Translations under genes and position numbers: made by a program
Shown: positions 1-43,331 of the stretch, piece by piece
Layout of the letters: each line of letters starts with the position of its first letter
Numbering within the stretch: the stretch's first letter is position 1
Virus record (IMG/VR): IMGVR_UViG_3300042545_001211
Location: 1 to 43,331 of that record
Strand: one strand, 5' to 3'
Length of the DNA stretch: 43,331 bases
Source: a virus
The notes under the pieces: model-generated
What the model saw: the letters and a program-made list of their open reading frames with translations, nothing else
Database searches by the model: none
What the model was told of the DNA's origin: nothing

Positions 1-48
1 CGTTTTGTTCACTTCTATTTAAATGTTCCACGAGTGATGCGGAATGAA

Positions 49-153
49 CTAAGCAGCGTATGCGTACTCAGAAGCCCCAATGAATTCCATCATAGAATCA
101 AAGGTCATAGTTGACATTTCGTCAGTTATTGTTTTGTACAGATTTAAAGACAT
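49..153 (-). CDS. Candidate 34-aa small ORF, function unknown
   Basis: An ATG at 153-151 opens a frame of 34 residues ending in TAG at 51-49. An in-frame TAG sits immediately before the ATG, so no longer version exists. The peptide is Met-rich in its middle (MSTM, DSMM) and ends EYAYAA. The Ala-Ala end loosely recalls ssrA-like degrons, but that is only a resemblance. The DNA here looks slightly richer in G+C than its neighbours. It lies after the last clear tail gene and overlaps the tiny ORF 144-206 by 10 nt in another frame. I do not recognise the product. It could be a real late peptide, the second half of a frameshifted gene, or chance. Confidence 0.3.
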   Translation of the reverse strand: MSLNLYKTITDEMSTMTFDSMMEFIGASEYAYAA

Positions 154-206
154 CTAGTACTTCGGTCTACGTGTGGTACTACCATTCTCATTGCAATCAA
201 TTCCAT
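144..206 (-). CDS. Candidate 20-aa leader ORF
   Basis: An ATG at 206-204 opens 20 codons ending in TAA at 146-144. It overlaps the start of the 34-aa ORF by 10 nt. Its only support is position: a near match to the recurrent ATATTTATA box (ATATTTACA, 225-233) lies 19-27 nt before this ATG, which is the spacing seen for three recognised genes downstream. It could be a leader peptide, part of a frameshifted gene, or chance. Confidence 0.2.
   Translation of the reverse strand: MELIAMRMVVPHVDRSTRCL
155..181 (-). repeat. Short inverted repeat before the 34-aa ORF
   Basis: The perfect arms TAGTAC and GTACTA (155-160 and 176-181) flank a 15-nt loop. On the minus strand the hairpin ends one base before the ATG at 153. 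A 6-bp stem may be a weak regulatory hairpin or chance. No U-tract follows, so it is not a terminator. Confidence 0.3.
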
Positions 207-224
207 GGCATCCCCATATGATTA

Positions 225-233
225 TGTAAATAT
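225..233 (-). promoter_or_regulatory. Weak copy of the ATATTTATA box
   Basis: On the minus strand the bases read ATATTTACA, one mismatch from the box found in the other intergenic gaps, and 19-27 nt before the ATG at 206. It lies just after the 124-aa gene. Its role is inferred only from the pattern. Confidence 0.3.
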
Positions 234-239
234 ACGAAA

Positions 240-614
240 TTATTCCGAAACTACCAAATCGGTTTTCTTTTTAAATTGCTTTAAATTAGGAAGATATGAT
301 TGTATTAATGGTATTTTATTAATAACGGTCTTTATTGATTTAAAATTACACTCAGTTATTTCCGCATCGTTTCCCTTTATTTTCCAATCTAAGGTAGCTG
401 CGGTATAAAACACATCTCCTACAAATTTTTTATACCCAATATAATCCACTTCAACTATTCTAGATTTTGAATCATTTGCTTTTTGAATAAAATATCGCAC
501 AATATAGCCTCTATTATAATCCAATTCAGTTGGTGTTGGTATATGAGCGGATATTACCTTTTCATCAAAAGTACTACCATTATTTGATATTTCACTGTAT
601 CTATCTATATTCAT
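240..614 (-). CDS. Hypothetical 124-aa protein at the end of the baseplate operon
   Basis: It follows the hub-like gene with a 4-nt gap, so the two are very likely co-transcribed. The protein is mixed charged and aromatic, with no membrane segment or signal peptide. The central stretch DYNRGYIVRYFIQK and the later LDWKIKGND look like a compact beta-rich domain. Placement directly after hub, wedge and tube-initiator genes suggests a minor baseplate or tail-tip component. I do not recognise the family and assign no function. The ATG at 614 is the first possible start after the hub stop codon. Confidence 0.75.
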   Translation of the reverse strand: MNIDRYSEISNNGSTFDEKVISAHIPTPTELDYNRGYIVRYFIQKANDSKSRIVEVDYIGYKKFVGDVFYTAATLDWKIKGNDAEITECNFKSIKTVINKIPLIQSYLPNLKQFKKKTDLVVSE

Positions 615-618
615 TTTA

Positions 619-2940
619 TTATGCTTTAGGTTTATTTAATCTAAACCCACCTGTTATTTCGGTTTTCCAAAGCATATCTGTAATTGTATGTTTTACGGAT
701 GTTACTTGAAAGAATCCCGTTTCTTCATACGCTTTTGGAATTCCACTTACTGTAAATTTATCGCCCCTTTTAATACCGCTAATACCATGCATCGTAAAAC
801 TAAATTTAATTGGCATCAATGCGGATACTCCATTTTGTTCACTTACTTTATCATGTCCATTTTTCAATGCCTCAAATACCAATTGGTCATTATATGCCGT
901 AATGTAAGTCATTTCCTCAAGTGGTTTCGTAAAATCAGAATTGTCTTTTAACTCAATTTTTGGTGCGTATCCAATTTTACTTAAAAACATCTGCATTGCC
1001 TTTTCTTTGGCTTTCTCAGCAGCTGCTTCTTTATCTTTTTTAATCTCGTCTTTACTTTTATTTTTTAAAACTGGTGTAGCATCATTTGGTTCACCACGTT
1101 TAGCTTCTATACTTTTTAAAACCAAATCATCCGAATCAGAAAAAAGACCTTTTTTCTTACTTTTTATATCAGTTTGACTTCCATTAACTTTTTGTCCTAA
1201 TCGGTTTCCAATTATCTGATTCATCTTTGCACCACTAATATCTAAATCCAATGCCGCATCCATAAAAACGGATTGTACACCGGATAATGAAAATTGATAT
1301 GGCGTTGTGGAAGATTGTGGTGCCATGTTCATATCAACTACAACCAACTCGGTAGTATCTTCAGGAGCACTTTGTTCTTGAATTTGAAAATCCCAAATAC
1401 CCCCTGCTGCAGAAGATATTCCATTCAATAGTTGGTATAACGCATCTTTTATAGAAAAATTCTTTGTTTCCATAATACCTTTAACAAATTCCATATTTAT
1501 ATAAAGGTCATCTAAAAACCCATACGTTAATGCATCTTTATTTATTCGTTCAATAGTTGTATCTTTCCCATATTGTATCTGCCCTTTGCCTTCAACATTA
1601 CCGAATTTTATATCTTTATCGTATGGGAATAATACTTTTTTTTGTTCATATGATATTGAATTATTAATAATGTTAGTAAAATCTTTTTGAGTAATCCCTT
1701 CTGATGCTTGGAGTAATGAAAATTTAGGGGTGTTTGGGTTTGGTATAAATAGTTTACTTTTATCGGTACTAAATATTTTTGGAAATGCACTACATACGGT
1801 ATTTTTTGTATTTACCCTTACACTAACTATTTTAGGACCTACTTTAAATGCCTGAAATCCAATTCTACTCAAAATTTCAGATAATGCCGAAAACTTTATA
1901 AATCCCGCATCACCAATTAATTCCGTACCGTCTGGAATCTCCACAGTTTTTGACGTTGTTGATTTTTTACCGGTTGCGGTTTTTCCTTCATCTTTTGTCT
2001 TGGCCCCTCCTCCAAATTTAAAACCTAAAAAACTAGTCCCCGATAATTGGCTGTTCATTTTAGCTTTTACATTTTCATCAACATTTATAAAATTCAAAGG
2101 AGATGCAGTAATAACATCTTGTATTAAAGTATCAGCAACATCAACACTTTGTTTATTTGTTGCCAATCTATTAAATGCTTGCTTAAATCTCTGTTTACCA
2201 AAATCTGCTTCAAAATCTATTTCATATGATTCATAAGTTTTCGTAGTTGTGGTTTCACCATTAGCCGGTTCAACGTTATCCGCTGCCATAAGAAATGCTG
2301 GTAGTTCTGTAAATCCCGTACATTTTACAGTCACTGTCCATTCTTGTCCACTCATAGCAACGCTTCCACCTGTTATAAATCCCAAATAATTATCATAATG
2401 ACCACCAGCTGATTTACGTTTTTCATTAACCGCATCAAATGATTGAAATTGACCAACACTATCACCATTTAATTCTTTAGTATATCCGGATACACCGTTT
2501 GCAGTGTTCCATCCCCATTCTAAAAATATTGTATATCCAGGTTCTAAATAGTATTTACACACAGTATCTAATTGTGCTCTTGTATAGCAGGTTATTGAAA
2601 ATGTTGCTTTTCTAGAAAGTGCACCAGCACCTTCGTCTATTTCAATTGATGTTATATTTGGTTTAGGTCTAAATCCATGAAACTCACCACTGGCAATAAT
2701 ATAATTATTAGACCAAGTAAGCCCTATTGTACCACTCATAGTACCACTACCATATATAGATGGGTAGTTTGCAAATAAATCCCAATTTGGATTTGATAGT
2801 ATTTGACAGCCGCCACCTACACCGGATGCAACTCTAACCCAAGCATTTAAGTTGGATACTTTATAAATATCCCCTTTTCTAAGAGCTAGTTCGTTTTGAA
2901 CGTAATCTGCAATATTTGAGAAATTTGGAAATGCTGACAT
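619..2940 (-). CDS. Baseplate hub-like structural protein (773 aa)
   Basis: This large protein lies downstream of the LysM-type wedge gene in the tail operon. The N-terminal third has a beta-rich region with an Asn-Ile-Thr-Ser-Ile-Glu-Ile motif and a Trp-rich FLEWGW segment (about residues 95-150). A Lys/Glu/Ala-rich linker lies near residues 627-650. The C-terminal 55 residues (GDKFTVSGIP ... WKTEITGGF) resemble the end of phage hub/gpD-like domains, where a ring protein binds the tube end. T4 builds its hub from gp27 and gp5; this protein is longer than either. No lysozyme or peptidase motif is visible. The hub role is inferred mainly from gene order and the C-terminal motif. The alternative is another baseplate component. 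Confidence 0.6.
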   Translation of the reverse strand: MSAFPNFSNIADYVQNELALRKGDIYKVSNLNAWVRVASGVGGGCQILSNPNWDLFANYPSIYGSGTMSGTIGLTWSNNYIIASGEFHGFRPKPNITSIEIDEGAGALSRKATFSITCYTRAQLDTVCKYYLEPGYTIFLEWGWNTANGVSGYTKELNGDSVGQFQSFDAVNEKRKSAGGHYDNYLGFITGGSVAMSGQEWTVTVKCTGFTELPAFLMAADNVEPANGETTTTKTYESYEIDFEADFGKQRFKQAFNRLATNKQSVDVADTLIQDVITASPLNFINVDENVKAKMNSQLSGTSFLGFKFGGGAKTKDEGKTATGKKSTTSKTVEIPDGTELIGDAGFIKFSALSEILSRIGFQAFKVGPKIVSVRVNTKNTVCSAFPKIFSTDKSKLFIPNPNTPKFSLLQASEGITQKDFTNIINNSISYEQKKVLFPYDKDIKFGNVEGKGQIQYGKDTTIERINKDALTYGFLDDLYINMEFVKGIMETKNFSIKDALYQLLNGISSAAGGIWDFQIQEQSAPEDTTELVVVDMNMAPQSSTTPYQFSLSGVQSVFMDAALDLDISGAKMNQIIGNRLGQKVNGSQTDIKSKKKGLFSDSDDLVLKSIEAKRGEPNDATPVLKNKSKDEIKKDKEAAAEKAKEKAMQMFLSKIGYAPKIELKDNSDFTKPLEEMTYITAYNDQLVFEALKNGHDKVSEQNGVSALMPIKFSFTMHGISGIKRGDKFTVSGIPKAYEETGFFQVTSVKHTITDMLWKTEITGGFRLNKPKA

Positions 2941-2953
2941 AAACTTTATTTAA

Positions 2954-3244
2954 TTATTTTGTGAAATCAGTTACTATCGCTATATAGTTTAACGGAATTC
3001 TTAATACGGTTGCTTCTGGAAATCCTAGAGGAGCATCATGTATATTATTTGCAGATGCTATAATCCACCAAAGAGTTGGGTCTTCGTAATATTGAAATGC
3101 TAACGTATCCAATCTATCACCCAATTCGGTCATTACATATACATCATCATCTCTCAATGGAATATTAGGATATATTTTTGGTCTATACACCGTTCTACCA
3201 TCGTGAGTTTTTTTAGTTTCTAAATTATAATATCTACTTTCCAT
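2954..3244 (-). CDS. LysM-like baseplate wedge protein, T4 gp53-type
   Basis: This 96-residue protein has the phage LysM-like signature: GDRLDTLAFQYYEDPTLWW at residues 42-60, then IIASANNI and a short hydrophobic tail rich in Pro, Leu and Ile. In T4, gp53 carries a LysM-like fold and locks baseplate wedges around the hub; related small proteins in simpler contractile tails bind the hub. It sits between the gp48/gp54-type gene (4-nt gap upstream) and the hub-like gene (13-nt gap downstream), which suits a baseplate role. It is shorter than T4 gp53 and is essentially just the LysM-like core. A peptidoglycan-binding function is possible, but structural use is more likely here. Confidence 0.75.
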   Translation of the reverse strand: MESRYYNLETKKTHDGRTVYRPKIYPNIPLRDDDVYVMTELGDRLDTLAFQYYEDPTLWWIIASANNIHDAPLGFPEATVLRIPLNYIAIVTDFTK

Positions 3245-3248
3245 ACGC

Positions 3249-5687
3249 TTAACTTATATTTTCACTCTTTGCCCAATATTTACCATTTCTTGCGGTCCAT
3301 CCCTTTCTACAATCATCTATTAATTTTAATTTAACCGCATCAACACCGCTCCACTGTTGACCATTATATGTATAAGTAAAATTTAATGGGTAATCTTCAT
3401 CATACTCTATTCTCCCATTTGCTGCAATTCTTCCAGTAAGCTTAGTCGAATTGTCATTTAATCGTGCCCTAACCATATATCTAGGTGGCGCTGGTACATC
3501 CACTCCAGCCGAGTTTTCAATAGCGGGAGTATTTGTTTGAGCCGGTGTGGTTGCTTGTGCCGGATTATTTACTTTTGCAGCCACCGATACAGTATCCGCT
3601 TTTGGAAGTGTTGTATTTGCCGGGGCGGCCGCTTGTGCGGTACTTGTTTTTGAATTCGCATCGGTCGCAGCTTCAGCTTTAGGAATTGCGGTTTCGCTAC
3701 TTAATATTCTAGTTGTTTCTTTACCATCTTTATCTTTTCCTTTATAAACTTGTCTTGGTAATTTATCAAATCCATACAAATATCCGGCTTCCGTATTACC
3801 TCTAGATTCTATTAAGTTTAATGTTACACTCACATCTATGATTTTAGGTAATTTATAATTATCTATTGTAGTCGATTCACCATTTATTTCAAACTTAGCC
3901 TTATCATCAATTCCAATAGGCCCAACTTCCCAAGTACCATTATCATCAACTGTATATGAAAGTTGTGAAATAAAACATGTTTTATTTTTATATAAATTAC
4001 CAATAGTAATCCTAATAAACGGTGCCACAACAGCTATATCGCCGTTATATCCTTGTGGATATGCCAGTGATGTTAAAAAGTTTAATCGTTGCCAAGCCGC
4101 TATATGCTGTAATGGCGTAGTTGAATATACTTTAAAATTAAAAGATACACTTCTTTCTATACCAGTATAAGTCCAATATGGAAATGGTGAACCAATAAAT
4201 TTAGCTGAATCCCAACTTGGCGTTGTGGTTTCAGTAATACCAGATAGAGTTGCTCTAAAATTTACAGATCGCCCTTTGCCGATTGATGTAAATTTTAAAG
4301 TTATAAAATCATAATCATCCAATGTATCGGCTCCTATTTTTAATGTATCACCTTTATATTGAGTTTTTTCATTTACAAAATCAGATTGACCATTACTATC
4401 AATACCATATTTTGATTTTAAACTTACTTTAGGTGTCTGTCCATCTTTCCTAGATGAATAAGTGTTAATAGTAACCGCTTGTCTTTCCGCTGCTGTTTCA
4501 CTTGTATTCATTTTTGTAGTCGCTGCATTTAAGGCATCTAATTTGGAAGATAAATCATGTCTTAATGTAATATCAGTCTGTGCCTCATCAACCGTGTCTG
4601 AATACATAATTGGTGTAGATGCTTGTTCAGGTGGAACTGCTGGGTTTATATCTCCGATTTTTAACTTTCCGCTTGATATTAAAGTTTGACCTTCCTTTCT
4701 AGCCGAAGATAATTTATTTGTTACAGAATCCGTTATAGAAGAAATTTTACCACCTATATTAAATCTAGATGTGTCTAAATTTAGTTTCCCCCCTAAATTC
4801 GGAGTAGGTATTGGTAAATCTTTTGGAGTTATTTTTAATTTACTATTTTCTAAAAACTTATTTACCGCATTTGCTTGCGTTTGCTTTTTACCATTTATTT
4901 TTTCAAAATGAATACTCGATAAATCATTTCTTTTATAGATATCTTCATCCGATGCATTTACTGTATCTGAGTATTTACCCGAACTATCATATTGTACTTC
5001 GGTTGCACTTTTACCTGCTAAATTTTGTGCACCCTGTTTAGGTGCTCCAAATAATTTTTTCTTTATTTCTCCTTTAAGTAAATCTATCCCAGCTCCTAAT
5101 ATTTGGTTGCCAATTTGTTTTGGAGTTCCTTTTGCATTATTTTTTAAAAGTTGTCCAACTAAATTACCTTTTGAATCTCCTTTTATTTTAGCAAGAGTAA
5201 TCATAGTATCAGGCTCTTTGCCTGATTTGAAATCTGAGTTTAACGAAATCTTTGTTGGTATAGTTGATTCAGGAAATGCAATACCCAATTTACTTGCAAT
5301 ATTTAATCCAAAGTTTTCTGCTTTTTTAAGAAGATTGCCAACAATACCTGCATCTTGAGAATTATTTGTATTAACACTATCCTTCATTATTTCAACAAGT
5401 CTAGTGGATTTCTTTTGAAATCTAAATATATCAGTACCATATGTTATTGGCGCTGATAGTGTATTTAAGATTCTCAATCCACTTGTTTCTTCTTCAATTC
5501 TACTTTCTCCCTTAGTTGTTGATATCTTTTGTCTAATTGCAGTTGCCGCTTTAAATGACAGACCTAATGCACCCACCGGTGTTGTGATGGGCAAATCTTT
5601 ACTATTACGAATATCATATTTCGTTTCAGCCGTATTACCATCACTTAATACCTTGGTCCTAAATAGTTCTTCTATTGTTTTACCCAT
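3249..5687 (-). CDS. Baseplate/tube-initiator protein, gp48/gp54-type C-terminal domain (812 aa)
   Basis: The gene begins 2 nt after the tape-measure stop codon. The first 450 or so residues are polar, Lys/Ser/Thr-rich and probably extended. From about residue 460 to 640 there is a compact domain: SVNFRATLSGITETTTPSWD, a VSFNFKVYSTTP strand, AWQRLNFLTSLAYP, and a final ISQLSYTVDDNGTWEVG / VTLNLIE pair. This layout is what I associate with tube-like baseplate proteins (T4 gp48/gp54 class) that start tube growth. An Ala/Thr/Pro-rich linker (about 665-725) leads to a short C-terminal domain with YNGQQWSGVDAVKLK. The family call is by pattern memory only; a hub-accessory protein is the alternative. 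Confidence 0.5.
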   Translation of the reverse strand: MGKTIEELFRTKVLSDGNTAETKYDIRNSKDLPITTPVGALGLSFKAATAIRQKISTTKGESRIEEETSGLRILNTLSAPITYGTDIFRFQKKSTRLVEIMKDSVNTNNSQDAGIVGNLLKKAENFGLNIASKLGIAFPESTIPTKISLNSDFKSGKEPDTMITLAKIKGDSKGNLVGQLLKNNAKGTPKQIGNQILGAGIDLLKGEIKKKLFGAPKQGAQNLAGKSATEVQYDSSGKYSDTVNASDEDIYKRNDLSSIHFEKINGKKQTQANAVNKFLENSKLKITPKDLPIPTPNLGGKLNLDTSRFNIGGKISSITDSVTNKLSSARKEGQTLISSGKLKIGDINPAVPPEQASTPIMYSDTVDEAQTDITLRHDLSSKLDALNAATTKMNTSETAAERQAVTINTYSSRKDGQTPKVSLKSKYGIDSNGQSDFVNEKTQYKGDTLKIGADTLDDYDFITLKFTSIGKGRSVNFRATLSGITETTTPSWDSAKFIGSPFPYWTYTGIERSVSFNFKVYSTTPLQHIAAWQRLNFLTSLAYPQGYNGDIAVVAPFIRITIGNLYKNKTCFISQLSYTVDDNGTWEVGPIGIDDKAKFEINGESTTIDNYKLPKIIDVSVTLNLIESRGNTEAGYLYGFDKLPRQVYKGKDKDGKETTRILSSETAIPKAEAATDANSKTSTAQAAAPANTTLPKADTVSVAAKVNNPAQATTPAQTNTPAIENSAGVDVPAPPRYMVRARLNDNSTKLTGRIAANGRIEYDEDYPLNFTYTYNGQQWSGVDAVKLKLIDDCRKGWTARNGKYWAKSENIS

Positions 5688-5689
5688 CT

Positions 5690-8272
5690 TTATTGTTTAG
5701 CGTATGAATTTGTACTACTTTTAGCAACCACAGCTGATATTTTTGATGTAACTTTTTGTCCATCCATATGAACGGATATTTTACCAGCATTTAAATCCGC
5801 TCTCAATCCTTTTATTTCACTAATTAATTCTGCGGTACTATCCGTCTTTCCTCCACCACCACCTTCTCCACCACCGGTTAAAAATGATAACCCGTTCAAT
5901 GCCATTAAAATAGGAAGTGCAAGTAATCCCCCCATAGCCACCATTGCTAATGCACCCGCCAACATTGTCAATGAACCGGCTAGTCCTAAAATTGGTAAAA
6001 AACTAATTTGAGATAATGCCGCCATTTGTTCAACAATCATTGGTATTGTTGGTGCTAATGCGTTTAATGCACCACCAACCGAATTTAACCCAGCACCGGC
6101 CAATATCATAAATGGTGAAGCGGCTCCCAATACAAGCATAGATGCAGCTACTGCTGCCATTCCGATTCCAAATTGTATATATGGAGCAGCTGCAAACGCA
6201 ACCATACCTGCTGCAAAAATACCCAATGCCGGTCCCAACATATTCATACCAATTGCCACTTGTTGTGAAGCAAGTCCAAATACATAGAATGCAGCCGATG
6301 CTACTAATAATGCCGCGGCTCCAACTAATATCATTGGTCCTGCTAAACTTAATAATGCCGCTACCCCGCCCAATGCGGCCATCGCTGCAATACCAATAAA
6401 TACATTACCCCAATCTATCTTACCACTAAACTCTTGTGCTGCTTTTGCAAATACCCAAAGGGCCGCGGCCATAATTAACATCGCGGCTGCGGCTTGTATT
6501 AATGCCGGTCCATTTATTTTTCCCATTTTATTAGCCTTATCTGGATCTGGTGTCGCTCCTCCTTTTATTTTATCCTGTGCAATACCACCCATTTTATCTT
6601 TTACAGCACTGGTAGCTTTATCTTTTATCGCATCGGTTGCTTTTCCAGATACCGAATCGGTTACTTTCGCTATTGCCTTTCCTTTTATTAAATTTTTAAC
6701 CCATTCAAACGCTTGTTTGGCCATACCACCCATATTAATACCCATATCTTTCAACATAGGACTCATCTGACCCATTGCTATTAAACTACTACCAAATGTT
6801 TTAGCCATACCAGCCAATGGTCCAGTTACAAATGCTGTAGTTCCTTCCCAGAAAGTACTCCATTTGGAAACACTAGCTTCACCATTCTCAGATATCTTAT
6901 CAGAATTTGCTGCCATCTTTTGGAACTCATCAACTGATAATCCCAATAGTTCTGCCGCTTTTCTCTTTTGGAAAATATCCATTTTATTAAATGCATCTAT
7001 ACCACCTAGTTGATTCAATGTTTCTTTTACAGCACCAGTCATATTTCCTTCATATGCCAATCCCCTTGCTCTATCTAAGTTAAGTTGCTTACCCATCATA
7101 GCCCCCAATTCCATCTCATTATTAATAGAGGTTTCGAAGTCTAATAAACTATCACTTACTTTGGCCATTGAATCCATACTAACACCCATCTTAGCAGCTG
7201 CTACTGCGGCAATGGACATGTTTAATCCACCATTCTTACCATATTCTGCAAATGCTTTTGTTGAACCAGCAACATCTTTCATTAAAGAATCAATCGGAAC
7301 ACCAGCGGCTTTACCCAATGCTTTTGTGGTTGCTGCCATATCCATAGCAGTTGAAGCAGACCCATCGTTCATTCTTGCAAAGTTACCAACAACGTTAGCG
7401 GCTTCAGCACCACTAATACCCATATTAGTTGCCATTAAATTGGTATTCAACTGAGTAGTAAATGATACATCTTTTAATCCACCAAATTCTTTAGATAATC
7501 CTTTTGCCGTTTCTTCCGCATCTTTAAATGCGAATCCTAAAGCAAATGTTGATATTTGTGCCGAATCTACATATCCACCAAAACTTCTAACACTCTTACC
7601 CCATTTATCCAAACCAAACCCAACTCCAATAATTGCAGCCCCCAAAGCTCCTTTAAAATTAGATGTTAATAAGCTTGCAGTTTCTAATATACCACCTATC
7701 GTATCCTTTATACCGTCATATACCGCTATTTGCTTTCCTAAAAAATCCTTTTGGGCTTTTGTCATTTTCCCATAATTTCTAGCGAGCGTATTTTGTTCTT
7801 TTAAATTTTCAATAATTTTTTTATCTTCTTCACTCATATTACCCAAGCTGGCTTGGATTTCTTTATATTCTTGATTTAAAGCAGCATGACCGGCTATATC
7901 ATCTATTGTTAATTGAGAAATACTTCTATTAATTTCAGCCATTTTATTCAATGAAGCGGTTTGCTCTATTGTTAAATCTTTTGAAGTAAATGTATTTTTA
8001 ATTCTTTCTTTTTCAAATTTATTTAGATTTTGATATATGCCACTCATACTACCTAGTGAACTTTCCGCACTTTTTAATCCATCTAATCTAGTTTGATTTA
8101 GTTTTCTAACTACTTTAAGTTGCTCAGCTGCCAAATCTCTTTGAGCCTTTATTTGAGCGGTCATATCCACACCAGTTTGTAGTGCTTCCTGTTCAAGGCG
8201 CTTTTGTTCCTGTCTAGCTTTTGCAAAAGCTAATATAGCTTTTTGTTTTTCTTTATCTAAATTTTCCGCCAT
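5690..8272 (-). CDS. Tail tape-measure protein (860 aa)
   Basis: This is the longest gene between the chaperone pair and the baseplate genes, the usual tape-measure position. The N-terminal 130 or so residues are strongly charged and helical (coiled-coil-like). The middle carries Met/Ala/Gly-rich repeats. Residues about 587-797 are a long hydrophobic Ala/Gly/Leu/Met region with several membrane-like helices, followed by a poly-Gly stretch. Hydrophobic central-to-late segments are characteristic of tape-measure proteins, which fill the tube and help DNA entry. With the rule of roughly 1.5 angstrom per residue the tail tube would be near 130 nm, an inference only. No lysozyme or peptidase motif is evident. 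The stop codon is 2 nt from the next start. Confidence 0.85.
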   Translation of the reverse strand: MAENLDKEKQKAILAFAKARQEQKRLEQEALQTGVDMTAQIKAQRDLAAEQLKVVRKLNQTRLDGLKSAESSLGSMSGIYQNLNKFEKERIKNTFTSKDLTIEQTASLNKMAEINRSISQLTIDDIAGHAALNQEYKEIQASLGNMSEEDKKIIENLKEQNTLARNYGKMTKAQKDFLGKQIAVYDGIKDTIGGILETASLLTSNFKGALGAAIIGVGFGLDKWGKSVRSFGGYVDSAQISTFALGFAFKDAEETAKGLSKEFGGLKDVSFTTQLNTNLMATNMGISGAEAANVVGNFARMNDGSASTAMDMAATTKALGKAAGVPIDSLMKDVAGSTKAFAEYGKNGGLNMSIAAVAAAKMGVSMDSMAKVSDSLLDFETSINNEMELGAMMGKQLNLDRARGLAYEGNMTGAVKETLNQLGGIDAFNKMDIFQKRKAAELLGLSVDEFQKMAANSDKISENGEASVSKWSTFWEGTTAFVTGPLAGMAKTFGSSLIAMGQMSPMLKDMGINMGGMAKQAFEWVKNLIKGKAIAKVTDSVSGKATDAIKDKATSAVKDKMGGIAQDKIKGGATPDPDKANKMGKINGPALIQAAAAMLIMAAALWVFAKAAQEFSGKIDWGNVFIGIAAMAALGGVAALLSLAGPMILVGAAALLVASAAFYVFGLASQQVAIGMNMLGPALGIFAAGMVAFAAAPYIQFGIGMAAVAASMLVLGAASPFMILAGAGLNSVGGALNALAPTIPMIVEQMAALSQISFLPILGLAGSLTMLAGALAMVAMGGLLALPILMALNGLSFLTGGGEGGGGGKTDSTAELISEIKGLRADLNAGKISVHMDGQKVTSKISAVVAKSSTNSYAKQ

Positions 8273-8280
8273 TTATGGAA

Positions 8281-8496
8281 TTATTTTGAATACTTTTGTA
8301 TTAATTTATTAAGAGTATCACTTTCTTTTTCAATTCTTTCCATGGCATCGATTACATCGGGTGGGAATTTATTTTGTTTTGCTTGGTCTAATGCTTTATT
8401 TACTGCATTTTGTTTCAATCCATCAAAAAATGCATCAGTAAATTTTTTTGCCGAACTGAATAGACCTTCTTTTATTGGTTGTTTTTCTTTTGACAT
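8281..8496 (-). CDS. Hypothetical 71-aa helical protein before the tape measure
   Basis: This small, highly charged, probably all-helical protein has 13 Lys and no cysteine. It is the first gene after a terminator-like hairpin and an ATATTTATA box (20-28 nt upstream). It stops 8 nt before the tape-measure start, so it probably leads the tape-measure/baseplate operon. Its size and position would suit a small tape-measure partner, but nothing in the sequence shows this. I do not recognise it. Confidence 0.7.
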   Translation of the reverse strand: MSKEKQPIKEGLFSSAKKFTDAFFDGLKQNAVNKALDQAKQNKFPPDVIDAMERIEKESDTLNKLIQKYSK

Positions 8497-8515
8497 AGTT
8501 TATCCATTTATATTG

Positions 8516-8524
8516 TATAAATAT
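8516..8524 (-). promoter_or_regulatory. ATATTTATA box before the 71-aa/tape-measure operon
   Basis: The minus strand reads ATATTTATA, followed by CAATATAAA. It ends 20 nt before the start codon. The first 16 bases (ATTTATACAATATAAA) are identical to the copy upstream of the 134-aa gene. It sits just after a terminator-like hairpin, so a promoter role is likely. Confidence 0.5.
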
Positions 8525-8530
8525 TGTATA

Positions 8531-8562
8531 ATAAAAAAGTGAGGATTAACGCATCCTCACTT
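8531..8562 (-). terminator. Rho-independent terminator overlapping the chaperone-extension stop codon
   Basis: Perfect 10-bp arms (8537-8546 and 8553-8562) flank a 6-nt loop. The minus-strand RNA has a T-run straight after the stem (8538-8531). The last codons and TAA of the 82-aa frame lie inside the hairpin. Confidence 0.8.
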
Positions 8563-8794
8563 TAGATTTACTTTGAGCTTTTTTCATCTCTTCGGCTTCT
8601 TTTTTCTTTAATTCTATTAATTTATTGAAATAAAACCTTCTTAGATATACAGGCATATGGTAAACCTCATACCAATTGAATCCATTACCAAATTGAACCA
8701 TTTCCCAAATTTGAGAATGAAGTTGAGATTTATAATCAGTTGGAAGGGTAAAAAAAGTTAATCCCGAAGGGTATATCCAGCGCCTCCGATTCAC
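8546..8794 (-). CDS. Second frame of the tail assembly chaperone pair (82 codons), probably made by frameshift
   Basis: This frame overlaps the end of the gp26-like gene by 59 nt, in the +1 (equally -2) frame. As a separate gene it would have to start at GTG 8794, two codons after an in-frame TAA and without a ribosome site. Its first 15 residues (NRRRWIYPSG...) look like an out-of-frame reading of the upstream gene. From TLPTDY onward it looks like a real protein: an aromatic segment, PVYLRRFYFNKLIELKKKE, then a Lys-rich tail. The pattern and position (tube, chaperone, overlapping extension, tape measure) match the G/GT-type chaperones of many tailed phages. A shift on the T7 run 8756-8750 would give a fusion of about 332-333 residues. 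Confidence 0.65.
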   Translation of the reverse strand: MNRRRWIYPSGLTFFTLPTDYKSQLHSQIWEMVQFGNGFNWYEVYHMPVYLRRFYFNKLIELKKKEAEEMKKAQSKSKVRMR

Positions 8795-9545
8795 CAGTTA
8801 TTTGTGATGTAAATTGGAATGTCAAATCCATATCAGGACTAATTTCCTTAACATACTTTCTAAACGCTTTAGTATCTTTTGCTAAAAACCCATTAACAAC
8901 CCATCTATTTATAAATCCTCTATCAGTATTACCATCAATCGATTTAATCATATATTTCAATCTAGTTGTCACATCAAATGAAGATTGTGAATTTTTATTT
9001 AACTTTTCTAATGCCTGAGTTTCTTTTGTTATTTCTTGCTCATCACCGTGTGTAAGTAATTTAAATTCAATTTCTTTACCATCTGAAGGTAATGTGAATT
9101 TATATGAATTTGTAGAACTCAATACATCAGTATCAATATCTTTCGTTTGTACTTTACCCAAATCAATAGTTACTTTTTGAGTTTCTAATGTAAATGGGTC
9201 AGTTAATTCCACTTCGTAATCCGCACCATATCCTAAAATACGAGTTGCTAATAAAATAGCATTCTTATCACCAAGGTAAATATCATTCGTATTTACACCA
9301 GGTTCAACTACAACCGATTCAAATAGTTTATCTAATACAATACCTTTTTTAATAAGGTTTTGAGAAGCTAAGATATCTTCTTCTCGTGCTGTCATATATT
9401 TTATCTCACAAGTACCCTTTCTTAAAGGATGTCCTTCAGGATATACTAATCCTTGAGATGGTAATTCAATAACTTCCGTTGGGAAATCAATTTGTTTTGG
9501 TGCTGTTTGCATTTGCACCTTAGATGTATTTGTCATTTCTGCCAT
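8736..9545 (-). CDS. T4 gp26-like protein (T4_baseplate family), probable tail assembly chaperone (269 aa)
   Basis: The protein has the family layout I associate with T4 gp26 homologues: an N-terminal IELPSQGLVYPEGHPL motif (about residues 26-41), then EIKYMTAREEDIL, a KGIVLDKLF segment, a beta domain with YEVELTDPFT, and a late RWVVNGFLAKDTKAFRKY helix. T4 gp26 is listed as a baseplate hub assembly factor. The position between tube and tape measure, and the overlapping second frame, fit the tail assembly chaperone role instead or as well. The frame ends with TGA 12 nt after a T7 run. Upstream lie a terminator-like hairpin and an ATATTTATA-type box. Confidence 0.75.
   Translation of the reverse strand: MAEMTNTSKVQMQTAPKQIDFPTEVIELPSQGLVYPEGHPLRKGTCEIKYMTAREEDILASQNLIKKGIVLDKLFESVVVEPGVNTNDIYLGDKNAILLATRILGYGADYEVELTDPFTLETQKVTIDLGKVQTKDIDTDVLSSTNSYKFTLPSDGKEIEFKLLTHGDEQEITKETQALEKLNKNSQSSFDVTTRLKYMIKSIDGNTDRGFINRWVVNGFLAKDTKAFRKYVKEISPDMDLTFQFTSQITGESEALDIPFGINFFYPSN
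8750..8756 (-). other. Candidate slippery site for programmed frameshift (T7)
   Basis: On the minus strand the upstream frame reads AAC TTT TTT TAC and the downstream frame reads ACT TTT TTT ACC. A run of seven T lets Phe tRNA re-pair after +1 or -2 slippage, joining the two frames. The upstream stop codon is only 12 nt further. No strong downstream structure was noticed. Confidence 0.5.
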
Positions 9546-9569
9546 AACGATGTTTATTTTGTTTGTATA

Positions 9570-9578
9570 TATAAATAC
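9570..9578 (-). promoter_or_regulatory. ATATTTATA-type box before the gp26-like gene
   Basis: The minus strand reads GTATTTATA, a one-base variant, 25-33 nt before the start codon and just after the terminator-like hairpin at 9605-9633. This is the same terminator-box-gene order as at 8516 and 12577. Confidence 0.4.
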
Positions 9579-9604
9579 ATAGAAATTAAAAAATTAGAAA
9601 GCAT

Positions 9605-9633
9605 AAAAAAGGGGATACTTTTGATATCCCCTT
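9605..9633 (-). terminator. Rho-independent terminator after the tail tube gene
   Basis: Perfect 9-bp arms (AAGGGGATA at 9609-9617, TATCCCCTT at 9625-9633) flank a 7-nt loop. The minus-strand transcript continues into a T-run. It lies 18 nt past the tube stop codon. A strong terminator here suits the need for many tube copies but few chaperone copies. Confidence 0.85.
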
Positions 9634-9651
9634 ATTTTTATTATTTTTAGA

Positions 9652-10140
9652 TTAGAATTCTAAGATTGCGTAATCATAAGATAGTGTTAATTCGATTGTT
9701 GCAACTTCATTTGAATCAAATGATAAATCTCCAAAGTTTGCTTGAGAGATAAATGCACCTTTCAATTTCCATTGTTCAATCTTATCACCAACTGGTCCTA
9801 ATAGATAAAAATCAATATCTTTCTTATAGAAATCAGCGTATCCATCTCTACCAGTGATTGATTCATGTCCTAAACGAATCCACTCCATTACCGCTTGTGC
9901 TCCAGATGGAACGATTGGGTCATAAAGTGTGATAGTGATATCTTGCCACTCACCTTTACCTTTTAACTTTCTCTTTACGTTGATATGGTCTAAAGTTACG
10001 GTTTCAAATTGAATTGTAGGTCTATTTGCTGCCTTTACAAGATATGAAGGGATAGTATCTATCTCCATCACATATCTATTTTTCATTTTGGGTTCGAAGT
10101 TCGTATAGAACATCTTATCAAACTCTAATATTTCTGCCAT
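9652..10140 (-). CDS. Tail tube protein, T4 gp19-like (162 aa)
   Basis: Length matches the T4 gp19 family (about 163 residues). The N-terminal MFYTNFEPKMKNRYVMEID, central VTLDHINVKRKLKG, ITITLYDPI and C-terminal ATIELTLSYDYA are typical of this beta-barrel tube protein. It polymerises into the inner tube, inside the sheath encoded just upstream (52-nt gap). This start has the only clear Shine-Dalgarno-like sequence in the window (AAGGA about 8 nt upstream), in keeping with high expression. A strong terminator follows. Confidence 0.9.
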   Translation of the reverse strand: MAEILEFDKMFYTNFEPKMKNRYVMEIDTIPSYLVKAANRPTIQFETVTLDHINVKRKLKGKGEWQDITITLYDPIVPSGAQAVMEWIRLGHESITGRDGYADFYKKDIDFYLLGPVGDKIEQWKLKGAFISQANFGDLSFDSNEVATIELTLSYDYAILEF

Positions 10141-10163
10141 TTTTTATTCCTTTTATTTGTATT

Positions 10164-10172
10164 AATAAATAT
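10164..10172 (-). promoter_or_regulatory. ATATTTATT box before the tube gene
   Basis: The minus strand reads ATATTTATT then AATACAAA, 24-32 nt before the tube start codon, in the 52-nt gap after the sheath gene. It matches the recurrent box at 8 of 9 positions. No hairpin terminator was seen between sheath and tube. Confidence 0.4.
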
Positions 10173-10192
10173 CTACTTTATTGATTTTCGTA

Positions 10193-12517
10193 TTATGCGT
10201 TAAAACTTGCTCCAGTTGGTAAGATGTTGAAATCAATTACTATGAATTCAGCCGTCTTAGCTGGTTGTAAGAAAATTTGTCCTGCTAATATGTTTCTATC
10301 AATTACGTCCGGTGTGTTGTTACTCTCGTCCATTACAACTCTGAATGCGTAAAGTCCTTGTCTTTGTTGAACTGCCTCTAAGTAAGGGTTCACAGTGTTT
10401 AAGAATCTTTGACGAGTTGTAGATGTATTTTGTTCGAATATTAAATAACGAGATGTAGATGCGATAAACTTCTTAAGAGTAATAAGTAATCTTCTAACAT
10501 TGATTCTATCTAAAGCAGATGCCTTATCTTGCAATGTTTTTTGTCCGAATGCTACAATACCTTGTCCTGGGAATGCCGCAATTGGATTTACTTTGTTCTC
10601 ATATAGAGTATCTCTTTCAGAATGTGTTAATCTATTCAACACACTAACTGCTCCAGTGATACCACCTCTATTCAAACCAGCTGGTGCGAACCACTCAGCC
10701 GCCAATCTATCGTTACTAGCAAATACTGCCGGTAATAATACTGATGGAGGAACTGATGTTAATTTGTTAGTGTTAGTGTCAACAGTTTTAACCCAAGGGT
10801 AGTAAGTTCCAACGTAGTTAGAATCTACTGCGTTTGCTTCTTCAGTTGCTTCAGTAATTGTTGCATTGTAATCTACAAAATCAGCAATATAGAAACAATC
10901 TTGTCTATCTTCAACCATATCTATTACTTTTGTAGTAATAGCAGGGTGTTTAGAACGGATGATACCCGGAGTTACAACTAAGTTGATATCCCACTCATCT
11001 GCGTTTGATACAGCGTTGATTGCTTTTGTATATGCAATTGAACCAGAAGTTAATGATGTTGCACAATTGAATCCTTGTGTATTTGAATTACCCCAATCAG
11101 TATCACCTGCTTTAGCTTTTATGATTGTTGGATTCATACCATCAAATCCTTCTTGGAATGCTAATATAAATTGTCTTTTAACCATATCACTTGCCGCAGA
11201 ACCTGTCATTTGATATCCTAATTGAGAATCAAATGCAAATGATACGTTTGAACCAGTTTCAGCTGAAGCCGGTATTGGTTTCAAATATTGTAAATTATCC
11301 AATTTAACAGCGGATGTTTCAAAATCAAATCCACTATAATAAATTGGAGATGATGATGAGTTGCCAATAGAATTAGTTTGGTATGTTACTGCAGGTATTA
11401 AAAGTGATTCTGCATTATCAGTTGCTTTAATTGGGTTTGTATATGCTCCATGTCCAAATGGTGCTGCTGAAATTGGGAATGAACCCGGTGTTGATACAAC
11501 TACTCTTACATATTTTGATTTGTTTGAATAATCGCCATTTTCAGTTATTTTACCAGCATTGTCGATTGTATTATATCTATCACCAATTCTTCTAGCTATA
11601 TAGTTAGGAGATGCTGCATCTAAATTTACATTGTTAAATGTTTCAACTACAGTCTTTCTCTTATCAGTATCATTAAATGAACGTATTGTTACCGTAAACG
11701 TAGAATAATCAGTTGAACCATCTTCACCAGCTGCCTTTACATTAGAAATACCGATTTTGAATTTAGTATTATATAATGTACCATGTCCTAAAGTTACAAA
11801 GTTAAATAAATCGTATCTTTCACCACTAATTAATTGAGATTTAACGGTTGGAGTTTGTGCTTCAGTTGCATCGTTTGCGAAATTCTGAGTTGGTAATACC
11901 ACTCTAGTTATTACGATGTTGTTTCCAGCAGAACCAGTATAATATCCAGCTACGTTTTCAAAATATGAATATGCGTATGCTGTTTTTGCTCCAAATGGAG
12001 ATTCACCAAATACATCGGATAAATCGTTTGTTGCTGATGGTAGGATTGATGCTGATACGTTTACTCCCGCAGTTAATGTGTTGATTACAAATGAACCATC
12101 GGTTGCATCATTGCTAACAACAGTTGCTCCGGTAAAACCAACTCCTTCATCACCTGCTTTAGTTGAATGCAATAAACCAATTAATTTAGTACCTACTGAT
12201 TGTAGGGATGAACCCGATGCGAATATCGCTAAAGGTGCTACTTGTTGGTAACCACCAATTCCGCCTACTCTTACGATAGTTGCACTACCAGCTTCTCTTA
12301 AATAATTTTGTACTGCATATTCAGTATAATAAGTTCCATCAGGTGTTCCGAAAATTTCTTCGAATTCTGATTGTGTTCTAACAATTGTTGGGATAAACGC
12401 CGGTCCTTGTTTAAAAGGTCCTATAAACGCTGCTCCAATTTCACCTACCCCTTGCGATAAGAAGGAAAGGTCATTTTCTCTTGTGAATACACCGGGTGAT
12501 ACGATTCTTTCTGCCAT
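10193..12517 (-). CDS. Contractile tail sheath protein, T4 gp18-like (774 aa)
   Basis: The N-terminus has the sheath signature SPGVFTRENDLSF followed by GEIGAAFIGPFKQGPAF and YAVQNYLREAGSATIVRV. The C-terminal domain (about residues 625-774) carries DRINVRRLLITLKKFI, RYLIFEQNT, LEAVQQRQGLYAFRVVMDES and FIVIDFNI, the conserved handshake/contractile core. It is longer than T4 gp18 (659 residues); the extra length lies in central beta domains facing outward. It forms the contracting outer tube around the gp19-like tube. The leader is long: the ATATTTATA box is 60-68 nt upstream, so extra untranslated sequence may serve regulation. Confidence 0.93.
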   Translation of the reverse strand: MAERIVSPGVFTRENDLSFLSQGVGEIGAAFIGPFKQGPAFIPTIVRTQSEFEEIFGTPDGTYYTEYAVQNYLREAGSATIVRVGGIGGYQQVAPLAIFASGSSLQSVGTKLIGLLHSTKAGDEGVGFTGATVVSNDATDGSFVINTLTAGVNVSASILPSATNDLSDVFGESPFGAKTAYAYSYFENVAGYYTGSAGNNIVITRVVLPTQNFANDATEAQTPTVKSQLISGERYDLFNFVTLGHGTLYNTKFKIGISNVKAAGEDGSTDYSTFTVTIRSFNDTDKRKTVVETFNNVNLDAASPNYIARRIGDRYNTIDNAGKITENGDYSNKSKYVRVVVSTPGSFPISAAPFGHGAYTNPIKATDNAESLLIPAVTYQTNSIGNSSSSPIYYSGFDFETSAVKLDNLQYLKPIPASAETGSNVSFAFDSQLGYQMTGSAASDMVKRQFILAFQEGFDGMNPTIIKAKAGDTDWGNSNTQGFNCATSLTSGSIAYTKAINAVSNADEWDINLVVTPGIIRSKHPAITTKVIDMVEDRQDCFYIADFVDYNATITEATEEANAVDSNYVGTYYPWVKTVDTNTNKLTSVPPSVLLPAVFASNDRLAAEWFAPAGLNRGGITGAVSVLNRLTHSERDTLYENKVNPIAAFPGQGIVAFGQKTLQDKASALDRINVRRLLITLKKFIASTSRYLIFEQNTSTTRQRFLNTVNPYLEAVQQRQGLYAFRVVMDESNNTPDVIDRNILAGQIFLQPAKTAEFIVIDFNILPTGASFNA

Positions 12518-12576
12518 TTTATTTGTGCTATTTGTATTTTTAAGTGTGTATTAATTATTACCTACATTAATACTCA

Positions 12577-12585
12577 TATAAATAT
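12577..12585 (-). promoter_or_regulatory. ATATTTATA box before the sheath gene
   Basis: An exact box, 60-68 nt before the sheath start and only 5 nt past a hairpin that may end the preceding transcript. It reads TATATTTA when extended one base upstream, close to the Bacteroidetes -7 box TAnnTTTG. Confidence 0.5.
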
Positions 12586-12590
12586 AAAGA

Positions 12591-12638
12591 AAATATCCAA
12601 AACACAAATTTATTATTAAATCTGCACTTTGGATATTT
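12591..12638 (-). terminator. Long-loop hairpin after the 134-aa gene
   Basis: Perfect 11-bp arms (AAATATCCAAA at 12591-12601 and TTTGGATATTT at 12628-12638) flank a 26-nt loop. The minus-strand RNA continues TCTTTATATT, only partly U-rich, so this may be a weak terminator or an RNA-stability hairpin before the sheath gene. Confidence 0.55.
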
Positions 12639-12658
12639 AAAATTTAGTTTCGATTAAA

Positions 12659-13063
12659 TTAATCAACCGGAGCTGGTTCATTAACAGTAGGAGCTACTGT
12701 ACTACCAGATATAGGTGACCAAGGCAAGTCTGCTTCATTAACTTCAAGCTTAGTCCATTTTTTACTAGCTATTTCTTTTTGAATTTGTCCATTGATATGC
12801 TCCATATAATTACTTGCAGCACCACCACTTACGTGATTTTTTACCCAACTAAGTACTTGCTCTTCTGTCAAAGAACTATATTCGGTAAAACTACCTGTGT
12901 TAATTTCCGAAATTTTAAATGGAGTTGCTCCACTAAATGTTCCAAAATTACCATCTTCATCCGTACCGGTTAGTTTCCATTGTGTACCAACAACCGCATC
13001 GCTGATATTGTCAGCGTTTTGCTTTTTAAGGCCTGTTAGTTTCCATTCGTATGTTAATCCCAT
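12659..13063 (-). CDS. Conserved phage protein of unknown function (134 aa, LPW motif)
   Basis: The protein begins with YEWKLTGLKKQN, followed by WKLTGTDEDGNFGTFSGATP, SLTEEQVLSWVKNHV, a helix with INGQIQKEI and a near-terminal LPWSP. I associate this pattern with a small family found among T4-like phages of aquatic bacteria; function is unknown. It is a free-standing unit between two intergenic boxes, right before the sheath, and may be virion-associated. The ATG at 13063 follows the box by 20 nt. Confidence 0.75.
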   Translation of the reverse strand: MGLTYEWKLTGLKKQNADNISDAVVGTQWKLTGTDEDGNFGTFSGATPFKISEINTGSFTEYSSLTEEQVLSWVKNHVSGGAASNYMEHINGQIQKEIASKKWTKLEVNEADLPWSPISGSTVAPTVNEPAPVD

Positions 13064-13082
13064 AATATTGTGTTTTATATTG

Positions 13083-13091
13083 TATAAATAT
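13083..13091 (-). promoter_or_regulatory. ATATTTATA box before the 134-aa gene
   Basis: An exact box, 20-28 nt before the start codon. The next bases CAATATAAA are also shared with the copy at 8516. An AT-only palindrome (13092-13110) precedes it and might end the fibre transcript weakly. Confidence 0.5.
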
Positions 13092-13112
13092 ATTATTTTT
13101 AAAAAATAATTA

Positions 13113-16100
13113 TTATCTATTGTTAGTTAAGATTTTCAACATTTCTTTAATTTCAGAAATATCGTTCTTTTGTTTGTCAATTATAACCTGTTGTTCTTTA
13201 ATAGCTTCTACTAAAAGTGGAACTAATTTATCATAATCGATTGTTAAATAGTTTTCACCACTCTTAGAACCTATCACGTTACCTTCCGAATCAAATTCAG
13301 TATCAAATGGCGCTAATGTTACAATTTCAGGAAGTATTCTTTGAACTTCTTGTGCTGAAAGACCCAATTGTACTTTTTCATCGGTGTATCCTACTGATTT
13401 TGCCAAATCATTGTTCACATAATAGAAACCATTTAATTGAGAAATCTTTTCTATTGGGTTTTCAATCTTGCCAACTTTTGTTTTTAATCTTTCATCAGAA
13501 TAGTAAGCGATGATATTTCCCTGACAGAATACCCATTCGTATGCGTATAATTGGTTTGCATTAATTCTAAACATACGAGAACTACCATCACCATCCATAT
13601 AATATCCCGTATTGTTATTATCATAGAATAACGGACTTCTTATAGAGCCATCCGCTTGGAAATATCCATATTGGAATCTATGATAATCACCACCCCAATA
13701 ATACAACCAACTTCTACTATTATCATGTATACCAATGTTATCACCACCGGTACTCATTAAACAGTGTCTAGAACCAATACCCCAACCTTGCCAGCCATTT
13801 CTACCACCATCGTAAGTTGTATAGTTACCATAAGAATTTCCACCACATTCAGCTGCCCATATACCTCTACCATATGATTGGTTATACAATCCAGTACAAC
13901 CATAGTTTCTCCACCATCCGTAGTTATAACCCTGGTCTATGTATATTGCGCTTAAACGAGAATCACCATTAGGGTCACTATAATATCCAGTATTATTTGC
14001 ATCATACATTATATATGCGTACAATGTATATCCAGGATTAGAACCACTCATTACGAATTCTAACCATCCAGATGTACCACCACCCCATTTACCTCTTGCC
14101 CAATATCTATTTGCGGTTGCATCACCGGCACCTACCATCATCCAACCATACGCCGCACCACCATCCGATGTTGCATAGTGTTGACCGGATACAATACCTT
14201 GAGCGTGAATGTAACCACCACCTTGAGGGTGACCAGTTCCACCACCCCAAATATCCCATCCAGAAAAACCAGCTTTCCAAGCATTATCCCAGTTTCCAGC
14301 AGATGTTCCCCAACCGAAAGTACCTGTCCAATAGTTAGTATCACCAGTATAATCAAATCTAGGGGTATTCCAATGATAACCCCTATTTATCGCGGCATGT
14401 GTTCTTTGTGCAAATCTACTTAATTGTGAAGTACCATTAGGGTCTAAATAGTATGAAGTATCATCTCTATCGTAAATAAAGTTTGTTCTTATCTCATAAA
14501 GATACGTTCTATTTCCAGAATAGTGGTTGATATAAGTTTCATATCCGTTTTGGCAATCTAAGTGTAAGTTACCATTAGTTGTCACAACAGATGCGTATGA
14601 GTTAGGTCTACCATTAGAACCAACATAAAGATATGCTCCCCAAGTTGGGTTAGGTCCATGTAGAGTACCGCCTCTAATTCTTAAAGCAGAATCCGATGTT
14701 GAGTTAGGGTCTAAATAATATCCAGTATCGTTACTATCGGCATAATACCCTGCATATAAAGGTCCACCACTACCATCATTACGGTCATGCATTGCAACAG
14801 TACACCAACCGCTCCAACCACTCCAAGCACTTCTAAATCTTAAGTTACTTATCGGTCCACCAACCAACTGCCAACCAGTGTTATTATTTCCACCAGCCGC
14901 ATAATGGAAAGCTTGTGTACCAACCCAATGCGATGTACCACTCGGCTGATTACCTGGGTTTGACCAAGAATCAATAAAGCCTGAACCCCATCCCGCTACT
15001 GAGTTCATATCAGTAGTTCCCCATCCCATAGAACCTATCCAATAATTAGTATCTCCAGTATAATCATTTCTACGGTAGTTACCTTTACCGGTCAATCCAA
15101 TTCTCATTTTACCATAATCGGTCAAACCTTGCCAGTTACTATCACCATTACCATTGAAATAGTATCCAGTATCGTGGTCATAGTAAATAGGTGACCTCAT
15201 ATCACTTCTTGCCCAAACTGTGCTTGTAAGTGCTGCGTATGTTAAACCATTAACCATTACTAACAATCCGTGGTCAGTCAAATAACCAGCTTGTCCGCCG
15301 GCATTAGGATGTGACCAAGATAATCCATATAAGTTACCAGGAGATGTACCATCAACAGGAAGTCTCCAAGAAGTACCCATTGAGAATATACCCTGATATC
15401 TAGTTGATGTATAAACTCCAAAAATAGTTTGTCCGTAGTTATAATCCAAATAAATGTGTTCGTTTGAATCAACTCTAATACCACCGTTTGATAATACATA
15501 ACTTAATCTAGCAGTACCAGCTGGGTCTACATAATATCCAGTATTGTTTGAATCATAAAATATTGGTGCTCTTAATGAGTTACCACCAGTTGCATAGTTA
15601 TTAAAATATACCGTATTATTTGGGTACATTTCCATATTAGTAACTCTAGTACCGGATGTATTCGTGTTATAGAAATACCAATCACCAGCTGAAGTAAACC
15701 TCATATATGCTTGTCCCTGCCCCGTATTTATTCTATCAAATCCACCAGGACCACTACCATTATTATGTACGTTAAATCCAAAACCACCATCATTCCAAGT
15801 CACACCAGGTTCAGATACCCACATTTGTAAATAAGATGGTACACCAGTACCCATTTCATTTCCTCTAGCAATAATTCTAAGAGATGAATCGTAGTGGCCA
15901 CCAGCTACTTCTAATCTACCTCTTAAATAAGATGTACCATTAGGGTCTATATAATATGCAGTATTTTGGGCATCATACATTATATTAGCTTGGAAACTTT
16001 GTGCCCAAGCAGTACTACCATTATCCCATCTTAAGTTCCAACCAACAATAGAGTTACCACCACCATAACCCAATCTCCAGTCATTTGCAGATACGTTACT

Positions 16101-19100
16101 AATCATACCCCAATAGGTAGATGCGTTATTCATCATAAATGAACCATTGTTATTATATGCGTTATGTTGAATAGAGTTTCCGTTTGCAACAACTAAATAA
16201 ACAAGGTTTGTTGTACCAGCTGCATTCACATAATATCCAGTATTATCCGAATCGTAGTATATTGGTGAATATAATGCCGCGGTTGAATATATAGCTCCAG
16301 TGGTGTAAATACCACCATTCATTTGTAATCTAGTATAGGTACTACCATTGTTTCTTAATGCAATAACATGCGGGTCACCAGGTAAGAATGTACTACTAGC
16401 ATATTCATATCCTAATCCGTACATATTACCAATTGGCCAAGACTCACCGATTGTCCAAATTACTTTAGAAGCAGTTCCGGTTGAATTATAACTACCCATC
16501 ATACCACCTTCGTTACGGCTTACTAAATAGTTATCATAATAATGTCTACCATAATTGTATGATACGTTCATTACAGTAGTACCATTTCCATCAAAATAAT
16601 AACCAGTATTATCTTGGTCATAGAATATAGGTGCTCTAAATGAAGATATTGCATATCCAATTCCATCGATACTCCACCCACCAACGGTTTGTCCATATGT
16701 TGTATTATAAAAATGGAAACCAGTAATACCAACTAATTGAGATGTTGTTCTTAAACCAACATACCATTGTGCATATGTATTTCTATAATTCCACATTGCT
16801 TCAAGAGCTCCATCAGAATAAATTTGTGGATATTGATGTACTCCAGATGAATATATTTGTATAGAGTCACCTGGACTACCTCCCGATGGACGTACTTGTA
16901 ATCTTCTAAGAACAGACGTATTATCACCATCTATTCTAAATGTAGTATCATCACTATCATAGTAGATTGGAGAATACATTGCCGAAGTAGCCTGAATTGT
17001 TGTACTTCTAAATCCACTTAAATTGCTAGATATATATGAGTAGGAATCTGATTCTATTGCTGCAGTATATCCTTCCGCAACATCCATTACTCCACTATAA
17101 TATGAACCATTTTGTATTTTACGAAGAACAACCTGTCCATAAGACCAACCAGATGAACCGTTACCAATTACGATACAATATTTACCATCTTTAACACCAA
17201 CTCTAATTGGTTTATCGGTATATCCTACAAGAGTTGCTCCGAAATTATACCAAGCACCATTCCAGTTATGTCCACCAACTATTACAGTACATGCATTATT
17301 TCCGTTATATTCATAAATGTCAATAACCGCATGTATCATTCCATAGTTACTAGTATTACCAGGAAATTTAATAACAACTGCTCCAGTTGTACTACTGCTG
17401 GCTCCCCAAACTGCGTAAGGTCTACCTACTAAGTTATTTTGTTTTATACCACCTGCTATTCTTAATGAAGTTGCACTTGTACCAGGATCTAAAAAATATC
17501 CAGTATCAGTATAATCTCTGAATAGTGTTCCTCTAACTTCTTCCGATGCTACTATACGAGATGAAATCGATGCTCTAAAAGAACCATTGTTTATTATTAA
17601 CAAACCATGGTCATTCAAATTATTCGCACCACCCAAACCACCTGCATTTGGATGAGACCATGCGATGCCATACATATTATTAGTTGCCAATCCATTTACC
17701 GCCATTTTATAAGAGTCACCCATAGCAAATACGGCTTGCAATCTAACGGAATCATAATTTCCAACTATACCTTTTCCAAAATCATCAAATACAATATTTC
17801 TTCCATAAGTAATTCTCGCAGCATCTCTTGTATCATGATAGTGAATTAAAGAATCGGTGCCGGCATATCTACTATATCGATATACATTATACGCACTATC
17901 CCAATACCATCTATCACCATACCAACCACTACTATCTTCACCAAAACGGAATTCAGCATCTCCACTATCACTTGCACCGACATATAGAGTATCATTAACC
18001 CAAGTTAAATCACCACTACTATTACCCAAATAACTATTGTAGAAAGTTCTAAAGTGGTTATCACCATCGTTGAAACTTGCAACAGCAACACTATTTGCTA
18101 TATTATAAAATTGAGTACCACCGTATGAATGATGAGAACGAAGTCTTATACCAGTATAAAAATGTATATGTAATGGTTGTGTCCAAGCACCTGCCGGCTT
18201 ACCAATATAATAGTTAAAATCACTAGTTGTATGAAAATCTATACCTCTAAATGATGTAGTTGATATTGATTCATTATTATTTGTATAACCAATATTAACG
18301 TAGTTACCAGTATTAAGATTATCTACATTTATTGTACTTGCCTTTGAAGTTCCAGCTGGATTTATATAAAAAGTCGTATCATTTCTATCGTATAGAGAAT
18401 CCGCATCTATTCTACCCATCGTATGATTGGCAAATGTAGATGGAGTACCCGCGTTCCAAATATATGAAGTTGGAGTTCCACCTAAAGCCGCGCGATAATT
18501 AATATACATAGAACTTGCAGTGCCCCCAAGCGTTATTTCATTACCCGCAGATGTTATACTAAAATATCCTCCATTTGTATCTATATAATTCGATGCACCA
18601 TCAATTTCTACTTTACCAAATCTTACAGTATCAGTTGTACGAACATTTTGGTCCATCGCATATAGTTCGTTAGCACCTTGTCCGGTATTTACGGTTGCAA
18701 ATGTTACACCATCCGTAGTTCTTACGTTTTGGTCCATTGCATATAATTCGTTAGCACCTTGTCCGGTATTAACCGTAGCAAAAGTTACTGCATCCGTTGT
18801 TCTGATATTTTGGTTCATTAAATAAACTTCAGTTGCACCTAATCCAGTATCTATTGTACCACTAAGAACTACGTTACCACTTACGTTTACGTTATCATCA
18901 AATGACCATCTATCATTTCCCTCATCCCAAATAAATTGTTTTGTTGCTGCATTACCTCTCTTAACTTCTATACCAGCATTTTCAGTTGGTGTAGTTGATG
19001 CTCCAATATCTGCGTTAAGTGTAATGATATTATCACCTACATTTAAAGTTGTTGTATTAATATATGTTGTAGTACCACTAACAGTTAAGTTACCACTAAT

Positions 19101-21299
19101 TGTAGCATCTCCAGTTACCGTCAATGTACTACCATCGAATTTTAAATTTGCTTCAACAGTTCCGTTTGGTGCAGTTCCGTTTAATGTAATTACACCATTA
19201 TCAGTTGTACCAGTTAATGCTAATAAACCAGAAGTACCTGATGTACCGCGTGTTCCAGATGTTCCAGATGAACCACTTGTACCAGAAGTTCCAGAAGTTC
19301 CACTTGTACCGGAAGTTCCTGCCGAACCACTTGTACCAGAAGTTCCCGATGAACCGGAAGCTCCTGATGAACCAGAAGTTCCTGATGTTCCGCTTGTTCC
19401 TGATGTACCAGAAGTTCCTGATGTACCAGAAGACCCACTTGTTCCAGCTGAACCTGATGTACCAGAAGTTCCACTACTTCCCGCCGAACCACTTTCTCCA
19501 GATGTTCCGCTACTTCCTGATGTACCAGATGTTCCTGAAGTTCCTGAAGTTCCTGATGTACCAGAAGTTCCGCTACTTCCTGCCGAACCACTTACTCCGG
19601 ATGTTCCAGATGAACCACTTTCTCCGGATGTTCCAGATGAACCACTACTTCCAGCTGAACCACTTACTCCAGATGTTCCTGAAGTACCACTACTTCCACC
19701 GGTACCACTTACTCCAGATGTTCCTGAAGTACCGGCCGAGCCAGATGAACCTTGTATTCCATCCGAACCACTTGTTCCAGAAGTTCCAGAAGTTCCAGAA
19801 GTACCTGAAGTACCTGAAGTACCTGCCGAACCAGATGAACCTTGTATTCCACTTGCACCAGATGTACCAGCTGAACCTGATGTACCAGCTGAACCCGAAG
19901 TTCCTGATGTACCCGAAGTTCCTGATGTACCAGCTGAACCACCGGTTCCACCTGCACCGGTTACTCCCGAAGTTCCTGATGTACCACTAGAACCACTACT
20001 TCCACTACTACCATCCGCTCCACTCGTTCCACTTGTTCCACCACTACCATTCGTACCACCCAATCCACCGGCTCCAGTTATACCACCACTACCAGCAGTA
20101 CCACTTGTTCCAGAAGTTCCAGAAGTTCCAGATGTACCTGCCGAACCAGTTGTACCGGCTGTTCCACTTATACCAGAAGACCCGGTTGAGCCGGCAGTAC
20201 CAGTTGTACCACCACTTCCCGAAGTTCCACTAGTACCACTTGTCCCAGCTGAACCAGATGTTCCTGATGAACCATCTTCTCCACTTGTTCCAGAAGTTCC
20301 TGATGTTCCAGAAGTTCCAGATGTACCAGCCGAGCCCGTTGTACCTGCAGAACCTGTACTACCTGAAGTTCCGGATGTTCCGGATGTTCCGCTTGTGCCA
20401 GAAGTACCCGATGTGCCATCGATTCCAGATGTTCCCGATGTACCAGACGTTCCGGATGTACCTGATGTGCCAGACGTTCCAGAAGTACCGGCAGAACCCG
20501 TACTACCAGAAGTTCCGCTTGTTCCTGAAGTTCCCGAAGTTCCTGATGAACCACTACTACCGGAAGTTCCTGATGTACCAGAAGTACCAGAAGTACCTTC
20601 ACTACCAGTTGTACCAGAAGTTCCTGATGTACCAGACGTACCAGAAGTTGCTGCTGCAAATTTAGTTCCTATCTTTCCCGTTGCGGTATTAATAACCAAT
20701 ACTTCGTTTGTTACATTATCAGCTTGGAGGCCGGTAACAAACATAGAACCTGAAATTGCTACACTACCAGTAAATTCTTGTTTATCGAGTTGAGAATCGC
20801 CAAATTTATTTGAACCAGATGAATATATTACAGATGATGAAATGTATGTTGTATGTATTTCAGTAGATGTTATTTTACCAGCTACACTAATATCTCCTTT
20901 GAAAATACCACTTCCAGTTACTATTAAAAAATCATTTACAGTAACGCCAGTATTAACTCTTAATCCTTGATTTGGTGAAATTTGTGCTACTACTGAACCT
21001 GATTTTAATCTATCTATATCGCCAATTGATGCCGCACTAATATTAAATAACCCACTACCATCTCCTCTAAATAAAGATGCGGTAATAGAACCACTAACTT
21101 GTGTATTTGCGTTTATTTGTAATGAAGACCCACTAGTTACTCCAATTAAATTTGTTTGTATTCCGGAAGCACTAAAGTTTCCTACAACATTTACAGATTC
21201 CGATGATGCATTTAATATAGATGCTCCACTCACAAAAAGTGATACACTATTTACACTAGTCTGATTTAACCCATTAGGACTTTTTCCGTTAAACTCCAT
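13113..21299 (-). CDS. Giant tail fibre with collagen-like region and C-terminal S74 self-cleaving chaperone (2728 aa)
   Basis: Residues 1-215 are short beta modules (SGSITASLFRGDGSGLFNI) also found in the 3464-aa fibre. Residues about 217-692 are collagen-like Gly-X-Y repeats, mostly GTSG. A linker follows with three near-identical copies of a GANELYAMDQNVRTTD-type repeat. The rest (about 930-2590) holds some 12 copies of a YDxxNTGYYxDPxGT motif separating variable domains, including SHPNAGG modules and two Trp/Gly-rich modules. The C-terminus is a chaperone of endosialidase (peptidase S74) domain with SDERLK at 2601-2606 and a final coiled coil. In that family the Ser/Lys pair cleaves just before the Ser after trimer folding. 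The likely role is a receptor-binding trimeric fibre. Confidence 0.9.
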   Translation of the reverse strand: MEFNGKSPNGLNQTSVNSVSLFVSGASILNASSESVNVVGNFSASGIQTNLIGVTSGSSLQINANTQVSGSITASLFRGDGSGLFNISAASIGDIDRLKSGSVVAQISPNQGLRVNTGVTVNDFLIVTGSGIFKGDISVAGKITSTEIHTTYISSSVIYSSGSNKFGDSQLDKQEFTGSVAISGSMFVTGLQADNVTNEVLVINTATGKIGTKFAAATSGTSGTSGTSGTTGSEGTSGTSGTSGTSGSSGSSGTSGTSGTSGTSGSTGSAGTSGTSGTSGTSGTSGTSGTSGIDGTSGTSGTSGTSGTSGTSGSTGSAGTTGSAGTSGTSGTSGTSGTSGEDGSSGTSGSAGTSGTSGTSGSGGTTGTAGSTGSSGISGTAGTTGSAGTSGTSGTSGTSGTAGSGGITGAGGLGGTNGSGGTSGTSGADGSSGSSGSSGTSGTSGVTGAGGTGGSAGTSGTSGTSGTSGSAGTSGSAGTSGASGIQGSSGSAGTSGTSGTSGTSGTSGTSGSDGIQGSSGSAGTSGTSGVSGTGGSSGTSGTSGVSGSAGSSGSSGTSGESGSSGTSGVSGSAGSSGTSGTSGTSGTSGTSGTSGSSGTSGESGSAGSSGTSGTSGSAGTSGSSGTSGTSGTSGTSGTSGTSGSSGASGSSGTSGTSGSAGTSGTSGTSGTSGTSGSSGTSGTRGTSGTSGLLALTGTTDNGVITLNGTAPNGTVEANLKFDGSTLTVTGDATISGNLTVSGTTTYINTTTLNVGDNIITLNADIGASTTPTENAGIEVKRGNAATKQFIWDEGNDRWSFDDNVNVSGNVVLSGTIDTGLGATEVYLMNQNIRTTDAVTFATVNTGQGANELYAMDQNVRTTDGVTFATVNTGQGANELYAMDQNVRTTDTVRFGKVEIDGASNYIDTNGGYFSITSAGNEITLGGTASSMYINYRAALGGTPTSYIWNAGTPSTFANHTMGRIDADSLYDRNDTTFYINPAGTSKASTINVDNLNTGNYVNIGYTNNNESISTTSFRGIDFHTTSDFNYYIGKPAGAWTQPLHIHFYTGIRLRSHHSYGGTQFYNIANSVAVASFNDGDNHFRTFYNSYLGNSSGDLTWVNDTLYVGASDSGDAEFRFGEDSSGWYGDRWYWDSAYNVYRYSRYAGTDSLIHYHDTRDAARITYGRNIVFDDFGKGIVGNYDSVRLQAVFAMGDSYKMAVNGLATNNMYGIAWSHPNAGGLGGANNLNDHGLLIINNGSFRASISSRIVASEEVRGTLFRDYTDTGYFLDPGTSATSLRIAGGIKQNNLVGRPYAVWGASSSTTGAVVIKFPGNTSNYGMIHAVIDIYEYNGNNACTVIVGGHNWNGAWYNFGATLVGYTDKPIRVGVKDGKYCIVIGNGSSGWSYGQVVLRKIQNGSYYSGVMDVAEGYTAAIESDSYSYISSNLSGFRSTTIQATSAMYSPIYYDSDDTTFRIDGDNTSVLRRLQVRPSGGSPGDSIQIYSSGVHQYPQIYSDGALEAMWNYRNTYAQWYVGLRTTSQLVGITGFHFYNTTYGQTVGGWSIDGIGYAISSFRAPIFYDQDNTGYYFDGNGTTVMNVSYNYGRHYYDNYLVSRNEGGMMGSYNSTGTASKVIWTIGESWPIGNMYGLGYEYASSTFLPGDPHVIALRNNGSTYTRLQMNGGIYTTGAIYSTAALYSPIYYDSDNTGYYVNAAGTTNLVYLVVANGNSIQHNAYNNNGSFMMNNASTYWGMISNVSANDWRLGYGGGNSIVGWNLRWDNGSTAWAQSFQANIMYDAQNTAYYIDPNGTSYLRGRLEVAGGHYDSSLRIIARGNEMGTGVPSYLQMWVSEPGVTWNDGGFGFNVHNNGSGPGGFDRINTGQGQAYMRFTSAGDWYFYNTNTSGTRVTNMEMYPNNTVYFNNYATGGNSLRAPIFYDSNNTGYYVDPAGTARLSYVLSNGGIRVDSNEHIYLDYNYGQTIFGVYTSTRYQGIFSMGTSWRLPVDGTSPGNLYGLSWSHPNAGGQAGYLTDHGLLVMVNGLTYAALTSTVWARSDMRSPIYYDHDTGYYFNGNGDSNWQGLTDYGKMRIGLTGKGNYRRNDYTGDTNYWIGSMGWGTTDMNSVAGWGSGFIDSWSNPGNQPSGTSHWVGTQAFHYAAGGNNNTGWQLVGGPISNLRFRSAWSGWSGWCTVAMHDRNDGSGGPLYAGYYADSNDTGYYLDPNSTSDSALRIRGGTLHGPNPTWGAYLYVGSNGRPNSYASVVTTNGNLHLDCQNGYETYINHYSGNRTYLYEIRTNFIYDRDDTSYYLDPNGTSQLSRFAQRTHAAINRGYHWNTPRFDYTGDTNYWTGTFGWGTSAGNWDNAWKAGFSGWDIWGGGTGHPQGGGYIHAQGIVSGQHYATSDGGAAYGWMMVGAGDATANRYWARGKWGGGTSGWLEFVMSGSNPGYTLYAYIMYDANNTGYYSDPNGDSRLSAIYIDQGYNYGWWRNYGCTGLYNQSYGRGIWAAECGGNSYGNYTTYDGGRNGWQGWGIGSRHCLMSTGGDNIGIHDNSRSWLYYWGGDYHRFQYGYFQADGSIRSPLFYDNNNTGYYMDGDGSSRMFRINANQLYAYEWVFCQGNIIAYYSDERLKTKVGKIENPIEKISQLNGFYYVNNDLAKSVGYTDEKVQLGLSAQEVQRILPEIVTLAPFDTEFDSEGNVIGSKSGENYLTIDYDKLVPLLVEAIKEQQVIIDKQKNDISEIKEMLKILTNNR
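13116..13499 (-). other. S74/intramolecular chaperone domain with self-cleavage site
   Basis: Residues 2601-2728. Ser2601 and Lys2606 in SDERLK fit the catalytic dyad known from endosialidase N (Ser911/Lys916). Conserved features follow: LNGFYYV, VQLGLSAQEVQRILPEIV, LTIDYDKLVPLLVEAIKEQQ. Predicted cleavage before Ser2601 would release a 128-residue chaperone. Confidence 0.85.
14040..15100 (-). repeat. Two paralogous Trp/Gly-rich modules in the S74 fibre
   Basis: About residues 2070-2185 and 2310-2420. Both open with a DYTGDTNYW motif and GWGT, pass through HxQGxxxxH-like segments, GW(Q/M)(L/M)VG and an RxxWxGxxSGW-type core, and end before a YDxxNTGYY repeat. They look like duplicated carbohydrate- or receptor-binding domains, by composition only. 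Confidence 0.6.
19225..20652 (-). repeat. Collagen-like Gly-X-Y repeat region of the S74 fibre
   Basis: About 475 residues, overwhelmingly GTSG, GSSG, GSAG and GESG triplets with Gly every third residue. The DNA is a degenerate 9-bp repeat. Such regions form triple-helical rods in phage fibres and are prone to length change by slippage or recombination. Confidence 0.9.
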
Positions 21300-21315
21300 T
21301 TAATATATCTTTTTA

Positions 21316-21648
21316 TTATGTCAATTCTAATACCGAAACAATTACATCTGCTGAATTTGCTAACGAAGATGTTACCGAAAGAAAATCCGTTGCTTCTAAT
21401 ACAATCTTTTGTTCACCACCTACCATTATATTTGAACCACCTTGTACTATCAAAGCATCCTTTACCAAATATACACATTTATTTCCAGAAGTATCTCGCA
21501 TCATTACACTTACTGAAATATTTTGTGATGCTGCATTTGCCACATTCACACCGATTATTGTTGCAGAAGTTGCAGCTGGAGATTCATATACTTTAACACC
21601 GTTTGTCCCGATTGAACCTGTTATACTATTTTTAAATGTATTTGCCAT
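21316..21648 (-). CDS. Small beta-type structural protein (110 aa)
   Basis: The protein reads GTNGVKVYESPAATSATIIG, then VNVANAASQNISVSVMMRD, YLVKDALIVQGGSNIMVGG, QKIVLEATDFLSV and SSLANSADVIVSVLEL: an Ig-like or jelly-roll beta pattern I have met in aquatic phage virion genes of unknown function. It sits 16 nt before the S74 fibre start and 12 nt after the 92-aa gene, so it is part of the fibre operon. It may be a fibre attachment or collar protein. The N-terminal part resembles the start of the 305-aa protein. Confidence 0.7.
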   Translation of the reverse strand: MANTFKNSITGSIGTNGVKVYESPAATSATIIGVNVANAASQNISVSVMMRDTSGNKCVYLVKDALIVQGGSNIMVGGEQKIVLEATDFLSVTSSLANSADVIVSVLELT

Positions 21649-21660
21649 TTTTATTTATTT

Positions 21661-21939
21661 TTATCCTAATGCTATTGCAAAAGCTATTGCTGAATCTAAT
21701 ACGTTTACACCGTCCACTAAATACCCACCCGCAGTCAAATTCATTGAACCAGTCATATTAATTGAACCACTAACCGATAATCTATTAGTTACATCTAAGT
21801 TAGCAAATGATGCTTGTTGCACATCAATTGTACCCTTAAATGAACCGGTTAAAGAACCCGTAAATGAACCACTTAAATTTGCGTAAGCAGATGAAGCTTG
21901 TGTAATTGAACCCGAAAATATTGGACTATGTATAATCAT
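21661..21939 (-). CDS. Short fibre-module protein (92 aa)
   Basis: The protein is made of the same SGSFTGSLTGSFKG and LSVSGSINMTGSM elements that build the giant fibres, ending in a hydrophobic AIAFAIALG tail. It may be an adaptor carrying only the fibre-attachment elements, or a remnant of a larger fibre gene. An exact ATATTTATA box lies 28-36 nt upstream, so it heads the unit 21939-13113. Confidence 0.65.
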   Translation of the reverse strand: MIIHSPIFSGSITQASSAYANLSGSFTGSLTGSFKGTIDVQQASFANLDVTNRLSVSGSINMTGSMNLTAGGYLVDGVNVLDSAIAFAIALG

Positions 21940-21966
21940 CTATATCTATATACTTTTTGTTATAGG

Positions 21967-21975
21967 TATAAATAT
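21967..21975 (-). promoter_or_regulatory. ATATTTATA box before the 92-aa gene
   Basis: An exact box in the 50-nt gap after the chaperone-like gene, 28-36 nt before the start codon. With one upstream base it reads TATATTTA. Confidence 0.5.
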
Positions 21976-21989
21976 AAAATAATTTCCTT

Positions 21990-22433
21990 TTAAGGTTTCA
22001 CAGGCCAGTTAATAGAAAAAGGATTGGATTGTGTTGTAATATTTCGTAATGCTTGTCTATATAGTGTCCAAGCCTCTTTTGTTTCGGATGGGATATCAGA
22101 TAATTGTGTCCAATCACATTCTGTCAATAATTCATTTCTTTGAATTCGTATTGTTTCCCATTGATTTTCTATTCGATATGAAATTTCTTCTGATGTAGCG
22201 TCCGTTTCTACCCAACTTTTATAATAAAACCCATCAATTAAAGTAGGAGTTCCTTCCGTAATATTTTTTGTATAGTCAACTGGTATTGGGGTTGGTTGAA
22301 CTACATACATATCCCACTCAATTAAAGATTCATCAGTAATAGTTGCAGGAAGACTTACATTTGGATATGCTCCTCTTAATTCGTTAATAGTATATGGATA
22401 ATTAATCGTATCGTTTATAATTCGTAAGTACAT
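21990..22433 (-). CDS. Tail-fibre assembly chaperone-like protein (147 aa)
   Basis: The N-terminal half begins MYLRIINDTINYPYTINELR with PNVSLP, a small domain found at the start of many phage fibre-associated proteins. The C-terminal half has RNELLTECDWTQLSDIP ... EAWTLYRQALRNI ... PFSINWPVKP, which is the phage tail assembly chaperone pattern (Pfam Phage_tail_APC, by memory). It starts 1 nt after the stop of the leucine-rich-repeat gene (TAATATG), suggesting coupled translation, and likely assists folding of an adjacent fibre or adhesin. Confidence 0.75.
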   Translation of the reverse strand: MYLRIINDTINYPYTINELRGAYPNVSLPATITDESLIEWDMYVVQPTPIPVDYTKNITEGTPTLIDGFYYKSWVETDATSEEISYRIENQWETIRIQRNELLTECDWTQLSDIPSETKEAWTLYRQALRNITTQSNPFSINWPVKP

Positions 22434-22434
22434 A

Positions 22435-23337
22435 TTATTTAAAGTTTATAGGTATTGATGCGAAATTTGTTAATCCAGTACAATTATTAAATGCATCAGT
22501 TCCAGCTGGTGCAGGTACTCTATTCCACAATTCAGGAGCGGTACCTGTTAAAGCATTTGTTGTGGAACTCATGTTATATAAATTACTAAAAGTTGTTACT
22601 GCTGTATTATATGTAAATTGTAAAACATCAACTATTGCTCTAGAATTTCTAAATGTTCCAGAAAAACTCGTCACATTTACATTTTGGTCAAATAATGTTA
22701 ATGGTACTGTTGTTAGAGCTTGGCATGCAAAGAAACAAGATGCAAATGATGTTGCCAAAGGAACATTATCAAATAATCCAGTTGGTATTGATGTTATTGT
22801 TGGTATTGATGCAAATGTACTACTAAATGTTGTTGCTTTTGGTGAATAATCAAATATATCCGAAGGTATTGATGTTATTCTAGTACCATTCATAAAATTA
22901 GAAAAAGTAACTATCTCATCTAAACCAGTATAACCACCTACTGCACTCAATGATGCACTTCCAGGTATCGCTGTTAAGTTTGAACAACCATAAAAATTTA
23001 CACTTCTTAATCCAACAATTCCCCATTGAACTAATTCAGTTATAAGAGTTCTAATTGCCGAATTATTATTTACTGCAAAACCTGGCATAAATCCAGTTAT
23101 AGTTACGTTATATGTTCCGGGACTAGTATAAGTGTGGATTCTATTTACGGAATTCGATACAGTTATTAATGGAGAACTACTACCATCACCCCAATCTATA
23201 TATAACGATGGTGTCAATCCACCATAATCAATCAAAGGACACGTAAATACAGTACTTGCAGTTGTTGTTGTAACTTTAAATACAAAGGGAAAAACTTGCG
23301 ATGAATCTGATGATATCAATCTTCTAAATATACTCAT
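22435..23337 (-). CDS. PKD-like plus BspA-type leucine-rich-repeat protein (300 aa)
   Basis: Residues about 20-85 resemble a PKD-type beta domain: LYIDWGDGSSSP and HTYTSPGTYNVTITG. Residues about 100-300 carry imperfect repeats of the BspA/DUF285 kind (IPSDIFDYSPKATTFSSTF, IPTGLFDNVPLATSFASCF, VPLTLFDQNVNVTSFSGTF), ending FNNCTGLTNFASIPINFK. BspA-like repeats mediate binding to surfaces and glycoproteins. Here the gene lies between a giant fibre gene (7 nt after it) and a fibre chaperone (1 nt before it), so a tail-tip adhesin is likely. There is no signal peptide. It could instead be a host-derived surface protein acquired by the phage. Confidence 0.75.
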   Translation of the reverse strand: MSIFRRLISSDSSQVFPFVFKVTTTTASTVFTCPLIDYGGLTPSLYIDWGDGSSSPLITVSNSVNRIHTYTSPGTYNVTITGFMPGFAVNNNSAIRTLITELVQWGIVGLRSVNFYGCSNLTAIPGSASLSAVGGYTGLDEIVTFSNFMNGTRITSIPSDIFDYSPKATTFSSTFASIPTITSIPTGLFDNVPLATSFASCFFACQALTTVPLTLFDQNVNVTSFSGTFRNSRAIVDVLQFTYNTAVTTFSNLYNMSSTTNALTGTAPELWNRVPAPAGTDAFNNCTGLTNFASIPINFK

Positions 23338-23344
23338 AACTTTA

Positions 23345-26300
23345 TTAACTTAAATTTTTACCGGTTACAAATCCGTAATACGAACCACCACCATTATAAG
23401 TATAGAATACTAAAACATCTACACCGGATGATGTTAATATAGGAGCAATTCCGCCTACCCAATCAATTTCAGCTGGCCATGTTATAGAATATGAGCCCGC
23501 ATTTACAACCACTAAAGTAAACCCAAATGCGTTTGATACTGGTGGATTTGAAAATGCAATCGTAGATGTACCATTAAATTGTCTTCTAAAGTTATTTGCA
23601 GTTGATAGGTCAAATGTTATGCTTCCTCCAGTTCCTTGGTCTGAATATGTTTCTCTAAATGTTGTAGAACTTATATAGGTAGAAGATACTATATTTCCCG
23701 TTACAGATAAATTAGTACCATCAAACGTTAAATTAGATTCTACTTGAGAACCAACTGGACTATCTATATAAGTAAGTACTCCATTATTAGTTGTTCCCGT
23801 AACTGGGAATCCGTTAGTACCCGATGTTCCCGATGTTACACCAGGAACAGATGTACCACTCGTTCCTCCGCTTCCACCGGTTCCGTTAATTCCAGAAGTT
23901 CCTGATGTACCAGATGAAAATCCCGGAGCGTTTGTTCCGGAAGTTCCTGCCGAACCACTTGCACCACTTGTACCGCTTGTGCCAGATGAAAATCCTGGTG
24001 CGTTTGTTCCAGATGTACCAGCTGCACCATTACTACCACTACTACCACTTACCCCAGAAGTTCCCGAAGTTCCGGATGAAAATCCCGGAGCGTTTGTTCC
24101 AGAAGTTCCCGAAGAACCATCTGCGCCAGCTGTACCCGTAGCACCATTTGAACCCGATGTACCACTACTTCCAAACATTGTACCATTAACACCAGATGTT
24201 CCAGAAGTTCCAGAAGTTCCTGATGTACCATTAACTCCATTTGTTCCATTTTCTCCAGATGTTCCCGATGTACCACTCTCTCCACTCGTACCACTACTTC
24301 CAAACATTGTACCATTAACACCAGATGTTCCAGATGTACCGGATGTGCCACTGCTACCATTTTCACCAGAAGTTCCCGATGTACCGGATGTACCAGAAGT
24401 TCCACTACTACCAAACATTGTACCATTAACACCAGATGTTCCAGAAGTACCCGATGTACCAGATGAGCCACTAACTCCCGATGTACCAGAAGTACCAGAA
24501 GTTCCTGATGTTCCGCTACTACCAAAGAATGTTCCGTCAAATCCTGAAGTTCCTGATGTGCCAGATGTTCCAGATGAACCACTGGCCCCCGATGTTCCGG
24601 ATGTTCCGTCCGTTCCAATTAAACCACTCGTTCCACTACTACCAAAGAATGTTCCGTCTAACCCAGAAGTTCCACTAGTACCAGATGTACCTTCTATTCC
24701 AGATGTTCCAGAAGTTCCATTAGTTCCACTTTCACCACTAGTACCACTACTGCCAAAGAATGTTCCATCAACTCCAGATGTTCCAGAGGTACCAGAAGTT
24801 CCAGAAGTTCCAGATGAACCGGCACCACTCGTACCACTACTTCCATCCGCACCACTTGTCCCACTTGTTCCAAAAAACGTTCCATCTGCACCTGAAGTTC
24901 CGGATGTACCACTCGTTCCATCAGTACCAACTCCAGAAGTTCCACTTGTGCCGCTTTCACCAGATGTACCACTTGTACCACTACTTCCAAACATTGTACC
25001 ATCAACTCCAGATGTTCCAGAAGTTCCTGATGTTCCAGATGTACCAGATGTACCATCACTACCAGATGTTCCTGAAGTTCCATCAGTTCCATTTATTCCT
25101 GATGTACCACTACTACCAAAGAATGTACCATCTATTCCCGATGTACCACTTGTACCCGATGTACCATCAATTCCAGATGTACCACTCGTGCCATCCGTGC
25201 CACTTATTCCACTAGTTCCACTACTACCAAAATATGTTCCGTCTATACCAGAAGTTCCCGATGTTCCCGATGTTCCGCCGCTTCCACTCGTACCAGAAGT
25301 ACCAGAAGTTCCATCACTACCAGAAGTTCCACTACTACCATTTGTTCCTGAAGTTCCTGATGAGCCATCTATACCACTCGTACCAGAAGTTCCTTCCGAG
25401 CCATTAGTACCCGATGTTCCGCTTGTCCCATCAGTTCCAGAAGTACCAGATGTACCATTTGTTCCAGAAGTACCCGAAGTACCATTTATACCAGAAGTAC
25501 CCGAAGTTCCCTCAGACCCATTTGTTCCTGAAGTTCCACTTGTACCAGAAGTTCCTGATGTTCCATCACTACCAGATGTTCCAGATGAGCCATCTATTCC
25601 AGAAGTTCCAGAAGTTCCACTCGTTCCATCAGTACCAACTCCAGAAGTTCCAGAAGTTCCTGATGTTCCATCACTACCAGAAGTTCCCGATGTTCCATCA
25701 CTACCAGAAGTTCCTGATGTTCCACTTGTACCAGCAGAGCCAGTTGTACCAGAAGTTCCCGATGTTCCGGAAGTGCCATCACTTCCTGATGTTCCAGATG
25801 TTCCACTCGTTCCATCCGAACCAGTTGTTCCTGAAGTTCCTGATGTACCATCACTACCCGTTGTACCAGAAGTTCCTGATGTTCCAGAACTTCCTGCCGA
25901 ACCGGATGTACCAGAAGTTCCTGATGTACCATCACTACCGGTTGTACCAGAAGTTCCTGACGTTCCAGATGTTCCAGATGTTCCTGATGAACCTTCACTA
26001 CCAGAAGTTCCCGATGTACCACTACTACCAGAAGTTCCACTAGAACCGGCAGAACCAGTTGTTCCTGACGTTCCAGATGAACCGGCTGAACCAGATGTTC
26101 CAGAAGTACCCGAAGTACCCGATGAACCCGATATACCATCACTACCGGAAGTTCCAGCAGTTCCCGAAGTTCCTGAAGTACCACTACTTCCATTTTCACC
26201 GGAAGTACCAGAAGTACCAGAAGTTCCCGATGTACCATCCGTACCGGCTCCACCACTTGTTCCAGATGTTCCCGATGTACCAGATGTTCCTGATGTTCCC

Positions 26301-29300
26301 GAAGTTCCGGCACTACCTGCAGTACCAGTTGAACCACTAGTACCACTTGTACCAGAACTTCCACCCGTACCAGATGTTCCTGATGTTCCTGATGTTCCTG
26401 ATGTTCCTGATGTTCCACTAGAACCTTCACTACCAGAAGTTCCGGATGTACCGGATGTACCAGAAGTTCCTGATGACCCGGATGAACCAGTGCTACCAGA
26501 AGTTCCCGAAGTTCCAGCAGTACCAGAAGTTCCAGAAGTTCCCGATGTACCACTTGTTCCTGACGTTCCAGATGACCCACTTGTACCACTAGTGCCCGAA
26601 GTTCCAGAAGAACCTTCACTTCCACTTGTTCCAGAAGTACCAGAAGTTCCCGAAGTTCCAGCCGAAGCTTCAGTTCCAGAAGTTCCAGAAGTTCCTGATG
26701 TACCATCACTACCCGTTGTGCCACTTGTACCTGATGTTCCTGATGTTCCTTCAGAACCGGTTGTACCAGATGTTCCCGATGTACCAGAAGTTCCCGAAGT
26801 TCCTGATGTACCTGCCGAACCTTCCGTTCCAGAAGTTCCAGAAGAACCTTCACTTCCACTTGTTCCAGATGTACCAGAAGTACCAGCCGAACCTTCGGTT
26901 CCAGATGTTCCAGATGTTCCAGAAGTACCCGCAGAACCTTCGGTTCCAGATGTACCGGCCGAGCCATCTAATCCAGATGAACCTTGTACGCCTGCTATAT
27001 TTCTTGTTTCTAATTTCTTCGTTGAACTATTCCAAACTACCACATTCTCCGATGAACCAGAAACTAATGTTCCTATTAATACACTACCACTAACTCCTAA
27101 ACTACCACTAATAGTTAAATTAGCGTTTATATTACTATCTTTATTTACTTGTAAAAATGATGCTGTATTTACCCCTTCCGCATTTAAAGCGTATAGAGCG
27201 TATGATGCAGTGAATGCTAACGATGCAGTTTGTGCAAATAACACACTCATTGAAGAAGTTTGCGAACTAAGTAAATCACCAGCACCAGCACCACCACCAC
27301 CTCCTAATATGGTTACCAATACCCCATCCGAACCAGACGATATCACATTAACACCAGAGCCAGTAAAATGAATTTTTCCTACTTGTGCTTTTACCAATGA
27401 ACTGGTTTGGTATATAAATAATTCAGTACCACCACCTTGTCCTGCATTTAATGCGTATGATGCCGTTAATGCGTAAGAAGAACTTACCGCCCTAAATACA
27501 GACATCGAAGCTGTTTGAGAATTTCTTACAAAATTTTCTAAATCACCCAAAGCTGCTAACGATGCGGAATTAAATCCAACAATACTTTCAGCTACACCCG
27601 CTCTAACTGCATATGAAGCCGATAACACATTACCAATTACTCTATCACCAGGTATCGTACCATTTACCAACGAACCACCGCTACCAATTACAGCATGCCC
27701 ACTTGTCAATCCACTAAATGTAATCTTTATAGTATTTTCATCAATCGATTCAACGGTGGATGGTATAATTTGTGCTTCCGAACCAGTAGCGTAAACTTGC
27801 ACCATTGGATAAAGTATTTCCAAATTGTGTACAATAGTTATTTCACTTGCATTATTAAATGAAACGGTTTCAGTTAATGACGTTTCAGGTTGAGGGATAA
27901 AATATCCTCTATTTTCATCATATCTTAAAATATCATATTCTACAGATGCAGTAGGTCCTAGTCCTTGGAAGTTATAAGTTCCTAAAAATGAACCACTAAT
28001 TAATGGAGAGAAAATATAACTACTACCAGTTATACTATTTGCTCTTAAATTTCTATCAACATACGAATCTCCCCAAACAAATGAAGATGTATTAACTACA
28101 AATCCATTATTAGGTGAAATAGATGCAGTTGCAGAACCACTCTTTAATAAGAATGTTTCAAATGATAAGTTAGCTATATTAATGTTTGTCAAACCACTAC
28201 CATCACCATAATAAGTTGAACCGGATGATAATAATACATTTCCACCGGTTACAAATAATCCACCACTAACACTTAAATTACCAGAAACAAACGTTCTAGT
28301 TCCAATTTCGAATCCTTTGTTTGGAGATATTACCGCTTGAACTGAACCTGATATAATTCTATCCAATTTAAGGTCTTGTAATGCATTAGCAGGGATGTTA
28401 AATAATCCCCCACCATCACCTATATAAAGTGCCGCTGTTATTGGTACGTTTACACTTAATTTAGTAGGGTCAATTATAGCAGTACCAGAACCGGAATTGA
28501 TTTTTTCTAATTCTAAGTTTTCAATCGCATCCGGGGGGATGTTAAATAATCCACCGCCATCTCCATAATAAAGAGATGCGGTTATTGAACCACTAATAGC
28601 TACCGATGATGTGAATTGAGATTGATATGAACCAGAAGATACTGCAGTTATTACTTGGAATATTTCACCACTTGTTACAGATGCAGTTGCTGAACCACTT
28701 GCGATTAACGGAGCTGCTGATGCTTGTACATTTGTAATAAATCTACCATCTCCAAATAAGAATGTACTTGCTTTAATTGAACCACTAACTTCGATTGAAC
28801 CGGTAAATTCAGAACCTATTAATGAGCCGGTTTCATTCGTTTTTACTATAAATCTACGTCCACTTGATACCGATGCAGTTGCCGAACCACTTGCTATAAA
28901 TGGGGCTGCTTGTGCAAATACATTTGTAATATATCTACCATCACCAAATATATAATCTTTTACAACAACTGAGCCACTAACTTCTATTGAACCGGTAAAT
29001 TCGGACCCAATTTGTTCACCAAGTTTTGTAGTTACTACTTGGAATATTTCACCACTTGTTACAGATGCAGTTGCAGAACCACTAGCTATTAAAGGTGCCG
29101 CTGCTGCTTGTACGTTGGTAATAAATCTACCATCACCATAAATGTATTCGGTTGCTCTAATACTACCGCTAACTTCAACCGAACCAGTGAATCTAGAACC
29201 AACTTCTGAGCCAGTGAATGGTGTAATTACATTGAACCCATAATCAGGTGATACCGAAGCGGTTACCGAACCGGATTTAATTTCAGTTGATATTAATGCG

Positions 29301-32300
29301 TCTTGAGTTAATGCCGATTTTGGAATATTTCTTAAATAAGTACCTTCTGCGTAAATGAATGAAGATGAATTTATAAATAAACCACCACTTATATCACTTA
29401 TAAATAAACTACCACTTATATCAACCGAGCCAGTAAATTGAGAAGCGATTGAAGCAGTGAATATATTACTAAACTCATCAAATGAAGATGTGAATGGAGT
29501 TATTACTCTAAATCCATAAACAGGACTTACCGATGCGGTTACTGAACCCGATTTAATTTCCGATGATACTAATGCATCTTCCGTTAGTGCTGCTCTTGGA
29601 ATATTTCTTAAATAAGTACCTTCCGAATAAATGAAAGATGCGGAATCAATTCTAATGCTTCCACTAAAATCAGAACCACTTTCAAATGATGCTACTCTAA
29701 AACCAAAATCAGGTGCTACCGAAGCGGTTACACTACCACTTGCGATTCTAAATGCATCTCCTGTTATGTTTGCAAACGGTATATCAAATAACCCTCTACC
29801 ACTACCACTAAACATTGATGCTGTTAAATTTCCTTCAACTTTTGTATTACCAATTAATTTTATTTCAGCAGGTATGTATAATGCATCTACTACATTGATT
29901 GTACCCGCCATAGATGAGTGTAATTGACAATTATAATATAAGGTATCTGGTGCACTACCAGAAACTAAAAATGTTACATTACCAACATCTTCACCATTAT
30001 TATCTACCCAAGTAGTATATGCGTTTGAAGTACCAGTACTATTTACCGTCTTAATCCAAAATGGATGGCCGGATGCATTTACGTTAAATGTATAATTTAC
30101 ATTTCTTACTAAAGTTAAAGTTGGATTTGAGCCACTTACTAATTTATTACTTATATTATATAAACCACTGCCATCATTTGTTACGATAAATACCTTATCT
30201 ATTTCATAATCAGGTATTACTCTTGCAGATGATGAAACTATAAAACTTCCACTAATTGTAGAGAATGTGTTTACTCTAAGCCCATAATCAGGTGCAATTG
30301 ATGCTGTTGCAGAACCACTTGCAATTCTATTAATTTTAAATGATAAAGCAGATTCTGGAATATTACTCAATCCCTCGCCACTTCCACTAAAGAATGAACC
30401 AGTTTCAACTCTGATGTAGCCACCACTTACAAATAAACTTCCACTAAACTGAGAACCACTTTCAATTGAAATTACTCTAAACCCATAATCAGGTGCAACA
30501 GATGCTGTAACTGAACCAGATTTAATTTCCGTAGATATTAATGCATCTTGTGTTAATGCTGAACGTGGGATATTTCTTAAATAAGTACCTTCAGAAAATA
30601 TGAATGAAGATGAATCAATTAATATACTACCACTAAATGATGAACCACTTTGAAAAGAATTAACAACAAATCCAAAATTAGGAGATACTGATGCGGTTAC
30701 ACTACCACTTGTTATTCTAAATACTTCAGATGATAATGCAGATTGTGGTATATCAAACAATCCTTTACCACTACCACTAAATACTGATGCTGATATTGAA
30801 CCAGAGAAATTTGATACTGCCGCAAATACTTCAAATCCTCTATTTGGAGAAATTGATGCAGTTGCACTACCACTAAATATTTTTGATGTATCTAAATTCG
30901 AAAGTGCCGAAATTGGGATATCAAATAATTTAGCACCACTACCAGAGAAAGATGAACCGGTAATAACTCTTAATTCTCCATAAAAAGTACTACCACTATT
31001 TATCGAAGTTACTACAAATCCACTATTAGGTGCAACCGATGCGGTTACTGAACCGGATTTGATTTCCGTTGTTAATAATGCATCAGGAGTTAATGCCGAA
31101 CGAGGTATATCAAATAATCTAGCCCCACTACCACTAAATGAACCGGTAGATAATTCAACACCTCTAGAGCCACTTATAAATAAAGAACCGCTAATCGTAA
31201 CGTTGCCAATTAAAGTAGAACCAAAATCAACCGAAGTTAAAATAAATCCTTTATCAGGCGCAACTGATGCGGTTACTGAACCAGAAACAATTGCGGTTGC
31301 AACTGGCGGTGGTACTACTATTCCAGTTAATCTACTACCATCTCCTTGAAATGAACCACTGATATCAGAACCACTTATTTCATTAGATATAATAGTACGT
31401 GCTCTAAGACTACCACTTATATCAACACTACCAGTAAATTGTGAACCAACATTTCCTGCTTCTACTTTAAATCCATAATCAGGTGCCACAGACGCAGTTA
31501 TACTTCCGCTTGCAATTCTGGATGAATCACCGGTAAATGCGGAACGAGGAATATCATATAATCCAGCACCACTTCCAGTAAACATAGATGCCGATACGGT
31601 TGTTTTGAATATCGCAGGTTTGCTTATATTTAAACTACCACTAATAATCACATCTCCTATAATCTTAACTTCTGGAGCTCTTTGTAAAATGGCATCTACA
31701 ATATTAATTACGCCACCCATTGATAAATGGAATTGGCAATTATAATAAAGTGTATCAGGTGCATTTGGTGGAACATTAAATGTTAATGTACCAGAATCAA
31801 TTCCATTATTTGTTACACCGGTATCATATGTATTTCCAGTACCACTAGATTGAGTTGTTTTAATATAAAATGGATGGCCAGATGCATTTAAATTAAATGT
31901 ATAAGTTACACCTCTAACCAACGTTAATGTTGGATTTTGGTTTATAGAATCACCGTTAAAACGATAAGCCGCACTAGAATCATTTGTTACATTGAATACC
32001 GTATTCAAAGATTCAGGTGGATAGTATGCAGTTGATGCTGATATTATCATGCTTCCACTAAATGTAGAAAACGTATTTACTCTAAACCCATAATCAGGTG
32101 ATATGGATGCAGTTACACTACCGCTTGAAATTCTTGAAAGGTCTAAATCTCTAAGAGCGGAAATTGGTATATTAAATAACTTGTCACCACTACCACTAAA
32201 TGAGCCAGTAAATAATTCAACATTTCCACTTACGAATAACGAACCTGTAAACGTACTTCCACTATTTATTGAAGTTACTACAAATCCTGTATTAGGTGCA

Positions 32301-33739
32301 ACCGATGCAGATACACTACCACTTGCGATTACCGTAGTTAATAAAACCTGAGATGCTAATGCTGAAAGTGGAATATCAAATAAACCTCTACCACTACCAC
32401 TAAAGAACGAACCGGTTGCTACTTGTATATTTCCACCGCTTACAAATAATGAACCAGTAAATTGAGAACCACTTAAAGATGATTCTACTCTAAACCCATA
32501 TTGAGGTGAAACTGATGCGGTTACACTACCAGTTGCAATTATCGTTGCTGTTAATGCATCGGGAGTTAAAGCAGAACGAGGTATATCAAACAATCCTCTA
32601 CCACTACCACTAAACATTGATGCTGTTACAGTTGATTTAAAAATACCACTACCAGTTACTATTAAAAAATCATTAATAGTTGCTGCAGTATTTACTTCAA
32701 ATCCTTTGTTTGGTGAAATCGATGCGGTTGCAGAACCACTTGCTATTAACGTCGATGTTAATGCGGGGATGTTGAATAATCCACTACCATCTCCTCTAAA
32801 TAAAGATGCCGATACTGTACCGCTTACAAATAAAGAACCTGTAAATTGAGAACCACTTTCTTGTGATTCTACTCTAAATCCAAAATTAGGAGATACCGAT
32901 GCAGTTACACTACCACTTACGATTTTATACGGAGAAAACGATAATGCAGATTCAGGAATATTAAATAAACCCTCACCGCTTCCACTAAAATATCCACTAC
33001 CAGATGGTATAGTAATATTTCCACTTACAAATAAAGAACCCGTAAACGTTGACCCACTAATTTCTGATAAAACTACAAATCCGGTATCCGGAGAAACTGA
33101 TGCCGTTATACTACCACTTGCTAATCTAGTTGCTTTCGGTAAGTTAAATAAATTTGTACCGTCTCCAAAAAATGAACCGGTAAAAGAACCGGTAAATGAT
33201 GAACCGGTAATATTATTACCAATTAATTCACTTTCTATTCTTACAGATCCAGTAAATTGTTGTATATTATCATTGGTGTTACCAAATATATTTGAACCGG
33301 ATGAATATATTATAGAAGATGAAATTACATTTACTATAAGTTGGTCTGCTATAATCGATTTACTCACATAGAGGTTTCCCTCAATTATTGTATCGGTATT
33401 TACATTAAGACCATTTGATTTAAAAGATGCAGTTGCCGAACCACTTGCTATAAACGGAGCTACAACGGATGGTACATTTGTTAATTTGCTACCATCTCCT
33501 TGGAATGAACCAGAAAAAGACCCACTAAATTCTTCTAAAAATAGTTTTTTTGCAAATCCTCTATTACCTTGGTCATCGGAAACTATTATCGCAGGATTAG
33601 TTAATAGAGATGCAGAGAAGGGTGGTACTCCCAAATTTGGTTCAGCCTGAGATAAATCTAAGAATTGATACCTATCAGATGTTACATTTTTTGGGCTTAC
33701 AACCCTTACCCTGCCCGTTAATAGATTACTTATTGCCAT
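23345..33739 (-). CDS. Giant tail fibre with cupredoxin-like inserts and a 1060-residue collagen-like region (3464 aa)
   Basis: After a short N-terminal part, residues about 95-1900 hold 23 copies of a module reading (I/L)xSGSxTASVxPxxGFxV, then SGSxFTGSLFVSG and FSGSGxGLFDIP. Two cupredoxin-like domains are inserted (about 577-683 and 1179-1286). Residues about 1900-2250 include an IEDxTI-type beta domain and NAGQGGG/ALGDLENF segments. Residues about 2249-3310 are collagen-like Gly-X-Y. The last 150 residues form a tip domain (FDLSTANNFRRQF, VVVNAGSYSITWPAEIDW, GVDVLVFYTYNGGGSYYGF) common at phage fibre ends. No S74 domain is present. The box at 33759-33767 lies 20-28 nt before its ATG. Confidence 0.9.
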   Translation of the reverse strand: MAISNLLTGRVRVVSPKNVTSDRYQFLDLSQAEPNLGVPPFSASLLTNPAIIVSDDQGNRGFAKKLFLEEFSGSFSGSFQGDGSKLTNVPSVVAPFIASGSATASFKSNGLNVNTDTIIEGNLYVSKSIIADQLIVNVISSSIIYSSGSNIFGNTNDNIQQFTGSVRIESELIGNNITGSSFTGSFTGSFFGDGTNLFNLPKATRLASGSITASVSPDTGFVVLSEISGSTFTGSLFVSGNITIPSGSGYFSGSGEGLFNIPESALSFSPYKIVSGSVTASVSPNFGFRVESQESGSQFTGSLFVSGTVSASLFRGDGSGLFNIPALTSTLIASGSATASISPNKGFEVNTAATINDFLIVTGSGIFKSTVTASMFSGSGRGLFDIPRSALTPDALTATIIATGSVTASVSPQYGFRVESSLSGSQFTGSLFVSGGNIQVATGSFFSGSGRGLFDIPLSALASQVLLTTVIASGSVSASVAPNTGFVVTSINSGSTFTGSLFVSGNVELFTGSFSGSGDKLFNIPISALRDLDLSRISSGSVTASISPDYGFRVNTFSTFSGSMIISASTAYYPPESLNTVFNVTNDSSAAYRFNGDSINQNPTLTLVRGVTYTFNLNASGHPFYIKTTQSSGTGNTYDTGVTNNGIDSGTLTFNVPPNAPDTLYYNCQFHLSMGGVINIVDAILQRAPEVKIIGDVIISGSLNISKPAIFKTTVSASMFTGSGAGLYDIPRSAFTGDSSRIASGSITASVAPDYGFKVEAGNVGSQFTGSVDISGSLRARTIISNEISGSDISGSFQGDGSRLTGIVVPPPVATAIVSGSVTASVAPDKGFILTSVDFGSTLIGNVTISGSLFISGSRGVELSTGSFSGSGARLFDIPRSALTPDALLTTEIKSGSVTASVAPNSGFVVTSINSGSTFYGELRVITGSSFSGSGAKLFDIPISALSNLDTSKIFSGSATASISPNRGFEVFAAVSNFSGSISASVFSGSGKGLFDIPQSALSSEVFRITSGSVTASVSPNFGFVVNSFQSGSSFSGSILIDSSSFIFSEGTYLRNIPRSALTQDALISTEIKSGSVTASVAPDYGFRVISIESGSQFSGSLFVSGGYIRVETGSFFSGSGEGLSNIPESALSFKINRIASGSATASIAPDYGLRVNTFSTISGSFIVSSSARVIPDYEIDKVFIVTNDGSGLYNISNKLVSGSNPTLTLVRNVNYTFNVNASGHPFWIKTVNSTGTSNAYTTWVDNNGEDVGNVTFLVSGSAPDTLYYNCQLHSSMAGTINVVDALYIPAEIKLIGNTKVEGNLTASMFSGSGRGLFDIPFANITGDAFRIASGSVTASVAPDFGFRVASFESGSDFSGSIRIDSASFIYSEGTYLRNIPRAALTEDALVSSEIKSGSVTASVSPVYGFRVITPFTSSFDEFSNIFTASIASQFTGSVDISGSLFISDISGGLFINSSSFIYAEGTYLRNIPKSALTQDALISTEIKSGSVTASVSPDYGFNVITPFTGSEVGSRFTGSVEVSGSIRATEYIYGDGRFITNVQAAAAPLIASGSATASVTSGEIFQVVTTKLGEQIGSEFTGSIEVSGSVVVKDYIFGDGRYITNVFAQAAPFIASGSATASVSSGRRFIVKTNETGSLIGSEFTGSIEVSGSIKASTFLFGDGRFITNVQASAAPLIASGSATASVTSGEIFQVITAVSSGSYQSQFTSSVAISGSITASLYYGDGGGLFNIPPDAIENLELEKINSGSGTAIIDPTKLSVNVPITAALYIGDGGGLFNIPANALQDLKLDRIISGSVQAVISPNKGFEIGTRTFVSGNLSVSGGLFVTGGNVLLSSGSTYYGDGSGLTNINIANLSFETFLLKSGSATASISPNNGFVVNTSSFVWGDSYVDRNLRANSITGSSYIFSPLISGSFLGTYNFQGLGPTASVEYDILRYDENRGYFIPQPETSLTETVSFNNASEITIVHNLEILYPMVQVYATGSEAQIIPSTVESIDENTIKITFSGLTSGHAVIGSGGSLVNGTIPGDRVIGNVLSASYAVRAGVAESIVGFNSASLAALGDLENFVRNSQTASMSVFRAVSSSYALTASYALNAGQGGGTELFIYQTSSLVKAQVGKIHFTGSGVNVISSGSDGVLVTILGGGGGAGAGDLLSSQTSSMSVLFAQTASLAFTASYALYALNAEGVNTASFLQVNKDSNINANLTISGSLGVSGSVLIGTLVSGSSENVVVWNSSTKKLETRNIAGVQGSSGLDGSAGTSGTEGSAGTSGTSGTSGTEGSAGTSGTSGTSGSEGSSGTSGTEGSAGTSGTSGTSGTSGTSGTTGSEGTSGTSGTSGTTGSDGTSGTSGTSGTEASAGTSGTSGTSGTSGSEGSSGTSGTSGTSGSSGTSGTSGTSGTSGTSGTAGTSGTSGSTGSSGSSGTSGTSGTSGTSGSEGSSGTSGTSGTSGTSGTSGTGGSSGTSGTSGSTGTAGSAGTSGTSGTSGTSGTSGTSGGAGTDGTSGTSGTSGTSGENGSSGTSGTSGTAGTSGSDGISGSSGTSGTSGTSGSAGSSGTSGTTGSAGSSGTSGSSGTSGTSGSEGSSGTSGTSGTSGTSGTTGSDGTSGTSGTSGSAGSSGTSGTSGTTGSDGTSGTSGTTGSDGTSGTSGTSGSDGTSGTSGTSGTTGSAGTSGTSGTSGSDGTSGTSGSDGTSGTSGTSGVGTDGTSGTSGTSGIDGSSGTSGSDGTSGTSGTSGTSGTNGSEGTSGTSGINGTSGTSGTNGTSGTSGTDGTSGTSGTNGSEGTSGTSGIDGSSGTSGTNGSSGTSGSDGTSGTSGTSGSGGTSGTSGTSGIDGTYFGSSGTSGISGTDGTSGTSGIDGTSGTSGTSGIDGTFFGSSGTSGINGTDGTSGTSGSDGTSGTSGTSGTSGTSGVDGTMFGSSGTSGTSGESGTSGTSGVGTDGTSGTSGTSGADGTFFGTSGTSGADGSSGTSGAGSSGTSGTSGTSGTSGVDGTFFGSSGTSGESGTNGTSGTSGIEGTSGTSGTSGLDGTFFGSSGTSGLIGTDGTSGTSGASGSSGTSGTSGTSGFDGTFFGSSGTSGTSGTSGTSGVSGSSGTSGTSGTSGVNGTMFGSSGTSGTSGTSGTSGENGSSGTSGTSGTSGVNGTMFGSSGTSGESGTSGTSGENGTNGVNGTSGTSGTSGTSGVNGTMFGSSGTSGSNGATGTAGADGSSGTSGTNAPGFSSGTSGTSGVSGSSGSNGAAGTSGTNAPGFSSGTSGTSGASGSAGTSGTNAPGFSSGTSGTSGINGTGGSGGTSGTSVPGVTSGTSGTNGFPVTGTTNNGVLTYIDSPVGSQVESNLTFDGTNLSVTGNIVSSTYISSTTFRETYSDQGTGGSITFDLSTANNFRRQFNGTSTIAFSNPPVSNAFGFTLVVVNAGSYSITWPAEIDWVGGIAPILTSSGVDVLVFYTYNGGGSYYGFVTGKNLS
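23810..26995 (-). repeat. Collagen-like Gly-X-Y region of the 3464-aa fibre
   Basis: About 1060 residues, mostly GTSG triplets, in a degenerate 9-bp DNA repeat. Ten evenly scattered G(I/V/A/L/F)(D/N)GTxFGxS units (with FF, MF or YF) break the Gly register by one residue, and three GTNAPGFSSG units break it differently near the end. Confidence 0.9.
29884..30205 (-). other. Cupredoxin-like domain 2 in the 3464-aa fibre
   Basis: About residues 1179-1286. Candidate type 1 copper ligands are His1225 (SGHPFWIK), Cys1271, His1274 and Met1277 (CQLHSSM). The Cys-x2-His-x2-Met spacing equals that of amicyanin. The His-to-Cys distance of 46 residues is the same as in domain 1. Confidence 0.7.
31692..32010 (-). 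other. Cupredoxin-like domain 1 in the 3464-aa fibre
   Basis: About residues 577-683. Candidate ligands are His622 (SGHPFYIK), Cys668, His671 and Met674 (CQFHLSM). The frame is a beta sandwich: LTLVRGVTYTFNL, then GTLTFNVPPNAPDTLYYN, as in small blue copper proteins. Confidence 0.7.
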
Positions 33740-33758
33740 TAGTTCTTGCTAGCTTTGT

Positions 33759-33767
33759 TATAAATAT
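33759..33767 (-). promoter_or_regulatory. ATATTTATA box before the 3464-aa fibre
   Basis: An exact box 20-28 nt before the start codon. A second exact copy lies at 33779-33787, in the same 66-nt gap after the 305-aa gene. Confidence 0.5.
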
Positions 33768-33778
33768 GAAATTTCTAC

Positions 33779-33787
33779 TATAAATAT
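33779..33787 (-). promoter_or_regulatory. Second ATATTTATA box in the same gap
   Basis: An exact second copy 40-48 nt before the fibre start codon. It may be a tandem site or chance in AT-rich DNA. Confidence 0.3.
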
Positions 33788-33805
33788 TAATCTATAATAT
33801 TATCG

Positions 33806-34723
33806 TTATTCATTCGCACTCTCTAGCAAAGAAAGGACTACTGTTAATTCGGTTGAACCAGATACTATGAAACCATATGTTTCTTCTAACACTAATTTAC
33901 CAGAAACTACCGGTGAAAGTGAATCCGCTGGTGGAATTGTTACATTTGTTACCAATCTCACCGCTTGTTGTTCTATTAATACAGGTGCTTCTATGGTAGA
34001 TTTAATAACATCGACTAAACTATTAACAACATATAGGGATGCTGATATTCCAGATTCAGTTCCATTTACAAATCCGGTTAATACCGATTGCGTTACACCA
34101 CTTTGAAATAACAATGGGGATTCTGCAGAACCAGTTGTTGATTGATTTTTTATAATTTGATTTGATAATACTTTTAAATAGTCCAAAGCAAATATAGATG
34201 CAGAATATTCAGTTGAATCGATTAAAGATACACCATTTTTATCAAAGTAAGCTTTTGCTGCTTTACTTGTTCTGATTGTTGTATTATTTGCAATATCATA
34301 CTTTACTGCATCAACATCATCCAAAGTATTTTGTTCAAAGTAAGATGATATAAAAGTAAATGGAGTTTCTGATAAATTATTTTGATTAGAAGTATATGCC
34401 GCTATTTCTTTTCTTAAAAATTGTCTATTTGAATTAAGTAGTACAGATGCACTAGCAAAACTACCACTAAAATTCAATAAAGATAGAGAAGAAGTAACAA
34501 ACGCACTACCACTGTATATATCGCTAAATTCAGGTACTGGTATTTCTTTATTTGATGTTACAAAAATAGTTACAGGTTGTGTTACTAAACTATTATTTGT
34601 AATTTGACAAGATAATACAATCGAGGATACACCCGCTGGTGTTGTATATATTTCATCAGGTTCTCCAGTCAATCCTGTTACTACTGACTGAAACCGATTT
34701 AAGGGTACAAAAACTTCTGCCAT
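33806..34723 (-). CDS. Structural protein of unknown function (305 aa)
   Basis: The N-terminal 60 or so residues read LTGEPDEIYTTPAGVSSIVL, then ITNNSLVTQPVTIFV, resembling the beta pattern of the 110-aa protein. A Ser-rich stretch follows (SGSAFVTSSLSLLNFSGSF). The middle (about 100-230) is helical with LNSNRQFLRKEI, recalling the (L)NNxxFIQxE element of the downstream giant protein. The C-terminal part is beta-rich again (VSGKLVLEETYGFIVSGST). It starts 22 nt after the giant protein's stop codon behind an A-rich leader and lies before a fibre. It may be a neck or fibre-attachment protein, but I do not recognise it. Confidence 0.7.
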   Translation of the reverse strand: MAEVFVPLNRFQSVVTGLTGEPDEIYTTPAGVSSIVLSCQITNNSLVTQPVTIFVTSNKEIPVPEFSDIYSGSAFVTSSLSLLNFSGSFASASVLLNSNRQFLRKEIAAYTSNQNNLSETPFTFISSYFEQNTLDDVDAVKYDIANNTTIRTSKAAKAYFDKNGVSLIDSTEYSASIFALDYLKVLSNQIIKNQSTTGSAESPLLFQSGVTQSVLTGFVNGTESGISASLYVVNSLVDVIKSTIEAPVLIEQQAVRLVTNVTIPPADSLSPVVSGKLVLEETYGFIVSGSTELTVVLSLLESANE

Positions 34724-34745
34724 TTTTTTATTTTTTTATTTTTTT

Positions 34746-37700
34746 TTATATTTGTAGTGCTAATGAGAACGGAGTTACTAATGAGAATAGAGATTTACTA
34801 AATGTTCTACCCACAAGAGTACCAGTTGCCTGATTAATACTCAATCCAGTACCAATTCTAAAGTCACCATCCTGATTACCAGATGTAAAGAAGATTCTAC
34901 CTCCACCCAATTCGGTAATTTCAAATATTGGATTTGCAACACCACTACCACCCTGATTTGGAGGAAGTGCTTTAAACGTTACACCACTACCATTATAAGA
35001 GTAGTCAATACCAGTTGCCACAATTAGAGAACCAAATGATTCTAATGGTGCACCCGCTGCTATAAACTCTGCTCTAGTTCTTAGATAACGATTTGTTTCC
35101 AATGTTTCTAATAACTGGTCTCTAGTCACAGCTATTGCACTTCCATACTGACCATCATAATATGAAGATGCTGCTCTGATTCCTCTCTCATTTCCACCAT
35201 ATAATAAATCAGTTACAGCCGCATCTACAATAAATCCAGTATCACGTGAACAACTAGCCTCATTATATACTAAATATGGAAATGCTCCATTTGTATATCC
35301 AATTGCTCTTTGTTTTAATTCATCCTTACCAGATTTCAATCTTTCAGCCGCTTGTCTTCTCTTAGTTGCAGGTGCTAAATAAGTTAATAAAGTATTTGCT
35401 ACAATTTTTTCAGATATTCCTCTTGCGAAGTTAATACCATCTATCGTTTGCTTCTTTTGTCCATTATTATCACCATAACTATCCACAATTGCTACGGATG
35501 GGAATTTATAATAGTATGAACCTGCTTCAATACTTCTTTCATTGCCACCATAAACTAAGTCAGTTCTGATTGCATCTATGATAAATCCTAAATCTCTACT
35601 ACAACTTACTTCATTATATTTTAAATTACTCCAAGATGAAGATAAGAATGTTATAGTTTCTTTTTGTATTAACGTTTTGTTATCTGTCAATAATTTTGCT
35701 GTTAGTACTAAAGATGCAGATGGTTCTAAATAAGTTGGATTGATTACTACTTTTTTAGATAACTTTCCAGCATATCTGATACCAGTAAGAGTTGGGTCTA
35801 ATTGATTTTGAGTTGATGGTACACCTTTATTGATTGCGTTAGAAGGATATAAGTAATAATACTGTCCTGCTATCACACTTCTTTCTTGTCCACCATATAA
35901 TACATCCGTTGCTGCTGCATCTATTAGGTAACCAACATCTCTCTTACAAGTTGTTTCGTTATAATATACACCACTCCAAGAAGAAGATACATAAGCGATA
36001 GTTTCAGCTGCTACAAATGATTTGTTCTTTCTTAATAAATCAAATGATGCCGATGCCTCTACTGATGCTGTTACAAACAATGTATTTTTTACAATCTTTT
36101 GTGCTATTCTACTTGCGTAGTTTATACCATCAATTGTTTGTCCTAATTGCCCAACACCATCACCATCTCCTTCAATAATTGCCTTAGATGGATATTTGTA
36201 ATAGAACTCTCCGCTGAATACACCTCTTTCATTTCCACCATATAGTAAATCAGTTGTTACACCATCTAAGATATAACCAACATCTCTCTTACACTTATCT
36301 TTATCATACTCAAATGTACTCCAGCTAGCAGTTAAGTAAGCTAGGGTTTCATTTTGTATAAACTCTCTATTATTTCTCAACAAATTAACCGATGCTGATA
36401 CTAATTGTGATGCTGTCACAAATGTTAATGATGCCGCAACATTCTTAGAAGTTTGTCCTGCGTACTTAACACCTGCTAATGTAGGTTGTAATTGTGAACC
36501 TTGCGCTTGTGATGGATATAAGTAATAGAATACCCCAGCGTTTGTACTTCTTTCATTTCCACCATATAATAAATCCGTAGAAACTGCATCTATGATATGT
36601 CCAACATCTCTTTTACAAGTTACTTCATCGTAAGATGCCGTACTCCAAGAAGAAGATACATAAGCGATAGTTTCGTTTTGTATAAACTCTCTATTCTTTC
36701 TTATTAATGCGTATGATGCTGATACAACTGCTGATGCAGTTACATAAGTTACATTTTGAATTACTTTTTGTGCTAACTTACTTGCGTAGTTTATTCCATC
36801 AAGCGTTTGATTCAATTGTGCTCCTTGTGCCTGTGATGGGAAATCATAATAGAATACACCATTTACTAAAGATGCTGAATTTGAGTTAAATACCAAATCT
36901 TCAGCTGCTCCACTTATAATTAATCCAACATCACGTCTACACTTACTTTCATCATAAGATGCCGTTGACCAAGATGATGATAAATATGCAATAGTTTCAT
37001 CCTGTATGAATGAAATGTTATTTTTTAGTATTCCGTATGCAATCCATCTATTATCATTACTTACCGCAGTTGTATAAGATGAAGTTGGTAAACTTAATGA
37101 TGCTGATACTATTGCTGAACCAGTTCCGTTAGCAACTATGTTTGTTACGATAGCAATTGATGCCGATAGTATTGTTGCTTCAGTAGAAGTTGCCGATGAT
37201 GCTGAAATATATTGAATAGCGTTAGTTACTTTAATATTTCCTAAAGTATTAAGTATAATAGAAGGTGCTCCTATTAATGTACTACTAATAGATGCTGTTG
37301 TAAATCTAGCTGCGTACTTAATTGCATCCGTTGTTTGAATTACTTGCGAACCAAACCCATTGGCCTGTGATGGGAACTGATAATAGTAATCCCCATTCTT
37401 TCTACTTCTTTCGTTACCGCCATAAAGTAAATCGGTTGCTACGCCATCAATGATATATCCTAAATCTCTATAACACTTACTCTCACTATAATCTAAGTTA
37501 GGGTATTTAACGTTTACATATGCAACACTTTCACTTTGTATGAATAATTTATTAGCCTTTATTAAATCGTATGCGTATTGAGCTTCTAAAGATGCTGTAA
37601 ATATCTGCTTATTAACAACTACGTTCATAGCCGTTCCTTTTGCGTATCTTACACCAGTCAATGTTGGTTCTAATTGTGCGTTTGTAGCTTGAGATGGATA

Positions 37701-40700
37701 ATCATAATAGTATCTACCTGCTATCACACTTCTTTCGTTGCCACCATAAAGTAAATCAGTTGCTACTGCATCTATAATGTATCCAATATCTCTCTTACAA
37801 GTTGTTTCGTTATAATCATGCTTAGCCCAACTTGCTGATAGATACGCAATTGATTCACTTTGTATAAATTCTTTGTTAGTTCTCAATGAATTCCAAGATG
37901 CCGATGTTGGTTGGTTAATTGATGCTGATATATGTGTAAAAGGAGTATTCAATACCACCTTTTCTGCCAATCCACTTGCGTATTTGATTGCCGTAATTGT
38001 TTGGTCTAATTGAGAACCAGTAGCGTTTGATGGGAAATCAAAATAGAACTTACCATTAAACAAAGATGCGGAGTTACCACCATATAAAAGGTCAAATGCA
38101 GAACCACTAAGGATTCCAGTCAAATCTCTTTCACATTTACTTTGTGTATATTCAAATCCACTCCAAGATGAACTCATATAAGCAATAGTTTCATCAACTA
38201 TGAATTTAGAATTACTTACTAATAAGTTATATGCCGAATTTATTTTTACATTTGTATTTGCTATCGGATATGTCGATGGTCTAAACCCAATTGAGCTTGT
38301 ACCATTACTTAATAAAACATCAATTACCAAAGATAAAGATGATGATATTAATTTACCTTGCAATCTTCCAGATGCACTTCCACTTATTAATTGTGGTGTG
38401 TTAGTTACCTTAATACTTGCTGATGTATTTGATATAATTGTTGGTAGAACAGATGTTCCATTTTCAATTACACTTAATATCAAATCAAATCCACTTGCAA
38501 TCTTATTAGTATCAAAAGATGATGCTGATATTGCTTGTCTTATCGGATTTGCATTTGTTACTTTTAAAGATGATGATGTATTTGTTACTAATGTAGGTAA
38601 TACACTCAATCCGTTTTTAACAACGTTTACAACAGTACCATAAGAAGAACTTACGTTTGTAATTTGAGTTGATAAGTTATATGAACCCGTACCAATTGTT
38701 TGTTCTTTAGAACTTATATGTAATAAAGTTGGTGTAGCTAATTCAAATCCATAATTATAGTTTCTTACTAATGAATCCGGTACAAATGCAACACCATTTT
38801 CAATAATATCAGCTACATGCTTAAATGATGATGTAATAATATCCAATTCGGCTCCACTTGCTGATATCGATGATGAGTATTGAGTTGTATTTGTTACTTT
38901 AATTAAACTATCTCCATTTTGAACCAATACAGGTAATGTACTGATTGAATTTTTAGTAGTTCTAACAAAGGTATGAGCTGCTTGAGGTAAGTGTTTAATT
39001 GCACCAGCTGATGCAGATACAAACGTATGAACTGATTGCGGTAGGTATTTTACAGCGTTTGCCGATGCTGATACAAATGTATGTATTGAGCCAGAAGCAC
39101 TCCCAGCATCCCCTACATTGATTGTGAAGATACCATCTTGTCTTTGTACTCCATTAATACTTGCTGTCACAAATGTATGTGAGTTTGTATATGAAGATGC
39201 ACCTATATTGATGTTAAACGTATTTGTAGTTACACCAGATATACTTAACCATCTTCCGCTTGGATAATCATATCCAGCTCTAGGGTAAGATTTTGAAATC
39301 ACATTATCATCCAATACACAATTGTAAGTTAATGAGTTATCAGAAAGTTTAATATAATCACCATTACTAAATCCGTGAGATGCTATTGTTAAGGTAACAT
39401 CTCCAGTCTCAGCGTTATATGGAGCATTGGTTACTGTGTGTTGAGTAAATCCAACTGATTTTATCTCAATTGATTTTCCAAGATACGGGTCACCACTTCC
39501 ACTTCTAGGATAACTATGTGTTGTTGCATTTCCGTCTTGGTCACAAGTAAATGCCATTGAACCCGTTGCTAAAATAACACTTCTACCAACGCCCAATCCA
39601 TGCTGTCCAACAGTTACAGACATATCACCTGTAAGTGCATTATAATTAGCTGCGGATGGTGTAAAGTATTTGTTAGCCGCCGATGCCCCAACACTAACCG
39701 TCAATGTAGTTGGTGTAGTATTAGTTATCACCATAGAACGACCAGCGTATGGGTCTATACCAAATCTAGGATAGGATTTAACTGATTGATTGTTGTCCAT
39801 ATCACAAGTAAATGCGATTGAACCCGTTGTTATTAAAATTCCTTCGCCAATACTTAAACTATGTGTACCTACTGTCATTACAAAATCTCCAGTAGCTGGA
39901 TTATAAGTTGCATTAGTAGGTGTAAACTCTACATTAGGTCCTGATACTCCAACATTAACAGTTATTGTATTAGTTGTTACTGATTGTATTTGTAATTTGT
40001 TAGAATATGCGTATTGTCCAGCTGAAGGTAATTTGTGTTCCGTTCTATTACCATCCATTTCACAAGTGAATACAAATGATTCAGGTTTGATGTAAATACT
40101 ATTATACTTTGTCAATGTATGACTTGGAATAGTAATTACAAAATCTCCATTCGCCGGATTGTATGTTGCGGTAGTTGGTGTAAATGATTTTACCCCATCA
40201 TTTATGATTCCAGTTACTAAACCGAATGATGAACTAATTTGATTTACTTCAATTGTAGTTGCACCTAAAGATGATGTATATTGTGTAGTATTTGTTACCT
40301 TAATATTTCCATCAGTATTTGTAGTTAGTGTTGGTGAATTTAATTTAATATTTTGAACTATTGCTTTAGCTAATGCTTTTGCGTAATCAACACCAGCAAC
40401 AGTTTCTATAACTTGCGTACTCTTTGTTGCTAACGATGGATATAAATAATAATATTGTCCAGCTATAACACTTCTTTGATTTCCACCATAGAAAGTATCA
40501 GTTATAACTGCATCTAAAATATATCCAACATCACGTCTACACGTTTCTCTTAAATAAACTAAATTAGGGAAGAAAGCATCTATATATTGTACAGTTTCGT
40601 TTTGTATAAATGTTTTATTCTGTCTTAATAAATTAACTGATGATGTTACGAATCCAGTTGGTGATATTAATACTTTATTTTCTATTATATTTTTTGCAGT

Positions 40701-43331
40701 ACCAGCTACATAGTTTATTCCATCAAGTGTAGGTCCTTTTTGTGTTGCTACAGTTGGTGAAACCGAACCTGTTAGAATTGCTGCTGATGGATATAGATAA
40801 TAGTATTCTCCAGCTTTAGAGCTTCTTTCATTTCCACCATATACCAAGTCAGTTCTAACCGCATCTATAATATGTCCAATATCTCTCTTACAAGTTGTTT
40901 CGTTATAATAGAATCCATCACCACCACTCCAAGAAGAAGATAGATACGCAATTGATTCACTTTGTATAAACTTCTTATTATTAAGTAATAAATTAAATCC
41001 AGTTAATTCAGATGTTGTTGGTGATTGTAATAATAAATTTGCTACAATTTTTTCAGTAATTCCTTTAGCGTATTTTATACCATCTAAAGTTTGATTTAAT
41101 TGTCCACCAGTATCACCATCGTTACCCTCTGTTGCTAATGAAGGATATAAGTAATAATACTCACCGGCTTTAGCTACTCTTTCATTTCCACCATAAAGAA
41201 TATCAGTTGCCACCGCATCTAATATATAACCTATATCTCTTTTACAAGTAGTTTGGTTATAAGGGAATGAACTCCAAGAAGAAGATAGATATGCAATAGT
41301 TTCATTTTGTATAAATGCTTTATTATTGAATATCAATTCGTATGCAGTAACGTTTGAGTTAGATGCTGATACAAATGTTGAATTTATTAATACTTTATTA
41401 GTTAAATCTTTAGCGTATTTGATTCCGTCTAATGTTGGTCCTAATTGAGATGTTGTAGCTTGTGATGGATATTCATAATAGAATTTTCCAGCATTTATAC
41501 TTCTCTCATTACCACCATAAACTATATCAGTTGTTACTGCATCTAAAATATGTCCTACATCTCTCTTACAAGTTGTTTGATTATAAGATGCTGTACTCCA
41601 ACTTGCTGAAATATAACTTATAACTTCGTTTTGAATAAATTCTCTATTGTTATAAATTAATTCTTTTGCTTGTAATTTATTTTGTGATACTTTTGTAAAT
41701 GTATTTCCTTTAAGAATTTTGAATGCAATATCTCTAGCATATTCGATACCAGTAACAGTCTCCTGTATTTGTGAACCCGTTGCTTCAGATGGGTATCTAT
41801 AATAGAATACTCCAGCATTTATTGTTCTCTCATTTCCACCATATAATAAATCCGTAGAAACTGCATCTATAATATGTACTATATCTCTCTTACAAGTTGA
41901 TTCAACATATTGATGTGTACTCCAAGATGAACTTATATAAGGTATTACTTCATCCTTAATAAACTCTTTGTTATTAACCAAAAGAGTATATGCATCTTTA
42001 ACTTGCGCCGATTGAGTTACAAACAAAGTATTTAATACTAATTTTTGTGCCAAACGTGATGCGTATTTAATACCATCTAATGTTTGGTTTAATTGTGCTC
42101 CCTGTGCTTGTGATGGAAACTCATAATAGAACTTACCATTGAATACTGATGCGGAATTTGCATTCCATATTAAATCTTCAGCTGAACCACTAAGTATAAA
42201 TCCTAAATCACGTCTACACTTACTTTCATCGTAAGATGCGGTTGACCAAGAAGAACTTAAATAAGCAATACTTTCATCTACTATGAAATCTAAGTTATTT
42301 TTTAGAATAGTATAAGCTGCTATTACATTTGAAGATGAAATAGATGATGTATATAAAGTTACAATTGGTAAAGAACCAATACCATTTGCTATTATATTTG
42401 TTACAATAGAAATAGATGCAGATATTGCGTTAGCTTCAGTTTGTGTTGCAGTATTTACTCCAAAATATTGAGTGGTATTAGTTACTTTAATATTATTATT
42501 CGTATTTAGAACAATAGTAGGTAACGAACCAGTACCATTTTCTAATATGTTTATAATTTTATCAAAACTACCAGATATGCCTCTTGCCAATGAAGATGAT
42601 ATAATTACCGAAGATGTGTATTGATTTGTATTTGTTATCTTTACTAATGAATCGGTATTTTTTACTAATGTAGGTAACGAACCAGTACCATTTTCAACAA
42701 TATCTAAAACAATATCAAAACTATTATTTGAAGCTGTAAGATATGTAGATGATATTGATGCTGTTGTTATATAGCTATTTGTATTAGTTCTTTTAATTAA
42801 AGAATTTACATTTGTTACAATGGTTGGGATTGAGCCAGTACCATTTGCTACAATATTGATTACAGTATCAAATCCAGTAGTTACTTTTGTCTTTTCAGAA
42901 TTAGTTGGTGTTATTGAAGATGTTATTTGTACACCACCTAAAACATTTACACCCTTATTTGTATTCTTAACAATAGTTGTTGGTATTGAACCAGTTCCGT
43001 TTGATAGGATATTAAGTATGTTACCAAATGAAGATGATATAATAGATTTATCAGTTGTCCCTACTGATATTGATGATGTAATTTGTTGAGCCGTAGTTGC
43101 TTTAATTCCAGCTGCAGTGTTTAATACCACATTAGGCGCTGAATTACTTCCACTTTCAATTACGTTTGCTACAATATCAAAACCATCCTCTATTGATTTA
43201 CCACCAATTGCTACTAATTTTGCTAAACCTTTTGTGAAGTTTAGTGAATCAATTGTTTCTTCAGATTGAACTCCAGTAGCTTGAGATGGATATAGATAAT
43301 AGAATCTTCCAGCAGTTATACTTCTTTCGTT
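34746..43331 (-). CDS. Giant repeat-built virion protein, N-terminus outside the window (2861 aa visible)
   Basis: The frame stays open to the window edge, which encodes NERSITAGRFYYLYPS in register, so the Met at 43130 is internal. The visible part has 15 full copies of a roughly 110-residue helical unit (LLxNNxxFIQxETIAYLSSSW, then CKRDVGxIIDAVxTDLLYGGNERS, xYYYLYPS, LDGIxYA) and part of a 16th. Linkers read VTNTxQYxSS ... ENGTGSLPTxV. A central block has four single-Cys beta domains (YNPxTGDFxMTVGxH ... FTCxxDxN) and three HTFVSAS repeats. The C-terminus (GRIFFTSGNQDGDFRIG, INQATGTLVGRTF) matches endings of large structural proteins of cyanophages. The likely role is a fibre, whisker or baseplate-peripheral protein. 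Confidence 0.85.
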   Translation of the reverse strand, partial: NERSITAGRFYYLYPSQATGVQSEETIDSLNFTKGLAKLVAIGGKSIEDGFDIVANVIESGSNSAPNVVLNTAAGIKATTAQQITSSISVGTTDKSIISSSFGNILNILSNGTGSIPTTIVKNTNKGVNVLGGVQITSSITPTNSEKTKVTTGFDTVINIVANGTGSIPTIVTNVNSLIKRTNTNSYITTASISSTYLTASNNSFDIVLDIVENGTGSLPTLVKNTDSLVKITNTNQYTSSVIISSSLARGISGSFDKIINILENGTGSLPTIVLNTNNNIKVTNTTQYFGVNTATQTEANAISASISIVTNIIANGIGSLPIVTLYTSSISSSNVIAAYTILKNNLDFIVDESIAYLSSSWSTASYDESKCRRDLGFILSGSAEDLIWNANSASVFNGKFYYEFPSQAQGAQLNQTLDGIKYASRLAQKLVLNTLFVTQSAQVKDAYTLLVNNKEFIKDEVIPYISSSWSTHQYVESTCKRDIVHIIDAVSTDLLYGGNERTINAGVFYYRYPSEATGSQIQETVTGIEYARDIAFKILKGNTFTKVSQNKLQAKELIYNNREFIQNEVISYISASWSTASYNQTTCKRDVGHILDAVTTDIVYGGNERSINAGKFYYEYPSQATTSQLGPTLDGIKYAKDLTNKVLINSTFVSASNSNVTAYELIFNNKAFIQNETIAYLSSSWSSFPYNQTTCKRDIGYILDAVATDILYGGNERVAKAGEYYYLYPSLATEGNDGDTGGQLNQTLDGIKYAKGITEKIVANLLLQSPTTSELTGFNLLLNNKKFIQSESIAYLSSSWSGGDGFYYNETTCKRDIGHIIDAVRTDLVYGGNERSSKAGEYYYLYPSAAILTGSVSPTVATQKGPTLDGINYVAGTAKNIIENKVLISPTGFVTSSVNLLRQNKTFIQNETVQYIDAFFPNLVYLRETCRRDVGYILDAVITDTFYGGNQRSVIAGQYYYLYPSLATKSTQVIETVAGVDYAKALAKAIVQNIKLNSPTLTTNTDGNIKVTNTTQYTSSLGATTIEVNQISSSFGLVTGIINDGVKSFTPTTATYNPANGDFVITIPSHTLTKYNSIYIKPESFVFTCEMDGNRTEHKLPSAGQYAYSNKLQIQSVTTNTITVNVGVSGPNVEFTPTNATYNPATGDFVMTVGTHSLSIGEGILITTGSIAFTCDMDNNQSVKSYPRFGIDPYAGRSMVITNTTPTTLTVSVGASAANKYFTPSAANYNALTGDMSVTVGQHGLGVGRSVILATGSMAFTCDQDGNATTHSYPRSGSGDPYLGKSIEIKSVGFTQHTVTNAPYNAETGDVTLTIASHGFSNGDYIKLSDNSLTYNCVLDDNVISKSYPRAGYDYPSGRWLSISGVTTNTFNINIGASSYTNSHTFVTASINGVQRQDGIFTINVGDAGSASGSIHTFVSASANAVKYLPQSVHTFVSASAGAIKHLPQAAHTFVRTTKNSISTLPVLVQNGDSLIKVTNTTQYSSSISASGAELDIITSSFKHVADIIENGVAFVPDSLVRNYNYGFELATPTLLHISSKEQTIGTGSYNLSTQITNVSSSYGTVVNVVKNGLSVLPTLVTNTSSSLKVTNANPIRQAISASSFDTNKIASGFDLILSVIENGTSVLPTIISNTSASIKVTNTPQLISGSASGRLQGKLISSSLSLVIDVLLSNGTSSIGFRPSTYPIANTNVKINSAYNLLVSNSKFIVDETIAYMSSSWSGFEYTQSKCERDLTGILSGSAFDLLYGGNSASLFNGKFYFDFPSNATGSQLDQTITAIKYASGLAEKVVLNTPFTHISASINQPTSASWNSLRTNKEFIQSESIAYLSASWAKHDYNETTCKRDIGYIIDAVATDLLYGGNERSVIAGRYYYDYPSQATNAQLEPTLTGVRYAKGTAMNVVVNKQIFTASLEAQYAYDLIKANKLFIQSESVAYVNVKYPNLDYSESKCYRDLGYIIDGVATDLLYGGNERSRKNGDYYYQFPSQANGFGSQVIQTTDAIKYAARFTTASISSTLIGAPSIILNTLGNIKVTNAIQYISASSATSTEATILSASIAIVTNIVANGTGSAIVSASLSLPTSSYTTAVSNDNRWIAYGILKNNISFIQDETIAYLSSSWSTASYDESKCRRDVGLIISGAAEDLVFNSNSASLVNGVFYYDFPSQAQGAQLNQTLDGINYASKLAQKVIQNVTYVTASAVVSASYALIRKNREFIQNETIAYVSSSWSTASYDEVTCKRDVGHIIDAVSTDLLYGGNERSTNAGVFYYLYPSQAQGSQLQPTLAGVKYAGQTSKNVAASLTFVTASQLVSASVNLLRNNREFIQNETLAYLTASWSTFEYDKDKCKRDVGYILDGVTTDLLYGGNERGVFSGEFYYKYPSKAIIEGDGDGVGQLGQTIDGINYASRIAQKIVKNTLFVTASVEASASFDLLRKNKSFVAAETIAYVSSSWSGVYYNETTCKRDVGYLIDAAATDVLYGGQERSVIAGQYYYLYPSNAINKGVPSTQNQLDPTLTGIRYAGKLSKKVVINPTYLEPSASLVLTAKLLTDNKTLIQKETITFLSSSWSNLKYNEVSCSRDLGFIIDAIRTDLVYGGNERSIEAGSYYYKFPSVAIVDSYGDNNGQKKQTIDGINFARGISEKIVANTLLTYLAPATKRRQAAERLKSGKDELKQRAIGYTNGAFPYLVYNEASCSRDTGFIVDAAVTDLLYGGNERGIRAASSYYDGQYGSAIAVTRDQLLETLETNRYLRTRAEFIAAGAPLESFGSLIVATGIDYSYNGSGVTFKALPPNQGGSGVANPIFEITELGGGRIFFTSGNQDGDFRIGTGLSINQATGTLVGRTFSKSLFSLVTPFSLALQI
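35100..43331 (-). repeat. CxRD / YGGNxRS repeat array
   Basis: The repeats fall in three blocks in coding order: one divergent SGSAED-type unit plus five standard units (about 42350-40330), one plus two (about 38240-37300), and one plus five (about 37050-35100). Each unit keeps one Cys before RD. Linkers with the VTN/NGTGSLP motif come before each block. Confidence 0.8.
39200..40200 (-). repeat. Four single-Cys beta domains between repeat blocks
   Basis: Four tandem units of about 80 residues, each with a TYNPATGDF-type start, a SHxL loop, FTCxxDxN and an SYPRxGxDP-like segment. Three short HTFVSAS repeats follow at about 38960-39210. Confidence 0.75.

Follow-up and report, generated by a model that had tools for sequence, protein, structure and literature searches.

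A candidate +1 frameshift site that would extend a gp26-like tail assembly chaperone in a tailed-phage genome and its relatives

Gene content of the chaperone region

The window (the whole stretch of DNA analyzed, 43,331 nucleotides) is a 43-kb virus record, taken as it stands without a larger assembly. Its minus strand carries a gp26-like open reading frame (ORF) of 269 amino acids (aa) at 8736–9545, and the 82-aa ORF at 8546–8794 overlaps it by 59 nt, the length given in the original prediction. The region contains the following features.

5690..8272, minus strand: tape-measure-like protein, 860 aa, downstream neighbor; assigned by position and length
8281..8496, minus strand: 71-aa ORF between the T-domain and the tape measure gene; kept in relatives, with an equivalent ORF in locus L082
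8536..8563, minus strand: terminator-like hairpin of 11 pairs ending in a run of Ts; it overlaps the long-frame stop; similar hairpins in 25 of 64 relatives
8546..8749, minus strand: +1-frame extension (T-domain), 67 codons (TLPTDY...KVRMR) plus stop; conserved in all relatives
8736..9545, minus strand: putative short tail assembly chaperone (TAC-N, gp26-like), 269 aa, 30.3 kDa, TGA at 8736–8738; PF12322, phrog_150 and AlphaFold2 (AF2) model
8748..8756, minus strand: candidate shift site TTT TTT TAC, with the T7 run at 8750–8756; codon constraint, and UUU_Y in +1 relatives
8757..8759, minus strand: AAC (Asn) codon preceding the run; its last base is T in every −1 relative and in no +1 relative
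8792..8794, minus strand: GTG, the sole start codon that precedes the run in the second frame; not regarded as a start
9652..10140, minus strand: tail tube protein, gp19 family, upstream neighbor of the gp26-like gene; PF06841, E 6e-11

The gp26-like protein matches PF12322 (E 1.6e-5; 25.1 bits, with a cut-off of 24.5) and phrog_150 (E 7.9e-11, residues 12–265), in agreement with the earlier assignment of the upstream partner of the overlap to the T4 gp26 family. The two overlapping frames had also been placed between the tube and tape measure genes, and this is where they lie: a gp19-type tube gene is found on one side and the 860-aa tape-measure-like ORF on the other, with the 71-aa ORF intervening. 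Neither the 860-aa nor the 71-aa ORF has a family match; the gene at the position equivalent to the former in Flavobacterium phage immuto is annotated as a tail tape measure protein.

The candidate shift site

The homopolymer appears on the plus strand as seven As. Read on the minus strand, the last codons of the gp26-like gene are ...ATT AAC TTT TTT TAC CCT TCC AAC TGA, relative to which the second frame is in the +1 (equivalently, −2) register. The window's ORFs, with 14,033 codons in all, contain a single in-frame TTT TTT T, at this site; because of this single occurrence, and because the arrangement recurs in every relative that was read, the T7 site exceeds what chance would provide. The base preceding the run is C, and the window therefore has no T_TTT_TTT. 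It thus does not carry a canonical X_XXY_YYZ site for −1 frameshifting, its extension being in the +1 frame, and instead has UUU_Y (UUU_UAC) at the position where the frames would be joined. UUU_Ynn has been noted as +1-prone in bacteria (PMC5009743).

Frame relation among related loci

We collected 250 non-identical related loci and called the frame of their T-domains by profile. The T-domain is at +1 relative to gp26 in 168 loci, at −1 in 81 and in frame 0 in none, with one locus uncallable; these counts do not represent independent events, because the loci are related. The overlap, whose conservation had been named as a check on the original prediction, thus keeps its out-of-frame relation in all 249 callable loci, and the arrangement of two overlapping frames that could give a short and a long product, as expected of a chaperone pair, is conserved with it. 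Close relatives (71–100 per cent identity) all retain the +1 frame and CTTTTTTTACCCT or a near-CTTTTTTTACCCT sequence.

The base before the two Phe codons (Phe-Phe) separates the two groups completely: it is C in 83, A in 44, G in 41 and T in none of the +1 loci, and T in 81 of 81 −1 loci. The −1 relatives, of which LR756511 with T_TTT_TTC is an example, have a canonical −1 site; 74 of the 81 carry TTT TTC after the T, RAS14 has T_TTT_TTT, and six have A_AAT_TTC. The latter six (L156, L293, L294, L295, L298 and L299) form a clade inside the +1 group in which A_AAT_TTC replaces the T run and the extension is at −1, an apparent switch of frameshift direction. In one further contig, binned with Winogradskyella (L279), the last codons of the gp26-like gene read C TTT TTT TTC, so that a T_TTT_TTC heptamer lies inside eight Ts while the domain is at +1; this may be a natural two-way site.

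Among the +1 relatives, the site reads TTT TTT TGG in Microcystis phage Mel-JY01 and in RM378, TTT TTT CAC in SP-15, TTT TTT AGT in LIS04, TTT CTT TGG in immuto, TTT CTA TTC in megaphage LR756508 and TTC TTT CGT in Streptococcus phage GXN1. Loss of the run in homologs would have counted against the original prediction. The slippery Phe-Phe site persists, but the homopolymer itself is not universal, for the +1 relation is also found in relatives with UUC_UUU_CGU, UUC_UUU_UAC, UUU_CUU_UGG and UUU_CUA.

These homopolymer-free relatives bear on three other explanations of the frame relation. Slippage of the transcribing polymerase, which would make some mRNAs one base shorter or two bases longer, is suggested by a homopolymer of seven at the site. 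We consider it very improbable, however, since the +1 relation is kept where the longest T run is three to four bases (L085, L115, L158, L159, L083 and L084), and slippage does not account for the way in which the base before Phe-Phe predicts the direction. A sequencing or assembly error that split one long gene is likewise the kind of fault to which a homopolymer at the junction might point, but it is scarcely credible: the same relation is present in the cultured phages SP-15, immuto, GXN1, LIS04, RM378 and Mel-JY01 and in 168 non-identical +1 loci, several of which have no homopolymer, and in no relative is there a continuous single frame. The third is a −2 frameshift, in which the P-site tRNA-Phe would move back two bases within T7 and add one Phe to the product (NFFF-TLPTDY). 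Mu-like phages use −2 frameshifting, which supplies a precedent, and exact re-pairing two bases back is possible on the T7 run of the window and in most relatives. In the relatives with TTC TTT CGT, TTC TTT TAC, TTT CTT TGG or TTT CTA, which share the same frame relation, such re-pairing would be mismatched, and we regard −2 frameshifting as unlikely.

Codon-level constraint and the start of the second frame

Constraint at the codon level was examined in 68 non-redundant relatives with less than 85 per cent identity. Both Phe codons are almost invariably TTT (67 of 68 and 64 of 68 relatives). Through aa 262, the share of identical synonymous codons is close to its expectation (ratio of about 1), and over aa 263–268 the ratio is 1.64, 1.47, 1.48, 1.39, 2.29 and 3.01, with aa 268 being the top synonymous-constraint column of 256. 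A T before the run, which would create U_UUU_UUU, a −1 heptamer, is expected in 34 of the 68 relatives and observed in none.

The pattern of differences changes across the overlap. Downstream of the gp26 stop, 5204, 3267 and 12148 differences fall at positions 1, 2 and 3 of the +1 codons, so that third positions predominate, whereas in the interval 60–21 nt 5′ of the gp26 stop 3661 of 4760 differences are at position 3 of frame 0. Between the GTG and the run, too, the differences are at frame-0 third positions, and the +1 frame is unconstrained. Because constraint on the +1 frame is confined to the 3′ side of the run and the frame-0 pattern to its 5′ side, the second frame appears to be read from the run onward and not before it. 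The earlier description of protein-like sequence beginning after the T run is refined in one respect: the putative shift codons are inside the run, so that reading in the second frame already begins there and not merely past the run's end.

Could the second frame nevertheless be a separate gene, translated from the GTG at 8794, from an internal ATG or by re-initiation? The window does have that GTG and an ATG 37 nt past the gp26-like stop, and in Mel-JY01 the T-domain frame is annotated as a separate hypothetical gene. Yet we find, as was first noted, no credible start: the GTG is two codons past a stop, has no Shine-Dalgarno-like sequence before it and is missing in many relatives, and the ATG is not conserved and lies downstream of conserved residues. 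Between the last +1 stop and 24 nt beyond the gp26 stop, 71 of the 168 +1 loci have no ATG, GTG or TTG, and 147 have no ATG. In L060 and L069, a +1 stop immediately precedes the run and no start follows it. In none of the relatives is the second frame a free-standing, well-started gene, since even the separate annotation in Mel-JY01 starts inside the overlap. Together with the unconstrained +1 frame 5′ of the run, these observations make a separate gene highly improbable.

Proposed mechanism

A programmed frameshift extending the gp26-like protein, as originally proposed, is thus strongly supported by the 250 relatives, the codon constraint and the lack of starts. The shift had been predicted to be +1 or −2 rather than −1; the register in the window agrees, and we favor +1 over −2 because several relatives lack the bases for the P-site tRNA to re-pair two bases back. 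The +1 relation in homopolymer-free relatives argues against both −2 shifting and transcriptional slippage, and +1 re-pairing of tRNA-Phe on UUU_Y would explain all +1 loci, including those that mismatch at −2 or have no homopolymer. On this comparative evidence, it is very probable that +1 programmed ribosomal frameshifting yields two forms of a tail assembly chaperone, the short one of 269 aa and the long one of 332 aa (38.2 kDa).

In the mechanism that we infer, most ribosomes would terminate at TGA 8736–8738 and release the short chaperone. A fraction would slip by +1 while UUU (8753–8751) occupies the P site and UAC the A site; tRNA-Phe would re-pair perfectly on UUU 8752–8750, and ACC would be the next codon, followed by CTT CCA and so on. 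The product would be the long chaperone, with the junction ...NFF-TLPTDY.... If the pair works as lambda G/GT does, the tape measure protein would be coated by the short form, and the long form, the rarer of the two, would use its extension to bring in tail tube subunits.

A search for stimulators of the shift gave little. Downstream of the site, the RNA folds just slightly more stably than shuffled sequences do (mean z of −0.79, compared to −0.36 for the control). Neither UAC nor UGG is an obvious hungry codon, which counts against +1. GGAGG, 26 nt 5′ of the run, was considered as a Shine-Dalgarno-like stimulator and rejected, being too distant and accounted for by conserved Glu-Ala codons.

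A tree of 50 diverse rows requires no fewer than three changes of direction, of which its starred branches force only one. With somewhat less confidence than in the frameshift itself, we think it probable that the Phe-Phe site has switched between −1 and +1 several times, with the preceding base (T or not T) setting the direction, and that the +1 form, which has no obvious need of a stimulator, occurs widely among phages of Bacteroidota, Cyanobacteriota, Bacillota and Rhodothermota.

Chaperone identity and predicted structure

Assignment of the gp26-like protein as a tail assembly chaperone is based on its gp26/gp51 homology, synteny and fold matches. Separate models were made of the short form and of the gp51 family. 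The AF2 model of the short form, predicted with confidence (pLDDT 87), has viral fold matches to gp26-type baseplate hub proteins (e.g. SP-15, E 5.9e-19). In re-alignment with VIA-align, the best two of 991 PDB chains were YqbN 3KLU (Z 5.6, 84 aligned, 3.6 Å) and the HK97 TAC 2OB9 (Z 5.0, 96 aligned, 4.2 Å), both named as tail assembly chaperones (PMC9603447); with Z below 8, and Z of 5–6 possible by chance, these modest resemblances fit the assignment without proving it. A Foldseek search of the PDB with the gp51 model returned no match at E ≤ 0.001.

T4 gp26 and gp51 both match PF12322 along its length, with gp51 having about 50 additional C-terminal residues. Compared directly by profile, the T-domain and the C-terminus of T4 gp51 show a weak similarity, reached by 4 of 200 shuffles. 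The link between them comes from two intermediate steps: the small ORF of cyanophage P-SSM2 matches phrog_634 (5.7e-28) as well as phrog_150 over its C-terminal part (3.5e-7), by which the cyanophage −1 extensions are firmly linked to the gp51 C-terminus, and the −1 T-domains of the L156 clade are plainly homologous to the +1 T-domains.

Comparison with known systems

T4 gp26 and gp51 have been listed as hub assembly chaperones (PMC3004832), and one GenBank record names both as tape measure protein assembly chaperones. T4 has a homologous short protein, and its gp51 corresponds to a long form (full-length PF12322 with the C-terminal addition), but the two forms are the products of two genes, whereas the window would make both from one gene and a +1 shift. 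In T4 gene 26, Phe-Phe is kept as GAG TTC TTT GAG, which is not slippery. Phages P-SSM2, S-SM2, KVP40, Atu_ph07, PA5oct and RAS14 share the Phe-Phe position, the two-form arrangement and a related extension, but have a T before Phe-Phe and the extension at −1 after T_TTT_TTC (T_TTT_TTT in RAS14). Several small ORFs have been given gene annotations of their own (gp51 in P-SSM2, KVP40.0327 and others: L194 3708–3881, L193 3822–3989, L189 3696–3869 and L192 3804–3971); each is probably an extension of gp26, reached by a −1 frameshift after T_TTT_TTC/T.

Outside the family, lambda G/GT is likewise a short/long chaperone pair between the tail tube and tape measure genes, but lambda shifts by −1 (PMC5009743), and we draw the likeness without claiming sequence similarity. 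The G-T equivalent of archaeal myovirus HSTV-2 very likely uses +1 in a tail chaperone gene, by the description in the same review. Shifts of +1 on UUU are known from Yersinia YopN-TyeA, the symbiosis ICE and influenza PA-X (UCC_UUU_CGU, which UUC_UUU_CGU of GXN1 resembles), in other genes with other functions (PMC5009743).

That review describes tail-chaperone frameshifts as conserved among long-tailed phages, "except T4" (PMC5009743). The PRFect paper cites Vladimirov et al. 2022 for some T4-like phages with separate short and long chaperone genes (PMC10885494), and the Adele paper cites the same work for poly-T −1 signals (PMC12846349). As represented in these citations, the chaperone identity of gp26/gp51 is already published and the −1 form is probably known as well; the proposal that gp26-like proteins belong to the tail-chaperone class is thus correct but not new, having been made for T4-like phages by Vladimirov et al. 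2022. Our literature search, which covered that study through the papers citing it rather than through its own text, found no description of a +1 site in the gp26 family, of the spread of the +1 form among phages whose hosts belong to at least four phyla or of a direction flip at one site.

If our reading is correct, the T4 family holds three solutions, namely duplication, a −1 shift and a +1 shift at one site. The gp26 family would then offer a natural series for how a slippery site sets frameshift direction, and a well-replicated bacterial-type +1 site without a stop codon in the A site. It would also mean that the long chaperone is absent from the current annotations of SP-15, immuto, GXN1, LIS04 and RM378; immuto, GXN1, SP-15 and LIS04 have no annotated gene in the T-domain frame beside gp26.

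Flanking hairpins and other features of the window

A second terminator-like hairpin with a T tail is located at 9609–9633. Because the hairpins flank the chaperone gene on both sides, with the downstream one overlapping the long-frame stop, the gene may be its own transcription unit between the tube and tape measure genes.

Elsewhere, the window encodes two giant collagen-repeat proteins, one of which (13113–21299; 2728 aa) carries an S74 chaperone domain at its C-terminus and the other (23345–33739; 3464 aa) ten collagen stretches, and the collagen repeats account for long antisense ORFs such as that at 23979–27371 on the plus strand.

Follow-up and report, generated by a model that had tools for sequence, protein, structure and literature searches.

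Does a giant phage tail fibre carry copper sites, and what would such sites do in a virion? The window (the whole stretch of DNA analysed, 43,331 nucleotides), from a freshwater phage, encodes a tail fibre of 3464 residues in which the original prediction had placed two sets of type 1 copper ligands, H622/C668/H671/M674 and H1225/C1271/H1274/M1277, and a check of the translation found all eight residues at the claimed positions. As judged from sequence and model together, both inserts are cupredoxin-fold domains, and each has all four residues (His, Cys, His and Met) of a predicted type 1 copper site. The fibre and the parts of it that are discussed below are the following.

23345..33739, minus strand: tail fibre ORF, 3464 aa (ORF and translation; related fibres have the same N-terminus)
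31688..32008, minus strand: cupredoxin domain 1, about residues 578-684 (AlphaFold2 pLDDT 95; Foldseek; PF25489, 27.0 bits; phrog_677, 6e-29)
31874..31876, minus strand: His622, predicted N-terminal copper ligand of domain 1 (invariant alignment column)
31718..31738, minus strand: Cys668-x2-His671-x2-Met674 ligand loop of domain 1 (sequence, alignment and profile matches)
29879..30199, minus strand: cupredoxin domain 2, about residues 1181-1287 (63% identical to domain 1; phrog_677, 6e-21)
30065..30067, minus strand: His1225, predicted N-terminal copper ligand of domain 2 (sequence)
29909..29929, minus strand: Cys1271-x2-His1274-x2-Met1277 ligand loop of domain 2 (sequence)
31693..32302, minus strand: copy 1 of a duplicated cassette, domain plus flanking fibre repeat (68% nucleotide identity to 29884-30500)
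29884..30500, minus strand: copy 2 of the cassette (nucleotide comparison with copy 1)

The N-terminal half of the fibre is made of short beta-repeats and holds both domains, and the C-terminal half is made of collagen-like G-T-S repeats (Pfam Collagen match to the fibre, 1.4e-107). Its 3464 residues include just 2 Cys (C668 and C1271), 7 His, four of which are the predicted copper ligands, and 14 Met. The domains, of about 105 residues each, are 63% identical in protein, and the duplication reaches into the flanking fibre repeat, with 68% nucleotide identity across ~610 nt. The 46-residue His-Cys distance is indeed equal in both copies, as had been pointed out, but it does not count as separate evidence because the two copies arose by duplication. 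For a given Cys of the fibre, the odds of having His at +3 and Met at +6 are ~8 in a million, and both Cys have them; these odds, and the conservation described below, rule out a chance motif.

Fold of the inserts and known copper proteins

The proposal of a cupredoxin fold is borne out by an AlphaFold2 model of copy 1, for which 20 sequences taken from the window and from viral loci were aligned and which has eight strands, a pLDDT of 95 and a pTM of 0.86, and by the matches of this model in the PDB. Among the best 50 Foldseek matches listed, all 50 are copper cupredoxin-fold or multicopper proteins; they include rusticyanin (the best, 3.1e-5), AcoP, multicopper oxidases, plastocyanins, copper nitrite reductase, a purple cupredoxin, pseudoazurin and a CuA domain with an amicyanin loop. 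A model of domain 2 from its single sequence reached a pLDDT of only 46 and carries no weight here.

Single-sequence phmmer searches against the PDB returned nothing useful, and matches came with profiles. Profile A1 matched nitrite reductase, auracyanin, plastocyanin, azurin and amicyanin, and the more diverse profile A3 gave 45 PDB matches, 35 of them to copper proteins, led by nitrite reductases at 1e-4 (6hbe) and 6e-4 (9cck), with azurin at 0.007 and amicyanin at 0.01 at best. Singly these E-values are modest, and it is the consistency of the matched sequences that carries the argument. In the A3 alignments shown, the loop Cys, His and Met fall in register with those of nitrite reductase, azurin and amicyanin, and in one A1 alignment the N-terminal His falls in register with that of plastocyanin (1kdi). 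Taken with the fold match, this register suggests that the four ligands would cluster at one site, and copper is likely to be bound at the site so predicted.

The inserts had been called amicyanin-type, a description that fits their short Cys-x2-His-x2-Met loop but not their family. Amicyanin, known from Paracoccus and relatives, is a free periplasmic electron carrier of methylamine dehydrogenase. It shares the loop and the cupredoxin fold, but its His-Cys spacing is 39 residues versus 46 in the fibre domains, its sequence relation to them is weak and it is not embedded in a fibre; hhalign against amicyanin gave a probability of 18% with A1 and 59% with A3. Searches with the window domains gave no amicyanin match in NCBIfam at E up to 10 and no PF00127 (Copper-bind) match in Pfam, and membership of the amicyanin family is ruled out by these negatives, with the domain sitting in a 3464-residue fibre among phage tail genes.

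Rusticyanin and plastocyanin have a type 1 His-Cys-His-Met site. With AcoP they are the best Foldseek matches (E 3e-5 to 1e-3) and share the fold, but they are free electron carriers with 16-22% identity and longer ligand loops. The cupredoxin domains of copper nitrite reductases, which gave the best profile matches, share a Cys-x2-His-x2-Met-x-Gly loop with the inserts but are part of an enzyme that has no relation to virions. The only Pfam model to reach its cut-off for the domain is PF25489 (At5g54830-like), at 27.0-27.2 bits for domain 1 against a cut-off of 27 and 13.2 bits for domain 2, and 15 of 22 family members match it at E up to 10; the model is named for a plant protein and has no copper annotation in the scan output. 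With the domain as query, the match to phrog_677, the cyanophage gp9 'baseplate wedge tail fiber protein connector', covers profile positions 303-410 of 412 only. Gp9 ends in the same C-terminal domain with the ligands kept, but it is a single-domain connector of ~400 residues that is named by its position in the virion and has no copper-site annotation.

Screening of titles and abstracts in the open literature found no paper on a phage-tail cupredoxin. For phage fibres, the metal precedent that came up is iron, held by HxH motifs in gp37 of T4 and in fibres of marine phages, with a suggested role in host recognition (PMC11705849); these are likewise transition-metal sites in a tail fibre, but of octahedral Fe bound by His pairs and not by a cupredoxin domain.

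Conservation, loss and spread of the domain

In an alignment of 26 members that are 32-58% identical to domain 1, and that were picked among ligand-bearing sequences, the only invariant columns are the four ligands, P43 and Y86. As a control for this bias, related fibres were fetched via their N-terminal 106 residues, a region distant from the domains. All 40 of the distinct long fibres obtained in this way have one to three copies of the domain; two more ORFs, short or broken ahead of most of the domain region, lie outside the 40. The claim that all four type 1 copper ligands are kept holds across a large family: they are intact in 67 of the 76 distinct domain copies of these fibres, and in all 11 gp9 copies from the eleven Kyanoviridae genera sampled, where the domain forms the extreme C-terminus of the protein. 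Every Cys in the 40 fibres is a ligand Cys (71/71), with none in the 102,936 residues outside the domains, and although the fibres are related and do not make 40 independent cases, this shows that Cys is excluded everywhere in them except at the ligand site. A disulfide or structural role for the Cys was rejected because each domain has a single Cys and the fibres have none elsewhere.

The Cys is absent from nine fibre copies, in eight of which the loop His is also gone and in four the N-terminal His. The N-terminal His is thus missing from 4/9 Cys-less copies versus 1/135 Cys-bearing domains of the whole non-redundant set (Fisher p = 4e-5, a value that ignores relatedness). On the tree there are only about four Cys-loss events, chiefly one ligand-less lineage, so an independent-pairs test of joint loss has no power; the joint loss fits a metal site given up as a unit. 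The fibre loci with ligand-less copies are L201/L203, L175, L228, L180, L238, L210, L179 and L243, with the Cys and usually the loop His gone, and six of these copies form one lineage of the tree. Outside the set of fibre copies, His, Cys and His are all lost from the one copy sampled in Synechococcus phage S-B43 and from the proteins of loci L250 and L251. The latter two, L250 (G001:C1:200400-207000) and L251, are a second giant protein of related phages with a ligand-less version of the domain, in which Tyr, Ser/Ala, and Arg or Thr replace the three residues.

That the fold may persist without copper was anticipated, and several related copies do lack the ligands and keep the remaining sequence. 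Because such copies persist in fibres, the fold would be useful without metal, and these natural ligand-less copies, which could serve as metal-less controls, show that not every copy needs copper.

The original prediction treated the domain as a feature of one fibre. Its location in a virion fibre stands, but the scope was too narrow: tblastn found a relative in at least 343 phage records, a number that includes many isolates of one species, and nearly all are Synechococcus and Prochlorococcus phages. Many of these relatives are the C-terminal domain of gp9, and S-SSM5, P-SSM2 and S-RIM2 are among the cyanophages that have the domain. The domain is a widespread phage version of a known kind of protein, in an unexpected place. 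Besides gp9, which is annotated as a baseplate wedge tail fibre connector or tail pin, carriers include podovirus tail-region proteins and a tail-fibre-like protein of P-SSM2, and wherever a phage carrier has a functional annotation, it is as a fibre, baseplate or virion structural protein or as a protease. In Synechococcus phage S-H9-1 the cupredoxin domain, with its ligands intact, forms the C-terminus of a tail-region protein of the subtilase kind (Peptidase_S8; L094, 4318-6324). A fold search of viral models also found YHYH-domain phage proteins and giant-virus beta-sandwich proteins, among them small Pithovirus-/Marseillevirus-like proteins (BFVD A0A481Z6J5 and A0A481YVH3) with the same predicted fold.

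Bacterial and archaeal genomes hold 72 loci with relatives, at identities of up to 64%. Many of the encoded proteins have lipoprotein or secretion signals, one relative that was checked has a CHRD domain, and a few of the contigs look like phage; a single-domain relative from Methylotenera has 128 residues and a signal-peptide-like N-terminus. Viral and cellular sequences interleave in a poorly resolved tree, with 12 changes between them, which is consistent with repeated exchange between viruses and cells.

Two further groups of proteins were seen along the way. A divergent variant with 'HPIRFSTT'-like and Cys-x2-His-x2/3-Met motifs, carried by structural proteins of marine phages, those of the baseplate wedge among them (the second ORF of L093, L266, L268 and L068), is possibly another tail cupredoxin family. 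In the PS1/OCS116 clade, several loci (L102, L105, L106, L110, L111 and others) encode tandem cupredoxin-like domains, one divergent and one of the present family, with Cys-x2-His-x2-Met in both.

Possible roles of the predicted copper site

We hold with about even confidence that the fibre shaft carries a duplicated cupredoxin with a predicted type 1 copper site, that the family is a mobile surface module and that the domain serves as a copper-capped adhesion or structural bead. The domain would sit as a side bead in the repeat-built shaft of a long tail fibre, where it was duplicated, and would belong to a module common to secreted bacterial proteins and phage tail proteins, whose phage carriers would be long fibres, podovirus tail-region proteins, the gp9 connector and S8-protease tail-region proteins. 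As to copper occupancy, the time of loading and function, we infer that the fibre would be assembled in the cytoplasm with its sites empty and would take up copper when the cell lyses or later outside it, copper being available beyond the cytoplasm. With the ion in place, the C-terminal ligand loop, which lies on the bead's tip, would be locked, giving a stiff and exposed surface that may serve fibre cohesion or contact with the host surface. An adhesive or structural role is favoured over electron transfer because the copies sit in fibres, connectors and tail-region proteases, because the cassette is duplicated and because the domain persists in ligand-less form.

Conservation of all four ligands with the axial Met, as in electron-transfer cupredoxins, is expected of a redox site too. 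Since these residues are near-invariant, a cupredoxin that exchanges electrons with the host envelope, or handles copper or oxygen species, at adsorption keeps a small share of our expectation, and the bacterial relatives do include secreted single-domain proteins of cupredoxin size, such as that of Methylotenera. Electron transfer is the less likely role because no partner is evident, either in the window or beside the two bacterial single-domain genes examined; the domain is, moreover, embedded in fibre repeats, and the same fibres retain ligand-less copies.

We consider it unlikely, to much the same degree, that the loaded domain is a lure, imitating a host copper protein so that host surface proteins of copper uptake or handling recognise it. 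In its favour, secreted bacterial proteins have domains up to 64% identical, and the Trojan-horse idea for iron in HxH fibres offers a precedent by analogy (PMC11705849), but that idea is itself a hypothesis.

It is very unlikely that the domain is a degenerate cupredoxin, a metal-free beta-sandwich building block with ancestral ligands, as the copies that keep their sequence without ligands might suggest, because leftovers would not stay near-invariant amid diverging sequence, and here, at 32-58% identity, no positions are better conserved than the ligands, and a fibre family without any other Cys has kept this one. In vitro, type 1 sites also accept other divalent metals. We nevertheless give scant credence to a site that holds Zn, Fe or Ni in vivo instead of copper: Zn sites have been predicted in the YHYH domains of phage tails (PMC7824862), but all listed structural matches of the fibre domain and most of its profile matches are copper proteins.

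If the predicted sites do take up copper, many phages may carry the metal on parts that contact the host. A wider proposal, which we regard as possible but not probable, is that copper-loaded type 1 sites, in giant fibres at one end and in the gp9 of many T4-like cyanophages at the other, are common and so far unrecognised in the tails of aquatic phages, and that the metal has a part in recognising the host or in triggering, perhaps as a copper lure or as a redox-sensitive switch at the cell surface. If abundant phages of marine and fresh waters do keep a complete copper site in their fibres and connectors, copper would join the chemistry of the virion, one could ask if copper status affects phage adsorption, and phage tails would become a candidate ligand for copper in water.

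Neighbouring proteins of the window

The remaining ORFs of the window encode a tail sheath, a tail tube and other tail and fibre-like proteins. The closest relatives of the tail sheath are in Microcystis and Flavobacterium phages, at 44-53%. As a test of host type, five viral records of 71-207 kb and uncertain completeness, either related or carrying the domain, were searched for Photo_RC (PF00124, psbA/psbD family), and it was found in none.

Adjoining the fibre, a 300-residue protein (22435-23337) has a PKD-like N-terminus (0.0005, under the cut-off) and a match to phrog_9915, and is possibly a fibre tip or accessory protein. A second giant fibre (13113-21299) has a collagen-like G-T-S stretch, and its C-terminal end resembles an intramolecular chaperone to the eye ('SDERLKTKVGKI'); on the opposite strand of this region, the long ORFs look like by-products of the repeats. 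At the other end of the window, a giant repeat protein of at least 2861 residues (34746-43331) runs off the edge; its repeat contains the segment C-K/R-R-D-x-G-x-I-x-D-A-x-x-T-D-x-x-Y-G-G-N-E-R, with one conserved Cys in most of the repeats.
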